DNA from: Enterococcus hulanensis
GTDB taxonomy: Bacteria; Bacillota; Bacilli; Lactobacillales; Enterococcaceae
Assembly: GCF_005405485.1 (NCBI RefSeq)
Contig: NZ_BJED01000004.1
Coordinates: forward strand, 62,001 to 126,000
DNA: 64,000 nt
Direction of reading: 5' to 3'
How positions within the stretch are numbered: position 1 is the first letter of the stretch; each line of letters starts with the position of its first letter. The position numbers and the translations under genes are program-made. Below are positions 1 through 64,000 of the stretch, one piece after another. The notes beneath the pieces are model-generated. The model was given only the letters and a program-made list of their open reading frames with translations. It had not been told where the DNA came from and ran no database searches.

Positions 1-448
1 GCATCATTAATGCTTCTCCGTATTGCTTCGATTCGATTGCTTCTTTCAGTTCAATGTAGCCGCGGTCATAGCGGCGCATGAAGCCAACCTGAACCAATTT
101 CTTCCCATAAGCAACTTCCGCATCAACGATCCGGCGGCAGCCTTCCGCATCCATCGCTAATGGCTTTTCGCAGAAAACATATTTCCCATGCTTGATTGCT
201 TCTAACACATACTGCTCATGAGTCGGGTCCCAAGAAGTCACAACAACGACATCCACATCTTCAGAAGCGATCAATGCTTCTCCGGTTTCAAAGAATTTAG
301 CATCGACACGTTTGGCAACCTCTTTAGCGGCTTTTACATTGATATCTGAGACTGCTGTCACATAAGCCCCTTGTGTTTTCTGATTGATCCTGTCGATATG
401 CTCGATGCCGATTGCACCTGTTCCGATAACGCCCACTTTTACTCTCAA
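1..448 (-). CDS. iolG: Gfo/Idh/MocA oxidoreductase, probable inositol 2-dehydrogenase (3' part outside window)
   Basis: NAD-dependent dehydrogenase expected to oxidise myo-inositol to 2-keto-myo-inositol, the first step of inositol breakdown. The N-terminus reads RVKVGVIGTGAIG, a Rossmann nucleotide-binding loop, followed by the family motif CEKPLA. About 149 codons are visible and the C-terminal half lies beyond the left edge. The start is TTG at 448-446 behind a GGGGGA ribosome site; no ATG fits. It is the last visible gene of a minus-strand inositol operon, which supports the IolG reading, but the family is broad and a related inositol or scyllo-inositol dehydrogenase cannot be excluded. 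Confidence 0.75.
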   Translation of the reverse strand, partial: MRVKVGVIGTGAIGIEHIDRINQKTQGAYVTAVSDINVKAAKEVAKRVDAKFFETGEALIASEDVDVVVVTSWDPTHEQYVLEAIKHGKYVFCEKPLAMDAEGCRRIVDAEVAYGKKLVQVGFMRRYDRGYIELKEAIESKQYGEALMM

Positions 449-484
449 TTACTTATCCCCCTGTTCTGTTGTTTAAGCACACAT

Positions 485-498
485 AGTATGCGCTTACA
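485..498 (-). promoter_or_regulatory. cre-like site (CcpA) upstream of iolG
   Basis: On the minus strand this reads TGTAAGCGCATACT, one base off the usual cre consensus TGWAANCGNTNWCA at position 10 and another at the last base. It lies 37 bp upstream of the iolG start, within the operon, so it could act as a roadblock or control an internal promoter. Assignment is by consensus only. Confidence 0.4.
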
Positions 499-560
499 AA
501 ATTATTCCTGTGTAGCTTTTATTCTTAAAAGGTAGAGCCCTCTCTTTGCTCCGCCTTTTA

Positions 561-1721
561 CTACCCATAAGCTTGTACATATAATTCCTTTATTTGACTA
601 TGACTAGGCACCTTTTTATTATTTTGCGGACTTCCGCTGGCCAACGCATCCGCGGCCATTTTGTCTAAGGCTGCCATAAACGCTTGCTGATCAATACCAT
701 AATCTCGGATCGTTGGGATCGACAGCTGCTCACAGAGTTCTTGGATCTTTTTAATCAGATACTCCGCAGCCTCTTCCGTCGATAATTCTTCGGCTGCCGG
801 ATAAATAAATCTGGCGATCGTCGCTAATTCAGCCTGAATAGCATCCTTTGAGAATTCTAAAAAGACCGGCAATAACATCGCATTTGATATCCCATGAGGA
901 ATGTGAAAAAGTGCCCCCACCGGTCGACTCATTCCATGAATCAATGTGACTGACGCATTCGAAAAGGCAATCCCCGCCTCCGTTGAAGCTAAGCTCATTT
1001 GTTCTCTGGCTTCAGTGTCGTCGCCATTTTCGTATGCCTGAGAAAGCGTGTTCAAAATTTTCTTCATCGCTTCCAGTGAAAATAGTCGTGTCACCTCATT
1101 GGCTTTGACCGATACATAGGATTCCAGCGCGTGACATAAGGCATCGACTCCGGTCGCCGCGGTTACTTTCGGCGGTACAGTTTTCGTGAAATCAGAATCA
1201 ACGATTGAAATCTGGGGCATGAAAACGAGATCCTTCATCATCATTTTGACTGCCGTTTTTGTATTGGTAATAACTGCCACATCGGTCACTTCCGAACCAG
1301 TTCCCGCAGTTGTTGGAACAGCAATCAGCGGAATCCCCGCTTGCAGCTGATCAAAATCCCTTACATGAATCGCCTCGAGACTTAATTGATTAGCCGCCAA
1401 AACGGCTACCACCTTGGCTGTATCCAAACAGCTGCCGCCGCCAAAAGCAATGATATGATCACATTGATATTTTTGAAACAACTTCAACGCGTCATAGACG
1501 TTTTCTTGTGTCGGTTCGGCTTGAATGTCTGTATACTCGGCTAACTGATCACTTGTTTTTCCTAACAGCTCCTTGACCTTTTGGAGATGTCCCGTTTGCT
1601 GCATAACCGTATCACTAATGATTAACGGCTTGTTGCCTAATTTTTCTGATTCTTCCATAAGAAATTGGATCGTTCCCCCGCCTATTCTTAAATTGGCAGG
1701 CATTTTCAGTTGAATATTCAC
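561..1721 (-). CDS. iron-containing alcohol dehydrogenase
   Basis: A 386-residue group III (Fe-dependent) alcohol dehydrogenase, full length for the family. It shows the cofactor motif GGGSCLDTAK, the TTAGTGSEVT segment and the metal-binding histidine region LIHGMSRPVGALFHIPHG. It sits between iolA and iolG in the same orientation. This enzyme is not a standard iol gene. My inference is that it disposes of an aldehyde made by the pathway, for example reducing malonate semialdehyde to 3-hydroxypropionate, but substrate cannot be read from sequence. Function as an Fe-ADH is near certain; the pathway role is a guess. Confidence 0.85.
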   Translation of the reverse strand: MNIQLKMPANLRIGGGTIQFLMEESEKLGNKPLIISDTVMQQTGHLQKVKELLGKTSDQLAEYTDIQAEPTQENVYDALKLFQKYQCDHIIAFGGGSCLDTAKVVAVLAANQLSLEAIHVRDFDQLQAGIPLIAVPTTAGTGSEVTDVAVITNTKTAVKMMMKDLVFMPQISIVDSDFTKTVPPKVTAATGVDALCHALESYVSVKANEVTRLFSLEAMKKILNTLSQAYENGDDTEAREQMSLASTEAGIAFSNASVTLIHGMSRPVGALFHIPHGISNAMLLPVFLEFSKDAIQAELATIARFIYPAAEELSTEEAAEYLIKKIQELCEQLSIPTIRDYGIDQQAFMAALDKMAADALASGSPQNNKKVPSHSQIKELYVQAYG

Positions 1722-1763
1722 AGAAAAAACCTCTTTCTGGCTAATCGCCTATATCAGAATCCT

Positions 1764-1786
1764 CGAAGCTCTTTGACAGAGCTTCG
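1764..1786. other. intercistronic hairpin between iolA and the alcohol dehydrogenase gene
   Basis: CGAAGCTCT and AGAGCTTCG form a 9 bp stem with a 5 nt loop. There is no U-tract on the minus (transcribed) strand, so it looks like an mRNA-processing or stability element rather than a terminator. Confidence 0.4.
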
Positions 1787-1796
1787 AAGCAAATCT

Positions 1797-3251
1797 TTAT
1801 ATCTCACTTTGTGCATAACGAGCTGTAACTACTTTTCGATGGGTATAAAATTCAACACTGTCTTTGCCATTGGCATGCAGATCGCCAAAGAAAGAGTGCT
1901 TCCAGCCCGAAAAGGCAAACCAAGCCATCGGCGCCGGTACGCCAAGATTGATTCCCAGCATTCCAGCATCAACATTTTCTCTAAAGTAGCGAATCGCCGA
2001 AGCGTTGTTGGTATACAGACACGAACCGTTCGCAAATTCAGATTCATTCGTCAGCTCAACCGCTGCCTTTAAATCTTTCACCCGCACGATTGATGCCACT
2101 GGGGCAAAAATCTCATCTTGCCAGATTTTCATATCCATCGTGACATTGTCAAAAATCGTAGGTCCAACAAAATAGCCTTTTTCTGGAATATTTTCGCGAC
2201 CATCCAGCAATAGATCCGCCCCTTCATCGACCCCTTTTTGAATATAATCAAAGGTCCGCTGCTGCGCTTCTTTTCGAATGACCGGTCCTAAGAAGACCCC
2301 TTCATCCAAGCCATTGCCGATCTTGACTGCTTTTGCCGCAGCCTTAAATTTTTCAACAAACTGATCTGCGATCGCCTCTTCCAAAACGATGACAGAAGCT
2401 GCCATGCAACGTTCGCCAGCAGAACCATAAGCTCCGCCAATAAGGTCTTTGACTGCTCGATCAATGTTGGCATCCTTCAACACAACAACATGGTTTTTCG
2501 CTCCAGTCAATGCTTGTACCCGTTTCAGATTTTTTGTGCCTTCGCGGTAAACATATTCACCGACATTTTTTGACCCTACGAAGCTGATACCTTTTACTAA
2601 CGGATCTTGCAACAACGTGTTAACAACATCATGAGCACCATAAACGACGTTGAAAACACCGCTTGGAAATCCTGCCTCTTCGATCAGCTCAACAATTTTT
2701 TCCATCAATAACGGCGTTTTTTCTGAAGGCTTCAGCACCACCGTATTTCCTGCCGCCAGCGCCATCGGGAAGATCCAGAAAGGCACCATCATTGGAAAAT
2801 TAAACGGTGTGATCCCGCCAATTACTCCGATCGGGTAACGATAATTCGTGATCTCAATATCAGTCGCCGCTGTCGACAAGGAATCTCCCATAATTAAATT
2901 AGTGATTCCCGCTGCGTGCTCGACATTTTCGATTCCTCGCTGAACTTCTCCCAGCGACTCGGATAATGATTTCCCATTTTCCAGCGTAATCAAACGTGCC
3001 AATTCGCTCTTATGTTCTGTTAAAAGCTGATGCAGTTTGAAAAGATAACGTCCGCGAACTGGAACCGGAACTTTTTTCCAAGTTTGAAAGGCAGCATCAG
3101 CAGCTCTGACTGCTTCGGCCGTTTCTGTTTTGCTGGATAATGGTACATTCACCAGTGCTTCTTCTGTAGCCGGATTGACGACTTCTTCAAATTCTGTTGC
3201 TCGACTTGCAACCCAACGACCATCAATATAATTTCTTAAAAATCTTGTCAT
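1797..3251 (-). CDS. iolA: methylmalonate/malonate-semialdehyde dehydrogenase
   Basis: A 484-residue aldehyde dehydrogenase of the MmsA/IolA group, which oxidises malonate semialdehyde with CoA to acetyl-CoA and CO2 at the end of inositol catabolism. Visible are the nucleotide-binding region [13 protein letters not shown], the catalytic cysteine in [10 protein letters not shown], and [11 protein letters not shown] where most aldehyde dehydrogenases have a general-base Glu, a known mark of the MMSDH subfamily. The length is usual. It follows iolB with a short gap and lies in the same operon. Confidence 0.9.
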
Positions 3252-3304
3252 TCAATTTCCTCCTAAAAACCTAACTAAACTTTATGTGTCTGACAGCGAA
3301 TTAA

Positions 3305-4129
3305 CTACTTGCGCTGCAAGATCCATTCGTGTTTCTTTTCATTGTGGAATTTCCAAATTCGCTCAGGCCCCGCCATCACATTTAAATAGTAGGAAGTATA
3401 TCCATCTGCTACTCCAACTGGATGATAGCCCTTGGGAACTTCGACGACATTTTGGTGCTCCACCGTCATCGTTTCATCTAACGAACGGTCCTCTGTGTAT
3501 ACTCGTTGAAAGACAAAACCCTGCTCTGGATCAAGCTCATGATAATAAGTTTCCTCTAAAAAGGACTCATGAGGCAGATTCTCTTGATCATGCTTATGAG
3601 GAGGATAGCTGGAAAAATTGCCGCCCTCGGTATAAACCTCGACCACCAGCAAGCTGCTGGCAGTATCGACATTGTCCGGTAAAATATTATGGACGAGCCG
3701 TTTATTCTGATAAAGGCCGCGTTCTTCGACGGTATTATCCTCTGCACGAATCACACACACCGGCAACGCTTTTTTCGCTGGTGAATAGCAAAGTGCCAAT
3801 CGGACATTGTCTGTAGTTGCCACAAGTTCAAACGAATGCTCCGCTGGAAGATAAATACTATCGGTTGGAATCTTTTCAAAAACAGATTCTCGTGTTCCTA
3901 AATCTTCATACCAAGTGTCTGCTGCTTTAACCTTAATTTTCCCGGTCAAAACGACGATGCAGACCTCCTGTTGACTGCCGATTTCCTTGTAAGAAGCACC
4001 CTTTTCCAGCTCTAAAATCTGAAATTCGATATAACTCAAATCAGAATTAGCCTGCCGAATATTTTGGATTTGTTTTACTCCAGGTGCCAGTTCTTTGTTT
4101 AATGGTTGATGCTTCAATGTCTTTTCCAA
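3305..4129 (-). CDS. iolB: 5-deoxy-glucuronate isomerase
   Basis: A 274-residue cupin-type isomerase converting 5-deoxy-glucuronate to 2-deoxy-5-keto-gluconate, the substrate of IolC. The segment FSSYPPHKHDQ with its His pair, followed by EETYYHELDPEQGF, matches the metal-binding bicupin core of IolB. Full length for the family. It lies between iolD and iolA in a compact minus-strand operon, as expected for an iol locus. Confidence 0.92.
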   Translation of the reverse strand: MEKTLKHQPLNKELAPGVKQIQNIRQANSDLSYIEFQILELEKGASYKEIGSQQEVCIVVLTGKIKVKAADTWYEDLGTRESVFEKIPTDSIYLPAEHSFELVATTDNVRLALCYSPAKKALPVCVIRAEDNTVEERGLYQNKRLVHNILPDNVDTASSLLVVEVYTEGGNFSSYPPHKHDQENLPHESFLEETYYHELDPEQGFVFQRVYTEDRSLDETMTVEHQNVVEVPKGYHPVGVADGYTSYYLNVMAGPERIWKFHNEKKHEWILQRK

Positions 4130-4167
4130 TCAATCCACTCCTTATTTTCAATCACAAAAAGCAATAT

Positions 4168-6093
4168 TTAATACTTTCTGATAGTGGCAAGTTTCGCTTG
4201 TTTGGCTTTGTAAGCCTCCTGCACAGCTGCTTTACCCGATACCTCTGAGATACCGACGTTCCACCAGCTGCCGTCGTACCCGTCTGTCATGGTTTTAGGA
4301 AGTACCTTTATCTCAATCAGCGTCGATCGTGTTTGCTTCTTCGCATCCTCGACCGCTGCTTGTAACTCTGCAATCGAGTTTACCCGATACGTTTTTGCGC
4401 CATAGCCTTCAGCAACTTTGGCGTAATCGACGTTCATGATCTCGTCCTTGGTATTTCTGAATTCGGTTCCTTGGCTAGCTCCGCCATTGTCCATCTGTAA
4501 ATTATTGATACAGCCGAAACCAGAATTATCGAAAAGAACAATGTTGATTTTTTTATCATATTGCAAACTAGAAACCAGCTCGCTATGCAGCATCAAGAAA
4601 CTGCCATCGCCTACTAAGGCATAGACCTCTTGTTCTGGTCGAGCCATTCGTACGCCCATCGCACCAGCGATTTCATAGCCCATACAAGAATAACCGTATT
4701 CCAAATGATAGGTATTCTCCTTCACAGGATTCCATAGGCGCTGCATATCTCCCGGCAATGAACCGGCTGAACCGATCACGATCGCGTCTTCATCAACAAA
4801 ATCATTTAAATGAATAAAGACCTCTGTTTGCGTCAAATTCGTAGCCAACGCATCGGCATATTCATTTAAGATTTCTTGAGAAAAATGATCTTTGATTTCT
4901 GGCGTAAAGTCTTTACGGTTAAAATGCGCAGCTTTCAACCGATTTCGCTCACTGATCCATTCTTCCTTCAGTTCATTGATCTTCTCGCCATAGGCGGTTT
5001 GATAACCTTCGATCATTGGGGCAAGCTGCTCCAAGGTCGCTTTCGCATCACCAACCACTTGAAAGGCTTCCAGCTTAGCGGCCTGTTGTCTGCTTACGTT
5101 AATATTCATCATTTTCGCTTGTTCAAAATTAAAAATACTTTTAGAAGCTGACGTAAAATCAGTGTAGCGTGTGCCGATCCCAATAATCAGATCCGCCTGC
5201 TGCACAGCTTTATTAGCAGCCGAAGTTCCCAAAATCCCCATTCCGCCGAGATTGTTTTTAAATTTCCACGAAACGGTCGATTTACCTGCGTGCGTTTCAA
5301 CTAACGGAATCTGACAATCTCTTGAGATTTGCTCAAGAATCTCACCAGCCTCCGAATATTTGCAGCCGCCTCCTACGATGATGACAGGTCGTTTGCTGTC
5401 CTTTATTCGTTGACTCGCTCCAGCAAGCTCACGAGCGGTCGGAATCCTGCGATCAATATAATGTACTCTTTTTTTGAAAAATTCTTCCGGATAATCATAG
5501 GCTTCTGCCTCCACATCCTGCGGCAGACAAATCGTTGCCGGCCCCATCGTTGCCGGGTTCGTCATGACTTCAAAGGCCCGCAATAACGCAGACATCAACT
5601 GCTCTGGTCGATTGACGCGGTCCCAGTAACGAGAAACAGCTTGAAATGCATCATTTGTCGAAAAGGCTACGCTACCTGCATGTTCTAGCTGCTGCAAAAC
5701 CGGATCAGGCTGACGTGTAGCAAACGTATCCGCCGGTAAAAAAAGTACGGGGATATTATTTGCGAATGCAGTACCCGCTGCTGTTAACAGATTGGCCGCG
5801 CCCGGTCCAGCAGATGTTGATACAGCAAAAATTTTCTTGCGTAAATTCTGTCTGGCAAAGGCAGTAGCCGCGTGGGCCATCCCCTGTTCATTTTTTCCGC
5901 TATAGCTTTTCAAATGTCCGGGCTCTAATTCCAGCGCCTGACCGATCCCCAAAACATTTCCGTGACCATAAACATGAAAGATCCCTTCAACATAAGGCGT
6001 TTCTTTGCCGTCGATGCTGATGTATTGTTGATTCAAAAATTTTAGTAATGCTTGTGCTGTTGTTAAACAAACCGTCTTTTCCATTTTCTTCAC
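4168..6093 (-). CDS. iolD: 3D-(3,5/4)-trihydroxycyclohexane-1,2-dione hydrolase
   Basis: A 641-residue thiamine-diphosphate enzyme that opens the cyclohexane-dione ring to 5-deoxy-glucuronate. It has the three acetolactate-synthase-like domains: an N-terminal Pyr domain containing GHGNVLGIGQALE, a central domain, and a C-terminal domain with the ThDP/Mg motif GDGSFLMLHSE followed by the distal Asn in LFDNSGFG. Length agrees with other IolD proteins. Its start follows the iolC stop directly, indicating translational coupling. Confidence 0.93.
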   Translation of the reverse strand: MKKMEKTVCLTTAQALLKFLNQQYISIDGKETPYVEGIFHVYGHGNVLGIGQALELEPGHLKSYSGKNEQGMAHAATAFARQNLRKKIFAVSTSAGPGAANLLTAAGTAFANNIPVLFLPADTFATRQPDPVLQQLEHAGSVAFSTNDAFQAVSRYWDRVNRPEQLMSALLRAFEVMTNPATMGPATICLPQDVEAEAYDYPEEFFKKRVHYIDRRIPTARELAGASQRIKDSKRPVIIVGGGCKYSEAGEILEQISRDCQIPLVETHAGKSTVSWKFKNNLGGMGILGTSAANKAVQQADLIIGIGTRYTDFTSASKSIFNFEQAKMMNINVSRQQAAKLEAFQVVGDAKATLEQLAPMIEGYQTAYGEKINELKEEWISERNRLKAAHFNRKDFTPEIKDHFSQEILNEYADALATNLTQTEVFIHLNDFVDEDAIVIGSAGSLPGDMQRLWNPVKENTYHLEYGYSCMGYEIAGAMGVRMARPEQEVYALVGDGSFLMLHSELVSSLQYDKKINIVLFDNSGFGCINNLQMDNGGASQGTEFRNTKDEIMNVDYAKVAEGYGAKTYRVNSIAELQAAVEDAKKQTRSTLIEIKVLPKTMTDGYDGSWWNVGISEVSGKAAVQEAYKAKQAKLATIRKY

Positions 6094-6094
6094 C

Positions 6095-7138
6095 TTAAAT
6101 CCGAGCGATCATTTCGCCGTATATTTCTTTCTCCAATGTAATAAAATCTTTTACCTCCTGAGTCGTCGGTAAGGAATCTGAGCAGTTATTGCTTTTGACC
6201 ATCATTGACGCTTCCGCTGAGCCAAACTCTAAACAATCGATAATCTCCCAGCCTTCGAATAAACCGTATAAGAAACCCGAGCCATAACCATCTCCGCCGC
6301 CAAAGCCTTTGCGTGCTTCCACCGGAAACGGCTTGATTGAAAACTGCTGCTGATCGGCCGTATAAGCAGTCGATCCTTTCATTCCATGTTTGATTACGAC
6401 AATCTCAGCACCACAACTGTGCCAAAAAGCAGCGCTTTCATTATCTGACATGTTAGGCTGGATCAACTTCTCTGTTAGATCGAACTCTTCTCTTGAACCC
6501 ATGATAATGTCTGATTCCTTGGCAATCATCGAATAGTAAATAGAAATATCATCGTTGTTCTTCCAGTTATAAGCGCGGTAATCAATATCAAAAATAATTT
6601 TGACATTGTTCCTTTTCGCCAGCATCACTGCCTTTATCACGGCTTCTCTGGACGGGCTCTCTGCTAGTGCAGTACCTGAGATCAATAGTGCTTTTGACCG
6701 TTTCAAGTAGTCCTCATCAATATCCTCAACACTAAGCTGCAGGTCTGCGGCTTGATTTCGATACATCAAAATATTACTTTCCTTTGATGAGAGCATTTCG
6801 GTAAAGGTCAGCCCCAGCTTTTCACCATGCTGCGCTTTGCTGATCTGAGACGTATCGATGCCTTGTTCATTGAAATAATCGATCACATACTCGCCAAACT
6901 GATCGTCCGATACTGTTCCGATAAAACCAGCTTTCATGCCATGTTTGGTAACACCCACAGCAATATTGGCAGGAGATCCGCCCACAAATTTTTCAAACAT
7001 ATGGACCTTTTTCAATGGTTTAAACTCTTCTTTGACTTGATCATTGTAGGCAGGATTAAAATCAATAGCGACTCTTCCTAAAAGCAGCAAGTCAAATTCT
7101 TTTGATTGGTCAAACTTTATATAACTCAATATATCCAC
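6095..7138 (-). CDS. iolC: 5-dehydro-2-deoxygluconokinase
   Basis: A 347-residue PfkB-family sugar kinase that phosphorylates 2-deoxy-5-keto-gluconate. The N-terminal substrate region is GRVAIDFNP, with FVGGSPANIAVG downstream, and the ATP/anion-hole motif GFGGGDGYGSGF carries the catalytic Asp. It is the first gene of the iol operon and is preceded by a promoter overlapping a LacI-type operator. Length and context fit IolC well. Confidence 0.92.
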   Translation of the reverse strand: MDILSYIKFDQSKEFDLLLLGRVAIDFNPAYNDQVKEEFKPLKKVHMFEKFVGGSPANIAVGVTKHGMKAGFIGTVSDDQFGEYVIDYFNEQGIDTSQISKAQHGEKLGLTFTEMLSSKESNILMYRNQAADLQLSVEDIDEDYLKRSKALLISGTALAESPSREAVIKAVMLAKRNNVKIIFDIDYRAYNWKNNDDISIYYSMIAKESDIIMGSREEFDLTEKLIQPNMSDNESAAFWHSCGAEIVVIKHGMKGSTAYTADQQQFSIKPFPVEARKGFGGGDGYGSGFLYGLFEGWEIIDCLEFGSAEASMMVKSNNCSDSLPTTQEVKDFITLEKEIYGEMIARI

Positions 7139-7168
7139 CTCTTTATCCGTTCTTCTATTTCTGAGGCA

Positions 7169-7197
7169 AGTATAGCACGCTAAAACTCAGCGTGCAA
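7169..7197 (-). promoter_or_regulatory. iolC promoter with operator O1 in its spacer
   Basis: Read on the minus strand, TTGCAC (7197-7192) and TATACT (7174-7169) are separated by exactly 17 nt. The spacer is filled by the palindrome with arms GCACGC and GCGTGC (7175-7195, 9 nt centre). Repressor binding here would block polymerase directly. The neighbouring LacI-type gene is the obvious regulator. Confidence 0.75.
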
Positions 7198-7208
7198 TAT
7201 TTATTTTC

Positions 7209-7226
7209 GCACGCATAATTGCGTGC
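7209..7226. promoter_or_regulatory. operator O2 of the inositol operon
   Basis: An 18 bp palindrome, GCACGCA-TAAT-TGCGTGC, just upstream of the iolC -35 box. It shares arms with O1 and with the site before the LacI-type gene. The O1-O2 centre spacing is about 32 bp, three helical turns, which would favour cooperative binding. Confidence 0.75.
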
Positions 7227-7242
7227 TATTTGAAAATAACGA

Positions 7243-7280
7243 CAAAAAAAGCGTGAATCGCCTTACATCACGATTCACGC
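7243..7280 (-). terminator. intrinsic terminator of the LacI-type regulator gene
   Basis: GCGTGAATCG and CGATTCACGC form a 10 bp stem with a 10 nt loop, followed on the minus strand by seven T residues. It separates the regulator transcript from the iolC promoter. Confidence 0.85.
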
Positions 7281-7285
7281 CTAGA

Positions 7286-8302
7286 TTAAATATTGTATTT
7301 TGTCTTAATAATTATATCAGTAAATAGCGCATCCTTTGTAATCATTTTATTATTTTGCAGCTGATTCGCTAACATCAGTAATGAACGATAGCCTTGAGTA
7401 AATCCATCTTGATCGATTAGAAAATCAACCCGATCGTTTTTCAGCATCTCAATATTGTTCTTAGTCAAATCATAAATGATTACATAGGGCCGCTTGCTTT
7501 CATCGATTTTTTCCAACGCTCGGGCAATTCCCGCTTGTCCGCCAGAAAAAACGACTACGCCATCTAAGTTTGAATAATTCTCCAAGGTGTTGCTTAAAAT
7601 CTTTTCAACCTCGGCGCTTGAATCAAAGCTGCTCTGAACACCCGTCAGCTCCAGTTCAGGAAACGACTCTTTCAATTCTTCAACAAAGCCTGCGACTCGT
7701 AAGCTGTTGACGCTATTTCCAAAGTAGCCGGTAATCGCTAGAACCTTGCCCGTTCCTTTCGTCAGCATACCTAGTAATCCCGCAGCCGTTTTTCCGCTTT
7801 TGAAGTTGTCCATCCCAACAAAACACTGTCGATTCGTACCAAGAATATCCGAATTAAAGGTAATGATGAGGATGCCCTGATCGGTCAATTGATTAATTTT
7901 TTCTCTGATACCATCACTATCTACTGGCATGATCGCAATCCCTTTTACTCCAAGCTCCACCAGTCGATCCAACGCCTGCAGCTGGGCCGCTTCATCGACC
8001 CCGTCTACCTCTTCTAAAAAGCAATCAATGTTTCGCTTTTTCAAATCCCCGATAATAGATTTCAGACCTGATCGGATCGGAATCATAAAAGAAGATTTCG
8101 CCAATTGTGTGACAATCCCCAGCTTGAGCGTTGTCTCTTTTATGACCTTCTTTTTCTTTGGAACATAGTTCATTTCCTTGGCGATTGCTTTGATTCTTTC
8201 TGCAACCTCAGGATTGATCCTTCCTCGATCGTTCAATGCCCGATCCACTGTTCCCCTAGACACTCCTGCCTTCTCAGCTATTTCTTTAATTGTACCCGCC
8301 AT
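7286..8302 (-). CDS. LacI-family transcriptional regulator of the inositol operon
   Basis: A 338-residue regulator with an N-terminal LacI helix-turn-helix (TIKEIAEKAGVSRGTVDRALND, roughly residues 3-25), a lysine-rich hinge (YVPKKKKV) and a periplasmic-binding-protein-like ligand domain. The start is ATG at 8302 behind AAAGGAGAGG. The gene lies immediately upstream of iolC with the same orientation, and matching palindromes overlap both its own promoter and that of iolC, so autoregulation and control of the iol genes are inferred. The usual inositol repressors of Bacillus (DeoR type) and of other bacteria (RpiR type) belong to other families, so this is an iolR analogue rather than iolR itself. 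Confidence 0.85.
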   Translation of the reverse strand: MAGTIKEIAEKAGVSRGTVDRALNDRGRINPEVAERIKAIAKEMNYVPKKKKVIKETTLKLGIVTQLAKSSFMIPIRSGLKSIIGDLKKRNIDCFLEEVDGVDEAAQLQALDRLVELGVKGIAIMPVDSDGIREKINQLTDQGILIITFNSDILGTNRQCFVGMDNFKSGKTAAGLLGMLTKGTGKVLAITGYFGNSVNSLRVAGFVEELKESFPELELTGVQSSFDSSAEVEKILSNTLENYSNLDGVVVFSGGQAGIARALEKIDESKRPYVIIYDLTKNNIEMLKNDRVDFLIDQDGFTQGYRSLLMLANQLQNNKMITKDALFTDIIIKTKYNI

Positions 8303-8331
8303 CTTGCCTCTCCTTTTTTCCTATTGTGTTT

Positions 8332-8372
8332 ATTTTATCACAAAACAAAAAAGCACGCAATTACGCGTGCTT
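8332..8372 (-). promoter_or_regulatory. promoter and operator of the LacI-type regulator
   Basis: On the minus strand TTGCGT (8360-8355), a 17 nt spacer and TAAAAT (8337-8332) form a promoter. The palindrome with 8 nt arms AAGCACGC/GCGTGCTT (8351-8372) overlaps the -35 box, matching the two operators near iolC and pointing to autorepression. Confidence 0.7.
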
Positions 8373-8402
8373 TTCATGGTGATTGATTCATTCTGCCAAC
8401 CT

Positions 8403-8780
8403 TTACCCAAGCTTCTGATTGATCCGCTCAATCTCTCGTTTGTATTTCAAATAATAAAAAATCCAGATACCAAAGAAAATAAGGAAAAAGGTCACAGACG
8501 CAGATAGGATGACCTGCCATCTAAAAGGAAACCACTGATTTACCCCGGCTGCGATCATAAAGGCAACAAAGCTTCCACCCATATGGATCAATGTCTGCGC
8601 TAATAGCGACAGCCTCTTCACATCATAAATCAAGCTCAGCAAACCAATCACCACCGATAGTAAAACAAAGCTCACCACGATTTTTCTGACCCCGCTATCC
8701 GCAAAAATAAATGCAAACAACATACAGATGGTACTGCCGAAGCCAATTGATTGGGCCAGCATTTTGATTATTTTTTTCAT
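8403..8780 (-). CDS. DUF3021-type membrane protein
   Basis: A 125-residue protein with four predicted membrane helices, typical of the DUF3021 family that is nearly always paired with a LytTR regulator. The start chosen is ATG 8780-8778 (MKKIIKMLAQSIGFG), which overlaps the stop of the LytTR gene as ATGA; a longer upstream reading is in the coding region of that gene and lacks a ribosome site. By family knowledge it probably antagonises or senses for the LytTR partner. No enzyme motif is seen. Confidence 0.75.
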   Translation of the reverse strand: MKKIIKMLAQSIGFGSTICMLFAFIFADSGVRKIVVSFVLLSVVIGLLSLIYDVKRLSLLAQTLIHMGGSFVAFMIAAGVNQWFPFRWQVILSASVTFFLIFFGIWIFYYLKYKREIERINQKLG

Positions 8781-9244
8781 TGTGCCTTCCTCCTTTGAAC
8801 ACCCAGCTGACATTTCAATTGATCAACAAAACGCCGAGAAACAGTAATTTTCTGTCCATTCTTCAAATAAGCATACAAGCTGCCGGAAAAGGCGACCTCC
8901 AGTTTTTGAATCTTCTTCGTATTGACCAATGCCGATTTTGAAACCTGTAAAAATTGCTCAGCAGGAAGTTCTTCCTTTAACGAAGCCAATGATTTACGGA
9001 TCGAATACTGCTCATTTTCTGTATACAATGTCACGATTTTATTGAATACTTCCAAATAAATGATTTCTGATTTATTTAACAGGATGATTTCATCCTTCAC
9101 TTTGATCACCAACTGATCCTCTTGATACGTCTCCAATCGACTAGCGATTTGATCGGCCAACTTCTCTTCCGCTGCTCGAATGCGAACCTCCGGAGCTATC
9201 CAATTTTTCCCAATCTCTATTTGAAGCTTCAATCCTTTAAACAT
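8777..9244 (-). CDS. LytTR DNA-binding regulator
   Basis: A 155-residue protein whose C-terminal two thirds is a LytTR domain: IIYLEVFNKIVTLYTENEQYSIRKSL, then FLQVSKSALVNTKKI and KITVSRRFVDQLK. There is no receiver domain, which is the usual form of regulators paired with DUF3021 membrane proteins. A direct repeat upstream (9308-9337) fits an autoregulatory LytTR site. The DUF3021 gene overlaps its stop by four bases, so both are co-translated. Confidence 0.85.
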   Translation of the reverse strand: MFKGLKLQIEIGKNWIAPEVRIRAAEEKLADQIASRLETYQEDQLVIKVKDEIILLNKSEIIYLEVFNKIVTLYTENEQYSIRKSLASLKEELPAEQFLQVSKSALVNTKKIQKLEVAFSGSLYAYLKNGQKITVSRRFVDQLKCQLGVQRRKAQ

Positions 9245-9307
9245 CTGCCTCCCCCCTCAATATCCTTATAATAATCGATTTCCTGTATAGAAAATAGACC
9301 TTTTCCC

Positions 9308-9337
9308 TTTCCGGTATAAGGAGCGGCCTATCCGGTA
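9308..9337 (-). promoter_or_regulatory. putative LytTR binding site
   Basis: On the minus strand TACCGGATA and TACCGGAAA occur as direct repeats with starts 21 nt apart, two helical turns, 64 bp before the LytTR gene. Two 9 bp direct repeats in this spacing are how LytTR proteins usually bind, so autoregulation is inferred. Confidence 0.55.
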
Positions 9338-9341
9338 AAAC

Positions 9342-9372
9342 AAAAAAAGAAACCTCACGAAAAGGTTTCTTT
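9342..9372 (-). terminator. intrinsic terminator
   Basis: AAAGAAACCT and AGGTTTCTTT form a 10 bp stem with a T-run on the minus strand. It ends the transcript of the membrane protein gene at 9380-10093. Confidence 0.85.
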
Positions 9373-9379
9373 CCTAAAT

Positions 9380-10093
9380 TTATTCTCGAACCATTTCAAC
9401 ACCAGCAGGTTCAACTGCGTAATCGCTGTCTGTTTCCATTGGACGCTCTTTCAAATAAATGGCTTGTTGATGCTGCTGCAGCATACCGATTTTTTGAGTA
9501 ATCAGCACTAACAGCTGTCGCAGGCTCTCTTCTGAATTGACCTTGTTCTCGACGATCGCTTGGCAAAGATATTCCACTTGATGACTTTGCTCGAACAGCT
9601 CAAGATAGCCTTCGCTAGTGCGATCAATATCGCGGATCATCTGCCAATCCGTGTCATGATAATAAGTATCGTACATGACGAAATCCAAACGATAAACTGC
9701 TAATACGAACAAATCCCGTACTTTTTGATTTTCCCGCAATAATATTGCCAGATCTGCCGACCCATTGGCGATCTCTCCGCCTAATTCCAACAGAACCGAA
9801 TAATTATTATCGTATTCCTTTTTCAGCTTTTGGAACAATCGTGTTGTCTTTTTGATTTCCTTCTGCTTCTCACGATATTTCAAATATTGAAACATCAGCA
9901 GTGCTGCTAAAAATGAAAAGAAGCAGCCAAAGAAAGCCGTTGATGCATTGACAAATGTTTTAATGATATCGATATGTTCGCCGAAAAAATCTCTGTTGAA
10001 ATAAATCAGACCAATACTAATCACCGCAATGACTTCACCGACCAATAAAACGGCTAAAGCAACAATCGCTAGTTTTTGTTTTTCTGAAATCAT
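9380..10093 (-). CDS. two-helix membrane protein of unknown function
   Basis: A 237-residue protein not recognised as a named family. Two hydrophobic helices occupy roughly residues 8-30 and 48-70, followed by a charged, probably coiled-coil stretch (KYREKQKEIKKTTRLFQKLKKEYD) and a cytoplasmic alpha-helical domain. The C-terminus is acidic. It starts with ATG at 10093 behind a weak GGTGAAAA and has its own terminator, so it is probably monocistronic. No catalytic motif is visible. Overall shape resembles small membrane-anchored stress or signalling proteins, but no function should be assigned. Confidence 0.65.
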   Translation of the reverse strand: MISEKQKLAIVALAVLLVGEVIAVISIGLIYFNRDFFGEHIDIIKTFVNASTAFFGCFFSFLAALLMFQYLKYREKQKEIKKTTRLFQKLKKEYDNNYSVLLELGGEIANGSADLAILLRENQKVRDLFVLAVYRLDFVMYDTYYHDTDWQMIRDIDRTSEGYLELFEQSHQVEYLCQAIVENKVNSEESLRQLLVLITQKIGMLQQHQQAIYLKERPMETDSDYAVEPAGVEMVRE

Positions 10094-10370
10094 TTTTCAC
10101 CACGCATTCAAATTGAATGCTTCTCCTTATATTTTTTCTCCCAAACCCCTAAAAGTAAGTCCCTTCGCCTCCCTGTTTTATTTATTAAACACCTTAGAAA
10201 TTAGTTTCTACATATTTAATTAATAAAATGACTTTTTTATAATGATACACATATTTTAGCGTTTAATAACGTTTTTTATTATATCATTTATTGAATCTAT
10301 AATAAAGACCTCAAGAACATTTTGGATAAAACTTTTTATTTATAATTATTGTATGAAATGAATTATTTAT

Positions 10371-10409
10371 AAAAAAGCACCATTGCCTACAATATGCAAG
10401 CAATGGTGC
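10371..10409 (-). terminator. intrinsic terminator of the OYE-SDR operon
   Basis: GCACCATTGC and GCAATGGTGC form a 10 bp stem followed on the minus strand by six T residues, 22 bp after the end of the OYE gene. The remaining 277 bp up to 10370 is AT-rich non-coding sequence. Confidence 0.9.
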
Positions 10410-10430
10410 CCCGTCTATCAGTCTTACACG

Positions 10431-11585
10431 CTATTTCTCAATCAACCCTTCAACCTGCGGCAGTCCGATGCCGGCTGTGTATACCTCAATCAAGCCAGAC
10501 GGCAGTTCAAGATCAGCGGTGTGCCCTTTGACATTCATATGGATGGTATCTTCTTTGTCTGCCAGAATTTTTTCTTTGAAGTCTGGATCAGACAGCGCCG
10601 CTACTCCCATCGAAGCCACATCACCATAGTTCAGTGCGTCCAGCGCCTCATCAGCAGACCGGATCGTTCCCGAGATAACTACCGGAACTCTGCCAGCGAC
10701 AAAGTTCTTGATTACCAAAATAACTGGTTCAGTATGCTCCCCTCTTTGCGGCATCGCCTTATAAGCGTCTTTACCGAAATTCCCACCTGCCGCTGAGGAA
10801 AGGTCAAGGAAATCAAGATCCTGTTCCAACAATTTATCGATTAATTTCAATGAATCATCTAAATCGTAGCCTACCATATCGCCGTGGATTTCCTCTGGCG
10901 AGATTCGATAGCCGACGATCGCATGTGGATTTTCTGCCCGTGCAACCTTCAACACTTCCTTGGTTACCTCGATCGCAAAATTCATCCGTTTCTCAAACGT
11001 GCCGCCCCAATAATCATCACGCTGGTTCGAATAGCTGGAGAAAAACTGCTGGATCAAATAATGATTCGCACCATGAATCTCCACTCCATCAAATCCCGCT
11101 CTCAATAAGCGCTGTGCTGCCAGACCGAAATCCTTCACCACCTGCCAAACTTCATCCTCAGTCAACTCCGTCACTTTATATTGTAAAAATGGAAACTCGA
11201 TCGCACTCGGCGCGTAGGCTTTACCAGTCACATAGCAACCATAAGCACCTTCCCGACCTGGATGCTGGATTTGCCCGATCGCTTTACCGCCATTGCTCTT
11301 CATCGCCGCCGCTAACTTGCTATAAGCTTCGATCGCCTCATCATTGTACAGCGCCAGTTGCTTCGGATGCCCCTGGATATTTTCTTGGACCGTGATCGCC
11401 CCAGTCAAAAGCAAATCCGCAAACTTGCTGCGCCGTTCAAAATACTTGATATCTTCTTCTGTTGGTCGACCGTTTGCCGGATCAGCCGCAAAAACCACCA
11501 TCGGACACATCGCGAAACGATTTTCCAAACGACCGCCGTGTTTCAGTTCGAGCGGTTCAAATAATTTTGCATATTTTTCCTTCAT
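10431..11585 (-). CDS. NADH:flavin oxidoreductase, old yellow enzyme family
   Basis: A 384-residue single-domain FMN-dependent ene-reductase. Visible are the N-terminal barrel strand LENRFAMCPM, IGQIQHPGREG, the substrate-binding pair in VEIHGANHYLIQQFFS (His and Asn three apart) and the phosphate-binding end VPVVISGT. There is no C-terminal iron-sulphur or FAD domain, unlike BaiCD or dienoyl-CoA reductases. It is the last gene of a three-gene unit with two short-chain dehydrogenases, suggesting reduction of an unsaturated ketone or alcohol in sequential steps. It resembles the OYE encoded in the mobile element at 27.7 kb. Confidence 0.85.
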   Translation of the reverse strand: MKEKYAKLFEPLELKHGGRLENRFAMCPMVVFAADPANGRPTEEDIKYFERRSKFADLLLTGAITVQENIQGHPKQLALYNDEAIEAYSKLAAAMKSNGGKAIGQIQHPGREGAYGCYVTGKAYAPSAIEFPFLQYKVTELTEDEVWQVVKDFGLAAQRLLRAGFDGVEIHGANHYLIQQFFSSYSNQRDDYWGGTFEKRMNFAIEVTKEVLKVARAENPHAIVGYRISPEEIHGDMVGYDLDDSLKLIDKLLEQDLDFLDLSSAAGGNFGKDAYKAMPQRGEHTEPVILVIKNFVAGRVPVVISGTIRSADEALDALNYGDVASMGVAALSDPDFKEKILADKEDTIHMNVKGHTADLELPSGLIEVYTAGIGLPQVEGLIEK

Positions 11586-11605
11586 TGATGATCCATCCTT
11601 TCTTT

Positions 11606-12403
11606 TTATACGCGCGCGTGAGTTGTATACCAGCCGCCATCGATCGTGATCGTCGCACCTGTGATGAAGCTGGCTTTAGCAGAAGCTAGAAACGCAAACA
11701 GCTTCGCCGGCTCCCAATCCTCCCCGATTCGACGACTAGGAATTGCCTTCAACGCCGCTTCCGTTCCCAACATCTCCCATGCCTGATCCGGCATCAAATT
11801 CGTGCGAATCAATCCCGGACAAACAGCATTTACCCGAATAAAGGTATTATCCCCTTCATCAATCTCCGTCACCTGTTTTGGCCGGCCAAACATATCGGCC
11901 GGATTATTATTTAACAGTGCCGCTGCACTTTGTCGTGTATAATTCAGCAGCGCCGCTTTCAGCACATTATAAGGAACCGAATCCCCGATCATGAAGGAAG
12001 CCACCGATGCCGTATGGGTAATGCTCGGATTTTCCGACTTGCGCAAAAGCGGTACACAATACTTAGTAAACAACGCCGCATGCAGCAAATAAAGCTGAAA
12101 CGCCCGCTCAAATTCACCCGAATCAACATTCTCGACCGTTCCCACAATCGCTGACCCCGCATTACAAACCAAACTATCTAATTTGCCAAATTTTTCCTCC
12201 ACAAAATCAACTGCCGCCCTAATCTGCTCTTCATCCGTCACATCACATTTAAAAGGCAAGAACTTCTCACCAAGATCCTTCGTCCGACTAAAATTCCGAC
12301 CAATCCCGATCACCGTCGCCCCCTGATCCAGAAACTCCTTTGTCGTGGCAAGGCCGATGCCGGAAGTCGCACCAGTAATCAATACGATATAATCTTTTAA
12401 CAT
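11606..12403 (-). CDS. short-chain dehydrogenase/reductase
   Basis: A 265-residue classical SDR with the cofactor motif TGATSGIGLA near the N-terminus, the NAG motif, a Ser in HTASVASF and the catalytic Tyr-x3-Lys in YNVLK. The C-terminus ends in the IDGGW segment common to this family. It lies 20 bp from the OYE gene and is similar to the SDR just upstream, including the GIGRNFS-TK segment, so the two are probably a tandem duplication that diverged. Substrate is unknown. Confidence 0.85.
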   Translation of the reverse strand: MLKDYIVLITGATSGIGLATTKEFLDQGATVIGIGRNFSRTKDLGEKFLPFKCDVTDEEQIRAAVDFVEEKFGKLDSLVCNAGSAIVGTVENVDSGEFERAFQLYLLHAALFTKYCVPLLRKSENPSITHTASVASFMIGDSVPYNVLKAALLNYTRQSAAALLNNNPADMFGRPKQVTEIDEGDNTFIRVNAVCPGLIRTNLMPDQAWEMLGTEAALKAIPSRRIGEDWEPAKLFAFLASAKASFITGATITIDGGWYTTHARV

Positions 12404-12418
12404 CTCGATTCCTCCTTA

Positions 12419-13168
12419 TCAGTTACTGACCGTCATCAAGCCGCCGTCGATCAACACATCGGCGCCATTGATATACTGTGCATCCGTCGAGGCGAGAAAG
12501 GCGATCAAGTCCGCCACTTCTTCCGGTTTTGCCGTTCGCCCGCAGGTCACCTTCGCCATCCGATCATACATCGCCAGTACATCGTTTTCCTCCATATTGA
12601 CACCCTCGCGTTGGAAGATCGGTGTCTGGATAAAGCCCGGCGACACACTATTGCAGCGCACACCAATAAACCCCATAGCTTGCTGCTTGGTATACAGCAC
12701 CACGGCGTTTTTCGCTAAATTATAAAGTGGATTTTCAGAGCTGACAGTTCGGCTGGCGGCAGAAGCAGTGTTGATGATACTTGCGTTGTTTTGCGGAGCA
12801 TTTAATAAAAGAGGATACAATTCTTTGGCAAACAGCATCGGCGCCCTTAACAAAAGACTAAAACAGCGATCAAATTGATCTACCGTCACATCACGAATCG
12901 TGGTATTCTCACCAAAACCCGCATTGTTCACAAACACATCCAACTCATTACCAAACGTTTCTTTAATGAACTCACACGTCTTTACGATCTCATCGGCATC
13001 CCGCACATCACACATCCGAGGAATAAACCGATCACCTAAATTCTTCGTCTTGCTAAAATTCCGACCGATCCCAATGACCGTCGCGCCCTCTTCAATAAAC
13101 AGCCGAGCCGTAGCCAGACCAATCCCAGAGGTCGCACCAGTGATAACGACTTTGTAATCTTGGAACAT
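12419..13168 (-). CDS. short-chain dehydrogenase/reductase
   Basis: A 249-residue classical SDR: TGATSGIGLA cofactor loop, NNAGFG, INTASAASR with the catalytic Ser, and YNLAK with Tyr and Lys. It is first in the three-gene SDR-SDR-OYE unit. The two SDRs share long stretches near the N-terminus but differ around the substrate pocket, suggesting two oxidation or reduction steps on related molecules. The start is ATG at 13168 behind AAAGGGAGG. Confidence 0.85.
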   Translation of the reverse strand: MFQDYKVVITGATSGIGLATARLFIEEGATVIGIGRNFSKTKNLGDRFIPRMCDVRDADEIVKTCEFIKETFGNELDVFVNNAGFGENTTIRDVTVDQFDRCFSLLLRAPMLFAKELYPLLLNAPQNNASIINTASAASRTVSSENPLYNLAKNAVVLYTKQQAMGFIGVRCNSVSPGFIQTPIFQREGVNMEENDVLAMYDRMAKVTCGRTAKPEEVADLIAFLASTDAQYINGADVLIDGGLMTVSN

Positions 13169-13551
13169 TCCATTCTACCTCCCTTTTCCAAAGCAAAAAA
13201 ACTTCAAACAAAATAGGCAGTTGAATTTGTTCAATCGAGTTGTAGTTTGTGGATTTTGGTTGCAGACAGATGTCTTGGTGATTTGAAGTGACTCGTAAAA
13301 AAGTAGAGGAAATATTTTTGTTGCTAGTTTAATGATAGCATAATCAGGTTAGTTGGAAAACGCATTCATAAATAAATCATAAAAATACAAAGAAAAAAAT
13401 CACCTATACGTTTGGCTCCAAAGCCCGACTCATTATGCTAAACTTAGGAGAACTATAAAATAGGAGAACCCTGCACGTTTATTACAATCTGAAAACTAAG
13501 TTGTAAAAACAGTTTTATCTCAAGAAATATTACTAAAAAGGAGTGAAATGA
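13169..13551. other. intergenic region between divergent genes
   Basis: AT-rich, no coding potential seen on either strand. It must hold the promoter of the SDR-SDR-OYE unit (minus) and of the plus-strand gene at 13552, whose ribosome site is AAAGGAGTG. TATAAAAT near 13456 is a plausible -10 element for the latter. Confidence 0.5.
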
Positions 13552-14616
13552 ATGACTCATTTTGATGCACCTCAATCACTTGCAGAAATCAAAGAAGTAT
13601 TAAGAAAAGCAATGGCTGTGAATAACGATCCGTATACAGTTGCTTTATTAGGTCTCAACATGCGCTATACATTTACGTTAAATACAGAATCTAACGATGG
13701 CTTCGCTAAATTTTTGGCTAAGCGGATTGGGAATCGTTATGATCTTGATGACTTTCTTTTAGATAGCCAAGAATCTGAAGCACTTGATTCTTATCTCCAA
13801 GTGTTAGCGATGTACTATTTAATCTCAGAAGATACACAACAATTTCAAAAAATCGTCAACTGGATGCCCAGCCTAACTTCCGCTCAAAAACAAGTAATTC
13901 TCAATTGGCCAAAAAACATGGTTTTCAGTGTATTCAAAACTTTTGTTGAGAAAGATTCAGTTACTTTTCAAGACATAAAAGACGAAAAAATTTACTCAGT
14001 TTCCTTTGCCGATCCAAATATGCCTAGTGAACTAGCGAAATATGATACACCACTCTTAACATTCATTGTTCCGACAGATACCGATTATTTGAGCACCATG
14101 GCACTTTCTTGTCAACCAACGGAAGATTTAAAAAAGGTCTTAAACGCAACCAATAACAAAAAACAAGCTGAACTAGCTCTTATAGACTGGTTTTTTAGCA
14201 CCGCTCCAGAACTTTCTGAAAATTATGATGAATTCTCCGAACAAAGTTTCTATTCCTTAGCACGAGGGAAAAATGAATCAACGACAGATTTTGCTCGAAG
14301 GTTACTGCGACAGGATGAAAAAATCATCCGTTTTAAATATTATGATCAATTCGAGGCGTTTACGATCAAAGTTATTGAGACCTTTCCACAAATGTTCTTT
14401 CAGGCAGCGAATGCATTTCCTTTGCTTCTAGCATTAGAACAATTATTCACTATAGGAAGTGAAACAAATGATTTCTTTGATCAAAACTATCTACCTGATT
14501 TTTGGGAACTACTGATTCGGGAGCATCTAGCTAAAGAAGTAAAGGCGATCAAGTCTTATCGCATTTCAGAGGATTATTGGGATGAAGAAGATTTTGAATT
14601 GGATTTGGGATTTTAG
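13552..14616 (+). CDS. hypothetical acidic cytoplasmic protein
   Basis: A 354-residue protein not recognised. It is largely alpha-helical by composition and rich in aromatic and acidic residues, with a very acidic tail (YWDEEDFELDLGF). There is no signal peptide, membrane segment or catalytic motif. The start is set by AAAGGAGTGAAATGA before ATG 13552, and a good intrinsic terminator follows, so the gene is expressed alone. Confidence 0.75.
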   Translation: MTHFDAPQSLAEIKEVLRKAMAVNNDPYTVALLGLNMRYTFTLNTESNDGFAKFLAKRIGNRYDLDDFLLDSQESEALDSYLQVLAMYYLISEDTQQFQKIVNWMPSLTSAQKQVILNWPKNMVFSVFKTFVEKDSVTFQDIKDEKIYSVSFADPNMPSELAKYDTPLLTFIVPTDTDYLSTMALSCQPTEDLKKVLNATNNKKQAELALIDWFFSTAPELSENYDEFSEQSFYSLARGKNESTTDFARRLLRQDEKIIRFKYYDQFEAFTIKVIETFPQMFFQAANAFPLLLALEQLFTIGSETNDFFDQNYLPDFWELLIREHLAKEVKAIKSYRISEDYWDEEDFELDLGF

Positions 14617-14627
14617 CTAGAATCAAA

Positions 14628-14670
14628 AAAAGGAGTCTCGCTGTTCCAAAATTCAGCGAGACTTCTTTTA
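14628..14670 (+). terminator. intrinsic terminator
   Basis: AGTCTCGCTG and CAGCGAGACT form a 10 bp stem; flanking A-run and T-run (TTCTTTTATTT) give a bidirectional-looking terminator after the plus-strand gene ending at 14616. Confidence 0.85.
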
Positions 14671-14949
14671 TTTAAGCATTTTTTTTCGGCAAATCCAAAG
14701 CAAAGTAAAGTTTAGGGCTAAATCTATTGTCTAATGTTGCCTCAACAGATAGCTCATTTTTATACTCTTAATCGGAATAATTCTCTTCTTCACCAATTTG
14801 AGTATAATTCAATTCCATAAATCTTTTTTTGTTTCTGTATATAAATATTTCGATATATAAACTTTCGGTTTTATACATATCTCTCACTTTCATCAAATCC
14901 TAGAACTATAAAAAATTACTCACAAAAACAATGATAACAATTAATCTTC

Positions 14950-17436
14950 TTATTGCTCCATTACCAAACTATCAAGAAATCCCCTAATCCTCTTTTCTTC
15001 TTCACTTCCATTAGTAGAAAAGCGAGCAATTCTAATCCCTAATTTAGTTAAAATACTATCTTTCCGTTCATCTCTCACCACCTGTTCCGGTCTTGAATGA
15101 AACTTATGACCATCTACTTCAATTGCAGCAATTGGTTCTTTTCCTGTCTTAAAGTAGAAAACAAAGTCTAATCTTGCTCCATTCTTAACGTATTGCTGTT
15201 CATCTGGTGTCAACACTGAAAAATCTCTAGCTAATTTCTTTATCGTATATTCTGTTGTACACGTAATTGACTTATACTTTTCTTCAGCTAAAATATTTAA
15301 GATCATATCCATCATTAAATTTTCTGAATCAAATTTAGAATGATTGACTTTATAATTATTTCTTCTTTTAGACAGTTCTTCTTGAAAATCCTTTGTTAAC
15401 AAATCAAAAATTGAGTTTACAGGACTTTTATGCTCCAATGAATAGTCACTGTTATACTTAATATGTCTAATTAAACTTGCGATGCTGCCATTTCTCTTAC
15501 TAAACTCTCTCACAGAACTATTAAGAACAAAAAGGCGTTCAGCTCGTGAAACTGCAACATTGATTAACTTTTCGTCCTCTACAAAATTGTAATTTCTTTT
15601 ACTTCCTTTATTATCTAAAACAGTAGAAAAAATTATTGCTTCACATTCTCTTCCTTGAAATTTATGAACAGTATCTGCAACATACTTCTTTTGTTGTTTC
15701 TCAATGGCAGCAAGACTTTTATCTGCTTGCCTTCTAAAAGGCGTTACTATCCCTGTAGTTTTCATATCATGAATAATTGGACAAGCTTTACTAAATTCTT
15801 CAGATAAAACACTATCAATCTCACGTTGATTAAATATTTTCTTGTCATAATCAAATTTCATGTGATTACCATCAGATGTTTCAACAAGAACTAAGGCTTT
15901 TTCATTTTTATTAAAATCACTCAAAACAATTAATTCTCCGTTGTAGAACTCTTGATTGCAAAAGTTGATAATCATCGGATGGCAACGATAGTGTTCTTTT
16001 AGTAAAACAGATGGGAGTTCTTCATCAAATACCGCTTCCATTGATGATAAAATACTATGCTTAAAGTAATCGTACGCTTCATCTTGTGGAGGAACTATAT
16101 TTTTTTGCTTCTCTTCTTTATTCGTGATGATATTAGGTAATTGTTTATTATCACCGACAATAACAATATTTTTTGCAACACTAAGCGGGAAAATACTTGG
16201 AACTAGACTTCCCATAGATGCTTCATCAATCACAACAATATCAAATTTTTCACCTTTTTGAATATTCATCGTAATAGCATCGCAAGTACTTAGAGTGACA
16301 GGAAAATCTTTAGTAAAGGCTTTATAATCATGTCTCACTTGATTTTTTTCCGCTCTATCCCTGCCAACTGTATATTTGTTACTCAAGAACGATTTAAAGA
16401 TTTTTTCGGATAGTATGCCGACGCTTTCATCGAGCATTTTGTAGTTGCTTTTTTCTAAAAATGACAAGATTTCCACTATCTCTTTTTTAACAGATGCTAT
16501 TTTATTTTGATAATATTCTCGTTCTACATAATCAATAAGCTCTTGTATAGATTCACTTGAACGGAATGGATCAAAATTATATATACCATATCGAAAAAAA
16601 TACTTAATCTTCTTTCCAATATTGAGTTGCTGATCATCGTTTAAATTCAAGTCAACCAGAAGCTTCATTTGCTTTTGAGTCCCAAACTTAATCAAAGGTG
16701 TTCGTTTCAGTTTTGTTTTTAAAGTACTAGTAGAATCAATTTTATTCTTTATATAGGACTCAAAATATTTTTCCTCTTGCTGCCAATCCCTCAATTCTTG
16801 TTCCAAACTAGCCAATCGATTTCGCACTTCTAAGATCCGACTTAGGTCCTTAAGATCTTGCCTTAATTGTTCCTGTAGTCTACCTAAATCATCTTCAGGT
16901 ATTCTCCACTCTCTTAATTCTTTCGGAATAGGTGAGATTTTCTCAAAAAAAGCATCCTTCTTATCTTTTCTTCCTAGATTTGCTGCAATAAAAGAAAGAC
17001 CTTCTTTTTCAAGTTTTTCAAATACATTATCAGTAGCTGCATTATTAGGAGAAACAACTGCTATTGTTTTATTATTCATTATTGCATTAGCTATAATAGT
17101 CAAAATTGTTTGTGTTTTCCCTGTTCCAGGAGGTCCTTGAACAACAGAAATTTGATTTCGAAATGTTTGCTCAACAGCCATTAACTGACTACTATTTAAT
17201 CCGAATGGAAATATCATATCCCCTTCATATTCTCTATGTTCATTTTGCTTCGTCAAATACCCGTATAAGGCGCTTGAGGGATCAAAAAAGTTTATTTGTT
17301 CACAAATAGAGTGATGAAATCCTTTTTTAACACTTTTAGAGTCGTCGGCTCCTAATTGTTCACCTATGCTTGTAAAATATTTTTGAAACTTTTCTAAATT
17401 TTTCTTTGATTCATTATCTATGATGTTCAACTCCAA
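14950..17436 (-). CDS. SF1 (UPF1-like) helicase with C-terminal nuclease-like domain
   Basis: An 828-residue protein. The helicase core has Walker A QGPPGTGKTQT (about residue 98), motif II VVIDEASMGS, and the C-terminal AAA_12-type motifs KEHYRCHP, DTVHKFQGRE and NVAVSRAE. The last ~100 residues (ARLDFVFYFKTGKEPIAAIEVDGHKFHS) match a restriction-endonuclease-like fold of the DUF2726/VSR type. Such helicase-nuclease fusions are common in defence islands. The TTG start has no good ribosome site; in-frame TAA codons lie just upstream and relatives often carry a longer N-terminus, so the 5' end may be deleted. It sits beside type VII secretion debris. Confidence 0.75.
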   Translation of the reverse strand: MELNIIDNESKKNLEKFQKYFTSIGEQLGADDSKSVKKGFHHSICEQINFFDPSSALYGYLTKQNEHREYEGDMIFPFGLNSSQLMAVEQTFRNQISVVQGPPGTGKTQTILTIIANAIMNNKTIAVVSPNNAATDNVFEKLEKEGLSFIAANLGRKDKKDAFFEKISPIPKELREWRIPEDDLGRLQEQLRQDLKDLSRILEVRNRLASLEQELRDWQQEEKYFESYIKNKIDSTSTLKTKLKRTPLIKFGTQKQMKLLVDLNLNDDQQLNIGKKIKYFFRYGIYNFDPFRSSESIQELIDYVEREYYQNKIASVKKEIVEILSFLEKSNYKMLDESVGILSEKIFKSFLSNKYTVGRDRAEKNQVRHDYKAFTKDFPVTLSTCDAITMNIQKGEKFDIVVIDEASMGSLVPSIFPLSVAKNIVIVGDNKQLPNIITNKEEKQKNIVPPQDEAYDYFKHSILSSMEAVFDEELPSVLLKEHYRCHPMIINFCNQEFYNGELIVLSDFNKNEKALVLVETSDGNHMKFDYDKKIFNQREIDSVLSEEFSKACPIIHDMKTTGIVTPFRRQADKSLAAIEKQQKKYVADTVHKFQGRECEAIIFSTVLDNKGSKRNYNFVEDEKLINVAVSRAERLFVLNSSVREFSKRNGSIASLIRHIKYNSDYSLEHKSPVNSIFDLLTKDFQEELSKRRNNYKVNHSKFDSENLMMDMILNILAEEKYKSITCTTEYTIKKLARDFSVLTPDEQQYVKNGARLDFVFYFKTGKEPIAAIEVDGHKFHSRPEQVVRDERKDSILTKLGIRIARFSTNGSEEEKRIRGFLDSLVMEQ

Positions 17437-17686
17437 TTTTTTAAATTCTCTTTCATTAGTAATTTATTACCAAATACCCAAAAATTTCTTTGATATATTT
17501 CACCAAAAAAAACGCAAATTAATCACTCTACACTTTTGAAATATCGTTTTGTCTTTTTGTTTTATAACTGCTTATTTTCCCTTTAGTTTCTACCACTATC
17601 ATAGATATCTTCAAAGTCCTTCGCCACACTGTTGATGTTGTTGGGCGATATCGAGACTATTTTTCAAGTCATAGTTACTGTCCCTT

Positions 17687-17727
17687 AAAAAGAGCATCAG
17701 CACACATGGTACTGATGCCCTGTTTTT
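17687..17727 (-). terminator. terminator after the WXG100 pseudogene
   Basis: GCATCAG and CTGATGC pair around an 11 nt loop, with T-rich sequence on both sides. It probably served the WXG100 gene. Confidence 0.6.
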
Positions 17728-17730
17728 CTA

Positions 17731-18011
17731 TTAGTTTAAGCCAAATGATCCGGCATTTAGGCAGTCATATTCTGCCACAGTGTTCGTGTATTTGTTTAAT
17801 TATCAATGGATACTCTTCTTTGTTTGGCGTTGCCTTTGAACGGGTTGTATTGTTGTACGCTCGAAATGCTTCACCTTGTTCTTGTTGGGAATTTGTTTGG
17901 TTCTTTGAATTACCTTTTGCGGATCGCATCCTCGATTTGCGCTAATACTTGTTGATAAAATTTAGCTTGAGAGTTCATCTGTTCCGATGTGACTGTAATT
18001 ACTCCAGCCAT
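17731..18011 (-). pseudogene. frameshifted WXG100 (ESAT-6-like) protein gene
   Basis: Read on the minus strand from ATG 18011 the sequence gives MAGVITVTSEQMNSQAKFY then QQVLAQIEDAIRKR and a stop, the typical N-terminus of Firmicutes WXG100 proteins. A second frame continues with QEQGEAFRAYNN, and a third closes with NKYTNTVAEYDCLNAGSFGLN and a stop at 17731. The total span (about 94 codons) equals a normal WXG100 gene. At least two frameshifts therefore destroy it. It marks a lost type VII secretion locus. Confidence 0.8.
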
Positions 18012-18391
18012 CTAGTAACCCACTGTATAATCATTAACGTCAATTAATTTAAAATATCATAATTCAATAAAAAATAATACTAAATACCTTGAAAGGTTGT
18101 TTTATACCCCTATTCGGTGACAACCATTTTTTAAAAATAGTAACTCTAGGTTTCATATATAATAAATTCACAAAAAAATCCCACCAAATAATAGACTCAA
18201 AAACCTATAGTTGTTCAAATTGGAGGTTAGATTATCGGTTTTACCTTTACTGACTGTTCACCTTTTACAGCTTATACAATAACTAGAAGCAGAAAAGCCT
18301 AGATGGTCTTCATAAAAAACAAAGAGAATTGTCGAGAATTAAAAATGGAAGTCACTGACCTTTTTACAATCCCTTCTATTTTTAGACAAAC

Positions 18392-18461
18392 AAAAAAACT
18401 AGAAACCTCACACATCAAGGTTTCTAGCTAATAAACAAGTCTTACCCCACAGACCCTTCCA
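18392..18461. repeat. left attachment site (70 bp direct repeat)
   Basis: Matches 34852-34921 at 69 of 70 positions; the single difference is C at 18416 versus T at 34876. The repeat contains a terminator-like inverted repeat (CTAGAAACCT and AGGTTTCTAG). Such long identity is more than a minimal crossover core and probably includes a conserved chromosomal terminator used as target. Confidence 0.85.
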
Positions 18462-18568
18462 CTTAGGGTTTCTAGTATCAATATTGTTGATCTACTGTCA
18501 TATCAATAATTACTGGAAACAGTTGGATAAAAAAATATCAATAAAAATCACAGTAAATAAGAAATTCC

Positions 18569-18587
18569 GGTGTAAGTTTCGGTGTAA
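18569..18587. repeat. left pair of integrase arm-type sites
   Basis: GGTGTAA occurs at 18569-18575 and 18581-18587, 12 nt apart, in the same orientation and spacing as the pair at the right end. Paired direct repeats inside both ends are expected for arm binding by a tyrosine integrase with an AP2/arm domain. Confidence 0.6.
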
Positions 18588-18696
18588 AAATTTGGGGCAC
18601 ATAGAAAAAGAAATAAAAGTGAGAATCTACAGTTAAGTGGAATCCAATTTATAAAAATAATAAAAGTATTAGGCTTAAGCATCGGTTTCAATTGGA

Positions 18697-18746
18697 CCCT
18701 ACTTTTGGTAAGTAAATTATTTCGCTTTTACTTACCAAAAGTAGGG
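18697..18746. repeat. perfect 20 bp inverted repeat
   Basis: Two perfect 20 nt arms (18697-18716 and 18727-18746), beginning CCCTACTTTTGG, enclose a 10 nt loop. On the plus strand it is followed by GTGTTTTTC, so it can act as a terminator entering or leaving the element; the stem is far longer than most terminators. Confidence 0.75.
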
Positions 18747-18857
18747 TGTTTTTCTGTTAAAAATAGTTTCAAATCAATTATGCATGTTTCTTAATATATT
18801 CAACATGTGTAATCGTGACTGAGTACAGATACAGATTTAATGAGATGATCTTGTAGC

Positions 18858-19256
18858 TTAATCTGTAGTAGTTTCGCTGCATTTTTCTAAACGCGCTGTC
18901 AGTAGAATATCTGCTAACGAGGCGGTTTCATCTCCCGAAGGATGATTATGGGCAATACAAATTGAAACGCTATTCGATAACAGCGCTGCTTTCAATATAT
19001 CTCGTGGATAAGCTAACGATTGGTTGATCGTACCAATATGGATTGTTTGAATGATTGTGGGCTCTAACTTTTGATTTAATCCCGCCATGACTAAATGTTC
19101 TCTATCCTTATTTTCAATAAAGGGTGAAAATAACTGATACAAGGCTTGTGGACTATTACATTTCCTACCTGCATAGAGTACGGATGATTCTTTCACCATC
19201 TGTAAGGAAACGATATTCACACGTTTCTTTGGCTCTATTTTGTTCCTCAATACCAA
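18858..19256 (-). pseudogene. RadC-like JAB/MPN protein, truncated by frameshift
   Basis: The product carries the RadC metalloprotease-like motif AHNHPSGD followed by LADILLTARL, as in element-borne RadC/JAB proteins. It stops at 18858 before the usual C-terminal segment. Immediately after the stop another frame gives LQDHLIKSVSVLS, matching the expected conserved Asp-His region, so a frameshift removed the last 20-30 residues. The start is TTG behind GAAAGAAGG. RadC-like genes are frequent passengers on Firmicutes mobile elements; function there is unknown. Confidence 0.65.
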
Positions 19257-19310
19257 GACCTTCTTTCGATTCTTTTTTATGATTTCCTACTTATGATCTG
19301 ATTCTTTTCA

Positions 19311-19619
19311 TTAGTATTCCTCTGGTAATAACATTGTATGCTCAATAACCCATAATTTCTTTACTTGGAAATTTGTTAATTCCTTCGTTATTCGGCATTC
19401 GTGATAATCGATGAAGAACGGTTCTTCTTGTCGATGAGTGATGTCAATGGTCTTTCGTCGATCATCTCGATTGAACTCAAAAATTTGTAAGTAATCCATT
19501 TGAATCTCTGATTGCTTCACCTTCTCGTCGATCAATTGCCAACAGCGTAATTGAATTTCTTTCGGTACTTGCTCGTTTACTCCTTTCGTAATATAGCGAT
19601 TTTCCTGTGTATCGAACAT
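19311..19619 (-). CDS. small hypothetical mobile-element protein
   Basis: A 102-residue protein (MFDTQENRYITKGVNE at the start) with an excellent AAGGAGGAATAGCC ribosome site. It is charged, soluble and shows no known motif. It precedes the RadC-like gene in the same direction, an arrangement seen on other enterococcal and streptococcal elements. Confidence 0.6.
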   Translation of the reverse strand: MFDTQENRYITKGVNEQVPKEIQLRCWQLIDEKVKQSEIQMDYLQIFEFNRDDRRKTIDITHRQEEPFFIDYHECRITKELTNFQVKKLWVIEHTMLLPEEY

Positions 19620-19648
19620 TGGCTATTCCTCCTTCTGAACATAAAAAT

Positions 19649-19678
19649 AGCCCAATTATCGATTAAGATAATTGGGCT
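19649..19678 (-). terminator. intrinsic terminator of the PTS-GH1-NTF2 operon
   Basis: AGCCCAATTATC and GATAATTGGGCT form a 12 bp stem with a 6 nt loop; the minus strand continues ATTTTTATG. It lies 130 bp after the last gene of the leftward cargo operon. Confidence 0.85.
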
Positions 19679-19809
19679 TCATGATAATAATATATACTTA
19701 TAAAAATTTATGGTTCAAAATAATTATTACTGAGTCAGATAGAAAATAGCGACTTTTATCTTACTATAAACCTATTGAGAATCCATCATTTTTCGAGCAA
19801 ACTTTTTCT

Positions 19810-20790
19810 TTATTTCTCATACTCACCTAACTCAATGATTCCCAAAAAATATTCCCACTTTATAATTTTCCAGCCATTTTTTTCTTTAGTGAATTCAAGT
19901 TCGTATCTTCCACAAGCGTGTTCAATATTGGCATTTTCTTTTGTAAAGTTATACGGATGCTTTCTCTGCTTATGTCCTGCCATTCGGTAAGCCTCAACTT
20001 TTGCTCGATTACCTTCTAATTGAATATTCTTAATCATTACTGGATGAGCCCAGTATCTATCTTTTTGTCGATGATATTTAAGACATTCCAGATAATGTCT
20101 CTTATTCATTGGTCCCCAAGGCGGCATTGCACCAGATAAATGTTCTGACAGAACATTATTTACATGATCAAAAGCCAAATGATCTACACCAAAATTATAT
20201 TTAGAAAAAACTTCTTCAATTTTCTCTTCTTCAGTTAAATAATCTTCCGGTTGATTAATTCTATTCCAAGGAGAGTCAAGTTCACCGCTAATGCACGGAT
20301 AATGAAGACCTGGGACAGTTTTCACCACAGTATCTTCAAAGAACCATTCGTCAGTAAATGTCTCTAAATCTCCTCCGTGTGAGCAAAGATCCATTCTGAT
20401 TTCAACAATCATCCATCCTTCTTCTTTTTTCACCCAGTGGTTAGAAAATAAAGCAGTGAATTCAAATGATTTAGCTTTGTTGCTCCCCTTCTCAAAAGAG
20501 ATTGCTGTTCCTACAACTTCAGCAATTTGTTGTGCTTCGCTCTTGTTAGATTTGCATACAAAATTACATATTCTGGAATGAAAAATATCACTTTTAGGAA
20601 AATCTCGAATAAAGCTTTTCACTCCAAATTTACTATGTTGAGATCCATCAGCATATGCTGCCACAGTACTCAAATAGCACTGTGCTTCATTATCAATAAT
20701 TGTATTCAGCTTTCTAACGTCTTTATCTTTCCACGAATCAATAAACTCATAAAATTTATTCCGAATCTCATTATAATCTTTTTTTGACAA
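19810..20790 (-). CDS. double NTF2/SnoaL-like domain protein (paralogue 1)
   Basis: A 326-residue protein built from two NTF2-fold (SnoaL-like) halves, about residues 1-150 and 180-320. The fold is inferred from the pattern of short helices followed by long strands ending in GWMIVEIRMD and GWKIIKWEY. SnoaL-fold proteins act as dehydratases, cyclases or isomerases on hydrophobic rings, or as binding partners. It is the third gene after the PTS permease and GH1 enzyme, so a role on the released aglycone is inferred. The start is TTG behind GGGGGACC. It is the most distant of the four paralogues. Confidence 0.7.
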   Translation of the reverse strand: MSKKDYNEIRNKFYEFIDSWKDKDVRKLNTIIDNEAQCYLSTVAAYADGSQHSKFGVKSFIRDFPKSDIFHSRICNFVCKSNKSEAQQIAEVVGTAISFEKGSNKAKSFEFTALFSNHWVKKEEGWMIVEIRMDLCSHGGDLETFTDEWFFEDTVVKTVPGLHYPCISGELDSPWNRINQPEDYLTEEEKIEEVFSKYNFGVDHLAFDHVNNVLSEHLSGAMPPWGPMNKRHYLECLKYHRQKDRYWAHPVMIKNIQLEGNRAKVEAYRMAGHKQRKHPYNFTKENANIEHACGRYELEFTKEKNGWKIIKWEYFLGIIELGEYEK

Positions 20791-20803
20791 CTTCAGGTCC
20801 CCC

Positions 20804-22201
20804 TTAAAATGTTCCTCTATTTTTGATAAGTTCTTTGTACCAATAGAAGGAATCCTTTTTGTATCTCTTCAAATCACTTAACTCTTCATCTGATCTATTT
20901 ACGTAGACAAATCCATACCGTTTCCGAATTCCTTGATGAGTAGAAATTAAGTCAATTGCAGACCATGGACAATAACCAATAACAGGAACACCATCTTCTA
21001 CGGCTTTCGCCAATTGAGCAATATGTTGTTCGTAGTAGAAAATTCGTTCTTCATCGTGAATTGTTCCATCTTCTTCTAGTTTGTCATATGTTCCTATCCC
21101 ATTCTCCGAGATCAAAAGCGGAAGTTTATATCTATCATAGACTTCTCGTAGAGTAACTCTAAAGCCAACAGGATCTATTTCCCAACCAAAATCAGTTTCT
21201 TTTAAATATGGATTGTTAACTTGGCGATAGTAGCCTTCTTCTGCCATAGCAATTTGTTGATCTCCATATTCTCCAGAAGATTCTTCCTTATTCGTATTTT
21301 CCTCAACAGTCATCGTATTATAATAATTTACAGCAATGAAATCTGGCTTGGCCTGTTTCAATAACTCCATATCTCCATCTTCAATATGAGGAAGATAATC
21401 GCGATCTTTTAGATAATTCCATGCTTGGAAGTTATACTGTCCATAAACAGACAGATCTAAATAAAGCCAATTTCGGATTGCTGTTGCATTCATAGCTGCC
21501 AAATAGTCTTCTGGACTACAAGACTTTGGATAAGCTGGAGAAATATTGGGTGCTGGTCCAATTTTCGCATTAGGAGCCAACTCATGACATAAAATTGTAG
21601 CCTTGGCTTGTGCAATCTGCATATAGTGATTTTGCTGATAAAGTCCTTTCCATTGTTTCTCTTGTTCTAAAGATGTACCAATGACATTCCCATGTAAAAT
21701 CATTACATTTTGCTCATTAATTGAGAGGAAATAAGGAACTTTTTCTCCATACTCTGAAAAAACAATTCTACTAAACTCTTCAAAGGCATCAATAGTAGCA
21801 GGATTTGACCAACCACCTTCTTTTTCCAATGCATAAGGAAGATCAAAATGAAACATTGTGGCAATAGGTATAATGTCATACTTGAGGCACTCATCAATTA
21901 GTCTATGATAAAAATCTATTCCTTTTTTATTCGATTTCCCTTTACCGTTTGGTAGTATACGCGTCCAAGCAATCGAAAATCTATAAGCTTTTAACCCCAT
22001 TTCCGAAAAAAGTTTAATATCCTCTTTGTATCGATTGTAATGATCAACACATACTTTAAAATCACTGGTATTTTCAAAAACCTCTTTTACATCCTGAACA
22101 CTTTTTCCTTTATTATCAAAATCCCATGCCCCCTCAATTTGGTACGCACTTGTAGATGCTCCCCATAAAAAGTCCTTGTCGAATTTAAAATTTTGTTTCA
22201 T
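20804..22201 (-). CDS. glycoside hydrolase family 1, 6-phospho-beta-glycosidase
   Basis: A 465-residue GH1 enzyme. Acid/base Glu lies in SINEQNV and the nucleophile Glu in LLISENGIG. The C-terminal STHQGIRKRYGFVYV carries the Ser/Lys/Tyr pattern that binds the 6-phosphate in phospho-beta-glucosidases and -galactosidases. It would split phosphorylated glycosides entering through the adjacent PTS into sugar 6-phosphate and aglycone in the cytoplasm. Its start immediately follows the PTS stop with GGAGAT as ribosome site, indicating coupled translation. Confidence 0.9.
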   Translation of the reverse strand: MKQNFKFDKDFLWGASTSAYQIEGAWDFDNKGKSVQDVKEVFENTSDFKVCVDHYNRYKEDIKLFSEMGLKAYRFSIAWTRILPNGKGKSNKKGIDFYHRLIDECLKYDIIPIATMFHFDLPYALEKEGGWSNPATIDAFEEFSRIVFSEYGEKVPYFLSINEQNVMILHGNVIGTSLEQEKQWKGLYQQNHYMQIAQAKATILCHELAPNAKIGPAPNISPAYPKSCSPEDYLAAMNATAIRNWLYLDLSVYGQYNFQAWNYLKDRDYLPHIEDGDMELLKQAKPDFIAVNYYNTMTVEENTNKEESSGEYGDQQIAMAEEGYYRQVNNPYLKETDFGWEIDPVGFRVTLREVYDRYKLPLLISENGIGTYDKLEEDGTIHDEERIFYYEQHIAQLAKAVEDGVPVIGYCPWSAIDLISTHQGIRKRYGFVYVNRSDEELSDLKRYKKDSFYWYKELIKNRGTF

Positions 22202-24238
22202 TTAATCTCCTCTTTCTTCAAAGTGAAAGAAATCTTTTTCTTTCGCATTTATTTTTCCTGATTTATCCAATTGAACCTTACGATTTGGTAAATTGGTAAA
22301 AATAATCGGGCTGATTACAGAAACCTGTGATTTAAGACTTTCTAAATCTACTTTCATAATCAATTGTCCCGCTTCGATAAATGAACCTTGTTCAACAAGC
22401 ACCTCAAACGGAACACCGTCCAATTTGACAGAATCAACTCCGACGTGTATTAAAATTTCTTTTCCTTCGTCTGAAATAATACCTATTGCATGCTTTGTCG
22501 GGAAAATATTATCTACTTTACCATTAACAGGAGAAAAAACCTTTCCATCAGCTAACTCAATTGCAAAGCCAGTTCCCATCATTTCTTCAGAAAAAACTTT
22601 ATCTGGTACTTTATCGATACTTAATAAATTTCCCTCCATTGGTGATAAGATGATTTCTGAAACACCAATTTCTCCTAATTTTGAAGACGTAACATTATCA
22701 CTTTTAGATGGTACTTTCCCTTCCATGATTGATTTGATTTGTTCCTTCAAAAATGCAGCCTGAGTTCCGAATATAATTTGTAATGATGTTCCCACTTGCA
22801 TTACACCGCTGGCGCCCATGTCAACAAAAGCATCTTTATCTACATTTTCAAGTGAGTTCAAACTCACTCTCAGTCTAGTCGCACAAGCATCAATACTTGA
22901 AATATTACTTTTCCCTCCTAATTCGTTGTAAACAGAATAAGCCAAATCAGGAGCGTCTTCTTCAGTACCAGAGTGTTCAATAATTTCATCCTCTCTACCA
23001 GGAGTTTTGAAATTGAATACTTTAATAATGAATTTGAATAAAAAGTAATATAGAACTCCTACAACCAAATTAAGCGGAATAATGAGAGCCCATCCGGGGG
23101 CATTTTGTAACACACCATATACTACGAAATCCATTATTCCTCCACAAAATGTGGAACCTACGTGCACTCCTAAAAGATTAAGAATAGGGAATGACAAAGC
23201 CATAAAGAATGAATGGATAATATATAATGGGAACGTAGTGAATAAGAAGACAAATTCAATTGGTTCAGTTATGCCCGTGAATAATACCGTAACAATACCC
23301 GCGCTGAATAATCCTAAAATACGTTTTCTATTCTCCGGTTTCGCCATTTTCGTAATAGCTAACGCAGCAGCAATACAAAATGCGGGGAACAAATAGCACC
23401 CTCCTGAAAAACTTCCAGCAGTTACAGGCACCCCATCAGCAATTTGGGCTAAGAAAATGTTGATATCACCATGAACAATTTCCCCTGCTGTCGTAGTATA
23501 ATTTCCAAATTGGAAGAAAAATGGTGGGTACCACAAATTGTGTAACCCAAAAGGTATCAATAAGCGATTGACTAATCCAAAGATATAAAGTGTTATAGGA
23601 CTTTGTGAATTAACCATCGTATCCGCTAATCCTAAAATTCCACTCTGAATTGTTGGCCAAATTAAGGCGAAAGGAATTGCCACAATAGAACTAATCACTA
23701 CACTAATGATTGGCACAAATCTCTTTCCTTGAAAAAAGGACAATGCCTGCGGAAATTGTATGTTTTTAAACTTTTTATATGCCCAAGCGACAGTTAGACC
23801 AACGACAATCCCAGAGAAAATACCTGTTTGTAAAGTTGGTGTTCCTAATACAGTTGTATACATTGCTGGATCTTTTTCCATTGTTTCTGCAGTAATTCCT
23901 AAATAGCTACCTATTGCAGCATTAAGAGTTAAGAAGGAGATCACAGCACTTAATGCTGCTACACCATCATGATCACTCAATCCTTCCGCAATCGCGACTG
24001 CAAATAGAATCGGCAAATTTCCAATAACAAGTCCCCCAATAGTGCTAAATAAGGAAGCAATCGCAACGACTACCGCTGAACCTAAAATCGGAATATCTTG
24101 AACAAATGTTTCATTTTGCATGATTGTTCCTAAGCCCAGTAATAGTCCACCAACTGGAATAACAGCGATAACGATCATCATTGCTGGACCAAATTTCTGT
24201 AGTTTATCGAGTACAGATTTTCCAATAGTATTCTTCAT
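22202..24238 (-). CDS. PTS permease EIICBA, glucose family
   Basis: A 678-residue fusion in the order EIIC (about residues 1-400, ten or so membrane helices), EIIB with the phosphocysteine in SSIDACATRLRVSL (about Cys452), and EIIA with the phosphohistidine in ILIHVGVDS (about His598). The CBA order is that of glucose/N-acetylglucosamine-type permeases rather than the BCA order of beta-glucoside permeases. Paired here with a phospho-glycosidase, the substrate is probably a glucoside. The start is ATG 24238 behind GGAGGG; upstream in-frame codons lie in the leader terminator and are not used. Confidence 0.9.
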   Translation of the reverse strand: MKNTIGKSVLDKLQKFGPAMMIVIAVIPVGGLLLGLGTIMQNETFVQDIPILGSAVVVAIASLFSTIGGLVIGNLPILFAVAIAEGLSDHDGVAALSAVISFLTLNAAIGSYLGITAETMEKDPAMYTTVLGTPTLQTGIFSGIVVGLTVAWAYKKFKNIQFPQALSFFQGKRFVPIISVVISSIVAIPFALIWPTIQSGILGLADTMVNSQSPITLYIFGLVNRLLIPFGLHNLWYPPFFFQFGNYTTTAGEIVHGDINIFLAQIADGVPVTAGSFSGGCYLFPAFCIAAALAITKMAKPENRKRILGLFSAGIVTVLFTGITEPIEFVFLFTTFPLYIIHSFFMALSFPILNLLGVHVGSTFCGGIMDFVVYGVLQNAPGWALIIPLNLVVGVLYYFLFKFIIKVFNFKTPGREDEIIEHSGTEEDAPDLAYSVYNELGGKSNISSIDACATRLRVSLNSLENVDKDAFVDMGASGVMQVGTSLQIIFGTQAAFLKEQIKSIMEGKVPSKSDNVTSSKLGEIGVSEIILSPMEGNLLSIDKVPDKVFSEEMMGTGFAIELADGKVFSPVNGKVDNIFPTKHAIGIISDEGKEILIHVGVDSVKLDGVPFEVLVEQGSFIEAGQLIMKVDLESLKSQVSVISPIIFTNLPNRKVQLDKSGKINAKEKDFFHFEERGD

Positions 24239-24250
24239 TTGTTTTCCCTC

Positions 24251-24306
24251 CAAAAAAAATAGGCACAAAAGACCCAAACCAATATGGTTGAGGATCTTTT
24301 GCACCT
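24251..24306 (-). terminator. leader terminator before the PTS permease
   Basis: A near-perfect hairpin spans 24261-24306: outer arms AGGTGCAAAAGATCC and GGGTCTTTTGTGCCT plus an inner AACCA/TGGTT pair, followed by an eight-T run on the transcribed strand, all between promoter and start codon. This is the layout of antitermination control, and a GlcT-type antiterminator is encoded in the same cluster. I could not recognise a classical RAT sequence. Confidence 0.8.
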
Positions 24307-24335
24307 AATTAAATAGTTATGCAAAAATATTTAGT

Positions 24336-24382
24336 TTAACAGCTGTCACATGTATTGTAGTATCACCTCAAAACAAAGTCAA
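24336..24382 (-). promoter_or_regulatory. leftward promoter with operator-like motif
   Basis: On the minus strand TTGACT (24382-24377), 17 nt and TACAAT (24359-24354) form a strong promoter for the PTS operon. The motif TTAACAGCTGTCA (24336-24348) sits at the transcription start and recurs at the rightward promoter. Confidence 0.75.
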
Positions 24383-24406
24383 TCTCTTTTTGAGATTAAA
24401 AAAACA

Positions 24407-24453
24407 TTGACACATCATATGTTATGCGCTTACAATAAGCTTAACAGCTGTCA
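24407..24453 (+). promoter_or_regulatory. rightward promoter with the same operator-like motif
   Basis: TTGACA (24407-24412), 18 nt and TACAAT (24431-24436) are followed at the start point by TTAACAGCTGTCA (24441-24453), identical to the 13-mer at the leftward promoter. A cre-like stretch (TGTAAGCGCATAACA on the minus strand) overlaps the -10 region. Confidence 0.75.
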
Positions 24454-24485
24454 ATAAAAAGAATACCATGTATAACTATTAAATT

Positions 24486-24535
24486 AGGTACATAAAGAAT
24501 CCCCATATAATGGGATCTTTATGTGCCTTTTTGAT
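24486..24535 (+). terminator. leader terminator before the rightward NTF2 operon
   Basis: Arms GGTACATAAAGA-ATCCC and GGGAT-CTTTATGTGCC pair over an 8 nt loop and are followed by TTTTTGATTT, 12 bp before the start codon. Its arms resemble those of the leftward leader terminator, suggesting both leaders respond to one antiterminator. Confidence 0.75.
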
Positions 24536-24547
24536 TTGGAGGAAACT

Positions 24548-25621
24548 ATGACCCATTTAAAAAAATATATTGATTTTTATTCAGGAGATAACAGAAAAGA
24601 AATATTCAAACAGTTCTACTGTCTTATGACCGCTCTCCGGAATAATGATCTAAATAATCCAGAAGCTTTTTTTACTAGTGATTGTATAGCCGATATTAGT
24701 ATGACTGGACACTTTGAAAGTGTTCAAGAAGTATCGAAAGGCTTACAGTGGCCAGGACCAATTATGGACATACAGCGTATTACAATTTGGAACTTCGTCG
24801 CACGTTCTCACAACGGAATAGCTCAGCAAAGTGCTTATGTTCAATGCATATATGCTAAAAAAGAGAGTCAGTTTATTCACCCTTTCGTCTTTGGTGGACA
24901 TTTCGTGAATACATTCAAAAAAACAGATAATGGTTGGAAAATTTCTAATCTCAAATTTGATTTAATGTATGAGAGTGGAAATAATTCCTTTGTGAAAGAT
25001 CATTGGAACCTTATTGATTATGGCATCTTTTATGGACACAAACCAATAATCAATGCTGAAATTGATTCTCCTTGGCATGTGATTCCTCATGACGAAGAGG
25101 AACAAACAGACGTGGAAAAAATTTTTGAAACAGAATTTAAACTAAACTTCGGTATGGATGGAGGCAATTTTGAAATGACCGCCTCAACGTTTACTGAAGA
25201 TGTTCAGTTTAAAATGTCAGCACATAAAAATATCAATAAATATAATCCAACCCAAACCGATGGTGATTACTTTGGAATTGCAGAATGTAATAATTTTTTG
25301 AAATCAAAACACCATAAGGAGCCACGTTTACAACATACAGACACTATGGGTGACATAGTGATTGATGGAAATGAAGCGACCGCCTATATGTTTCGAAGTG
25401 AATTCAATCGGATTGCCAATCAGATATATAAGCCAAGCAACATTTATACCAATGTAAATACTGTTCTTCATATTAATAAATTTAGAAAGATAGATGATGA
25501 ATGGAAGTTATCTGAATTTACTTATCATCCTGTATTAGATTTCGTTGAAGTTCCTAGAGAATTACTTTGCTATGATGACTTAATTTGTGGAGGTAAAAAA
25601 TGGTCAACTATCAAAATATAA
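24548..25621 (+). CDS. double NTF2/SnoaL-like domain protein (paralogue 2)
   Basis: A 357-residue protein with two NTF2-like halves. Conserved blocks shared with the gene at 26553 include DISMTGHF, NFVARSHNGIAQQSAY, HPFVFGG, KFDLMYE and FGMDGG. The start is ATG 24548 behind GGAGGA; the ATG at 24521 is inside the leader terminator. It is first in a rightward operon of three NTF2-like proteins, an OYE and an antiterminator. The repeated His/Asp-rich blocks may line a pocket, but no catalytic residues can be assigned. Function on a glycoside aglycone is inferred from context only. Confidence 0.75.
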   Translation: MTHLKKYIDFYSGDNRKEIFKQFYCLMTALRNNDLNNPEAFFTSDCIADISMTGHFESVQEVSKGLQWPGPIMDIQRITIWNFVARSHNGIAQQSAYVQCIYAKKESQFIHPFVFGGHFVNTFKKTDNGWKISNLKFDLMYESGNNSFVKDHWNLIDYGIFYGHKPIINAEIDSPWHVIPHDEEEQTDVEKIFETEFKLNFGMDGGNFEMTASTFTEDVQFKMSAHKNINKYNPTQTDGDYFGIAECNNFLKSKHHKEPRLQHTDTMGDIVIDGNEATAYMFRSEFNRIANQIYKPSNIYTNVNTVLHINKFRKIDDEWKLSEFTYHPVLDFVEVPRELLCYDDLICGGKKWSTIKI

Positions 25622-26538
25622 TTAATACGTTTCTTGTCGCTTATACGGAAAAAGATTTAAAAACTATGTCTAGCATCTTGGTACCTGATATTAGAATAAA
25701 CTTCTCAAATTTAGGTAGTTTCGAGGGTAATAAAAATGTCGTCAAGGCGCTCACCTTTGAAGATAATTTTAGTATTTCGTCAATAAGTACTACCGGAAGT
25801 ATGGGATACTCTTTAAATGATAAATACATCAATGCTATTACAGCTCATCACATGGTTGCAAACGAAAAATACAACATCCTCTATCCTTTTACCTTTGGCG
25901 GAAAATACGTTTTTGTAATAAACAATGTCACAAATCTAATTGAGGAAATTTATTTTGTCTTAGAGTATCAAGCAGAAAACACAAGTTACTTTATAAATAA
26001 ATGGGGCTTTTCTACAGGAAAAAATGAATACGATATTCTTGAAAGTTATGATCCATCTACTTTCTTAGACAGCTTAAAATTTGAAAAAGATACTGTTAAA
26101 AAAATTAAAATGATTTCTTCTCTTTTCTTTTGGTGTTTAGATACTTATGATTCAGATACTATTTTTAAGCTAATCACTCCTGACTTTTTTATGCAGAGAG
26201 ATCAATCAGTTGGCGATAAAGTATTTTCATGTACAAAAGGAAACTTGCAAAAATTTATTTTAGATACGAAGAACTATTTTGATCTAGATCAAAATAGCTT
26301 AGCAATAAATGACATCAAGCTCGATGATGAAGTAGCTACTGTTTTAGGTCAGCATCTAACTCCTCATAGACTTGGAACGAAAAAATTGAATGCACTAACT
26401 AAATATCATACTTTTTTTGATGAAGACATCATGATTGAATTTTCTAAATCAGATAAGAGTGATTTAAAGATTAAAAAGATAGTCATGACAAAAGCAGCTG
26501 ATGTCCATTATAACCGTATCTCGATCCTCAATTACTAG
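25600..26538 (+). CDS. NTF2/SnoaL-like protein (paralogue 3, divergent)
   Basis: A 312-residue protein of the same two-domain plan but with few of the conserved blocks of its neighbours. It starts at ATG 25600, overlapping the preceding gene by 22 nt, with GGAGGT upstream inside that gene, so translation is coupled. The FLVAYTEKDLKTMSSIL start and the FGGKYVFVI segment echo the NTF2 pattern. The divergence between two well-conserved flanking paralogues suggests a partner subunit rather than a redundant copy. Confidence 0.7.
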   Translation: MVNYQNIINTFLVAYTEKDLKTMSSILVPDIRINFSNLGSFEGNKNVVKALTFEDNFSISSISTTGSMGYSLNDKYINAITAHHMVANEKYNILYPFTFGGKYVFVINNVTNLIEEIYFVLEYQAENTSYFINKWGFSTGKNEYDILESYDPSTFLDSLKFEKDTVKKIKMISSLFFWCLDTYDSDTIFKLITPDFFMQRDQSVGDKVFSCTKGNLQKFILDTKNYFDLDQNSLAINDIKLDDEVATVLGQHLTPHRLGTKKLNALTKYHTFFDEDIMIEFSKSDKSDLKIKKIVMTKAADVHYNRISILNY

Positions 26539-26552
26539 ATATGGAGGTCAAT

Positions 26553-27644
26553 ATGAATAATATCGTAAACTATCTTGCTTTTTATTCTGGTGAAAACCGA
26601 AAACAGATATTTAACCTATTCTATAATTTTTCAAAATATTGGAGAGACAATGACATGGTTAAGATGGCATCGCTTCTAACAGATAATTGTATTCTTGATA
26701 TTAGTATGACTGGTCACTTTCAAGGTAAAAAATTTCTTTCACAAGCTCTGAGTTGGCCCGGTCAAAATATGGATATCAGAATACTGAATTTTTCAAACTT
26801 TGTTTGCCGTAGTCATAATGGTATCGCTCAACAGAGTGCCTATACACAGCACAAGTATGCTGTTAAAGATAATGATGAAATGACTGTTCATCCATTCATC
26901 TTTGGCGGTCAATTCTGTAATACCTTGGAGAAAGTAAATGGCACTTGGCTTTTTTCACATATTCGATTTGATTTGATGTATGAATATGGGAATAACTCAT
27001 TTGTAAAAGACAATTGGAATTTGATCGATTATACCAAATTTTATGGTCATCAACCGATGATTAATCCGGAAATTGAATCTCCCTGGCGACATATTCCTGT
27101 AGATGATGAACCACAGTCAGATGAAGAGCAAGTATTTGAGTTAGAATTTAAAAATAACTTTGGAATGGACGGAGGAGATTTTTCTCTATGTCATGAAGTA
27201 TTTTCTGATGATATTTTTCTTGATTACACTAGTCACAAAAACATGAATAAGAGCGATCCACTAAGTATTGATGGTACCTACTCTGGACGTAAAGAAGCTG
27301 TGAATTTTTTCAAATCAAAACAACATAAAGAAGCGAGATTACAACATACTACTAGCATGGCAGAAATTCAAATAGAAGGCAATACTGCTAGGGCGTATAT
27401 GATTCGAAGTGAATTTAACAGGATCAAAAATTTTATCTACAATGCTGAAACGATATTCCATCACCCCTTAACCGCCATTCATGTCATTGATGCACAAAAA
27501 GAAAATGGCCTTTGGAAAATGAAAGAGATGAGATATTATCCAATAATTCATTTAGTTTCCACTTCTCCATCTGGCCTTTGTTTCGATGAAATGCTTTGTC
27601 TCAATAAGCATTGGAAAAACTTAAAAAAAGAATTGCATATATAA
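26553..27644 (+). CDS. double NTF2/SnoaL-like domain protein (paralogue 4)
   Basis: A 363-residue close relative of the protein at 24548; blocks such as DISMTGHF, SHNGIAQQSAY, NNSFVKD-WNLIDY, FYGH and HKEARLQHT are nearly identical. The start is ATG 26553 with GGAGGT at 26544; an ATG at 26541 overlaps the ribosome site and is unlikely. Its conservation with paralogue 2 points to duplication inside the cluster, perhaps forming heteromers or handling two related aglycones. Confidence 0.75.
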   Translation: MNNIVNYLAFYSGENRKQIFNLFYNFSKYWRDNDMVKMASLLTDNCILDISMTGHFQGKKFLSQALSWPGQNMDIRILNFSNFVCRSHNGIAQQSAYTQHKYAVKDNDEMTVHPFIFGGQFCNTLEKVNGTWLFSHIRFDLMYEYGNNSFVKDNWNLIDYTKFYGHQPMINPEIESPWRHIPVDDEPQSDEEQVFELEFKNNFGMDGGDFSLCHEVFSDDIFLDYTSHKNMNKSDPLSIDGTYSGRKEAVNFFKSKQHKEARLQHTTSMAEIQIEGNTARAYMIRSEFNRIKNFIYNAETIFHHPLTAIHVIDAQKENGLWKMKEMRYYPIIHLVSTSPSGLCFDEMLCLNKHWKNLKKELHI

Positions 27645-27703
27645 AAAAGCAAAGTTACTTATATTAATTCACTGGTTTCGTTAGTTGTCAATTGGAGGAC
27701 ATA

Positions 27704-28798
27704 ATGAAAAAAAATAATGAACTACTTTTTCCCTATACATTTCCTAATGGTGCCGTAATCTCTAATAGAATTGCAATGGCGCCAATTACTACTAAAGGAT
27801 CAAGCTATGACGGTTTTGTCTTAGAAGAAGATATTGATTTCTATAGTACACGTTCTTCTGCCGCAGGCTTAATCATAACCGGTGCAACCTCAGTCTCTGT
27901 TCATGGTGAAGCATTTTCTTATCAATTTTCAATTTCAGATGATCGCTTTATTGAGGGGTTAAGTAGATTAGCAAAAGTGATGAAAAAAGATGGTGGAAAA
28001 GCAATTTTGCAAATCTATCACGGCGGACGCCAAGCAAATGTATCACAAAAAAAGTTAGGTTATGCCCTATCTCCTAGTTTTATAGACTTTCCATTCCTTG
28101 ATTATGATGTTCGGGAGATGAGTGTTGAGGAAGTTTGGTCAGTAATTAAAGACTTTGGTAAAGCAACAAAAAGAGCAATTGCTGCTGGTTTTGACGGAGT
28201 CGAAATACATGGTGCAAATCATCACTTAAATCAACAATTTTTCTCCGCTTATTCAAACAAAAGAAAAGATTTCTTTGGAGGAGATTTAAGAAAAAGAATG
28301 AATTTTCCTTTGGAAGTAGTAAAAGAAGTAAAAGATACTATTCAAAAAAGTGCAGCCAATGATTTTATTATTGGTTATAGAATCACCCAAACAGAAATTC
28401 ATGGAGATAATATTGGCTACACTATTGATGATGCGTTACAATTAATTGATGAAGTCGTTAATCTTGGAATTGATTACTTACACGTGTCACGGCCAGAGTA
28501 TGGAGACCTGATCAAAGAATGTATCAACGGACGTGCTGCATATATCTTCATGCCTAGAGCAACTAGCCAAGAGGAAGTTTACGATGCAATAAATCTGGGA
28601 GATATTGTTGCTATAGCTCGACTCGCTATTTTAAACCCTAGTTATGTAAAAACAATAAAGAAACAACCTGATAGAATTACTTACCAGATCAATCCGGATA
28701 CAGATATAAATAAGCTAAAACTGCCGAAAAAGCTTAAGTTATGGTTTAATGATCCGATCTCCAATATCCCAAAATTCAATGGTGTCGAGTATCTATAA
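27704..28798 (+). CDS. NADH:flavin oxidoreductase, old yellow enzyme family
   Basis: A 364-residue FMN ene-reductase with LQIYHGGRQA, FDGVEIHGANHHLNQQFFS and the long YSNKRKDFFGG region. It is single-domain and short, like the chromosomal enzyme at 10431-11585, with which it shares the order and many residues. The start is ATG 27704 behind TTGGAGGA. Placed after three NTF2-like genes it probably reduces an alpha,beta-unsaturated carbonyl in the aglycone or in a dehydration product made by the NTF2-like proteins; this is inference. Confidence 0.85.
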   Translation: MKKNNELLFPYTFPNGAVISNRIAMAPITTKGSSYDGFVLEEDIDFYSTRSSAAGLIITGATSVSVHGEAFSYQFSISDDRFIEGLSRLAKVMKKDGGKAILQIYHGGRQANVSQKKLGYALSPSFIDFPFLDYDVREMSVEEVWSVIKDFGKATKRAIAAGFDGVEIHGANHHLNQQFFSAYSNKRKDFFGGDLRKRMNFPLEVVKEVKDTIQKSAANDFIIGYRITQTEIHGDNIGYTIDDALQLIDEVVNLGIDYLHVSRPEYGDLIKECINGRAAYIFMPRATSQEEVYDAINLGDIVAIARLAILNPSYVKTIKKQPDRITYQINPDTDINKLKLPKKLKLWFNDPISNIPKFNGVEYL

Positions 28799-28849
28799 TA
28801 AATATATAGTAACTACTGTTCTGCTTTATAAAACGAAAGGATGGTAGAC

Positions 28850-29698
28850 ATGGGACGTTATATTATAAAAAAAGTTTTAACAAATAATATTCTTTTAGCT
28901 CTTGAAGATGAAAGAGATGGCGAAGAAGTATTTCTAATCGGTAAAGGAATCGGTTTTAGTAAAAAAACTAAAGACATCATCATTTCTTCAAAAGTAGATA
29001 ACGTCTTTGTTCTAAAGGATAGGTATGAGAAAAAACTATACTCCCAATTACTTGAAAATACCTCGCTAAAAATTGCTGAAATATCAGGCGAGGTAGTGGC
29101 TCTCATTCAAGAAAATATTTCGGAGAAACTGGATGAGCATATCCATATAGCTCTTACTGATCATATTTCATTTTTAATTAGAAGAATAAAGATGGGCATA
29201 CCGATAGAAAACCCTTTTGCGTTAGAATTGCAGGCCCTCTATTCAAAAGAATTTGAAGTAGCAAAAAAAGTTGTTTCATTTTTAGAAAAAGAATTTGAAT
29301 TGAGCATACCTGAAGGTGAAGTTGGACTAATCACTTTACATATTGTTAGTTCAGTCAAGGGAGAAACTATTGAAGACATGCAGAAAATGTCTTTACTAAT
29401 AAGTAAATTAGTGCAAATAATCGAAGATTCTATTGAAATTGAAATTGATAAAAATAGTTTAGATTATGTAAGATTAGTGACTCATTTCAAATTCGCTATT
29501 GAAAGAATTAAACGAAATGAAACGATCCAAATCCCTGAGGAAATGGAAGTTATTTTAGAAAATAATTATGCACGTAGCTTTTCGCTTGCTTGGCGAATCG
29601 TTAAAGTCATGCAACAAGAGTTAAATGCGACAATCAAAAAATCCGAAGTTGGTTACATTGCTCTTCATCTTTATAGATTTGGAGTCGAAAAGTTTTAG
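28850..29698 (+). CDS. GlcT-type transcriptional antiterminator
   Basis: A 282-residue BglG/GlcT-family protein: an N-terminal RNA-binding domain (about residues 1-60, IIKKVLTNNILLALED and GKGIGFSKK) and two PTS regulation domains, PRD1 with DEHIHIALTDHISF and PRD2 ending GYIALHLYRFG. The EHIHIALTDHI block is characteristic of GlcT rather than LicT. It would read through the leader terminators when its PRDs are dephosphorylated by the cognate EIICBA. The start is ATG 28850 behind AAAGGA. It is the last gene of the rightward operon, so induction is self-reinforcing. Confidence 0.85.
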   Translation: MGRYIIKKVLTNNILLALEDERDGEEVFLIGKGIGFSKKTKDIIISSKVDNVFVLKDRYEKKLYSQLLENTSLKIAEISGEVVALIQENISEKLDEHIHIALTDHISFLIRRIKMGIPIENPFALELQALYSKEFEVAKKVVSFLEKEFELSIPEGEVGLITLHIVSSVKGETIEDMQKMSLLISKLVQIIEDSIEIEIDKNSLDYVRLVTHFKFAIERIKRNETIQIPEEMEVILENNYARSFSLAWRIVKVMQQELNATIKKSEVGYIALHLYRFGVEKF

Positions 29699-30071
29699 TC
29701 TTTATCATAGCATAGGTGGTGAGCGATTAATTCGCTCGCCTACCTCTCGATATGAGTATGGATCTTTTTGCGTCTCGCCTTCGAATTCGCCCTCAATACA
29801 AACTCTTTTTCGCAAGCCTCATAGATAGATAATCTTTCCGCCATTCTATCAATGTCATTCCACTATTGTTTGTACTCAGTTCATCATCATAAAACAAGAG
29901 AAAAGTCATCTTCCAAAAAACGGACGGAAAAGATATACGTCATTATTTCTCTAACAGACTTAAGAAGAGTTACGTTCTTCACAACAAAGACATGCTTATT
30001 TCATTGAACTAGCCTCTATTTATTCAATTATTTAAGTTACTTCCGCTGTTCAAGCTTAGACTTATCAATAT
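29699..30071. other. intergenic region with a possible gene remnant
   Basis: No intact gene. On the minus strand about 29750-29855 reads MAERLSIYEACEKEFVLR and continues basic (ARRKKIHTHIER) before a stop, with no convincing ribosome site; it may be a remnant of a small element gene. No terminator with a clear stem was found after the antiterminator gene. Confidence 0.35.
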
Positions 30072-30491
30072 TCACTCTTTATCTTTTGAATCAAAAACAT
30101 AATAGTCGATATCAATAGCAGTCTCTGTTTCTGAACAAAAATCGATTACTTCTTTACTAGGGCTTATGCACGGATGTATTTCATCGATATATATTGAAGG
30201 TACGATCTCCAATGAAAACGATAGATCAAAATCAGCCTTTAGACGTTTCAGTTCTTTTTTTTTAGGTATTAATTCTTTTAGTGTGTTATGCATTTGATTT
30301 TCGACAAAAACATCGTACTCCTCACAAAGTCCAAATTTCCATGCCGCAAAATCAAATTTTCTTCCATTCTCTTTCTCATCACCGATCCGCCATTGCTCGA
30401 ATGGCTGCAAGTTCAAATATCTCGTGATGTCATCAGGTTCAAAATCTCCTGTAATGCTGAAATAAGTATAGCAACTGGTTTTATCTGTCAT
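30072..30491 (-). CDS. DUF4279-type protein
   Basis: A 139-residue protein beginning with CYTYFSITGDFEPDDITRYL and continuing through WRIGDEKENGRKFDFAAWKFG, the strand pattern of DUF4279 proteins. These are small, soluble and of unknown function. It has a reasonable AAAGGACAGC upstream. It lies between the cargo cluster and the mobility genes of the element and is not obviously part of either. Confidence 0.65.
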   Translation of the reverse strand: MTDKTSCYTYFSITGDFEPDDITRYLNLQPFEQWRIGDEKENGRKFDFAAWKFGLCEEYDVFVENQMHNTLKELIPKKKELKRLKADFDLSFSLEIVPSIYIDEIHPCISPSKEVIDFCSETETAIDIDYYVFDSKDKE

Positions 30492-30671
30492 AAGCTGTCC
30501 TTTCTATTCATTTTTATCTATTTAACTTGCTATAAAACCTATCATACCGCGGAAAATAAAAAAATATCCCATTTATGATACGGCTTCACATATCTCAAAT
30601 GGATGGTATTTGTTCTATAACTTCATAGTACCAATGAGTTAATGATCGCACCTTTCGATTTAGAGGTCAAT

Positions 30672-31913
30672 TTAATCCTCCCCTGACTCTTGAAACCACG
30701 CCAAATAGTTTTCATGCTCTTTACTTAGTTCGGCTTTCTCAAGAGTCCTTGCAACATAATCGTCTCCTTCTATCTCATCTATTTTCTGCAATAATTTTAA
30801 GGTTGGCGCTACCTGTATTTCAAACCAGTGTTCTGATCGTTCGATTGAAAATCCTTTTGCTTTCATACTAAAATTCAACTCTCCCACTGTCCGAAACATC
30901 TTTGCCCAGCGCTCGTTGACAATTTTCGTATCTGAATCCAAAAGATCATACACGATCACTTTGCTATTGATTAAACCTGCACCAATCTCTCCGAGTCTTT
31001 TCCCATAAATAATCTGTTTGATCACTTCCATTGCCTTAACGTCGCTACAACGAACTTCATATCGATTATAAATTTCGTATTTCAACAATGCGTCATCCTC
31101 GGATAGACCTTCTTTATTCGCTAGTTCAAATCGTTTTTCATAAAAATTAAAGAAAAGGGGCGATTTTCTAGAACCAAAATAGAGTGATAATCCTTTATTT
31201 CTACTATTACCATCCGCGTCCTTTATAGACCCGCCATAGTTTTCAAAGGTTTTAAATCGATCGCTTATCAATCCTTTAGGGCGCTTTTCTAAAATAGAGA
31301 ATAGATCGAAATACTCGCTATCTTCTCGTGTCCAGAACTCATCCATCGCAATATCAATTCGACTACATTGCACTCGGCTATAACAACTTTCCAACTTTCC
31401 TTGTTTCTGCCAGATTTCAGATAGAAATCCTTGCCAGTCTGTTTGTTTTTTTTCTAATTGTCGTTCATATTCTCGGCATCCTTGTCCTGAAAATTGTACA
31501 AGAACATTTCTGTTCATTTTTTTCTCGTGCGAGAACACCCAAATATTTTCACAGACAGACACACGATCAAACAGGTAGAGTCCTGTTGGTCTCGTTTCAA
31601 AGTCTTCCTCCTCCATACCCAAAACACGAGTGATGATTTCTTCAGGAGTCACATCAAAGAAGGATAATCGCAAATAATCAATCATCACTCGCATGTCTGC
31701 ACCTTCTTTCACACACAATCGAAAGTAAGTATCCAGTGTTTCTTTTACACTATTGGGAATGGCTCGTTTTCCACGTTCCATCTTTTCGTAATAGGACAGA
31801 GAGACGTTTAAAATTTCTGCAAATTTTCGTTGAGGAACAGGGGCTACCTTTTTGTTCTTTCCATCAGAGACGCCTAATTTATATCGGTATTCTCGTAATT
31901 CTTTCGGTTCCAA
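30672..31913 (-). CDS. Rep_trans/MobT-type relaxase or replication initiator
   Basis: A 413-residue protein with an N-terminal XRE helix-turn-helix (QRKFAEILNVSLSYYEKMERGKRAIP) and a Rep_trans domain containing the IDIAMDEFW strand and YEVRCSD region. It is similar in plan to the MobT protein of the ICE at 44629 but clearly distinct. The start is TTG 31913 behind AAAGGAGAGGG; an upstream ATG would place that ribosome site inside the gene. An oriT-like palindrome 190 bp upstream on the same strand indicates that this protein nicks the element's own oriT for mobilization. Confidence 0.8.
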   Translation of the reverse strand: MEPKELREYRYKLGVSDGKNKKVAPVPQRKFAEILNVSLSYYEKMERGKRAIPNSVKETLDTYFRLCVKEGADMRVMIDYLRLSFFDVTPEEIITRVLGMEEEDFETRPTGLYLFDRVSVCENIWVFSHEKKMNRNVLVQFSGQGCREYERQLEKKQTDWQGFLSEIWQKQGKLESCYSRVQCSRIDIAMDEFWTREDSEYFDLFSILEKRPKGLISDRFKTFENYGGSIKDADGNSRNKGLSLYFGSRKSPLFFNFYEKRFELANKEGLSEDDALLKYEIYNRYEVRCSDVKAMEVIKQIIYGKRLGEIGAGLINSKVIVYDLLDSDTKIVNERWAKMFRTVGELNFSMKAKGFSIERSEHWFEIQVAPTLKLLQKIDEIEGDDYVARTLEKAELSKEHENYLAWFQESGED

Positions 31914-32105
31914 TCTACCCTCTCCTTTAAATAACGCTTTTATATTTTCTATTAAAAAGAAAAACGAGCACAAATCGTTAGTATGACTGATTTCTAAATT
32001 GTGTGTCCCTTTTAATTATCCGCTAACCGCACAAGCCTTTATCTTCAATATACTTTTTTATTTCAAGCTTATTCACGCTTTTTTTCATTTGTTATTTTAT
32101 TTCTA

Positions 32106-32129
32106 TCCCCCCTATTAGATAGTGGGGGA
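32106..32129 (-). other. oriT-like palindrome of the IME
   Basis: On the minus strand CCCCC, the 11 nt spacer ACTATCTAATA and GGGGGG form an inverted repeat. The ICE copy at 44477-44500 has the same arms, the same 11 nt spacer length and shares TATCTAA. From memory, Tn916 and ICEBs1 origins of transfer have this C-run/CTAACA/G-run form. It lies upstream of the element's relaxase gene and in the same orientation. Confidence 0.75.
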
Positions 32130-32360
32130 TGAACGGTTTTGTGCAGGCGCAAGCGCCTGCACTAAAACCATCCACGCACACTTTGGCGTGTGCGTGTGCA
32201 CTTTACCTGGCTGGCGCCAGTTCCAAGTGCACACGCCACGCTCGTCATAGTAAAACTCATTAACAACGTTATCGCTTTCAATAGTAAGTAAAATTTTTAC
32301 AACAAGTAAAACTAGATAGATCGATTCTTCTTTTTTTCTGTGGTCAACGAATCTATTCAT
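32115..32360 (-). CDS. possible small hypothetical protein overlapping the oriT hairpins
   Basis: An 81-codon reading frame from ATG 32360 (MNRFVDHRKKEESIYLVL) with GGAGAG seven nt upstream. The first two thirds look protein-like, but the last third is encoded by the hairpin cluster at 32135-32232 and runs into the oriT palindrome, so its translation is doubtful. Confidence 0.35.
   Translation of the reverse strand: MNRFVDHRKKEESIYLVLLVVKILLTIESDNVVNEFYYDERGVCTWNWRQPGKVHTHTPKCAWMVLVQALAPAQNRSSPTI
32135..32232. repeat. cluster of hairpins next to the IME oriT
   Basis: Three perfect or near-perfect inverted repeats in a row: TGCAGGCG/CGCCTGCA (32142-32161) with outer GGTTTT/AAAACC; CACGCACAC/GTGTGCGTG (32173-32196); and GTGCACTT/AAGTGCAC (32195-32232) enclosing CTGGCGCCAG. 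The region is GC-rich in an AT-rich element. TGGCGCCAG recurs in the hairpin beside the ICE oriT. Confidence 0.7.
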
Positions 32361-32421
32361 TCTCGCTCTCTCCAACCTTTATACTCGTAAAATCCTTCAA
32401 TTTCGTAGTGACTCTTACTCT

Positions 32422-32435
32422 TGTGCCCCACACAT
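32422..32435 (+). repeat. 14 bp repeat TGTGCCCCACACAT, copy 1
   Basis: Identical to 33632-33645, which lies just before the integrase ribosome site. The two copies bracket the excisionase-like and repressor genes. A 10 bp part recurs inverted near the left end (18593-18602). Confidence 0.6.
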
Positions 32436-32438
32436 TTT

Positions 32439-32702
32439 TTATTTTTGATACTGCAATAGCCATTTTCTAACACCTTGCTTACTATAAAGAACCATTCCTG
32501 ATTCTAGTCGAATCTCTGGACATCCCATATGAACCCATGATTTCAAGGTATTGACACTTACACCAAAATAATTTGCACAATATTTTTGCTTCACAACATC
32601 TCGTTCTTCTTTCACGTCTTTCAACGCTTCTTTCATCGTATGGTAAACATCATTAAAATTTTCTTTCTGCCATTCAATCAGTTTTTCGTCAATTGTCGTC
32701 AT
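32439..32702 (-). CDS. excisionase-like helix-turn-helix protein
   Basis: An 87-residue basic protein whose C-terminal half (YFGVSVNTLKSWVHMGCPEIRLESG then WLLQYQK) matches the MerR-like winged helix of excisionases and related small HTH proteins. It is divergent from the XRE repressor and separated from it by an operator region. It probably directs excision with the integrase and may also act as regulator. Confidence 0.65.
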   Translation of the reverse strand: MTTIDEKLIEWQKENFNDVYHTMKEALKDVKEERDVVKQKYCANYFGVSVNTLKSWVHMGCPEIRLESGMVLYSKQGVRKWLLQYQK

Positions 32703-32749
32703 ATCTACCCTCTTCTCAAAAAGAATATTAAACTTCTTATAAAACTATA

Positions 32750-32833
32750 AGTATTCTTTTAACAAATGATACTTCTCTTCTTAAAAGATGTCAATGATTT
32801 ATTTGTGAATCTTTTACTTCTTAAAAGAATACT
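32750..32833. promoter_or_regulatory. operator region between the excisionase-like and repressor genes
   Basis: A perfect 13 bp inverted repeat, AGTATTCTTTTAA (32750-32762) and TTAAAAGAATACT (32821-32833), with a related TTCTTAAAAGAT between them. This is the expected control region of an XRE-type repressor governing divergent promoters. Confidence 0.65.
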
Positions 32834-32888
32834 AACAAGGTTGATTTATTCAAGGAAAGAAGCTATGATGAAGAAAGAGGTGAATTTG

Positions 32889-33551
32889 ATGATAGAAAAT
32901 TTTGGATCAAACATTACAAGACTCAGAAAAGATCAAGGATTGTCACAAGAGGAATTAGCAGATAGAGTAGGCTTAAAAAAGCAATCGATCTCAAATATAG
33001 AACGCGGAAACAGATACCCCACTTTCGAAACACTGGAGCGAATTGCTTCGGTTTTGAATGCTTCTCCCATACAGTTATTTGGCACATTAAAAGAAATTGC
33101 GGTTTCTGACGTCCCAGTGGTATTAAATAGAATTGATGAATATGATGAACGAGTAAGGCAAGTCTTCCAAGCGGAAAAAACGTTGAAAGACATTGGTGAA
33201 TCTGTAGATAAGCTGGCTAAAAACACTAAATACATTGAGGAATTTTTCTTCAACCATCAACACGCTACAAAGGAAGAAGGCGCTGCGATTGTAGACGAGA
33301 ACGGAAACTTTGTGTTTCTTGATTCCTTGTTCAAGACGATTCCATTTGACTCCATTGAGAATCTTGTAGAAAAGATTCAATACATTGAACAATTCTGTTC
33401 ACCAAAAGTTAACTATCACGAAGGAACTCCCGTGTTTGATGAAGAGCACAATGTCGTCACTTCCACAGCAATAGAATCTATTCCTTTTGATAAGATTGAT
33501 GAAACCTACAATCAAATTAAGTTTATTCTCGATAACAAAGAAAAAATATAA
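32889..33551 (+). CDS. XRE-family repressor of the element
   Basis: A 220-residue protein with a Cro/CI helix-turn-helix at the N-terminus (NITRLRKDQGLSQEELADRVG, then SISNIERGNRYPT) and a C-terminal region with two similar segments around FDSIENLVEKIQYIEQF and FDKIDETYNQIKFI. The start chosen is ATG 32889 behind GAGGTGA; ATG 32865 is an alternative. It likely keeps the mobility genes silent. No peptidase motif (ImmA-type) is adjacent. Confidence 0.8.
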   Translation: MIENFGSNITRLRKDQGLSQEELADRVGLKKQSISNIERGNRYPTFETLERIASVLNASPIQLFGTLKEIAVSDVPVVLNRIDEYDERVRQVFQAEKTLKDIGESVDKLAKNTKYIEEFFFNHQHATKEEGAAIVDENGNFVFLDSLFKTIPFDSIENLVEKIQYIEQFCSPKVNYHEGTPVFDEEHNVVTSTAIESIPFDKIDETYNQIKFILDNKEKI

Positions 33552-33554
33552 AAC

Positions 33555-33601
33555 AAGGGCTGAATCTTTTCCAAGACATGAATGAAAAAGATTCAGCCCT
33601 T
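33555..33601. terminator. hairpin between repressor and integrase genes
   Basis: AAGGGCTGAATCTTTT and AAAAGATTCAGCCCTT form a 16 bp perfect stem with a 15 nt loop. The T-rich side (TTGTTTTATATTTTTT) is on the minus strand, so it may terminate in both directions. Confidence 0.75.
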
Positions 33602-33627
33602 AAAAGAAATGAAGTTTCATTTCTTTT
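33602..33627. repeat. 12 bp inverted repeat in the integrase leader
   Basis: AAAAGAAATGAA and TTCATTTCTTTT flank GT immediately before the TGTGCCCCACACAT repeat and the integrase ribosome site. Together they make the integrase leader unusually structured, which could limit integrase expression. Confidence 0.55.
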
Positions 33628-33631
33628 CCTA

Positions 33632-33645
33632 TGTGCCCCACACAT
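33632..33645 (+). repeat. 14 bp repeat TGTGCCCCACACAT, copy 2
   Basis: Second identical copy, directly before the AAAGGAGAG ribosome site of the integrase gene. See copy 1 at 32422. Confidence 0.6.
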
Positions 33646-33660
33646 AAAGGAGAGAAAAAA

Positions 33661-34809
33661 ATGGCAATGTTTCGTGAATATGAATCTAAAAAAGGTAATT
33701 TCTGGGAATTGAGAGCTTACCTTGGTCAAAGCGATGAAGGTAAAGAAGTCCGAATTACTCGTAGAGGTTTTAAAACAAAGAAAGCAGCGCAGAAGGAATT
33801 AAGTCGTTTACAGGTAGAGTTTGATGAAAACGGGTTACAACATAGACAGTCTATGACATTTCGAGAGTTATATGATTTGTGGCTGGAACAATATCGATTA
33901 TCTGTTAAACCATCTTCGGTAGCTACAGCAAGGAGATATTGCGAACTTCATGTACTACCAGCTTTTGGCAAAATGAAGATAGATAAAATCACAATTTCCT
34001 ACTGTCAAAAAGTCGTCAATCGATGGCATTCAAAGTACAAGCAGTATGGTTACCTAAAAAAAGAAGCTCAAAAAATCATGAAATATGGTGTAGCTATCGA
34101 GGTCATGAAATCAAATCCCCTGCAAAAAATTATCACACCTAGAAAAAAAGAGGTTGAACAACCTATCAAGTTTTATACCAAAGAGGAGTTACAAACTTTT
34201 TTTAAACACTTGGAAAGTATGCGAACAATCAAATTAGAAACATTCTTTCGTGTTATTGCATTCACTGGGATGAGAAAATCTGAAGTTCTTTCTCTACAAT
34301 GGACTGATGTAGACTTTTCGAAAAAGACCTTGTCAATTGGTAAAACACTCGCTATTGATGAGTTTGGCAAAATCATTATTCAAGAGCCGAAAACAACCAA
34401 TTCGTTAAGAACAATCAAACTTGATGACATCACTATCCTTAAACTAAGAAATTGGCAAATGGCTCAACGAGAAATGTATTTAAAATTGGGATTCAATACC
34501 TTTAGTAAAGATCAATTTCTTTTTACCAATAAGAAAAATGAGCTTTATTATCCGCAAGTTGTTAATGATTGGCTAAAATGGATTTATCAAAAAGCTGAAA
34601 AGAATGAATTGGACTTAAAACGGATAACACCCCACGGTTTTCGATTTACTCACTGTAGTTTACTATTCGAAGCTGGTGCGTCAATTAAAGAAGTGCAGTC
34701 TCGTTTAGGTCACAAAGATGTTCAAACTACTATGAATATCTATGCTCAAGTAACACCTCAAATGATTGAGGATACAGGTGAAAAATTCGCTAATTATATA
34801 GGTTTTTAA
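33661..34809 (+). CDS. int: tyrosine integrase
   Basis: A 382-residue site-specific recombinase with an N-terminal arm-binding domain (YESKKGNFWELRAYLG), a core-binding SAM-like domain (TFRELYDLWLEQY) and a catalytic domain. Catalytic residues are visible as Arg in FTGMRKSEVLSLQW, HGFR, LGH and the nucleophile Tyr in TTMNIYAQV. The start is ATG 33661 behind AAAGGAGAG. The gene lies 42 bp from the right attachment repeat, as is usual. It should recombine the 70 bp repeats. Confidence 0.93.
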   Translation: MAMFREYESKKGNFWELRAYLGQSDEGKEVRITRRGFKTKKAAQKELSRLQVEFDENGLQHRQSMTFRELYDLWLEQYRLSVKPSSVATARRYCELHVLPAFGKMKIDKITISYCQKVVNRWHSKYKQYGYLKKEAQKIMKYGVAIEVMKSNPLQKIITPRKKEVEQPIKFYTKEELQTFFKHLESMRTIKLETFFRVIAFTGMRKSEVLSLQWTDVDFSKKTLSIGKTLAIDEFGKIIIQEPKTTNSLRTIKLDDITILKLRNWQMAQREMYLKLGFNTFSKDQFLFTNKKNELYYPQVVNDWLKWIYQKAEKNELDLKRITPHGFRFTHCSLLFEAGASIKEVQSRLGHKDVQTTMNIYAQVTPQMIEDTGEKFANYIGF

Positions 34810-34812
34810 GAC

Positions 34813-34831
34813 GGTGTAAATTCCGGTGTAA
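34813..34831. repeat. right pair of integrase arm-type sites
   Basis: GGTGTAA at 34813-34819 and 34825-34831, 12 nt apart, directly after the integrase stop codon and matching the left-end pair in orientation and spacing. Confidence 0.6.
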
Positions 34832-34851
34832 CAATAGGAAATGAAGAAAAT

Positions 34852-34921
34852 AAAAAAACTAGAAACCTCACACATTAAGGTTTCTAGCTAATAAACAAGT
34901 CTTACCCCACAGACCCTTCCA
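34852..34921. repeat. right attachment site (70 bp direct repeat)
   Basis: Right copy of the 70 bp repeat, with the CTAGAAACCT/AGGTTTCTAG hairpin that could also end the integrase transcript. Confidence 0.85.
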
Positions 34922-35267
34922 GCAAAAGGCTAACTTTTTTCAGGGCTTCTGATAAGCTCTAATCGTTGGTATAACAACATTCTTCTTTTTCTTGGAATCC
35001 TGTAAAATGCCAGTGATTTTTGTCAATTGTAGTTAGTTTTGATTTAGTTTTACCCATCATATCTCAGAAAAAAAAAGGATTTTTTGCTCTTTAGTAAGTC
35101 CAATTACGAGCTAGAGAAAATACTATATTTAAAATATTAGATATTTGTCAAATTAATCAAGATCCCATTATTCGATTTTATCATCATCCTATAAATTTTA
35201 ATAGATAATGAAAAGAGAAACCTCTATAATTAAATGTGAAAACACTAACATGTGGAGGAGTGAAGAA
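34922..35267. other. intergenic region right of the IME
   Basis: AT-rich, with no coding sequence seen on either strand. It must contain the promoter of the ATPase gene at 35268. I see no GGTGTAA pair or further att copy that would mark the left end of the conjugative element here. Confidence 0.5.
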
Positions 35268-37601
35268 ATGGGAAATTTAAATATTGATTTATCTTTACAA
35301 GACGTTGAAGTATTTGATCCAGTTGATACACCATTATCCTTAATGAACAGAAGCTATATTTTTGGAAAAAATGGGTCAGGGAAAAGTTCCTTTAGTCGTA
35401 TCGTAAAAAAACAGTGCTCTGATGAATTCGACGTTAGAATATTCACAGGTTTTGAGGGAGTTTTAATTGATGAAAAACTAAATGCAGTTGTATTAGGAGA
35501 AGAAAACGAAGAAATAAAAGTAAATATTGATAAAATAGAAGAACAGATTATATGTCTAAATCAAGAAAAAACAGCTATTCAAGAACAACTTTCTTCTCTA
35601 ATTCTTTCTACAGAAATGGAAACAGTGGGCTTGAAAAAACATAAACTGTTATCTGAATATGAAAAAGCTTTAACTCTAAAAAAAGAACACGATCGTAAAT
35701 TGGACAATTTCTATAAAGATCAGGCAAGAGAAATCAAAGAAACACATCAAGCACAAATTAATAATACCAATTACAATAAAGTTCAGTTTGTTGCTGATAT
35801 TCCTAAAGCTCAACAATTAGAAAAAGAAGAGATCAGAAAATACGAAATCATGCTATCTGAAAAATTAAAAGAGAACGTTCCTTCTATAAAGCTACCTAAT
35901 TTGAATAGTGAGAGTTTGATACACGATGTTAATGAGTTATTGCAAAAAACTGTCAAGGAAACATTTTCTATTAAGGAGTTCAATGAAAACTCAGAAAAAA
36001 AAGGTTTTGCAGAAAATGGATGGAAACTGCATAAGCCAAATGATGTATGTGCTTTTTGTGGCAATACTGTAACCGCTGAGCGCATGGAAAAATTAGAACG
36101 ATATTTTTCAAGTTCAGATATTGAATTATTCCAAAAAGAACTTAATTTATTTAAAACAAATAAATTAGATCCTTTAAAAAAAATGATAGAGGATATCCAC
36201 ATTTTAGATGCTTCTTCATTTTACCACTCTTTCTCCACTCACATTATTGAACTAAATAAAATCATAAAAGAAAAAGTACAGTCATGGTTAACATTTATTT
36301 CTGCTTTGAAATTAGCAATCGATAAAAAGAGAGATAATCTTTTTTCTCCTTTAGAACCTTTGAGTATAAGTCCAATTTTAAACTTCGAAAAAGAAAATAC
36401 TCTTATTAAGGATGTTATTCAAAATAATAATAATTATTCAAGTGAGTTAGATGCTAAGTATCACATAGCTCGAAATTCACTTCGCCTTCACTATGTATCA
36501 CAATCTCTAAATTTAAAGGGGGAATACAAAAAAGAATGGCAAGGATATGAAATTGAATACTTCAAATCCGAAGAACTTAGTAACTTTTATAATCAAAAGA
36601 AAGAAGAACTTGATGAGAAAATCAAGTCTTTAGAAGGAAATGAAAGCAAGCCAGAAAAAGGAACATTGAATTTCATTGTGGCTGAGCTGTCCAAATTAAA
36701 TGATGATAAACTAAAACTATTAGAAGAAACTAGAAATACTAGCATATTAGCAAGCCGGATAAATGAAAAATTGTTTAGAGTCGGAAAAAATAATATTCAA
36801 TTGGAATTAGTTGTGAATGATAATCAAGTAGAGCACTACCAAATAAAAGATATTTATGGCACTCGTTCCATTGATAAAGTTTCTACAGGTGAAAAAAATA
36901 TTATTGCTTTTTTATATTTCATGGAACAACTGGAAATTTCAGAGAAAAACAAAAAGAAGATAATAATTTTTGACGATCCTATGAATTCGAACGACGATAC
37001 CATGCAATACCTGATTATTACTGAGATTCAAAAGTTATATCAAGGTAAGTACAAAAATCGTTTTGACCTTAATAAGGATTTCATCATTTGTATGACTCAT
37101 AATGCTCATTTTTATTTAAATGTTCAACCACACGGAAATAGTAAAATCAACAAAAAGAATCCTGATAATCCTAGTGGAAAACTAATTGAAGTATCTAAGT
37201 ATGACAAAAACACTTTCTATTGGATACAAAACAAAAAATTTACTAAAATCTTATCTGAAACTTCCGATTTGAATACACACTATGAATTTCTTTGGATGGA
37301 ATTAGGTTCTCTTTATGAAAAAAACATGTTAAATTCTATGCTGAATTCAATGAGGCGTATAATTGAGACATATATTCATTTTAATAAAATTCATCCGGAT
37401 CAATTTTATGATGATCTAGATGAACATAGGAAACTTTTCAATGTTAATTCTCATGCTGTTGATGATCTTTCGGCGGAGCTTATTGGCAAAAGCAAAGAAG
37501 ATTTATTAGCTATGTTCCACGAAATTTTCATCAAGAATAATGCAATTGATCATTACAACAATTATAGATGTCATTGGTCAATTCCCCAAGAAAGTTATTA
37601 A
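35268..37601 (+). CDS. RloC/PrrC-like AAA ATPase with zinc hook and candidate anticodon-nuclease site
   Basis: A 777-residue SMC/Rad50-like ATPase (AAA_13 type). Walker A GKNGSGKS is at 33-40; two long coiled coils flank a zinc-hook-like CAFC (Cys261, Cys264); the signature STGEKN and Walker B IIIFDDPMNSND follow near 540 and 565. In the C-terminus Arg696-x3-Glu700 and His729 (within NVNSH) repeat the Arg/Glu/His triad known for the PrrC and RloC anticodon nucleases, where the His lies about 30 residues on. RloC is a phage-defence tRNase, so a similar role is inferred. The start is ATG 35268 behind GGAGGAG. It stands alone at the left of the conjugative module. Confidence 0.7.
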   Translation: MGNLNIDLSLQDVEVFDPVDTPLSLMNRSYIFGKNGSGKSSFSRIVKKQCSDEFDVRIFTGFEGVLIDEKLNAVVLGEENEEIKVNIDKIEEQIICLNQEKTAIQEQLSSLILSTEMETVGLKKHKLLSEYEKALTLKKEHDRKLDNFYKDQAREIKETHQAQINNTNYNKVQFVADIPKAQQLEKEEIRKYEIMLSEKLKENVPSIKLPNLNSESLIHDVNELLQKTVKETFSIKEFNENSEKKGFAENGWKLHKPNDVCAFCGNTVTAERMEKLERYFSSSDIELFQKELNLFKTNKLDPLKKMIEDIHILDASSFYHSFSTHIIELNKIIKEKVQSWLTFISALKLAIDKKRDNLFSPLEPLSISPILNFEKENTLIKDVIQNNNNYSSELDAKYHIARNSLRLHYVSQSLNLKGEYKKEWQGYEIEYFKSEELSNFYNQKKEELDEKIKSLEGNESKPEKGTLNFIVAELSKLNDDKLKLLEETRNTSILASRINEKLFRVGKNNIQLELVVNDNQVEHYQIKDIYGTRSIDKVSTGEKNIIAFLYFMEQLEISEKNKKKIIIFDDPMNSNDDTMQYLIITEIQKLYQGKYKNRFDLNKDFIICMTHNAHFYLNVQPHGNSKINKKNPDNPSGKLIEVSKYDKNTFYWIQNKKFTKILSETSDLNTHYEFLWMELGSLYEKNMLNSMLNSMRRIIETYIHFNKIHPDQFYDDLDEHRKLFNVNSHAVDDLSAELIGKSKEDLLAMFHEIFIKNNAIDHYNNYRCHWSIPQESY

Positions 37602-37672
37602 TCTTATATACGAAGGAGGATACTTTCACATAAGGGTCTTCCTTCTATTTAAATCAAATGAAAGGAAACGAT

Positions 37673-40600
37673 ATGAAACTAAAAACGAACATTCTAAATA
37701 GAACCTTAAGGGTGCTGATGGTCTGCGTGACTTTTATCAGCACCCTTTTTACTTCTCCAATCCCTACTTTTGCCAGTTCATTAAGTCTAGACGAGCCGAC
37801 TAATTATTATTATACGGGAATCAGTCCTAACACAGGCTATTCAATGACTCATAATATCTACGTACTAAAAATGGATGGCAAAAAAGTCTTCTGTATTGAA
37901 TCTGGCATTGTAGCAAATGGCGGCGAAGGCTATACACCGGAAACCTATATCAACTCAAAGAAAGATAAACTGTCAAAAATTGCTTATTACGGGTATACAA
38001 TAACTAGTCAGAGTCATTACGACTATGCCGTAACACAAGCCATGATTTGGGAAGAATTAGGTGACAAACGCCAAAGTACGACGATTCCCAACTATGACCA
38101 ACGCAAAACTGAAATCATGGCGCTTGTTAATCGACACGATACTCTCCCCTCTTGGAATGGTCAAACAGTCACCGTCAAAGTCGGGGATTCTGTTACGTTA
38201 ACCGATTCAAATAATGTGTTAGCGGATATGAGCTTAGAATCAAACAACACCAATGCAACCTTAAAACAAAACGCTAATAGTTTAGTGATCACTCCAAGTA
38301 AAGATTCTAACAATGGTAGTATTACCTATCTCAAAGTTCCGCAAAATAAAATTGGTACGTCCATTGTCTACCGTAAGCCAAACGAACAATCCATGGTGGA
38401 GTTTCACTTAGACAGTGCCAAACAAGCCAGTGTGAAAGTGAATGTGATTAAGCTAGGTACTCTTCAAGCGACTAAGATTGATGAAGAAACTGGCAACCCT
38501 TTAGCGAATGCAAAATTGAAATTTGAATATAATGGTACATCAAAAGAAGTAGTGACTGATTCAAACGGAGTAGCTACGGTTAAAGACATTCCCGAAGGAA
38601 CAACAGTCACCGTTAGTGAAGTAACTGCTCCCAATGGGTATGTGAATAAAGGTGAAATTAAAAAAGTCACTATTAAACCCAATGAAACCATTACGGTAAC
38701 ACTTGGCAATAAAGAACAATTAGGGCAAGTACAGCTTGAAAAGTCTGGTAAAGACTTTGGTACCACAATGCCAAACGACTACTACTCTTTAGGTGGTGCG
38801 ATCTATGCTATCTACAAAACGGACGGCACCAAGGTTTCTACCATGACCACCGATTCAAACGGTAAGGCGACCTCTCTCCCCTTAAAGCTGGGTAACTATT
38901 ATGCCCTTGAAACAAAAGCACCTGCTGGTTACCAGCTAAACAAAGAGAAAATTTCTTTTGAGTTAACATATGCAGGACAAACCGTTGAAATCACCACCAC
39001 CTCTATTTCCCAAGTGGAAAATGAACAAAAAGGAAATGTGACCTTAATTAAGGAAGATGCTAAAACAGGTACCAAAGCACAAGGTGCGGCAACGTTAGAT
39101 GGCGCCGTGTACGAACTACGCCGGACTGCTGACGATCAATTAATCAAAGAAGTAACGATAAAAGATGGAACGGCAGTTGTTTCTGGCATTAATCTTGATG
39201 ATTACTATTGGATTGAAACGCAAGCACCCGAAGGCTATTTAAAAGATACAGAAAAACACCCCTTCCAATTAACATATGCCGGACAAACCGTTGAAACGGC
39301 TGTCCAATCGACAACGGTCAAAGAAACAGTCATTACTGGTAGCTTTGATCTAGTCAAATTTGGGAACTATGGCTGGTTGACCAACCCCTTTAGTGACAAA
39401 GAAATGAAACCGCTGGAAAATGTTGAATTTAGTGTCTACAGTGATACAACAGGGAAATTAGTGCAGAAGGGCTTGACTGATAAGGAAGGCTACTTGAAAT
39501 TTGGTGAGTTACCTTATGACACATATACCGTTAAAGAAACCAAAACACCCGAAGGCTACAAAGCAACCGTTGATTTCAAGGTGACGATCCATGAACAAAA
39601 TGAAACACATCACTATGCAATTGAAAATAAGGTCATTGAAGAAAAACTAAAAGTGGTGAAAGTAGACGCTGAAACTGAAAAAGTGATACCTCGTGCTGAC
39701 GCTGGATTTCAGATTAAAAACCTACAAACAGGGAAATTAGTATCTATGAACAAATTCAACGAAGAAGGTAAAACCGACACCTTCTTTACGAATGATGAAG
39801 GGTACCTGCTACTTCCAGAAGCCCTGTCTTATGGTGACTATGAATTGATTGAAGTCCAAGCACCAGAAGGCTATGTTTTAGCAAAAGGACCAATGAAGTT
39901 TACAGTTGATGGTTCCCACCAAAACGGCTTAATAGAAATCCACTTCAAGGATTATTCTCAAAAAGGCATTGTAGATTTTACCAAAACAGGACAAATGCCG
40001 ATCAGTGTGGAAGTAAAAGAATCAGACTATGGACAAGTCTACGAATTTCAATATGATCACACGCCAATTGCTGGTGTGACTTATCGCATTGAAGCTATTG
40101 AGGACATTACAACCAATGACGGTACCACTCATGTGAAAAAAGGCGAAACGGTGGTGACCTTAACCACAGATGAACAAGGCACATGGCAATCACCAGAATT
40201 ATATCTTGGCAACTATCAAGCGGTGGAAGTATCCGCGCCGAATGGCTTCATTGTCGACTCAACCCCTATTCCTTTTGAATTAAAGTATGCTGGCCAATTA
40301 GTAGAACTTACGTCTACTTCTCTTACAGCTACCAACGATTTCCAATCTTTAGATATTCAACTATTTAAAGACGAGGAATCAATCGCAGATTGGAAGGAGA
40401 ATCAGCCCGAATTTGAAGCTATTAAAGGTGATGGGCAAGTTTTCGGACTCTTCACCCGAGAGGAACAACAGTTGTCAGATAAGTTACAAGTACCAGCAGA
40501 TTCCCTAGTCCGCTATCAAACGGTAAAAGATGGCGTTGCAGCTTTCGATGTGAAATTACCGGAAGGAAAATATTATTTGAAAGAGTTGGACGCTGGAACA

Positions 40601-41545
40601 AATCATGTACTGGATGAGACGGAATATGACATTGAATTTGCAGCGGAAAATAATCACACTACCTACCCAATTCACATTTATAACGATACAGTTGCTTATG
40701 GTAATGAGACTTTAGAACGAATCACTTGTCACCCAATTTTAAACAAACTGCATTTTAATGAGTTCACTATGAAGAAAGTCAATGAACAAGCCAATTTTGA
40801 TAAAGAACATGGACTGACCTTTACCTACGACACGCTAGGGACTGGTTCCAGCTTCACCCTTGAAACCAAAGACGGTGAAGTTATGCAGGAAGTCGCAATT
40901 GATAAAGATGGCTTAGGTGTATTTGAGACTATCCCTGTAGGCACATTCTATTTAAAAGAAAAAGCGCCCTCTTCTGACAAGTTTATTTTGTCTAAAGATG
41001 AAATTCGTATTGAATCAACGAAAGATGGGATCAAAGCCTATGACAAAGACAATCAATTATTAGGTGAATCACCTGCACCATCAGAGGAAATCGAAGAACC
41101 CATTCTCTTTGAACTTACCAATTACTTGAAAAAAGGAACAGCTGAATTAACCAAAAAAGATGTTTCCACAGGAGAGATATTACCAAATACTGGTATCCGG
41201 ATCTTAAATGACAAAAAAGAAGTCGTTGTTGAGGGGCGTACCAATGAGAAAGGTGTATTTACATTTGAACAGCTCCCTATTGGCACCTATTACTTCCAAG
41301 AATTTGAAGCGCCAGACGGTTATCGCTTGGATGAAACTCCTCTGAAATTTGAAATCAAAGAAGATGGAAAGGTGGTGAAATGTGAGATGACAAATCAAAA
41401 ACTTGAAACGCCTAAAAGAACTGATCGTTTCCCAAACACTGGTACAACTATGAACAAAAACTTATTAGTTGTAGGATTTGTAGCTGTCACAAGTGCATTA
41501 GGATTATTCTACGCTCGCAAGAAAAAAGGCAAAACAACTAATTAG
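37673..41545 (+). CDS. thioester-domain CnaB-repeat surface adhesin, sortase anchored
   Basis: A 1290-residue wall protein. A signal peptide occupies the first ~35 residues (ending near TFASS). An N-terminal thioester domain has the Cys in VFCIESG and the partner Gln in VTQAMIWEELG. About eight CnaB/SpaA-type repeats follow, each beginning like GxxxxxK and ending in ExxAPxGY (TKAPAGYQL, TQAPEGYL, VQAPEGYVL, FEAPDGYRL). The C-terminus has the sortase motif FPNTG, a membrane helix and ARKKKGK. Thioester domains bind host surfaces covalently; in an ICE it could also promote mating aggregation. The start is ATG 37673 behind AAAGGAAAC. Confidence 0.88.
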   Translation: MKLKTNILNRTLRVLMVCVTFISTLFTSPIPTFASSLSLDEPTNYYYTGISPNTGYSMTHNIYVLKMDGKKVFCIESGIVANGGEGYTPETYINSKKDKLSKIAYYGYTITSQSHYDYAVTQAMIWEELGDKRQSTTIPNYDQRKTEIMALVNRHDTLPSWNGQTVTVKVGDSVTLTDSNNVLADMSLESNNTNATLKQNANSLVITPSKDSNNGSITYLKVPQNKIGTSIVYRKPNEQSMVEFHLDSAKQASVKVNVIKLGTLQATKIDEETGNPLANAKLKFEYNGTSKEVVTDSNGVATVKDIPEGTTVTVSEVTAPNGYVNKGEIKKVTIKPNETITVTLGNKEQLGQVQLEKSGKDFGTTMPNDYYSLGGAIYAIYKTDGTKVSTMTTDSNGKATSLPLKLGNYYALETKAPAGYQLNKEKISFELTYAGQTVEITTTSISQVENEQKGNVTLIKEDAKTGTKAQGAATLDGAVYELRRTADDQLIKEVTIKDGTAVVSGINLDDYYWIETQAPEGYLKDTEKHPFQLTYAGQTVETAVQSTTVKETVITGSFDLVKFGNYGWLTNPFSDKEMKPLENVEFSVYSDTTGKLVQKGLTDKEGYLKFGELPYDTYTVKETKTPEGYKATVDFKVTIHEQNETHHYAIENKVIEEKLKVVKVDAETEKVIPRADAGFQIKNLQTGKLVSMNKFNEEGKTDTFFTNDEGYLLLPEALSYGDYELIEVQAPEGYVLAKGPMKFTVDGSHQNGLIEIHFKDYSQKGIVDFTKTGQMPISVEVKESDYGQVYEFQYDHTPIAGVTYRIEAIEDITTNDGTTHVKKGETVVTLTTDEQGTWQSPELYLGNYQAVEVSAPNGFIVDSTPIPFELKYAGQLVELTSTSLTATNDFQSLDIQLFKDEESIADWKENQPEFEAIKGDGQVFGLFTREEQQLSDKLQVPADSLVRYQTVKDGVAAFDVKLPEGKYYLKELDAGTNHVLDETEYDIEFAAENNHTTYPIHIYNDTVAYGNETLERITCHPILNKLHFNEFTMKKVNEQANFDKEHGLTFTYDTLGTGSSFTLETKDGEVMQEVAIDKDGLGVFETIPVGTFYLKEKAPSSDKFILSKDEIRIESTKDGIKAYDKDNQLLGESPAPSEEIEEPILFELTNYLKKGTAELTKKDVSTGEILPNTGIRILNDKKEVVVEGRTNEKGVFTFEQLPIGTYYFQEFEAPDGYRLDETPLKFEIKEDGKVVKCEMTNQKLETPKRTDRFPNTGTTMNKNLLVVGFVAVTSALGLFYARKKKGKTTN
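37708..37750 (+). terminator. intrinsic terminator inside the adhesin signal-peptide codons
   Basis: AAGGGTGCTGAT (37708-37719) and ATCAGCACCCTT (37736-37747) form a perfect 12 bp stem with a 16 nt loop and a T-run, within codons 12-26 of the adhesin gene. When ribosomes translate the signal peptide the hairpin cannot form; without translation it should stop transcription of the transfer operon. Confidence 0.75.
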
Positions 41546-41581
41546 ATGCCTATTTACTTTCCCCATTCTATCCCTGCTATC

Positions 41582-41617
41582 GTGATCTTTTCTTATATGG
41601 AAGGATCACTTTTTTTA
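41582..41617 (+). terminator. terminator after the adhesin gene
   Basis: GTGATCTTT and AAGGATCAC pair (one G-U) and are followed by eight T residues. It separates the adhesin transcript from the DUF961 genes, at least partly. Confidence 0.7.
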
Positions 41618-41715
41618 TGGAAAGGAGAATGCTAATGCCCCCTATTCGTTCACCCACTGACAAAGCATGTTTGAGAATGACTCTATGATTAAAGAAAGAA
41701 ACGAGGAAAAAGACA

Positions 41716-42030
41716 ATGGAATTAAAATATGTGATCCCCAATATAGAAAAAACCTTTGGAATCTTAGAATACGCTGGTGAAGATAAAGTGGAACAGCGTC
41801 GAATCAACGGCAAACCTACCATTCTCTCACGTAGTTACAACCTATACTCTACGATCCAACGAGCGGATGATATTGTCGTTGTTTTACCTGCCGAAGCTGG
41901 TGAAAAATTCTTTGAGTCTGAAGAAAAAGTACGCTTAGTTAACCCTAAGATTACTGCCGAAGGCTACAAAATCAATAACCGTGGTTTCACCAATTACATT
42001 TTAACCGCTGACAATATGGTAAAAGCCTAG
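41716..42030 (+). CDS. DUF961 (YdcP-like) ICE protein, Tn916 Orf23 type
   Basis: A 104-residue member of the DUF961 family that opens the transfer module of Tn916-like elements. The conserved blocks EKTFGILEYAGE, SYNLYSTIQRADDIVVVLPAEAGEKFF and EKVRLVNPKI are present. Function is unknown but a role in DNA processing is suspected. The ribosome site is GAGGAAAAAG. It is adjacent to a second, longer member of the family, as in Tn916. Confidence 0.85.
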   Translation: MELKYVIPNIEKTFGILEYAGEDKVEQRRINGKPTILSRSYNLYSTIQRADDIVVVLPAEAGEKFFESEEKVRLVNPKITAEGYKINNRGFTNYILTADNMVKA

Positions 42031-42049
42031 AAAGGACAAGTGAATCATT

Positions 42050-42409
42050 ATGAGATTAGCAGAAGGAATTGTTATTGAAAAAGAAAAAACCTTTGGCACA
42101 TTGAAGTTTTCCGCCTTACGACGTGAGGTGAAAATTATAGATGAAGAAGGCAACGTGACCGAACAAGTCAAAGAACGCACCTATGATTTAAAGTCGAAAA
42201 ATCAAGGGCGTATGATTCAAGTCAGTATCCCCGCTTCCGCTGGCGAAAAGAATTTTGAGTATAACGCCGAAGTAGAATTGATCAATCCTGTTGCCGATAC
42301 CGTTGCTACTGCTACTTATATCAGCGCAGATGTCGATTGGTACATTAAAGCGGAGGATATCTTTTTAAAACAAAAAAATAAACCAGCTGAGAAGCAACCT
42401 ACTAAATAA
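42050..42409 (+). CDS. DUF961 (YdcP-like) ICE protein, Tn916 Orf22 type
   Basis: A 119-residue DUF961 paralogue with EKEKTFGTLKFSALRREV, RTYDLKSKNQGRMIQVSIPASAGEKNF and VELINPV. It lies 19 bp after the first copy. The pair is a standard marker of Tn916/ICEBs1-like conjugation modules. Confidence 0.85.
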   Translation: MRLAEGIVIEKEKTFGTLKFSALRREVKIIDEEGNVTEQVKERTYDLKSKNQGRMIQVSIPASAGEKNFEYNAEVELINPVADTVATATYISADVDWYIKAEDIFLKQKNKPAEKQPTK

Positions 42410-42432
42410 TTCATAAGAAAGGAGACTTGTTT

Positions 42433-42717
42433 ATGAGGCTTGAAGGCAATCAACTCGCTATGGGAGCAATTATCGGGTTAGATGATTTTTTCAAAGATAT
42501 TGAGAAAACCCTATCCTCCGAAGTCACACTCAATCCCGAACATTTGATCATGGAATTAATTGAACATAGTGTTGAGAAACGGGGAGAAATTGTCAGTTTG
42601 GTTATGAGTGAAGCATATAGTAAAACACAAATATCAATAAGCTTTACTTTTGCTATCGGTACAGAATCATTAGAAGAATTGGTGATCATCTATCTTGGTT
42701 ATCAAGAAGAAGCATAA
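42433..42717 (+). CDS. small hypothetical ICE protein
   Basis: A 94-residue soluble acidic protein, not recognised. The start is ATG 42433 (MRLEGNQLAMGAI) with AAAGGAGA seven nt upstream. It lies between the DUF961 pair and the coupling protein gene, where Tn916-like elements carry short unconserved genes. Confidence 0.65.
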   Translation: MRLEGNQLAMGAIIGLDDFFKDIEKTLSSEVTLNPEHLIMELIEHSVEKRGEIVSLVMSEAYSKTQISISFTFAIGTESLEELVIIYLGYQEEA

Positions 42718-42732
42718 AGGAGAAAAACAGTT

Positions 42733-43011
42733 ATGATTAAAATTTATTTAGTGACCTCGATTCTGGGAAGAGATGAATTTGAGAACGATATCGAACGTTT
42801 GGTGAAACCTGAATTTCGCTTTTATGCGGACGATATCTATGAAGAAATCAGTGAAAAATGGAAAGAAGCAGTCGAGGAAGGAAGTCAGCTATTCATTTAT
42901 CCAACAGTTGACGCTGAAAAGACCCTTGCTAATCAAGCAGTTGTATTTAAATTTAATGTTGAAGATGAGGACATGATGTTAACGATTCGCTATGCAGGCT
43001 GTGATGGATAA
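42733..43011 (+). CDS. small hypothetical ICE protein
   Basis: A 92-residue acidic soluble protein, not recognised, with an AAGGAGAAA ribosome site. The YEEISEKWKEAVEEGSQLFIYPTVD region shows no known motif. It is in the same unit as the preceding small gene. Confidence 0.65.
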   Translation: MIKIYLVTSILGRDEFENDIERLVKPEFRFYADDIYEEISEKWKEAVEEGSQLFIYPTVDAEKTLANQAVVFKFNVEDEDMMLTIRYAGCDG

Positions 43012-43047
43012 TCATCATTGGTATTATCGCGGAAAGGAGGTATTTTT

Positions 43048-44439
43048 ATCTTTAAATACAAAGGTAAACGTATTCGAGCCAGCAATAAAAACTTGCTTTA
43101 TAATACTATTCTTGGTGCTTTTGTGATGGTTGTCCTGCTCGTATTACTTCCTTTTCATTTACGTGCTATCTTGCAGACAAATTGGGAAACTGTCACCTTG
43201 ACAACAGTTGTCTCTCAACTTCAAACATCCTACTTTTTGGGCAGTCTCCTAACTGCCCTTTTTGTATGCCTACTTATTGGTGGTTTATTCTATCGCTACC
43301 GGATTGATGCTATTAAACAGCTGCAACACCGCCAAAAGTTAGCTCGTATGATCCTACAAAATGGCTGGTATGAAGCTGAACAAGTTCAACATGAAGGGCT
43401 CTTTAAAGACCTTCCCAACTCTAAAAGCAAAGAGCGAATCACCCACTTTCCCAAGATGTATTACACGCTCAAAGACGGCTTAATTCATATCAATGTGGAA
43501 ATCACCATGGGAAAATATCAAGACCAACTATTGCGCTTAGAAGACAAACTGGAAACAGGTCTGTACTGTGAGCTAGTTGATAAGGTCTTAAAAGAGACTT
43601 ATGTGGAGTACACCCTACTCTACGATACCATTGGCAACCGAATTAGCATTGATGAAGTAACAACCAAAGATGGGCGATTAAAGTTGATGGAATCCGTTTA
43701 TTGGACATACGATTCCCTGCCACATATGTTAATTGCTGGAGGTACTGGTAGTGGGAAGTCTTATTTTATTCTGACGATTATTGAAGCTTTGCTTCATACC
43801 AATACTAAGTTGTTTGTACTTGACCCCAAAAATGCCGACTTAGCTGATCTAGCAACAGTTATGTCCAATGTTTATTATCGAAAAGACGATATGTTAGCTT
43901 GTATCAATCACTTTTATGGAGAGATGATGGCTCGTAGTGAAGAAATGAAACAGCACCCGAATTACCAGACTGGTCAAAACTATGCTGCTCTTGATCTGCC
44001 AGCAAATTTTCTCATTTTTGATGAGTATGTTGCTTTTATGGGTATGCTCGGTCGAGAAAGCCTTGAAGTCATGAGTAAGTTAAAACAAATCGTGATGCTA
44101 GGTCGGCAAGCAGGCTTCTTCCTTATTTTAGCGTGTCAACGTCCAGACGCAAAATATTTAGCGGATGGCATTCGCGATCAATTTAATTTTCGAGTAGCGC
44201 TTGGACGTATGTCAGAGTTAGGCTATAGCATGATGTTTGGATCGGACACCCAAAAGCAATTCTTTTTAAAACCAATTAAAGGGCGCGGCTATGTAGATGT
44301 AGGCACGAGTGTAATTAGCGAGTTTTATACCCCACTTGTTCCTAAAGACCATGATTTTCTGGGAGCAATCGGTCAATTAGCCACCAAAATGCAGGCTGAG
44401 CCAGTGGCGGACGAAGTGCAAGCCACAGGTTCAGACTAG
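43048..44439 (+). CDS. FtsK/SpoIIIE-type coupling ATPase, Tn916 Orf21 (TcpA-like)
   Basis: A 463-residue type IV coupling protein that brings the nicked DNA to the mating pore. Two membrane helices (about residues 18-40 and 62-80) precede the ATPase domain with Walker A IAGGTGSGKSYF and Walker B NFLIFDEYVAFM. A perfect AAAGGAGG at 43033-43040 has no ATG, GTG or TTG after it in frame; ATC at 43048 is seven nt downstream. I chose this ATC as start; the only upstream option is TTG 43018 without a ribosome site. The oriT palindrome follows the gene. Confidence 0.85.
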   Translation: MFKYKGKRIRASNKNLLYNTILGAFVMVVLLVLLPFHLRAILQTNWETVTLTTVVSQLQTSYFLGSLLTALFVCLLIGGLFYRYRIDAIKQLQHRQKLARMILQNGWYEAEQVQHEGLFKDLPNSKSKERITHFPKMYYTLKDGLIHINVEITMGKYQDQLLRLEDKLETGLYCELVDKVLKETYVEYTLLYDTIGNRISIDEVTTKDGRLKLMESVYWTYDSLPHMLIAGGTGSGKSYFILTIIEALLHTNTKLFVLDPKNADLADLATVMSNVYYRKDDMLACINHFYGEMMARSEEMKQHPNYQTGQNYAALDLPANFLIFDEYVAFMGMLGRESLEVMSKLKQIVMLGRQAGFFLILACQRPDAKYLADGIRDQFNFRVALGRMSELGYSMMFGSDTQKQFFLKPIKGRGYVDVGTSVISEFYTPLVPKDHDFLGAIGQLATKMQAEPVADEVQATGSD

Positions 44440-44443
44440 CATC

Positions 44444-44471
44444 GATTGGTGTGGCGCCAGCCACGCCAATC
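44444..44471. repeat. hairpin beside the ICE oriT
   Basis: GATTGG-t-GTGGC and GCCAC-g-CCAATC pair around GCCA just after the coupling protein gene. The centre TGGCGCCAG recurs in the hairpin cluster beside the IME oriT. Confidence 0.65.
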
Positions 44472-44476
44472 TTTTA

Positions 44477-44500
44477 GCCCCCGATATCTAACAGGGGGGC
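44477..44500 (+). other. oriT palindrome of the ICE
   Basis: CCCCC, an 11 nt spacer GATATCTAACA and GGGGGG form the inverted repeat that, from memory, characterises Tn916/ICEBs1-type origins of transfer. It is between the coupling protein gene and mobT, exactly where Tn916 has oriT. Confidence 0.82.
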
Positions 44501-44570
44501 ACAAAAACAACTAAAAACCAACAATTTTATACTGAAAACTCTTGTACAACAGGCGTTTTAACCGAATGAA

Positions 44571-44612
44571 GCAGATGTCAACTAGCCATTAATAGTTTAC
44601 ATCTGCTTTTTT
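44571..44612 (+). terminator. hairpin terminator between oriT and mobT
   Basis: GCAGATGTCAACTA and TAGTTTACATCTGC pair with one mismatch and are followed by six T residues, 17 bp before the mobT start. It could attenuate relaxase expression. Confidence 0.75.
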
Positions 44613-44628
44613 GATTGGAGGAATGTGC

Positions 44629-45813
44629 ATGACAAATACCCATGGATGGGGAAAAGAACTAAAAGACAAGCGACTGGATTATGGACTTTCACAAAACAAA
44701 CTAGCACTAGCAGCTGGCATTACGCGTCCTTACCTTTCTGCAATTGAAAATGGCAAAGTAGTTCCTACGGAACAAGTAAAAGCTTCCCTGTCTGATACAT
44801 TGGAGCGATTGAATCCGGATGCCCCACTGGAACTACTCTTTGACTATGTACGGATTCGTTTTCCAACGGTTGATGTGGCACAAGTGTTAGAAGCGATTCT
44901 TCACCTGAACATGGATTATATGCTTCATGAAGATTTTGCCTACTACTCTTATACTGAACAGTACCGTTTTGGCGACATTACAGTGATGGCTTCGCATGAT
45001 CCAACTAAAGGGGTATTACTAGAACTCAAAGGCAAAGGCTGTCGCCAATATGAAAATTTTCTATTGGCACAACACCGAAGCTGGTTTGATTTCTTTAAAG
45101 ACTGTTTGAATGCCCAAGGTGTTTTTAAACGCTTAGACCTTGCGATTAATGATAAGACGGGACTGTTAAATATTCCAGCACTAGCCCAAAAGTGTCAAAG
45201 CGAAGAATGTATCTCACTTTTTCGCAGTTTTAAATACTATCGTAGCGGTGAGTTAGTCCACCGTGACGAAAAGACGGACATGGGCAATACGCTTTATGTA
45301 GGCTCATTAAAATCAGAAGTCTACTTCTGCATTTATGAAAAGGACTATGAGCAATACGCCAAGAATAATATTCCCTTAGAAAAGGCAGAGGTTAAGAATC
45401 GTTTTGAGATTCGCTTGAAAAATGAACGAGCAAGTCATGCGGTCATTGATTTATTGACCCGTCAAGATGTCGAAAAAACTGCCTTTGAAATTATCAATCG
45501 CTATATTCGTTTTGTCGATAGAGACGAAAATAAGCGGCGTAGTGCTTGGTCAATGAACCAACAATGGGCATTTTTTATCGGCAAAGATCGCGGTGCCCTG
45601 CGTTTAACGACTGAACCAGAACCTTATACGTTTGAGCGTACGCTAAACTGGTTGCGTCATCAAGTCGCCCCAACGCTGAAAATGATCGGCACAATCGACC
45701 AATTAAATCAAACAGCCATTTTATCTGAGTTGATCCATGAAGCTAAGCTAACCGAAAAGCATGAAAAACTGATCGAACAACAGTATTTAACCCGTGAAGA
45801 TGTGATTCTATGA
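44629..45813 (+). CDS. mobT: MobT-type relaxase, Tn916 Orf20
   Basis: A 394-residue relaxase of the Rep_trans-related MobT family: N-terminal XRE helix-turn-helix (LDYGLSQNKLALAAGITRPYLSAIENGK) and a rolling-circle-type catalytic domain including FKRLDLAINDKTGL and VKNRFEIRLKNERASH. It nicks oriT to start transfer. The start is ATG 44629 behind GGAGG; an upstream TTG overlaps the terminator. It follows oriT in the same orientation. A second relaxase of the same broad family is encoded in the neighbouring IME. Confidence 0.9.
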   Translation: MTNTHGWGKELKDKRLDYGLSQNKLALAAGITRPYLSAIENGKVVPTEQVKASLSDTLERLNPDAPLELLFDYVRIRFPTVDVAQVLEAILHLNMDYMLHEDFAYYSYTEQYRFGDITVMASHDPTKGVLLELKGKGCRQYENFLLAQHRSWFDFFKDCLNAQGVFKRLDLAINDKTGLLNIPALAQKCQSEECISLFRSFKYYRSGELVHRDEKTDMGNTLYVGSLKSEVYFCIYEKDYEQYAKNNIPLEKAEVKNRFEIRLKNERASHAVIDLLTRQDVEKTAFEIINRYIRFVDRDENKRRSAWSMNQQWAFFIGKDRGALRLTTEPEPYTFERTLNWLRHQVAPTLKMIGTIDQLNQTAILSELIHEAKLTEKHEKLIEQQYLTREDVIL

Positions 45814-46103
45814 GTAGCCGTTTAACGGAAGAACTTGCCGCTCTCGGCTTTCTTTGTGGGATAGAAATGATTGTCTATAGCCAGAATACCGGAGCATATA
45901 CAATGTTGATCATTGAAGGAAGTCGTAAAGAGAATGAACCACTCTATCGCTATGATTTTTACAAACAAACCTTTTACCCTCATGGTTCAAACAAGGTTAC
46001 TGTATATGGCAAAAAGCTAACGTCCCCACAACTGTTAAGGCGTGTAAACCAGTATTTGAAAAACCGAGAAAGGTATTTAGGAAAGGAATCACCACTTAAA
46101 TAG
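45810..46103 (+). CDS. small hypothetical ICE protein downstream of mobT
   Basis: A 97-residue protein whose ATG overlaps the mobT stop (ATGA), so translation is coupled. Segments such as GFLCGIEMIVYSQNTGAYTMLII and LLRRVNQYLKNRERYLG show no known motif. Position suggests an accessory transfer or regulatory protein. Confidence 0.7.
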   Translation: MSSRLTEELAALGFLCGIEMIVYSQNTGAYTMLIIEGSRKENEPLYRYDFYKQTFYPHGSNKVTVYGKKLTSPQLLRRVNQYLKNRERYLGKESPLK

Positions 46104-46114
46104 CAGAATATACC

Positions 46115-46145
46115 AGCGACTTCTAATAACAGAAGTCGCTTTTTT
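46115..46145 (+). terminator. terminator after the mobT unit
   Basis: AGCGACTTCT and AGAAGTCGCT form a 10 bp stem with a 6 nt loop and six T residues. Confidence 0.85.
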
Positions 46146-46166
46146 AATGAAAGTGAGGAATAATAA

Positions 46167-46388
46167 ATGAACTTTGGACAAAATTTATATAACTGGTTTT
46201 TAAGCAATGCTCAATCACTTGTGTTACTAGCAATCGTAGTGATTGGCTTGTATTTAGGATTTAAACGTGAGTTCTCTAAGCTCATTGGCTTTGTGATTAT
46301 CGCGTTGATTGCGGTCGGTTTGGTCTTTAATGCGGGTGGCGTGAAAGACGTATTACTTAACTTGTTCAATCGAATCATTGGAGCATAA
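46167..46388 (+). CDS. small two-helix membrane protein (TcpD-like)
   Basis: A 73-residue protein with hydrophobic helices at about residues 17-32 and 38-58 and a short basic link (LGFKREFSKLI). It occupies the place of small TcpD-like membrane components in Tn916/pCW3-type systems and may be part of the transfer channel. The assignment rests on size, topology and location. Confidence 0.65.
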   Translation: MNFGQNLYNWFLSNAQSLVLLAIVVIGLYLGFKREFSKLIGFVIIALIAVGLVFNAGGVKDVLLNLFNRIIGA

Positions 46389-46400
46389 GGAGGTACGAAA

Positions 46401-46901
46401 ATGGAAAGGCAAGTTTATATCGCTAATTTAGGCAAGTATAACGAAGGCGAACTAGTTGGTGATTGGTTCACCCCACCGATTGATTATGAAGACATGGCAG
46501 AACGAATCGGCTTAAATGAAGAATATGAAGAGTACGCCATTCATGATTATGAACTCCCCTTTGAGATTAGCGAGTATACACCAATCAGTGAAATTAACCG
46601 GCTATGTGAAATGATCGAAGAAATAGAGGGCACACCGATATATGATGAATTAAGTGAAATACAAGGTATGTGGTTCAATTCCTTGGAAGAACTGCTGGAA
46701 CATAAAGACGATATCATTTGTTATACCGATTGCGATTCTATGGAAGATGTGGCGGCCTATTACATTGAAGAAACAGGGATACTTGGAGAAGTACCAGCAA
46801 ATCTACAAAATTACATTGACTATCAAGCTTTGGGTAGAGACATGGAACTTGAAGGGAATTATCTTGTTACTTCTCATGGGATATTTGAATACATTTCCTA
46901 A
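46401..46901 (+). CDS. ardA: ArdA antirestriction protein, Tn916 Orf18
   Basis: A 166-residue very acidic protein, a DNA mimic that inhibits type I restriction enzymes of the recipient. It opens with VYIANLGKYNEGELVGDWFTPP and contains EEYAIHDYELPFEISEYTPI, both hallmarks of ArdA. AAGGAGG precedes the start. It lies between mobT and tcpE as in Tn916. Confidence 0.92.
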   Translation: MERQVYIANLGKYNEGELVGDWFTPPIDYEDMAERIGLNEEYEEYAIHDYELPFEISEYTPISEINRLCEMIEEIEGTPIYDELSEIQGMWFNSLEELLEHKDDIICYTDCDSMEDVAAYYIEETGILGEVPANLQNYIDYQALGRDMELEGNYLVTSHGIFEYIS

Positions 46902-46955
46902 TTTATATCCTTATACGTTATAATAACTGTAGCTGCTGTTATAGGAGGTGTTAGG

Positions 46956-47975
46956 TTGGTAATAATTAACGTATATGGAAAAATTCCTAAAACTTTGATT
47001 TCTGACAAGCTGAAAATTTATATTTCAAATATCCCGGATGATTGGAAAGAAGAAATCATTGAAGATGTACTAAAAGAAGTCCGACAACAAAAGTTCAATA
47101 TACTAGAAGATGAAAAAAGATATGGTAAGACTCATAAATCTGATTACTCCTTATCCTATTTTCAAAAAATTGTTAAGGAAAATATAAAAGGCTATACTAA
47201 AAATAATATAGATTCGATTGAAAATTGTATCCAATGTTTGGTAGATAACATGATTCATCTATATTTTGATTATGAATATAGTGACATGCCCTTTTTTGAT
47301 TGGTCATCAAATTGTTTCGACGGAAGATTTTGTGAAGAAGATTATGCAGAAAAAGTTATTAATTTTATTAATTTTATTCACCATGATTTTCCAAATGAAA
47401 TTCATATAGATACTGTCTATTCAAGTAATAATGACCATCTCCATCAATCAATCATCCTCTTTAAACTAGGCTTTAAAATAAATACAGGTTTTAACCATCT
47501 TAAAACTCAATCTGAATCTATTGCTAAATTGGTAAGTACTGGTAAAAAAATAGATAATTATATAAATTCAGAATCTGATTACTATAAATTTGACTATATT
47601 CTAAACAGTATATATAAAGATAACGATTATAATCAAAATCACTTTTTTAAAACATATTCTCTATTAGAATTAACTTTATTAGAGCCATATCAAAGAACTA
47701 GTGAAGTTGATAATCTTTTAGTCCCTTATTTAAATAAAAAATATGGCAATGAATCAACAAATGTCGCAAAAACCCTAAGACAAATGAGAAATAAAATTGG
47801 ACACGGAGATTTCAAAGGTTTCAACAATAAAGCAGAAGAATTTGCTCAAAAATATATGAAGCACTATTCTTTTGATTACTCAGAATATAGTAGATTGAAT
47901 TGGATATTACTATATACTTGTTGCTTGCTTGATGATTTGCTAAGAAACATACTTTTTAAGCAATTAACAAATTGA
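46956..47975 (+). CDS. HEPN-type protein inserted in the transfer operon
   Basis: A 339-residue protein, AT-rich and unlike its neighbours in codon use. Near the C-terminus RNKIGH (Arg278 to His283) within LRQMRNKIGHGDF fits the R-x4-6-H motif of HEPN nucleases. The rest is not recognised. TTG 46956 is the start, behind a strong AGGAGGTG. Tn916 has no gene between orf18 and orf17; here this gene comes with its own downstream terminator. HEPN proteins are often abortive-infection RNases, so a defence or exclusion role is a reasonable guess only. Confidence 0.6.
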   Translation: MVIINVYGKIPKTLISDKLKIYISNIPDDWKEEIIEDVLKEVRQQKFNILEDEKRYGKTHKSDYSLSYFQKIVKENIKGYTKNNIDSIENCIQCLVDNMIHLYFDYEYSDMPFFDWSSNCFDGRFCEEDYAEKVINFINFIHHDFPNEIHIDTVYSSNNDHLHQSIILFKLGFKINTGFNHLKTQSESIAKLVSTGKKIDNYINSESDYYKFDYILNSIYKDNDYNQNHFFKTYSLLELTLLEPYQRTSEVDNLLVPYLNKKYGNESTNVAKTLRQMRNKIGHGDFKGFNNKAEEFAQKYMKHYSFDYSEYSRLNWILLYTCCLLDDLLRNILFKQLTN

Positions 47976-47990
47976 CAAGTAACTACTATT

Positions 47991-48024
47991 AAGAGCATTC
48001 CTCTAAGAAGGGCTGCTCTTTTTC
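47991..48024 (+). terminator. terminator before tcpE
   Basis: AAGAGCA and TGCTCTT form a 7 bp stem followed by TTTTTC. The gap is compact, so some readthrough into tcpE is likely. Confidence 0.55.
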
Positions 48025-48054
48025 TATGCACTGAAGTAGAAAGGATGTGATATT

Positions 48055-48450
48055 TTGAAAAAAATCAGAAGTTATACCAGTATTTGGTCAGTAGAAAAAG
48101 TTCTCTATGCCATTAATGATTTACAACTCCCCTTCCCCATTACCTTTACTCAAATGACGTGGTTTGTGGTGTCATTACTGGCGGTGATCCTCTTTAGTAA
48201 TATACCACCTCTGTCTTTCATTGACGGGGCATTACTAAAATACGTAGGATTACCAGCAGCACTGACATGGTTTATGAGCCAAAAAACCTTTGATGGAAAA
48301 AAGCCTTATGGTTTCTTAAAATCAATCCTCAGTTATTGGCTTCGTGTCAAGGTCACCTATGCTGGAAAAACAGTTAAACTACAAAATCAGAAACTCAATG
48401 AAGCCATTACGATCGTTAGGAGTGAAATGTATTATGGCGTATCCAATTAA
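48055..48450 (+). CDS. tcpE: TcpE-family conjugation membrane protein, Tn916 Orf17
   Basis: A 131-residue TcpE-type protein with two membrane helices (about residues 28-45 and 55-72), preceded by RSYTSIWSVEKVLYAINDLQLPFP, the typical start. It belongs to the transfer pore with the VirB4-like ATPase. TTG 48055 follows GAAAGGATG. Its end overlaps the next gene by 17 nt. Confidence 0.85.
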   Translation: MKKIRSYTSIWSVEKVLYAINDLQLPFPITFTQMTWFVVSLLAVILFSNIPPLSFIDGALLKYVGLPAALTWFMSQKTFDGKKPYGFLKSILSYWLRVKVTYAGKTVKLQNQKLNEAITIVRSEMYYGVSN

Positions 48451-50884
48451 ATATATTGAAGACAATTTAGTGTTCAATCATGATGGCGAATGTTTTGCTT
48501 ACTATGAGCTGATTCCTTATAATTACAGCTTTTTAAGTCCTGATGAGAAATACCAAGTACATGATAACTTTCGTCAGTTAATCGCTCAGAATCGCGATGG
48601 TAAAATCCATGCTTTACAACTAGCGACAGAAGCCAGTATCCGAGCCACACAAGAACGATCAAAAGAAGAGATCACTGGACGATTAAAAGAAGTCGCCTAC
48701 AATAAACTAGACGAACAAACCGAAGCGTTAGTTTCTATGATTGGCGACAATCAAGTAAACTATCGCTTTTTTATTGGCTTTAAGCTGCTTTTAACGGAAC
48801 AAGAACTTTCCCTAAAAAATGTACAGTCTAGTATCAAAACTGCTTTTCTAGACTTCTTAAATGGTGTTAATCACAAATTAATGGGCGATTTTGTTTCAAT
48901 GCCTAAAGCAGAGATTGACCGCTTTGCGAAAATGGAAAAACTTTTAGCGAGTAAAATTTCTCGTCGCTTTAAAGCACGTGCCTTAGATAAAAACGATTTT
49001 GGCTATCTCATCGAACATCTTTACGGCAATCAAGGTACGCCCTTTGAAGAGTATGATTATCATTTGCCTAAGCGGTATCGGGATAAAGAAGTGCTCGTAA
49101 AGAAATACGATCTATTGAAACCAACACGCTGTCTCATCGAAGAAAAACAACGTTACTTAAAGCTAGAACATGAGGACAGTACCACTTATGCCGCTTACTT
49201 TACCATCAACTCAATTGTCGGTGAGTTGGATTTTCCAAGTAGTGAAATCTTTTATTATCAGCAACAACAATTTACCTTTCCGATTGATACCAGCATGAAT
49301 GTAGAAATTGTGGCAAATAAAAAGGCTTTATCGACGGTTCGCAATAAGAAAAAGGAACTTAAGGACTTAGATAGTCATGCATGGGAAAGTGACAATGAAA
49401 CCAGCACCAATGTAGTAGATGCCTTGGAGTCAGTTAATGAACTAGAAGCAAATCTAGATCAAAGCAAAGAAGCCATGTACAAGTTGAGTTATGTGGTACG
49501 TGTGACGGCGAAAGACTTGGATGAATTGAAACGCCGTTGTGATGAAGTCAAAGACTTTTACGATGACTTGAGTATTAAATTGGTTCGCCCGTTTGGCGAT
49601 ATGTTGGGCTTACATGGGGAATTTATCCCTGCTTCTAAACGCTATATCAATGATTATATTCAGTATGTCACTTCGGATTTTTTGGCTGGACTTGGTTTTG
49701 GAGCAACACAAATGCTTGGGGAAAATGAAGGGATTTATGTCGGCTATAATCTCGATACTGGGCGAAATGTGTATCTAAAACCAAACCTTGCCAGTCAAGG
49801 TGTGAAAGGTTCTGTGACGAATGCCCTTGCGGCGGCTTTCCTTGGTTCCCTTGGTGGCGGAAAATCATTTTCTAATAATATGCTGGTTTACTACGCTGTG
49901 CTCTTCGGTGGTCAAGCCGTGATCGTTGATCCGAAAGCCGAACGTGGTAATTGGAAAGACACTTTACCGGAAATTGCCCATGAAATTAATATCGTTAATT
50001 TAACAAGCGAAGAGAAAAATAAAGGGTTGCTTGATCCCTATGTCATTTTAAAACGCAAGAAAGATGCCGAAAGCTTGGCGATTGATATACTCACCTTCCT
50101 AACTGGTATCTCTAGTCGTGACAGTGAGAAGTTCCCTGTTTTACGAAAAGCGATTCGGGCAGTAACGCAAAGCAAACAACGTGGATTATTACTAGTGATT
50201 GATAAATTACGTGAAGAAAACACACCGATTAATCAGAATATCGCTGATCATATCGAAAGCTTTGTGGATTATGACTTTGCCCATTTACTCTTTAGTGATG
50301 GTTCCGTGAAACAATCGATTAGTTTGGAAAAACAATTAAACATCATTCAAGTGGCGGATTTAGTCTTACCTGACGCAAACACTAGTTTTGAAGAATACAC
50401 GACTATGGAATTGTTGAGTGTTGCCATGTTAATTGTGATCAGTACCTTTGCCCTTGATTTTATTCACTCTGACCGTTCTATTTTTAAAATCGTTGACCTT
50501 GACGAAGCGTGGAGCTTCTTACAAGTTGCCCAAGGAAAGACCCTTTCTATGAAGCTAGTCCGTGCTGGACGTGCCATGAATGCGGGGGTCTATTTTGTTA
50601 CCCAAAATGCCGGAGACTTACTAGACGAAAAAATGAAAAATAATATTGGGTTGAAGTTTGCCTTTCGCTCAACTGATTTGGTGGAAATCAAGAAAACATT
50701 GGAATTTTTCGGGGTGGATGCCGAGGATGAAACCAATCAAAAACGATTGCGCGACTTAGAGAACGGACAATGCTTGATGTCTGATATTTACGGTCGAGTT
50801 GGTGTGATTCAGTTCCATCCGATTTTTGAAGAACTCTTACACGCCTTTGATACGCGTCCGCCGATCCGAAAAGAGGTGGAATAA
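48434..50884 (+). CDS. VirB4-like conjugation ATPase, Tn916 Orf16 (TcpF-like)
   Basis: An 816-residue ATPase that energises the mating channel. The N-terminal half is the VirB4/TraC regulatory domain; Walker A is FLGSLGGGKSFSNN and Walker B FKIVDLDEAWSFLQ. FVTQNAGDLLDEKMKNNIGLKFAFRS near the C-terminus is typical of VirB4. The start is ATG 48434 behind AGGAGTGA inside tcpE; a longer frame to 48344 is not supported. It is coupled to the next gene by TAATG. Confidence 0.92.
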   Translation: MAYPIKYIEDNLVFNHDGECFAYYELIPYNYSFLSPDEKYQVHDNFRQLIAQNRDGKIHALQLATEASIRATQERSKEEITGRLKEVAYNKLDEQTEALVSMIGDNQVNYRFFIGFKLLLTEQELSLKNVQSSIKTAFLDFLNGVNHKLMGDFVSMPKAEIDRFAKMEKLLASKISRRFKARALDKNDFGYLIEHLYGNQGTPFEEYDYHLPKRYRDKEVLVKKYDLLKPTRCLIEEKQRYLKLEHEDSTTYAAYFTINSIVGELDFPSSEIFYYQQQQFTFPIDTSMNVEIVANKKALSTVRNKKKELKDLDSHAWESDNETSTNVVDALESVNELEANLDQSKEAMYKLSYVVRVTAKDLDELKRRCDEVKDFYDDLSIKLVRPFGDMLGLHGEFIPASKRYINDYIQYVTSDFLAGLGFGATQMLGENEGIYVGYNLDTGRNVYLKPNLASQGVKGSVTNALAAAFLGSLGGGKSFSNNMLVYYAVLFGGQAVIVDPKAERGNWKDTLPEIAHEINIVNLTSEEKNKGLLDPYVILKRKKDAESLAIDILTFLTGISSRDSEKFPVLRKAIRAVTQSKQRGLLLVIDKLREENTPINQNIADHIESFVDYDFAHLLFSDGSVKQSISLEKQLNIIQVADLVLPDANTSFEEYTTMELLSVAMLIVISTFALDFIHSDRSIFKIVDLDEAWSFLQVAQGKTLSMKLVRAGRAMNAGVYFVTQNAGDLLDEKMKNNIGLKFAFRSTDLVEIKKTLEFFGVDAEDETNQKRLRDLENGQCLMSDIYGRVGVIQFHPIFEELLHAFDTRPPIRKEVE

Positions 50885-53229
50885 TGAAGCGTCATGAAGA
50901 AAAGAAACAACAAAGACTACAGACTAAACAGATCAAAAGGCAAAAGAAGATTCAAAAGAAAGCAACTAGTAAACAGCTACCACTCTATAAAAAAGTGGGG
51001 CGTTACGCGGCTCTTTCACTGGTCGGTATATGTGTCATTCTTGTTCTCCTTGCCAGTCTTGGAACAGTAGTACATGCGGCTGGGTTAGTGGATGATACGA
51101 TCAACACTGCCAATGAGTATTCCAAATATGGGCTGGCTAACTACCAGCTTGACTTTTATGTAGACAATAGTTGGGGCTGGCTACCATGGAATTGGTCAGA
51201 TGGCTTGGGAAAAAGTGTTATGTACGGCTTATATGCTATCACTAATTTTATTTGGACAATTTCACTATACTTGTCCAATGCTACTGGCTATTTAATTCAA
51301 GAAGCCTACAACTTGGATTTTATCAGTGATACCGCTGATTCTATCGGAAAGAACATGCAAACCCTTGCTGGGATCACTCAAAATGGCTTTTCCAGCTCTG
51401 GCTTTTATGTTGGTTTCCTGTTGATCTTTATTTTAATTCTAGGAATCTATGTTACGTATACCGGCTTAATCAAACGAGAAACCACCAAAGCCATTCAAGC
51501 CATTATGAATTTCTTGGTGGTCTTCCTTTTGTCGTCTTCCTTTATTGCTTATGCGCCTAGCTATATTGAAAAGATCAATGATTTTTCTAAGGACATCAGT
51601 ACCGCCAGCCTTGATGTTGGTACCAAAATTGTATTACCCAATAGCAATAGTCAAGGAAAAGACAGTGTGGACATGATTCGAGATAGTTTGTTTGCGATCC
51701 AAGTGAAACAACCGTGGTTGCTTTTACAGTATGATTCAACGGATGTGGATGAAGCCAGAGAAGAAAAGCTGTTAGCAGTCAGTCCTGATACAAACAATGG
51801 GAAAGACCGTGAAATGGTAGTCATTGATGAGATTGAAAACCAAGACAATGCCAATCTATCGCTTGCCAAAGTCATTAATCGTTTAGGTATAGTTTTCTTT
51901 TTATTTGTGTTTAATATCGGTATCTCTATCTTTGTTTTCTTATTAACCGGAATGATGATCTTTTCTCAAGTACTCTTTATCATTTTTGCCATGTTCTTAC
52001 CGATTAGTTTTCTATTAAGTATGATCCCTAGTTTTGATGGAATGGGCAAACGTGCGATTACAAAATTATTTAACGTGATCATGACTCGTGCTGGCTTAAC
52101 CTTAGTGATTACCGTAGCCTTCAGTATTTCTTCTATGCTTTATTCATTGGCTGGCTCCGCGCCTTTCTTTATGACCATGTTTTTACAAGTTGTTACCTTT
52201 GCCGGAATTTATTTTAAGCTAGGCGATATTATGAATTTATTCGCCCTACAAAGTAATGAGTCTCAAAGTATGGGGCGACAATTATTAAGACGTCCGCGTA
52301 TGTTTATGACTCGCCAAAGCCGCCGACTTCAACGCACAATGCGACAGGTCATGCGTGGAACTACCCACCAAACAACAACGAAAGCTGCGAGCAACGGCGT
52401 CCAACCAAAAAGCAAGTCAGCCACCCATGAGCGCGGAAATCAAAGTAGACGGAATCCAACGACTCAACCGACTCATTCCGATAATCAACCGAACAACCTT
52501 GGGGCAAAAGCAGGAGCAGCAGTCGGCAATGTACTAGATACTAAAAATCGAGCATTAAACAAAGCCACAGAACTAAAAGATACAATTAAGGACGCACCGA
52601 CTAATGCAAAATATGCTTTGTATAAAGGACAGCGTGAGTTAGTGCGTAACGCAGCTGATTTTTCATCAACCCTAAATGATACTAGAACTCAAAAGCAAAC
52701 CAAGCGTGAACAACAACACCACCAGCGTCAAATGACGATTGCCCAACGGCGGTTGGAAATGGAAAAAACCAAACAAACAAGACTGCATCCAACAACTCCA
52801 GCTAACACGAAACCAAAAGAACAACCAATAAATCCAGCACACAAGCGACCAATAAAAGCTAAACCAGCGCTCCCTTCCCAATCATCAGTACCAAAACAGG
52901 ACAATGTTCCAAACAACTCGCCAAAAGTTGCTGAAAACCTTAGACCCGTTGTTAACTCTGTACCACCTAAGAAAACGGTCACTTTATCGGAATCCGATAA
53001 ACGATTAGCATTACCAGAACCACAAGTAACTAGACCTGCAACAGTAACAAAGAATATGATTCCATCATCCGAGCCAAAAGTGCCAAGATCAACCTCAGTA
53101 CCCAAAACTACTAGCCAAACAAAGAACTCACAACGTGTCTCTTCACAAAAGCAACAAACAGTAACAACGAAACATTCGGCAAATAAAACGAAGAAAAGAC
53201 AAAAGAAGAAACCGAGGTCGAAGCTATGA
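50884..53229 (+). CDS. polytopic conjugation channel protein, Tn916 Orf15 type
   Basis: A 781-residue VirB6-like membrane protein. A basic N-terminus (about 35 residues) precedes a first helix, and five to seven more helices lie between residues 110 and 460. The last 300 residues are hydrophilic, Gln/Lys/Pro-rich and low in complexity, ending KKRQKKKPRSKL; this tail is expected in the cytoplasm. ATG 50884 overlaps the preceding stop by one nt and the gene overlaps the next by four. Context makes the assignment firm despite low conservation. Confidence 0.85.
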   Translation: MKRHEEKKQQRLQTKQIKRQKKIQKKATSKQLPLYKKVGRYAALSLVGICVILVLLASLGTVVHAAGLVDDTINTANEYSKYGLANYQLDFYVDNSWGWLPWNWSDGLGKSVMYGLYAITNFIWTISLYLSNATGYLIQEAYNLDFISDTADSIGKNMQTLAGITQNGFSSSGFYVGFLLIFILILGIYVTYTGLIKRETTKAIQAIMNFLVVFLLSSSFIAYAPSYIEKINDFSKDISTASLDVGTKIVLPNSNSQGKDSVDMIRDSLFAIQVKQPWLLLQYDSTDVDEAREEKLLAVSPDTNNGKDREMVVIDEIENQDNANLSLAKVINRLGIVFFLFVFNIGISIFVFLLTGMMIFSQVLFIIFAMFLPISFLLSMIPSFDGMGKRAITKLFNVIMTRAGLTLVITVAFSISSMLYSLAGSAPFFMTMFLQVVTFAGIYFKLGDIMNLFALQSNESQSMGRQLLRRPRMFMTRQSRRLQRTMRQVMRGTTHQTTTKAASNGVQPKSKSATHERGNQSRRNPTTQPTHSDNQPNNLGAKAGAAVGNVLDTKNRALNKATELKDTIKDAPTNAKYALYKGQRELVRNAADFSSTLNDTRTQKQTKREQQHHQRQMTIAQRRLEMEKTKQTRLHPTTPANTKPKEQPINPAHKRPIKAKPALPSQSSVPKQDNVPNNSPKVAENLRPVVNSVPPKKTVTLSESDKRLALPEPQVTRPATVTKNMIPSSEPKVPRSTSVPKTTSQTKNSQRVSSQKQQTVTTKHSANKTKKRQKKKPRSKL

Positions 53230-54230
53230 AAGTACGTTATATGGCTATCATGGGTGTCGTCTGCTCGCTGTTCTTTAGCTTGTTATTGTTCTTTGTAGTA
53301 ATTACAGCAGATTCCGAAGATCGCACAGCCAACCAAACAGCAGTAAATGGCGGCTTGAATGTTTCTCCCGAAGTATTAAAGCACAAAGCATTGGTTGAAA
53401 AATATTGTAAAGAATACGAAATTGAGGAATACGTGACTACTATTTTAGCCATCATGCAAGTGGAATCGGGCGGTACGGCGGTGGATGTGATGCAAAGTTC
53501 AGAATCGTTGGGATTGCCGCCAAATAGCCTAAGCACTGAGGAATCCATTAAACAAGGCTGTAAGTATTTTAGTGAGCTATTAGCTACTGCTGAGAAACTT
53601 GGCTGTGATTCCGATTCAGTGATTCAAAGCTATAACTACGGTGGTGGCTTCTTACCTTACGTGGCAGCGCATGGCAAAAAATACACTTATGAACTGGCAG
53701 AAAGTTTTTCAAAGGAAAAAGCTGGTGGTAAGAAGGTGACTTATACCAATCCAATCGCCATTCCCATTAATGGCGGTTGGCGCTTTGCTTACGGCAATCA
53801 ATTCTACGTCTTATTGGTTAAGCAATATTTGACCCCTGCCCACTTTGACAATGAGACGGTACAAACCATTATGGATGAAGCATTAAAATATGAAGGCTTC
53901 CCTTATGTCTTTGGCGGCTCTTCCCCAAGTACTAGTTTCGATTGTTCTGGCTTGGTGCAATGGTGTTACGCCAAAGCTGGCATTCAACTCCCGCGCACAG
54001 CCCAAGCCCAATATGACGCAACCACCCATCTTCATTTATCTGAAGCAAAAGCTGGGGATTTGGTCTTTTTTCATTCGACTTATAATGCTGGCGAGTATGT
54101 CACTCATGTGGGGATCTATGTGGGAAATAATCGGATGTATAACGCTGGCGATCCAATTGGCTATGACGATTTGACAGACAGTTATTGGCAAGCCCATTTG
54201 ATTGGTGCAGGTCGGATTATACCTAATTAA
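53226..54230 (+). CDS. bifunctional cell-wall hydrolase with NlpC/P60 domain, Tn916 Orf14 (CwlT-like)
   Basis: A 334-residue exported protein: membrane anchor at residues 5-30, lysozyme-like domain (TTILAIMQVESGG with the catalytic Glu, then ESIKQGCKYF), and a C-terminal NlpC/P60 peptidase with the Cys in TSFDCSGLVQW and the His in YVTHVGIYVG. It opens the peptidoglycan for the transfer channel. ATG 53226 overlaps the previous stop (ATGA). Confidence 0.92.
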   Translation: MKVRYMAIMGVVCSLFFSLLLFFVVITADSEDRTANQTAVNGGLNVSPEVLKHKALVEKYCKEYEIEEYVTTILAIMQVESGGTAVDVMQSSESLGLPPNSLSTEESIKQGCKYFSELLATAEKLGCDSDSVIQSYNYGGGFLPYVAAHGKKYTYELAESFSKEKAGGKKVTYTNPIAIPINGGWRFAYGNQFYVLLVKQYLTPAHFDNETVQTIMDEALKYEGFPYVFGGSSPSTSFDCSGLVQWCYAKAGIQLPRTAQAQYDATTHLHLSEAKAGDLVFFHSTYNAGEYVTHVGIYVGNNRMYNAGDPIGYDDLTDSYWQAHLIGAGRIIPN

Positions 54231-54246
54231 GAGAGGATTTGATGAA

Positions 54247-55158
54247 ATGAAAATAAAAATTGAACGAACAAAAAAGCAACCGAAACCTAAAAAGCAAAAG
54301 AAAAGACCTACAATTAACGTGGGCATGCATAAAAAGCTGACACTTGTTTTATGGTTTGTATTAATTGGCAGTGTAGGTTTCGGCACTTATAAGAATTTTA
54401 CAGCCATCGATCGGCACACTGTGCATGAGAAAAAAGTCATTGAAACAAAGATAGTAGATACAAACCGGATTGAAAGCTTTGTGACGGCTTTCGCGACGGA
54501 TTATTATACTTGGCAACAAGGCCAATCCGCCATTGATCGTAGAAATGAGCAATTAAAGAACTATCTTACAAAAGAGCTGCAACAACTCAATTTGGAAATG
54601 GTGCGTTCCGATATTCCTACCAGCGCTACCGTTCAACGTATACAGATTTGGAGTGTCACGCGATCCGATGATAATGAATATGACGTACTCTTTTCAGTAG
54701 AACAACAGATAACTGAGAACAAGAAAAAAACTACTATCACTTCTACTTATAGCGTGCAAGTTTGTATGGATAAAGATGGAAATCTAGTAATTACGAAGAA
54801 CCCGACTATGAACAGTCAGCCTAAGAAATCAAGCTATCAACCAAAACCGCTTGAAAATGACGGCACGGTGGATGCCAGCCTAACAGCAGAGATCAATGGC
54901 TTTCTTGAAACATTCTTTAAGTTGTACCCAACTGCAACCGAAAAAGAGCTAGCTTATTATGTCAGCAATGACGCGTTACCAGTGATTCAGAAGAACTATG
55001 TCTTTGCGGAACTAGTTAACTCAATTTACTCCAAAAAAGATAAACAGATTTTTGCAAATGTGACTGTGAAATACTTAGATCAAGAAACTAAGACCACTCA
55101 CCTTGCACAATATGAACTGATCCTTGAGAAGCAGGATAACTGGAAAATAATACTATGA
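54247..55158 (+). CDS. tcpC: TcpC-family conjugation protein, Tn916 Orf13
   Basis: A 303-residue bitopic protein: a basic cytoplasmic segment rich in KKQPKPKKQKKRP, one membrane helix around residues 32-50, then two NTF2-like TcpC domains outside (FVTAFATDYYTW and FLETFFKLYPTA begin each). It is a scaffold of the transfer pore. The start is ATG 54247. It is the last transfer gene; cargo follows. Confidence 0.88.
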   Translation: MKIKIERTKKQPKPKKQKKRPTINVGMHKKLTLVLWFVLIGSVGFGTYKNFTAIDRHTVHEKKVIETKIVDTNRIESFVTAFATDYYTWQQGQSAIDRRNEQLKNYLTKELQQLNLEMVRSDIPTSATVQRIQIWSVTRSDDNEYDVLFSVEQQITENKKKTTITSTYSVQVCMDKDGNLVITKNPTMNSQPKKSSYQPKPLENDGTVDASLTAEINGFLETFFKLYPTATEKELAYYVSNDALPVIQKNYVFAELVNSIYSKKDKQIFANVTVKYLDQETKTTHLAQYELILEKQDNWKIIL

Positions 55159-55341
55159 TTTCTCAAAAAAATGAGAAATCACAACAAGTAGTTTGATTTG
55201 ACTGGAACTGATTAGAAGCAATACAGATCAATTACTTTTTGAAGGTAATTCAGGAGATAAGATTGCTAAACTAAATCATGAAAAATAACCTTTATATTAT
55301 AGGATATGGAACTCAGTAAACATTGATATATTTTTTTAGTA

Positions 55342-55935
55342 TCAATATCCTTTTACTCTAATAATTCCCAATTCAATAGCTTGAATAATTGCAGAAACAG
55401 TTGAATTTACCCCTAATTTATTATTTATGGAAACAAGATGATTGTTTACTGTTCTTCTACTAATATAAAGACGTTCTGCTATTTCCTGTTGCCTAAGACC
55501 TTCTGCGGCACATTTTAGTATCTCTTTTTCTCGTTCACTCAGAACATCTAATGTACTTTGGCACTTGGGTAGCAGATTATTTCCATGATGTATTTTTTTT
55601 AAATCATCATATAATTCTTCAATTGTTACATTTTTATTTAATAGTCCCCATGCTCCAGACTTTATTGCTTCATTCTTATATTCAATTAAATCAAAGCCCG
55701 ATAAAAAAACTACTTTTTGATACGGAAATTTTTCAAGAATTTCTTTAGATATATCAAATCCACTTAACTTTCCAATATGGATATCTAATAATACTAAATC
55801 TGGTTGATCATTTTTTAGTTTATCTAAAAATATTTCTGGCTCAGTAAAACTAATTATTGAGATATCCATTGGTCGAAATGCAATTTCCAGACTCTTAGAA
55901 AAAAGTGCATGATCATCTAGTAAATATACTTTCAT
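55342..55935 (-). CDS. NarL/LuxR-type response regulator of the lasso cluster
   Basis: A 197-residue response regulator: receiver domain with acidic pair Asp7/Asp8 and phospho-acceptor Asp51 in LVLLDIHIG, and a C-terminal LuxR helix-turn-helix (LSEREKEILKCAAEGL, then EIAERLYISRRTVNNHL). It overlaps the kinase gene by four nt and is divergent from the lasso genes. It most probably controls the lasso promoter near 58324, although the binding site is not known. Confidence 0.88.
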   Translation of the reverse strand: MKVYLLDDHALFSKSLEIAFRPMDISIISFTEPEIFLDKLKNDQPDLVLLDIHIGKLSGFDISKEILEKFPYQKVVFLSGFDLIEYKNEAIKSGAWGLLNKNVTIEELYDDLKKIHHGNNLLPKCQSTLDVLSEREKEILKCAAEGLRQQEIAERLYISRRTVNNHLVSINNKLGVNSTVSAIIQAIELGIIRVKGY

Positions 55936-57893
55936 GAACTTATATCCTCCTTTGCAATCGGTAAAGTTATTGCAAATTTTGTTCCATGCGGGTTTACAGA
56001 CGATACCTTCATTTTCCCGTCTAATGAATTAACTTCTTGATTTATTGATAAAATACCAAAATGCTTATTTTCAAACTCCCTAAGTTTTATCTTACTATAA
56101 TCAAATCCTGTACCGTTATCTTGTACAATGGCTTCAATGTAAAATTCACTTTGAATAAGTGCAACAAAAATTTCTGTTGCTTGAGAGTGTTTTAATGCAT
56201 TAGTTATTAATTCTTGCATAATTCGATAAATATGAAACTTCTCTTCTTTTTTTAAATGAGTTTCTTGTGGACAATAAAAATTAACAACTATAGATTTATG
56301 CTCTTCATTGAATTTATCACAAAGAATTCGGATACTTTGTGATAAAGGTGCAGTTTCAATTGTCGAAGGATATAGTTCAAATATTTTGTCTCTAAAGGTT
56401 TTATTTAAGGTATCAAAAGTTTCTAATACTAATTTCTTTGTTTCTACATTTTCAGTAGACATAGATTCGATTAATTTTTTTAAAGCTAAAATATTTTGCA
56501 AAACATTGTCATGGATAAAAAATGAAAAATCTTTATGAAAATTTTGCACCATGTTTAAATATTCATAATTCACGTATTCATCATAAGATAAACTTTCTAT
56601 TTTTAGAGCTTCTTGTTTAACATCATATAATCGTTCATTTTCAATAATTATTTTACCAACAACACAAACTAAATCATTTATTTCTTCACATTTCACATTT
56701 TCCAAATCATGGCTTCCCCCTTTATCAATGAGTAACCAACCTAAAATATGTTTATTCTCAAAAAAAGTAAATTTTCTAAATACATTGTTGTGATAATGGA
56801 ATATGTTAGAGTTGAGTTCAAATTCATCAATAATTTTATTTGTTAAAATCAATCTGGAAAGTTCCCCTGAGCTAGACAAAATATAAGGTTGGTGTTGATC
56901 TTTCCAAACCATTAAATAGCTATCTATTTCATAATGCTGTAATAAAATTTTACTAATTAAAGTACTCACTGAAGACAAAGTTTTTTCTTTACTGATAGTT
57001 TGCACAAGTTCAATTTTTTCTTTTTGAAACTCTTTTTTTCTTTGTTGAATTCGTCTCACTTCAATACTACTCAGATACCAATTCTTCAAATAAAGGATGA
57101 ACAAAATCAAGCCATAAAAAATAGAAATAAAATAGATATCAAATATAGATAACCGGAGAAAATAATAATTAATAATGAAGAAGACTCCTATACAAATAAT
57201 ATGAGTAAACAAATTTATAAAAATCGTAACTTTGTTTAGGCGAATTTCATTACGCTTTATTAAAATAATACCGACTGTAAGTGGAATAAAAAAAAGAATT
57301 AATCCACTTAATATTGAAGTAGAAATAATTAACGAAAACAGTGCCAAAATTAATATTCGAATTAAAAGAATCTGCTCTTTTTTAGTCTGAATAGTTAATC
57401 GATCTTTTCCTTTGAAATATAGAAATAGGCAACTAATTATATCTAAAACAAGTACTGTGCTTACCATCCACTTGAATTTTTCAAAATTCATCAACAACAA
57501 CATGGCAACAATAGTAGATTGTACAAATAAAATTCGATTAACTCTAATTGAAATAGATGAGGCTGAAATTAAATTGAAAGTGCAAAAAAATTTATAAATG
57601 AGATATGGTAAAAAGGAAATTAATATATTTTTAACAGGATAAATAAAAGAATAATGTAATAGTCCCAATACTAAGGAAATAGCAGTAAAGAAAGTAAGGA
57701 TTGCAAAGTATCTAATCCTTTTAATATCTCTAGAAATGAAAATAATGATAGCACAAAAAAGGATAAGCCCAACAATAATCGGTATAACAATTGTTGCTTG
57801 CGATTCATACAAATTGTCCTTCTGCTTAATAGTAAGTAGAGATATCACCAAGAATACAAACAAGGATGACAAGTAAATAAATTTTTCTTTCAT
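55932..57893 (-). CDS. membrane sensor histidine kinase of the lasso cluster
   Basis: A 653-residue kinase. About ten membrane helices in the first 280 residues resemble the ComP-type peptide-sensing kinases. A linker, GAF-like region and HisKA_3-type dimerisation helix with the phospho-His in FFIHDNVLQN follow. The HATPase domain shows ELITNALKHS (N box) and VQDNGTGFDY (G1 box). Together with the LuxR-type regulator it forms a two-component system; the peptide product itself could be the signal, but this is inference. Confidence 0.85.
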   Translation of the reverse strand: MKEKFIYLSSLFVFLVISLLTIKQKDNLYESQATIVIPIIVGLILFCAIIIFISRDIKRIRYFAILTFFTAISLVLGLLHYSFIYPVKNILISFLPYLIYKFFCTFNLISASSISIRVNRILFVQSTIVAMLLLMNFEKFKWMVSTVLVLDIISCLFLYFKGKDRLTIQTKKEQILLIRILILALFSLIISTSILSGLILFFIPLTVGIILIKRNEIRLNKVTIFINLFTHIICIGVFFIINYYFLRLSIFDIYFISIFYGLILFILYLKNWYLSSIEVRRIQQRKKEFQKEKIELVQTISKEKTLSSVSTLISKILLQHYEIDSYLMVWKDQHQPYILSSSGELSRLILTNKIIDEFELNSNIFHYHNNVFRKFTFFENKHILGWLLIDKGGSHDLENVKCEEINDLVCVVGKIIIENERLYDVKQEALKIESLSYDEYVNYEYLNMVQNFHKDFSFFIHDNVLQNILALKKLIESMSTENVETKKLVLETFDTLNKTFRDKIFELYPSTIETAPLSQSIRILCDKFNEEHKSIVVNFYCPQETHLKKEEKFHIYRIMQELITNALKHSQATEIFVALIQSEFYIEAIVQDNGTGFDYSKIKLREFENKHFGILSINQEVNSLDGKMKVSSVNPHGTKFAITLPIAKEDISS

Positions 57894-58323
57894 AAACTTC
57901 CCTCCAATCTAATTATTTCTTCACCATCATATAAGTTATTATTTTTCAAAGAATACGGAATTGGATATCAGAATTTGTAATTCGATCAAACTCATTCTTA
58001 AAACCAATCCTCTTTATAAAAGCTTATAAATCATCAATATCTAAATTTTTGGTGCTTCATAAGCGCGTAAATAATGGGGGTTCTATTTTTATTCATCTCT
58101 AAGTATATTTTAATCTACAACTTAATCATACTCCTTCTTAAATAATTGCACAATGTACTCATTACAAGAAAAAACTCTTCTTGTAAAATTAATACATCAG
58201 TTAGAGAAAGGATATATATTAATCGTTATTTATGAGAGTTTCTCTAAAAAAGAAATATCCAAACATAAAGATAACAAATCACAACAATGCACTTTTCTGA
58301 TTTAGGAAGTTTTATTTTTGTGT

Positions 58324-58352
58324 TTGACAAGCATATCGACAATGTCTATTTT
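58324..58352 (+). promoter_or_regulatory. promoter of the lasso operon
   Basis: TTGACA (58324-58329), 17 nt and TATTTT (58347-58352). GACAA and GACAAT recur within the region and might be regulator contacts. The transcript would have a leader of about 80 nt. Confidence 0.6.
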
Positions 58353-58377
58353 TGAGCACTTGGCAACCAAAGTAACT

Positions 58378-58405
58378 ATTTTCTAATGTGAATGAATTAG
58401 AAAAT
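58378..58405 (+). promoter_or_regulatory. inverted repeat in the lasso precursor leader
   Basis: ATTTTCTAAT and ATTAGAAAAT pair perfectly over an 8 nt loop in the 5' leader, 35 nt before the precursor start. It could be a regulator site or an RNA stem protecting the transcript. Confidence 0.5.
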
Positions 58406-58439
58406 TTAGTGTACAGAAAATAAGTAGGAGGTGAACTCT

Positions 58440-58577
58440 ATGAAAACACAAAATTACAGTAAACCATCAATCGAAAAAATTGCAGGTTTCAAAGAATCTA
58501 CTCGTGGTCTTTGGACAGGTAAATTTAGAGATGTATTTGGTGGGCGTGCTCTTTTCCAAATTGTAATTTATTACTAG
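58440..58577 (+). CDS. lasso peptide precursor
   Basis: A 45-residue precursor with a strong AGGAGGTG ribosome site. The 22-residue leader contains the YxxP motif (Tyr6-Ser-Lys-Pro9) recognised by RRE proteins and Thr at position -2 (Thr21). The predicted core begins at Gly23; Asp31 is core position 9, giving a nine-residue macrolactam ring GLWTGKFRD and a tail VFGGRALFQIVIYY of 14 residues. There is no Cys, so a class II lasso without disulphide. Calculated monoisotopic mass of the threaded product is about 2687.4 Da (23 residues less one water). The core is not one I recognise. Confidence 0.9.
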   Translation: MKTQNYSKPSIEKIAGFKESTRGLWTGKFRDVFGGRALFQIVIYY

Positions 58578-58607
58578 GATAGAAGAATTGGAAATAATTA
58601 AGCCAGT

Positions 58608-58641
58608 GGTCATCGAATTATGCGATTCGATGACCTTTTTT
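58608..58641 (+). terminator. attenuator between precursor and lasso cyclase
   Basis: GGTCATCGAAT and ATTCGATGACC form an 11 bp stem with a 6 nt loop, then six T residues. Partial readthrough would give far more precursor than enzyme transcript, as is common in RiPP clusters. Confidence 0.85.
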
Positions 58642-58674
58642 ATAATCTGGATAATCTTTAGGGAGGTGCTTCTA

Positions 58675-60462
58675 ATCGCTGTAAACAAATCAAATACATC
58701 AATATCTGAAAAAGAAACAATGTTTCAAAAACGGATTACTACAAACTACACTAATATACTCCTTGTCTCCAATGTAGAGTACACTCAACATACTCATAAT
58801 CAATTTGAAATCTACTGCATTTCTTCTGAATACTCGAGGATATTTTGTAATAAAGAACAATTTAATTACTCTTCCACAGAAAATACATTGGAACATCTTC
58901 AGAAAAATATTTTCAAAGGTATATTTGTTTTAATAACTGGAGAAGGGCTATTCATGGGAGGACCATTATTTGATGTTTCTCTTTCATGGGTGGATTTAAC
59001 TAATGAACTAATCATTAGTGATTCATCAACAAATATCGCATTATTTCTTGATTTACCAATTTCAAAATCGGCAATTGCATTGAATCTAATTCATAATTTA
59101 CCATATTATCCATTTCAAAATATACCATTGTGGGAAAAAGTCAATACGATCCAACCATTCTATATTTTGAAATGTACAACAAATGGAATCTTAGAAACAA
59201 TACAAACTTGGACGCCTCCAAATCTAGAAAATAAGGTCGAATCTATTTATCCCAAAATAAGAGAACGTCTTCTAGAAATCCTTAGTCAAAATACCGTTAA
59301 TTACTCTGAGATATCTGCTGATCTATCGGGTGGAGTTGATTCAGCAACAATTATTTACATTTTAAAAGCTCTTCAAGCTAAAATTAAACTTTATCACGCA
59401 AACGCTGACAGTGAATGGAATAGTGATTCTACATGGGCAAAATTAATCTCAAACGATATTAACACCATGTTTACTTCATTACCATCACTAGGTAGCTCAG
59501 GAAATAATTTTAAAATAGATATAGATTACTCCAATTCTGTGCTGCCAGATTCTCCCCTATTTTGGGCAGATACTGAAGGATATGTTGAATCTATAGAAAG
59601 TGCAGCATTGACTCCAGCAAATGCCACTCATTTTACTGGTCTTGGTGGGGATGAATTATTCACCCCTATGCCTGCCAACGCATGGTCTCTTGTACGCCAA
59701 AATAAATTACGCAGTATAGACTTAGGTTTACGATATTGTTTACTAAATCGGATTCCAATTTCAGTTGGGACAGTAGATCTAATAAATAATACTTCCTTTA
59801 AAGAAGCTGTAAAAAACGAAATAGATAAAGGGTTTGGCTATACTAAAACAACTCGTCAAAGTTCTACACTTAATTGGTGTGGTCCTGTCACAGTACCAAA
59901 TTGGCTTACGAAGCCTTATCGAGAATTAAGTTACAACGCTCTAATAAAAAAATTAGACAACACATTGGATTCCTTAGACTCTGATCGTTCTCGACACCAG
60001 ATGATTGAGTCTCTACTCTTTCAAAGACATTTGATAACCCAGATTAATAACCTATATGGTGTTAACGGTATGACTTGGCAAGCTCCTTTTTTAGATGTAG
60101 ACATTATTAATTATTCTTTAGCTATACCAGCTCGTTATAGACAAGATCATAATATAACAAAATCAATTTTATATAATTCTACTAAAGGACTTGTTTCAAA
60201 AAATATTTTTACACGTGGGTTTAAAGGAGATTATTCCACTGGTTTGTATAAAAGCTACAAGGAAGCTGTAAAGAAGTATTCCCAGAAAGTGCACCAATTT
60301 AAGCTAGTTGAGTTGGGAATTATAGATGCAGATATACTAATTTCTGAATTATCAATGCCTTCTGCTCTACATACTAGAGTTGAAGCTGTTGAGAGATTAG
60401 CAGCTGTTGAACGCTGGCTTCGTGTAGCTTTAAAAAAAATAGAAAAAATGAAAGAAAATTAA
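58675..60462 (+). CDS. lasso cyclase, asparagine synthetase-like (C protein)
   Basis: A 595-residue ATP-dependent enzyme that adenylates the Asp9 side chain and joins it to the core N-terminus. The N-terminal glutaminase-like domain lacks the catalytic Cys2. The synthetase domain has the PP-loop LSGGVDSAT (about residues 217-225) and GLGGDELF downstream. The start is unclear: GGGAGGTG at 58661-58668 is followed in frame by ATC 58675 (seven nt on), with no ATG, GTG or TTG suitably spaced. GTG 58666 and ATG 58720 are poor alternatives. I use the ATC. Confidence 0.88.
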   Translation: MAVNKSNTSISEKETMFQKRITTNYTNILLVSNVEYTQHTHNQFEIYCISSEYSRIFCNKEQFNYSSTENTLEHLQKNIFKGIFVLITGEGLFMGGPLFDVSLSWVDLTNELIISDSSTNIALFLDLPISKSAIALNLIHNLPYYPFQNIPLWEKVNTIQPFYILKCTTNGILETIQTWTPPNLENKVESIYPKIRERLLEILSQNTVNYSEISADLSGGVDSATIIYILKALQAKIKLYHANADSEWNSDSTWAKLISNDINTMFTSLPSLGSSGNNFKIDIDYSNSVLPDSPLFWADTEGYVESIESAALTPANATHFTGLGGDELFTPMPANAWSLVRQNKLRSIDLGLRYCLLNRIPISVGTVDLINNTSFKEAVKNEIDKGFGYTKTTRQSSTLNWCGPVTVPNWLTKPYRELSYNALIKKLDNTLDSLDSDRSRHQMIESLLFQRHLITQINNLYGVNGMTWQAPFLDVDIINYSLAIPARYRQDHNITKSILYNSTKGLVSKNIFTRGFKGDYSTGLYKSYKEAVKKYSQKVHQFKLVELGIIDADILISELSMPSALHTRVEAVERLAAVERWLRVALKKIEKMKEN

Positions 60463-60507
60463 TGCTTATTAACTTGTAGTTATTTTCTAAAAAAGGGAGG
60501 AATAAGA

Positions 60508-60759
60508 TTGATGAGAAAAGTAAAAAGAGAGCTAAAAATTATTAGTCAAGATGATGGAGCAGTCGTTTTGGATAAAAGTAGAGGAATTTATTTTCAAATA
60601 AATGCTTCTGGAGTTGCTATGTTAGAAGGTTTGAGTAAAGGATTGACTGTAGAAGAATTAGCACTACAATTGGAAACCTCTTTTTCTCTAGATAAAGCTC
60701 AAGCGAAAGCAGATGTTGCTGAGTTTATGACTCTTTTAAAGGAGATGAAACTTGCATAA
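60508..60759 (+). CDS. lasso RRE protein (B1, PqqD-like)
   Basis: An 83-residue RiPP recognition element of the PqqD fold: ELKIISQDDGAVVLDKSRGIYFQINASG is the winged-helix strand region, followed by helices TVEELALQLETSF and ADVAEFMTLLKEM. It binds the leader and presents it to the peptidase. GGGAGGA is followed by TTG 60508 at seven nt and ATG 60511 at ten; either could start. It overlaps the next gene as TAATG. Confidence 0.88.
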   Translation: MMRKVKRELKIISQDDGAVVLDKSRGIYFQINASGVAMLEGLSKGLTVEELALQLETSFSLDKAQAKADVAEFMTLLKEMKLA

Positions 60760-63050
60760 TGAATATCCAACTTTTCCCAGAACAAATAGATCCAGTACCT
60801 TTTAGTGCAAGATTTCTGGCTCGCTTGAGTTTAATACTGTCTGCACCGCTTAATTGGATGTCTCCTGGGAGAATTGAAAAAATTTTATTAAAATTGATAA
60901 AAAACAATCCTCCCGCATCAGAAAAACAGGTAAAGATTGCACGAAACGCAGTGTGTATCGTAAGTAGTAGATGTAGAAGTCAAGAAGGATGTCTTAGACG
61001 ATCACTTGCTGTTGTATTAGTACTATGGCTACAACGTAAATCAGTAAGTTGGTGTACAGGATATGCACAAGAACCATTTAGAGCACATGCCTGGGTAGAG
61101 TTAAATGAATGTCCCATTGGAGAGCCAGCAGAAGTTCAGATATATTCTAAAGCGATATGTGTTCCACATCATTCAAATGATATCCTCAGAAAGGAGTCGT
61201 ATTTGAAGAAAATGAAACAAGAAACTATAGAACGTAAAAAAAAAGAATCCGAAATTATTCATTCGGAAAATCATACACCTTCAGTAAACATTAGATCGCT
61301 GTTTGCATTAGCAAAGGGACACAACTGGGAATTCATTTGCGTTGGAATACTAGGGTTAATCAGTGCAGCTTTAACTCTCGTTCAACCTAACCTTGTTGCC
61401 AATTTAATTGACCAATCAGATACAGGAATTAAGATTAATTCAAGTTTAGGCATTCTCATTATAGTGTTGATACTATCAACGATTTTAACAGCTATCCAGT
61501 ATTATTTGCTACAAATAATTGGTGAAGGAGTCGTTTTTAAAGCACGCAAAAGTTTAATTAGTCACTTATTAAGATTACCAATTCATGAATATGATACACG
61601 AAGTGTAGGCGATCTACTGAGCAGAGTTAGTGGTGATTCTTCTAAATTGAGAATGGCTTTGATACAAGTAAGTATTGCGCTAAGTAGTGGTTTTTTAGTC
61701 GTCATTGGAGCAGCTGTCGGTATGATTTTGAGAGATTCTCTGCTATTTATTTTGGCTCTTTCAACAGTTTGTGTATCATTTATCGGGACTATCATTATGA
61801 GCAAATCCATACAAAAAGCTAGTTTTTCTGCACAAAAAGAATTAGGGAAATTAAGTGGAGATATCGAACGTGATTTACATGCTATTAGAACTATTCGTGC
61901 AACAAATGCAACAGATCTAGAAGAGAAAAAATCTAAACTTCAAGCAGAACGATTGCGTAATATTGGAATAAGATTAGCAAAAATACAAGCGTTCATGGCC
62001 CCTGTTTCCAATATGACTCTGCAATTATCTGGTCTAATTGTGCTGGGAATAGGTGGGTACCGTGTATCCGTTGGATTAATGTCTGTAGCTGATTTAATTG
62101 CATTTGCTTTGCTACTCTATACAATGATTGGTCCCATAGGACAAGTTTTCAATGCTTTCGGAGGTGTTGGAGAATCACTCGGTGCTTTTGCTAGAATTCG
62201 CGAATTATTAGAACTTGCATTAGAAAGTGATTATGATGTTACCCCTGTCATACCTCCTATTTCGAATTTAATAGCTGAAGAAGCTGCAGTTTATTTTGAA
62301 AACGTCAGCTTTGGCTATAATAAAATGAAATTTGGGTCTGACCCTAAGGAGCAAGAAGAAAATATGATTCTTAAAGAAGTGACATTATGTGCAGAAAAAG
62401 GAAAAAGAACTGCAATTGTGGGTCCCTCTGGTGCTGGAAAGAGCACCATGCTTCAATTAATTGAAAGATTTTATGATCCCGACAGTGGTCAGATATTCGT
62501 TCAAGGTAAGGATTATAGACATTATAGTAGAGAAGAGCTTCGAAGCTGCATCACTTATGTTGAACAAGATGCTCCCGTTATTTCTGGAACACTACGTGAC
62601 AATCTACTTTTGGGAAATCCTGAAATATCTGATTCAAACTGCATCAAAGTATTAGAAGAGGTTAATCTTCATCATTTATTAGAACGAGATTCTAAAGGAC
62701 TTGATACACAAGTTGGAGAGTCTGGAGCAAATCTCTCTGGCGGAGAAAGACAACGTTTAGCGATGGCACGTTCGCTTTTGTCATCTGCAGAAATTGTTTT
62801 ACTAGATGAATTAACCTCTAATTTGGATAGCTTAAATGAATTAGGAATGAAAAAAGCAGTGGATAAATTGAAAGGTAAAAAAACAGTTATCGTTGTAGCA
62901 CATCGTCTATCTACAATAATTGATTCTGATATCATTTATGTTCTTGAACACGGTAGAGTTGTCGGTTCAGGGAATCATAATGAGTTACTTGATACAGTTC
63001 CACTTTATCGGGAATTAGCGAAAGAACAATTTGTGGATAGAGAAGTATAA
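60759..63050 (+). CDS. lasso leader peptidase (B2) running in frame into an ABC exporter (D)
   Basis: A 763-residue continuous frame. Residues 1-140 are a transglutaminase-like leader peptidase with Cys78 (QEGCLRRSL) and His110 (FRAHAWVEL); Glu122 in IGEP lies where an acidic third residue is expected. Residues ~170-460 are a six-helix ABC membrane domain and 500-760 an ATPase with Walker A GPSGAGKSTM, signature LSGGERQRLAM and Walker B VLLDELTS. In known clusters B2 and D are separate. An AAGGAG at 61191-61196 and TTG at 61203 (codon 149) could also start the exporter separately. Confidence 0.88.
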   Translation: MNIQLFPEQIDPVPFSARFLARLSLILSAPLNWMSPGRIEKILLKLIKNNPPASEKQVKIARNAVCIVSSRCRSQEGCLRRSLAVVLVLWLQRKSVSWCTGYAQEPFRAHAWVELNECPIGEPAEVQIYSKAICVPHHSNDILRKESYLKKMKQETIERKKKESEIIHSENHTPSVNIRSLFALAKGHNWEFICVGILGLISAALTLVQPNLVANLIDQSDTGIKINSSLGILIIVLILSTILTAIQYYLLQIIGEGVVFKARKSLISHLLRLPIHEYDTRSVGDLLSRVSGDSSKLRMALIQVSIALSSGFLVVIGAAVGMILRDSLLFILALSTVCVSFIGTIIMSKSIQKASFSAQKELGKLSGDIERDLHAIRTIRATNATDLEEKKSKLQAERLRNIGIRLAKIQAFMAPVSNMTLQLSGLIVLGIGGYRVSVGLMSVADLIAFALLLYTMIGPIGQVFNAFGGVGESLGAFARIRELLELALESDYDVTPVIPPISNLIAEEAAVYFENVSFGYNKMKFGSDPKEQEENMILKEVTLCAEKGKRTAIVGPSGAGKSTMLQLIERFYDPDSGQIFVQGKDYRHYSREELRSCITYVEQDAPVISGTLRDNLLLGNPEISDSNCIKVLEEVNLHHLLERDSKGLDTQVGESGANLSGGERQRLAMARSLLSSAEIVLLDELTSNLDSLNELGMKKAVDKLKGKKTVIVVAHRLSTIIDSDIIYVLEHGRVVGSGNHNELLDTVPLYRELAKEQFVDREV

Positions 63051-63100
63051 TTTCCCATTTGTAAGTACAATAAATAAAAAATTTTAAAGGAGTTGTACTA

Positions 63101-63808
63101 TTGAAAAATATTATAATATCAAATGTATGCAAGCAGCATAAAAATAAAAATATACTGGAAAATATAACCTTCAAAGCTACAGAAGGACGTATAACAGCTT
63201 TTCTTGGTCCAAATGGAGCTGGAAAGAGCTCTACACTTAGAATCCTACTTGGTTTAGATCGCCCTTCATCTGGAACAGCAACTTTCGAGAACAAAAAATA
63301 TAGTAATTTCACTTTTCCATTACAAATTGTCGGATCAGCATTCGATGGAATTGGTGGAACCCCATCAAGAAAAGTTCAAACACATCTGAAAATTATAGCG
63401 AAAAGTAATAATATACCAAATAAACGCATTTCAGAAGTTTTAGATATTGTTAATCTATCAAAAAAAAGGCATTCACAACTTGGAACCTTATCTTTAGGTG
63501 AAGGACAAAGGTTAGGTATTGCTATTGCTCTACTGGGTGATCCTCAGTATCTTGTTCTTGACGAACCAACAAACGGATTGGATCCCATAGGTATAAAATG
63601 GTTTAGAAATTTTATTCGTGAACAAGCTAATCAAGGAAAGACTGTATTACTCTCCTCACACTATCTTACTGAAATCGAAGCTATTGCGGACGACGTTGTT
63701 ATCATTAATAACGGGCAGATTGTTGTAACCGGTGAGCTTCATGAAGTGATGCAAAGTATTGAAACCTTAGAAGATGTATTCTTTCTACTTACTGAGGGAG
63801 GAAATTAA
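63101..63808 (+). CDS. ABC transporter ATPase, probable lasso immunity
   Basis: A 235-residue ATPase with Walker A GPNGAGKSST, signature SLGEGQRLGI and Walker B LVLDEPTNGLDPIG followed by the H-loop SSHYLTEIEA. This is the bacitracin/lantibiotic-immunity type of ABC-2 ATPase. TTG 63101 follows AAAGGAG. With the permease that follows it probably removes the mature lasso peptide from the membrane, complementing the exporter. Confidence 0.85.
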   Translation: MKNIIISNVCKQHKNKNILENITFKATEGRITAFLGPNGAGKSSTLRILLGLDRPSSGTATFENKKYSNFTFPLQIVGSAFDGIGGTPSRKVQTHLKIIAKSNNIPNKRISEVLDIVNLSKKRHSQLGTLSLGEGQRLGIAIALLGDPQYLVLDEPTNGLDPIGIKWFRNFIREQANQGKTVLLSSHYLTEIEAIADDVVIINNGQIVVTGELHEVMQSIETLEDVFFLLTEGGN

Positions 63809-63812
63809 TCAT

Positions 63813-64000
63813 GAGTTTTGTTAAAATAACTTATTCCGAATTTTCCAAATTGATAAATAGTCGTGGATGGTGGATTGTTTTTGGATTAGTAATTATTCTT
63901 CAACCATTACTTGGATTATTAGAAGCTAACCAAATACTCTCCATAGGATTAGATGCAACTCCCGCAACACACCCAGACTTACTAGAAGCTATACCTCCAC
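63813..64000 (+). CDS. ABC-2 type permease (5' part, cut by the window)
   Basis: The first 62 codons (MSFVKITYSEFSKLINSRG then WWIVFGLVIILQPLLGLL) give an amphipathic start and a first membrane helix, as in ABC-2 permeases partnered with the preceding ATPase. It starts 5 nt after that gene with GGAGGAA as ribosome site. The rest lies beyond the right edge. Confidence 0.75.

Follow-up and report, generated by a model that had tools for sequence, protein, structure and literature searches.

The window, a stretch of 64,000 nt from an Enterococcus hulanensis contig, ends within an operon on the + strand whose genes are assigned to the production of a lasso peptide. Its precursor (58440..58577, +; 45 aa) consists of the leader MKTQNYSKPSIEKIAGFKESTR (58440-58505) and the core GLWTGKFRDVFGGRALFQIVIYY (58506-58574), and matches the NCBIfam model lasso_leader_L3 with 19.7 bits (cut-off 19). 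The translation contains the YxxP motif, Thr at −2, Gly1 and Asp9 pointed out in the first-pass annotation, and carries the marks of a class II precursor (YxxP leader, Thr at −2, Gly at core position 1, Asp or Glu at 7-9, a core without Cys). A product of 23 residues with a Gly1-Asp9 ring is predicted, for which recomputation gave 2687.44 Da, in agreement with the mass near 2687.4 Da proposed before.

The putative cyclase (58666..60462, +; exact start codon uncertain) is asparagine-synthase-like with an SGGVDS motif and scored 84.1 bits against Pfam Asn_synthase (cut-off 21); a search of PDB with its profile detected no chain at E 0.001. The PqqD-family RRE protein B1 (60508..60759, +) was identified by Pfam PqqD and by its match to TfuB1 in PDB (6jx3, E 2.2e-6). 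When both genes were checked against RiPP models, as had been suggested, the Pfam families matched but the lasso-specific NCBIfam models stayed below their cut-offs (57.6 bits against 70 in the lasso PqqD model for the RRE). Leader peptidase and exporter, listed separately at first, are one full-length fused protein of 763 aa (60759..63050, +; B2, Transglut_core3), and the B2 domain reached 78.3 bits in lasso_biosyn_B2 (cut-off 33). A PqqD-like RRE combined with a transglutaminase-like B2 peptidase is characteristic of class II lasso clusters. At the B2 triad positions, which we take to be Cys, His and a third-residue Asp, an alignment inspected by eye has Cys and His kept in 7/7 sequences, whereas the Asp is replaced by Asn in 6/7. 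The immunity-type ABC ATPase (63101..63808, +) has a lantibiotic-protection ATPase model as best NCBIfam match, below cut-off (TIGR03740, 191.7 bits, cut-off 309.75). Two ABC-2 permeases adjoin it (Pfam ABC2_membrane_4, 40.1 and 42.2 bits, cut-off 27), the first cut by the window end (63811..64000, +; full at L002 8812-9597) and the second beyond it (L002 9597-10325). Thus, the ABC transporter claimed for the window is present there as the ATPase and part of one permease; apart from this and the fusion, precursor, cyclase, RRE protein, leader peptidase, exporter, transporter and two-component system were all located where the first-pass annotation had placed them.

In the proposed mechanism, the YxxP leader would be bound by the PqqD-type RRE and removed by the B2 domain, and the cyclase would link the Gly1 thus set free with the side chain of Asp9. 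Export of the product would run through the ABC half of the B2 fusion, and ATPase and both permeases would provide self-protection in the LanFEG manner. Judging from the immunity type and a resemblance to streptomonomicin, our guess for the target is the cell envelope.

The core, unfamiliar at first reading, belongs to a family. Searches yielded nine relatives of the precursor, spread over seven other loci; eight of the nine have the motif FRD[VI]FGGRA, and members on two Streptococcus plasmids are annotated as ‘putative RiPP precursor’. In the alignment of all ten precursors from eight loci (window copy included; the tenth, G423, is of a diverged type), Tyr6, Lys8, Pro9 and Thr(−2) are invariant, as are Gly1, Arg8, Asp9, Gly12, Arg14 and Ala15 of the core. 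Synonymous and non-synonymous codon changes relative to the window number 4 and 1 in BWB1-3, 5 and 2 in G228, and 10 and 3 in G088. Given its recurrence at seven other loci and the mostly synonymous codon changes in these three copies, the precursor is more than a chance reading frame. The order precursor, cyclase, (RRE), B2/ABC, ATPase, permeases is kept in BWB1-3, G228, G088, S. salivarius and G354, the RRE falling under the size filter in some gene listings of relatives. A chance precursor ORF or a broken operon, for which the truncated peptidase/exporter frame of G228 could be quoted, is therefore highly improbable: besides the precursor alignment, the window frames of kinase, regulator, cyclase and ATPase are free of internal stops, and the exporter fusion is complete. 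The class II lasso assignment is upheld by family models, by the conserved family of precursors and by synteny. Lasso clusters in Enterococcus-like conjugative elements had been considered not established; predicted ones in enterococci and streptococci are already published, as far as the cited parts go without a product (PMC8229437, PMC4786598, PMC8546964), and a 2016 review stated, in the part cited, that no lasso peptide had been reported from lactic acid bacteria (PMC4786598). With its conserved family of cores, self-protection genes, fused peptidase-exporter and identifiable control, the system makes a practical target.

Between precursor and cyclase lies an intrinsic terminator-like hairpin (58608..58635, +), also present in BWB1-3, G228 and G088; in the G088 stem, one pair has changed in a compensating manner. 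It likely acts as an attenuator which keeps precursor output above enzyme output. The palindrome TTTTCTAAT-N8-ATTAGAAAA (58379..58404, +) before the precursor is largely kept in BWB1-3 and G228 and weak in G088.

The lasso operon appears to be cargo of a Tn916-type conjugative element of ~37.9 kb, integrated at the 3′ end of sufB (named by eye). The left attachment site, TTACCCCACA as at the sufB 3′ end, is at 34902..34911, and the repeated right copy at L002 17753, corresponding to approx. 72752 in window numbering. The conjugation module (41716..55158, +) shows Pfam matches to DUF961 (two), FtsK/SpoIIIE, Rep_trans, AAA_10, Lysozyme_like with NLPC_P60, and TcpC, and two further large ORFs of the module had no Pfam match. 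A tyrosine integrase of 396 aa beyond the window end and the attachment sites bound the element. The Tn916-like nature proposed earlier is thus borne out by conjugation proteins and repeated sites: TcpC, Rep_trans, FtsK, AAA_10, NlpC/P60 and DUF961 genes in one block are common to the Tn916 family, unlike the lasso cargo and the insertion at sufB with its own integrase.

The two-component system, listed first as a mere accessory, is the more unusual part of the locus. It is divergent from the adjoining lasso operon and comprises a response regulator with receiver and LuxR-type HTH (55342..55935, −) and a sensor kinase with hydrophobic N-terminus, HD..Q motif and HATPase_c (55932..57893, −). 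Both were typed as ComA and ComP since they belong to the same families as the pairs beside ComQ-like genes of relatives. Such pairs adjoin a ComQ-like gene in 10/10 intact ComQ loci examined (five of 10 genomes matched, the three best of 58, and two, both G086, from the kinase search). In G088, comQ, comX, comP and comA are all there: the same lasso operon is adjoined by a prenyltransferase resembling ComQ and by a ComX-like peptide with the ending Trp-Pro-Lys, recognized by size, position and C-terminal Trp. The resemblance to ComQ was judged from a Pfam score barely above the threshold (27.9, cut-off 27), a weak PDB match (polyprenyl synthetase, E 0.013) and synteny. The comX and lasso precursor genes of G088 run in the same direction with a gap of about 64 nt, in which no terminator was found.

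No match to the G088 ComQ was detected in the window's genome at E 1e-3. A five-row ComQ profile matched 58 of 398 genomes, including the window's once (G000 C2, E 9.2e-11); this 336-aa frame, like those in many of these 58 genomes, probably encodes a polyprenyl synthase with a housekeeping role. Of the ORFs of 30-100 aa in window 57000-60000, only two, both on the minus strand (30 and 32 aa), have a Trp with one to four residues after it, and neither of them ends in WPx or follows the box described below. Two tests gave no support for a comX remnant in the window (93/200 and 263/500 shuffles). We suppose that the ancestral module made its own prenylated-tryptophan pheromone through comQ and comX, as G088 appears to, and that the window lineage would have lost both genes, keeping receptor, regulator and box. 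At G064, another kinase-regulator pair lacks comQ in a stretch where no lasso cluster was seen, so comQ loss may be unrelated to the lasso genes.

In five relatives, the box TTGCACAATRTAC has its end 60-65 nt ahead of the start ATG of a ComX-like candidate gene, the encoded peptides ending in WPK (G088), WPR (G288 and G051), WPN (G049) and WPM (G690, located from the box position alone); it was not found in the stretches examined of the other 5/10 intact ComQ loci. Its window form TTGCACAATGTAC (58146..58158, +), a proposed operator of the regulator, is found as an exact copy just once across the genome of 4.74 Mb, at this site upstream of the lasso precursor (reversed-pattern control: 0), and the box is retained in 3/3 receptor-only lasso copies. 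ComP/ComA-type kinase and regulator would switch on expression via this box. It ends 281 nt before the precursor start, and a promoter nearer to the precursor may be used. A promoter-like pair ATTACA-17-TAAAAT directly follows the box (58161..58189, +); the region has no excess of such sites, with 3 found against 5.6 expected from shuffles.

In the kinase tree, window, BWB1-3 and G228 form one clade (100/100) beside comQ-linked kinases. Among these three, dN/dS of residues 1-290 is 0.19-0.20 in all comparisons, showing that the sensor domain is still under purifying selection (approx. 0.2). A decaying two-component system, with the lasso operon expressed from its own constitutive promoter, would fit the loss of comQ and comX, a related locus in G017 in which the kinase is broken into two frames and a comQ-like frame is incomplete, and the weaker constraint on the kinase (0.17-0.18) than on the immunity ATPase (0.07). 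However, kinase and regulator are intact in 3/3 lasso copies with dN/dS of 0.13-0.23, near the 0.11-0.15 of the cyclase, and the box is kept in all three, which makes decay rather improbable.

Most likely, what now triggers the kinase is either the lasso peptide itself or a pheromone of other cells. A rewired kinase sensing the lasso peptide, as in nisin-type autoinduction, would mean that only a redundant signal was removed with comQ and comX. For this speak the selection on the sensor domain in three copies without these genes, the two-component system adjoining the precursor in 3/3 copies of the clade examined, and the stronger divergence from G088 in the kinase N-terminus (dN 0.467) than in the C-terminus (0.163). 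ComX pherotypes commonly differ in their sensors too, however, and this clade could answer a foreign pheromone instead; we regard lasso sensing as possible, without favoring it over all else. Alternatively, a receptor-only ComQXPA variant might eavesdrop on prenylated pheromones of other cells, e.g., of G088-like carriers. Box and intact kinase and regulator were kept while the signal genes were lost, and the family to which the window belongs has complete ComQXPA-like loci, including two in the genome of BWB1-3, which also has a receptor-only lasso copy. Nevertheless, divergence from the G088 sensor may abolish cross-talk, and the window's own genome has no second copy of the kinase family at E 1e-40; eavesdropping, taken singly, is somewhat doubtful.

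Altogether, we consider it probable, from sequence comparison, that this is a mobile lasso bacteriocin under density-type control which lost its pheromone and kept the receptor, with a ComP/ComA-type switch, LanFEG-manner immunity and a Tn916-type carrier. More tentatively, and with less than even confidence, we propose that mobile lasso operons in enterococci are wired to ComQXPA-type quorum sensing, the window copy being receptor-only and firing on others' pheromone or its own lasso peptide. If such a copy fires the lasso operon in this way, conjugation would spread signal-cheating and weapon release as one package. The coupling, if true, would extend prenyl-pheromone signalling to enterococcal bacteriocins, and receptor-only copies offer a clear, testable case of signal loss and receptor retention on a mobile element.

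Two Streptococcus plasmids, S. salivarius pSsal-YU10 (NZ_MN480763) and S. equinus CP020439, both typed non-mobilizable, share the precursor motif FRD[VI]FGGRA with the window. pSsal-YU10 also has the same gene order and B2-ABC fusion, but two precursors. The streptococcal cyclase is 36-37% identical to that of the window. In the streptococcal clusters, the two-component system is of another kind and lies on the opposite side (OmpR/HisKA-type in S. salivarius), which means that control by ComPA is no general trait of the lasso family. In CP020439.2, precursor, ABC trio and two-component system are present, cyclase, RRE and B2 are not annotated nearby, and the plasmid was not among the matches listed in the cyclase search of plasmids; this is consistent with a protective role of the trio. 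Among known lasso cores (PMC12427821, Table 1), the window core is modestly most like propeptin. Among the class II lasso peptides from actinomycetes, propeptin and actinokineosin share RD-[LI]-FGG around the ring-closing Asp9, and streptomonomicin shares Leu2, Asp9, Gly12, Ala15, Leu16 and Ile19, i.e., six in-register identities each; other ring residues differ and the window tail is longer. Shuffles allowing for all compared peptides gave 124/5000 for propeptin and 437/5000 for streptomonomicin and actinokineosin; SRO15-2005 ranks second by score with 3 identities only. With LanFEG/nisin-type systems the locus shares an ATPase and two ABC-2 permeases beside a bacteriocin and a two-component system, the ATPase staying under the lantibiotic-protection cut-off. 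The kinase is ComP-type and presumably not NisK-type. A ComQ-like polyprenyl-synthetase-family protein, a small peptide with C-terminal Trp, a kinase with hydrophobic N-terminus and a LuxR-type regulator are common to Bacillus ComQXPA and G088. The main text of a ComQXPA census, as a string search of it goes, does not contain Enterococc, Lactobacillales or Streptococc, and the part cited describes an opposite-strand hypothetical comX in B. cereus strains and Lysinibacillus fusiformis (PMC4008528). Unlike in Bacillus, the five ComX candidates of the relatives end in Trp-Pro-x, and the window lacks both comQ and comX, while the operon adjoining the receptor encodes a predicted lasso bacteriocin on a conjugative element.

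The lasso-peptide cluster proposed in the first-pass annotation is borne out. A response regulator (55342-55935) and a sensor kinase (55932-57893) lie on the reverse strand, followed by a forward-strand precursor of 45 aa (58440-58577), an asparagine-synthase-like cyclase ending at 60462, a PqqD-type RRE protein (60508-60759), a 763-aa protein (60759-63050) with a Transglut_core3 domain at its N-terminus and an ABC exporter at its C-terminus, and then an ABC ATPase (63101-63808), next to a permease cut at the window end. L002, the stretch of the same genome continuing to the right, supplies the rest of the element: two ABC-2 permeases, a methyltransferase, other cargo and several short ORFs, two of which were tested and had no Pfam match. 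The B2 domain scores 78.3 bits with the lasso B2 model (cut-off 33), the precursor 19.7 with the lasso leader model (cut-off 19), and the RRE matches PDB TfuB1, a lasso RRE. Cyclase and RRE match the NCBIfam lasso cyclase and PqqD models, respectively, below the cut-offs only. A PDB search with the cyclase profile gave no match, and one with the core gave three weak matches, all to a membrane protein (E 0.44-1.5). Recomputing the predicted lasso mass gave 2687.44 Da, in agreement with the earlier value. The B2-exporter fusion is already known, both from Ruminococcus and from earlier cases cited in the same paper (PMC7533575). A hairpin with a T run lies 3′ of the precursor in the window and in three relatives (BWB1-3, G228 and G088, the last with a T-A exchanged for C-G in the stem); no such hairpin was found on the precursor strand of the S. 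salivarius stretch scanned.

The cyclase was sought in three genome sets, the own genome being counted each time: it matched in 3 of 105 family genomes (E 1e-10) and, at E 1e-40, in 5 of a sample of 395 from the order and 1 of a sample of 398 from the class; a scan of genome contigs matched one locus, BWB1-3. Among plasmids, the cyclase matched 19 records, the best from S. salivarius (36%) and the remaining 18 actinobacterial (approx. 19-24%), while the precursor matched two Streptococcus plasmids and, at chance level (E 8), one from Pseudomonas. Ten precursors from eight loci could be aligned, S. salivarius and G354 (probably a streptococcus) having two each. Tyr6, Lys8, Pro9 and Thr(-2) are invariant, as are core residues Gly1, Arg8, Asp9, Gly12, Arg14 and Ala15, and nine of the ten carry FRD[VI]FGGRA, the exception being G423 with the core GAGGARERDLLGFRALIVIHWPWL. 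Against BWB1-3, G228 and G088, the window precursor gene differs by 4, 5 and 10 synonymous codon changes and by 1, 2 and 3 non-synonymous ones, respectively. Rather than being a one-off, the window core newly joins a small conserved family.

Individual copies differ in gene content. The lasso-type cluster of G423 (L017 9348-15949) has B2 and exporter as separate genes and is flanked by a relaxase and an integrase; in G228 (L015, reverse strand 11727-13028), the fused B2/exporter frame is truncated at 433 aa. On the S. equinus plasmid, the precursor, the ABC trio and the two-component system remain, with no modification enzymes annotated nearby in the PLSDB tables, which are incomplete; this plasmid is also missing from the cyclase matches. 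Its gene set is as expected of a protection remnant.

The Tn916-like element seen in the first pass is likewise real. A Tn916-type conjugation block (41716-55158) comprises DUF961, FtsK, Rep_trans, AAA_10, NlpC/P60 and TcpC genes, TcpC being at most 64% identical to plasmid copies. On L002, a 396-aa tyrosine integrase adjoins a gene identified by eye as sufB, and copies of TTACCCCACA, as found at the sufB end, lie at window 18442, window 34902 and L002 17753 (approx. window 72752). From these copies, we infer that two elements sit one after the other at the 3′ end of sufB; the right-hand one, approx. 37.9 kb long, would carry the lasso operon. The apparent left-hand element (18442-34902) encodes an integrase of its own (33631-34809) and a Rep_trans protein (30672-31973), and it also has SnoaL-like genes. 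The left end of the lasso element encodes an AAA_13 protein (35208-37601), which PADLOC matches best to the candidate defence family PDC-S06 (724 bits). BWB1-3, with its related lasso cluster, has an 86% identical integrase and, by eye, a similar element end; its conjugation block appears to have been reduced by deletion, an AAA_10 gene fragment being the sole part kept. Other lasso clusters also lie in mobile settings: relaxase genes are found upstream in G354 (with MobC) and G423, integrases in the G088 and G423 settings, and the S. salivarius and S. equinus copies are on plasmids, both typed non-mobilizable.

The surprise of the locus is its control module. In G088, whose cyclase is 70% identical to that of the window, a 284-aa ComQ-like protein is encoded between kinase and precursor. 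It barely passes the polyprenyl_synt model (27.9 against 27 bits), has a DDLLD motif, matches a PDB polyprenyl synthetase weakly (E 0.013) and gave no match in plasmids. ComQ-like genes were found in 10 of 395 order genomes (E 1e-5), including G088; in the four of the other nine that were read (G288, G051, G049 and G283), a ComP/ComA-type kinase/regulator pair adjoins the gene. At class level there were 58 matches, the best three of which (G690, G685 and G622) have the same pair alongside; the majority of the 58 score lower and probably represent housekeeping polyprenyl synthases. So that loci were not picked by comQ, a kinase profile was run over the 105 family genomes, yielding nine loci in seven genomes (E 1e-40). 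An intact comQ-like gene stands beside five of them (G088, G051, G049 and two in G086, the BWB1-3 genome), and none was seen beside three, namely the window, the BWB1-3 lasso copy and G064. The ninth, in G017 (L070 4478-7489), is decayed: its kinase is divided between two frames, and its comQ-like frame is a fragment of 150 aa. In G064 (L068 4098-6660), no lasso cluster was seen in the stretch read around the kinase-regulator pair. The two G086 loci are complete comX-comQ-comP-comA-like sets (L067 3740-7457 and L069 511-4179) in the same genome as a receptor-only lasso copy. Intact comQ-like gene, kinase and regulator occur together at 10 loci among all those read. The G288 module (L028 10157-11230) lies beside two small hydrophobic peptides that by eye resemble circular bacteriocins, and no lasso cluster was seen in that stretch; the ComQXPA-like module may combine with different bacteriocins.

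A small ORF with Trp in its last four residues lies near comQ at nine of the 10 intact loci (G088, G288, G051, G049, G690, G685, G622 and two in G086), some of these ORFs having been chosen via this very Trp filter; those of G088 and G288 were found by a ribosome-site filter and that of G690 from the position of the box described below. In G283, the Trp is ninth from the end. Five candidates (G088, G288, G051, G049 and G690) end in Trp-Pro-x. Among 561 background ORFs of 40-80 aa from nine sources (eight ComQ loci and the window, pheromone candidates included), 37 have Trp in the last four residues and six a WPx ending. At four of the five Trp-Pro-x loci, the comX-like ORF is opposite to the comQ strand; in G690 it is placed after the regulator gene. 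The comQ-like gene beside the G088 lasso cluster raised the idea that its product prenylates Trp3 of the lasso peptide. This is less likely, since G088 has a separate ComX-like ORF (ending in Trp-Pro-Lys), with equivalents at other ComQ loci. A window ORF (58153-58305) that by eye looks like a remnant of comX was rejected as such: 93 of 200 shuffles were as good at the protein level and 263 of 500 at the DNA level. For BWB1-3 and G228, the counts were 77 and 129 of 200 (protein) and 116 and 253 of 500 (DNA).

At all five Trp-Pro-x loci, 60-65 nt lie between the end of the box, TTGCACAATRTAC, and the ATG; the box was absent from the stretches read at the other five intact ComQ loci. It is also present in the three comQ-less lasso copies (window, BWB1-3 and G228), has a single copy in the 4.74-Mb genome of the window (none when read backwards) and appeared in 0 of 100 window shuffles. 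In G088, it precedes comX, and the lasso precursor follows approx. 64 nt after comX in the same orientation, no terminator having been found between them; in the window, 281 nt separate the box end from the precursor ATG. The box would thus be an operator of the regulator, inherited by the lasso operon.

The kinase tree groups the three comQ-less kinases in a single clade (100/100), next to the kinases of the comQ-linked loci in G088 and G288; the other eight rows all come from comQ loci, having been chosen by comQ, and several branches are long. Since the remaining eight are all comQ-linked, a single loss of comQ would be the simplest reading. Among the three comQ-less copies, kinase dN/dS is 0.172-0.184 overall and 0.192-0.199 for residues 1-290; the cyclase stands at 0.113-0.15 and the immunity ATPase at 0.068-0.072. 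These values point to a sensor under constraint despite its missing original signal genes, though less so than the other genes compared.

Predicted lasso loci in the literature comprise four in marine enterococci (PMC8229437) and a few in streptococci, with none reported in lactic acid bacteria by 2016 (PMC4786598). Such loci are also predicted for S. salivarius, in two isolates, one of them described as ‘related to streptomonomicin’ (PMC8546964). Five fragments of the lasso core matched a single open-licence PMC text, a ferritin paper, and no described match was found there for lasso peptides with a conjugative element, Enterococcus, Firmicutes plus fusion, or S. salivarius. A ComQXPA census lists 20 loci beyond the B. 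subtilis clade; in a few of them, a hypothetical comX lies on the opposite strand (PMC4008528). The strings Enterococc, Lactobacillales and Streptococc are absent from its main text (PMC4008528). A 2025 survey places comX near class II lanthipeptide clusters in Bacillaceae solely (PMC12715929). Open-licence PMC literature yielded no described match for ComQXPA in Enterococcus, or with a bacteriocin there, and no paper linking lasso clusters to ComQXPA.

The core was compared in register with 57 of the 62 lasso cores in Table 1 of PMC12427821, leaving out Astexin-1 (non-standard letter) and, as near or exact duplicates, Lariatin B, Lariocidin B, Moomysin and Siamycin I. Propeptin ranks first (score 26, 6 identities), a score reached against the whole set by 124 of 5000 shuffles, followed by SRO15-2005 (23, 3 identities; 270 of 5000) and then by streptomonomicin and actinokineosin (21, 6 identities; 437 of 5000). 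The resemblance to known cores is suggestive, not strong. Resistance to streptomonomicin, and likewise to siamycin-I, maps to WalR, and siamycin-I binds lipid II (PMC6784204). Together with the LanFEG-like trio, this leads us to guess, by analogy with these two peptides, that the window lasso peptide may target the cell envelope.
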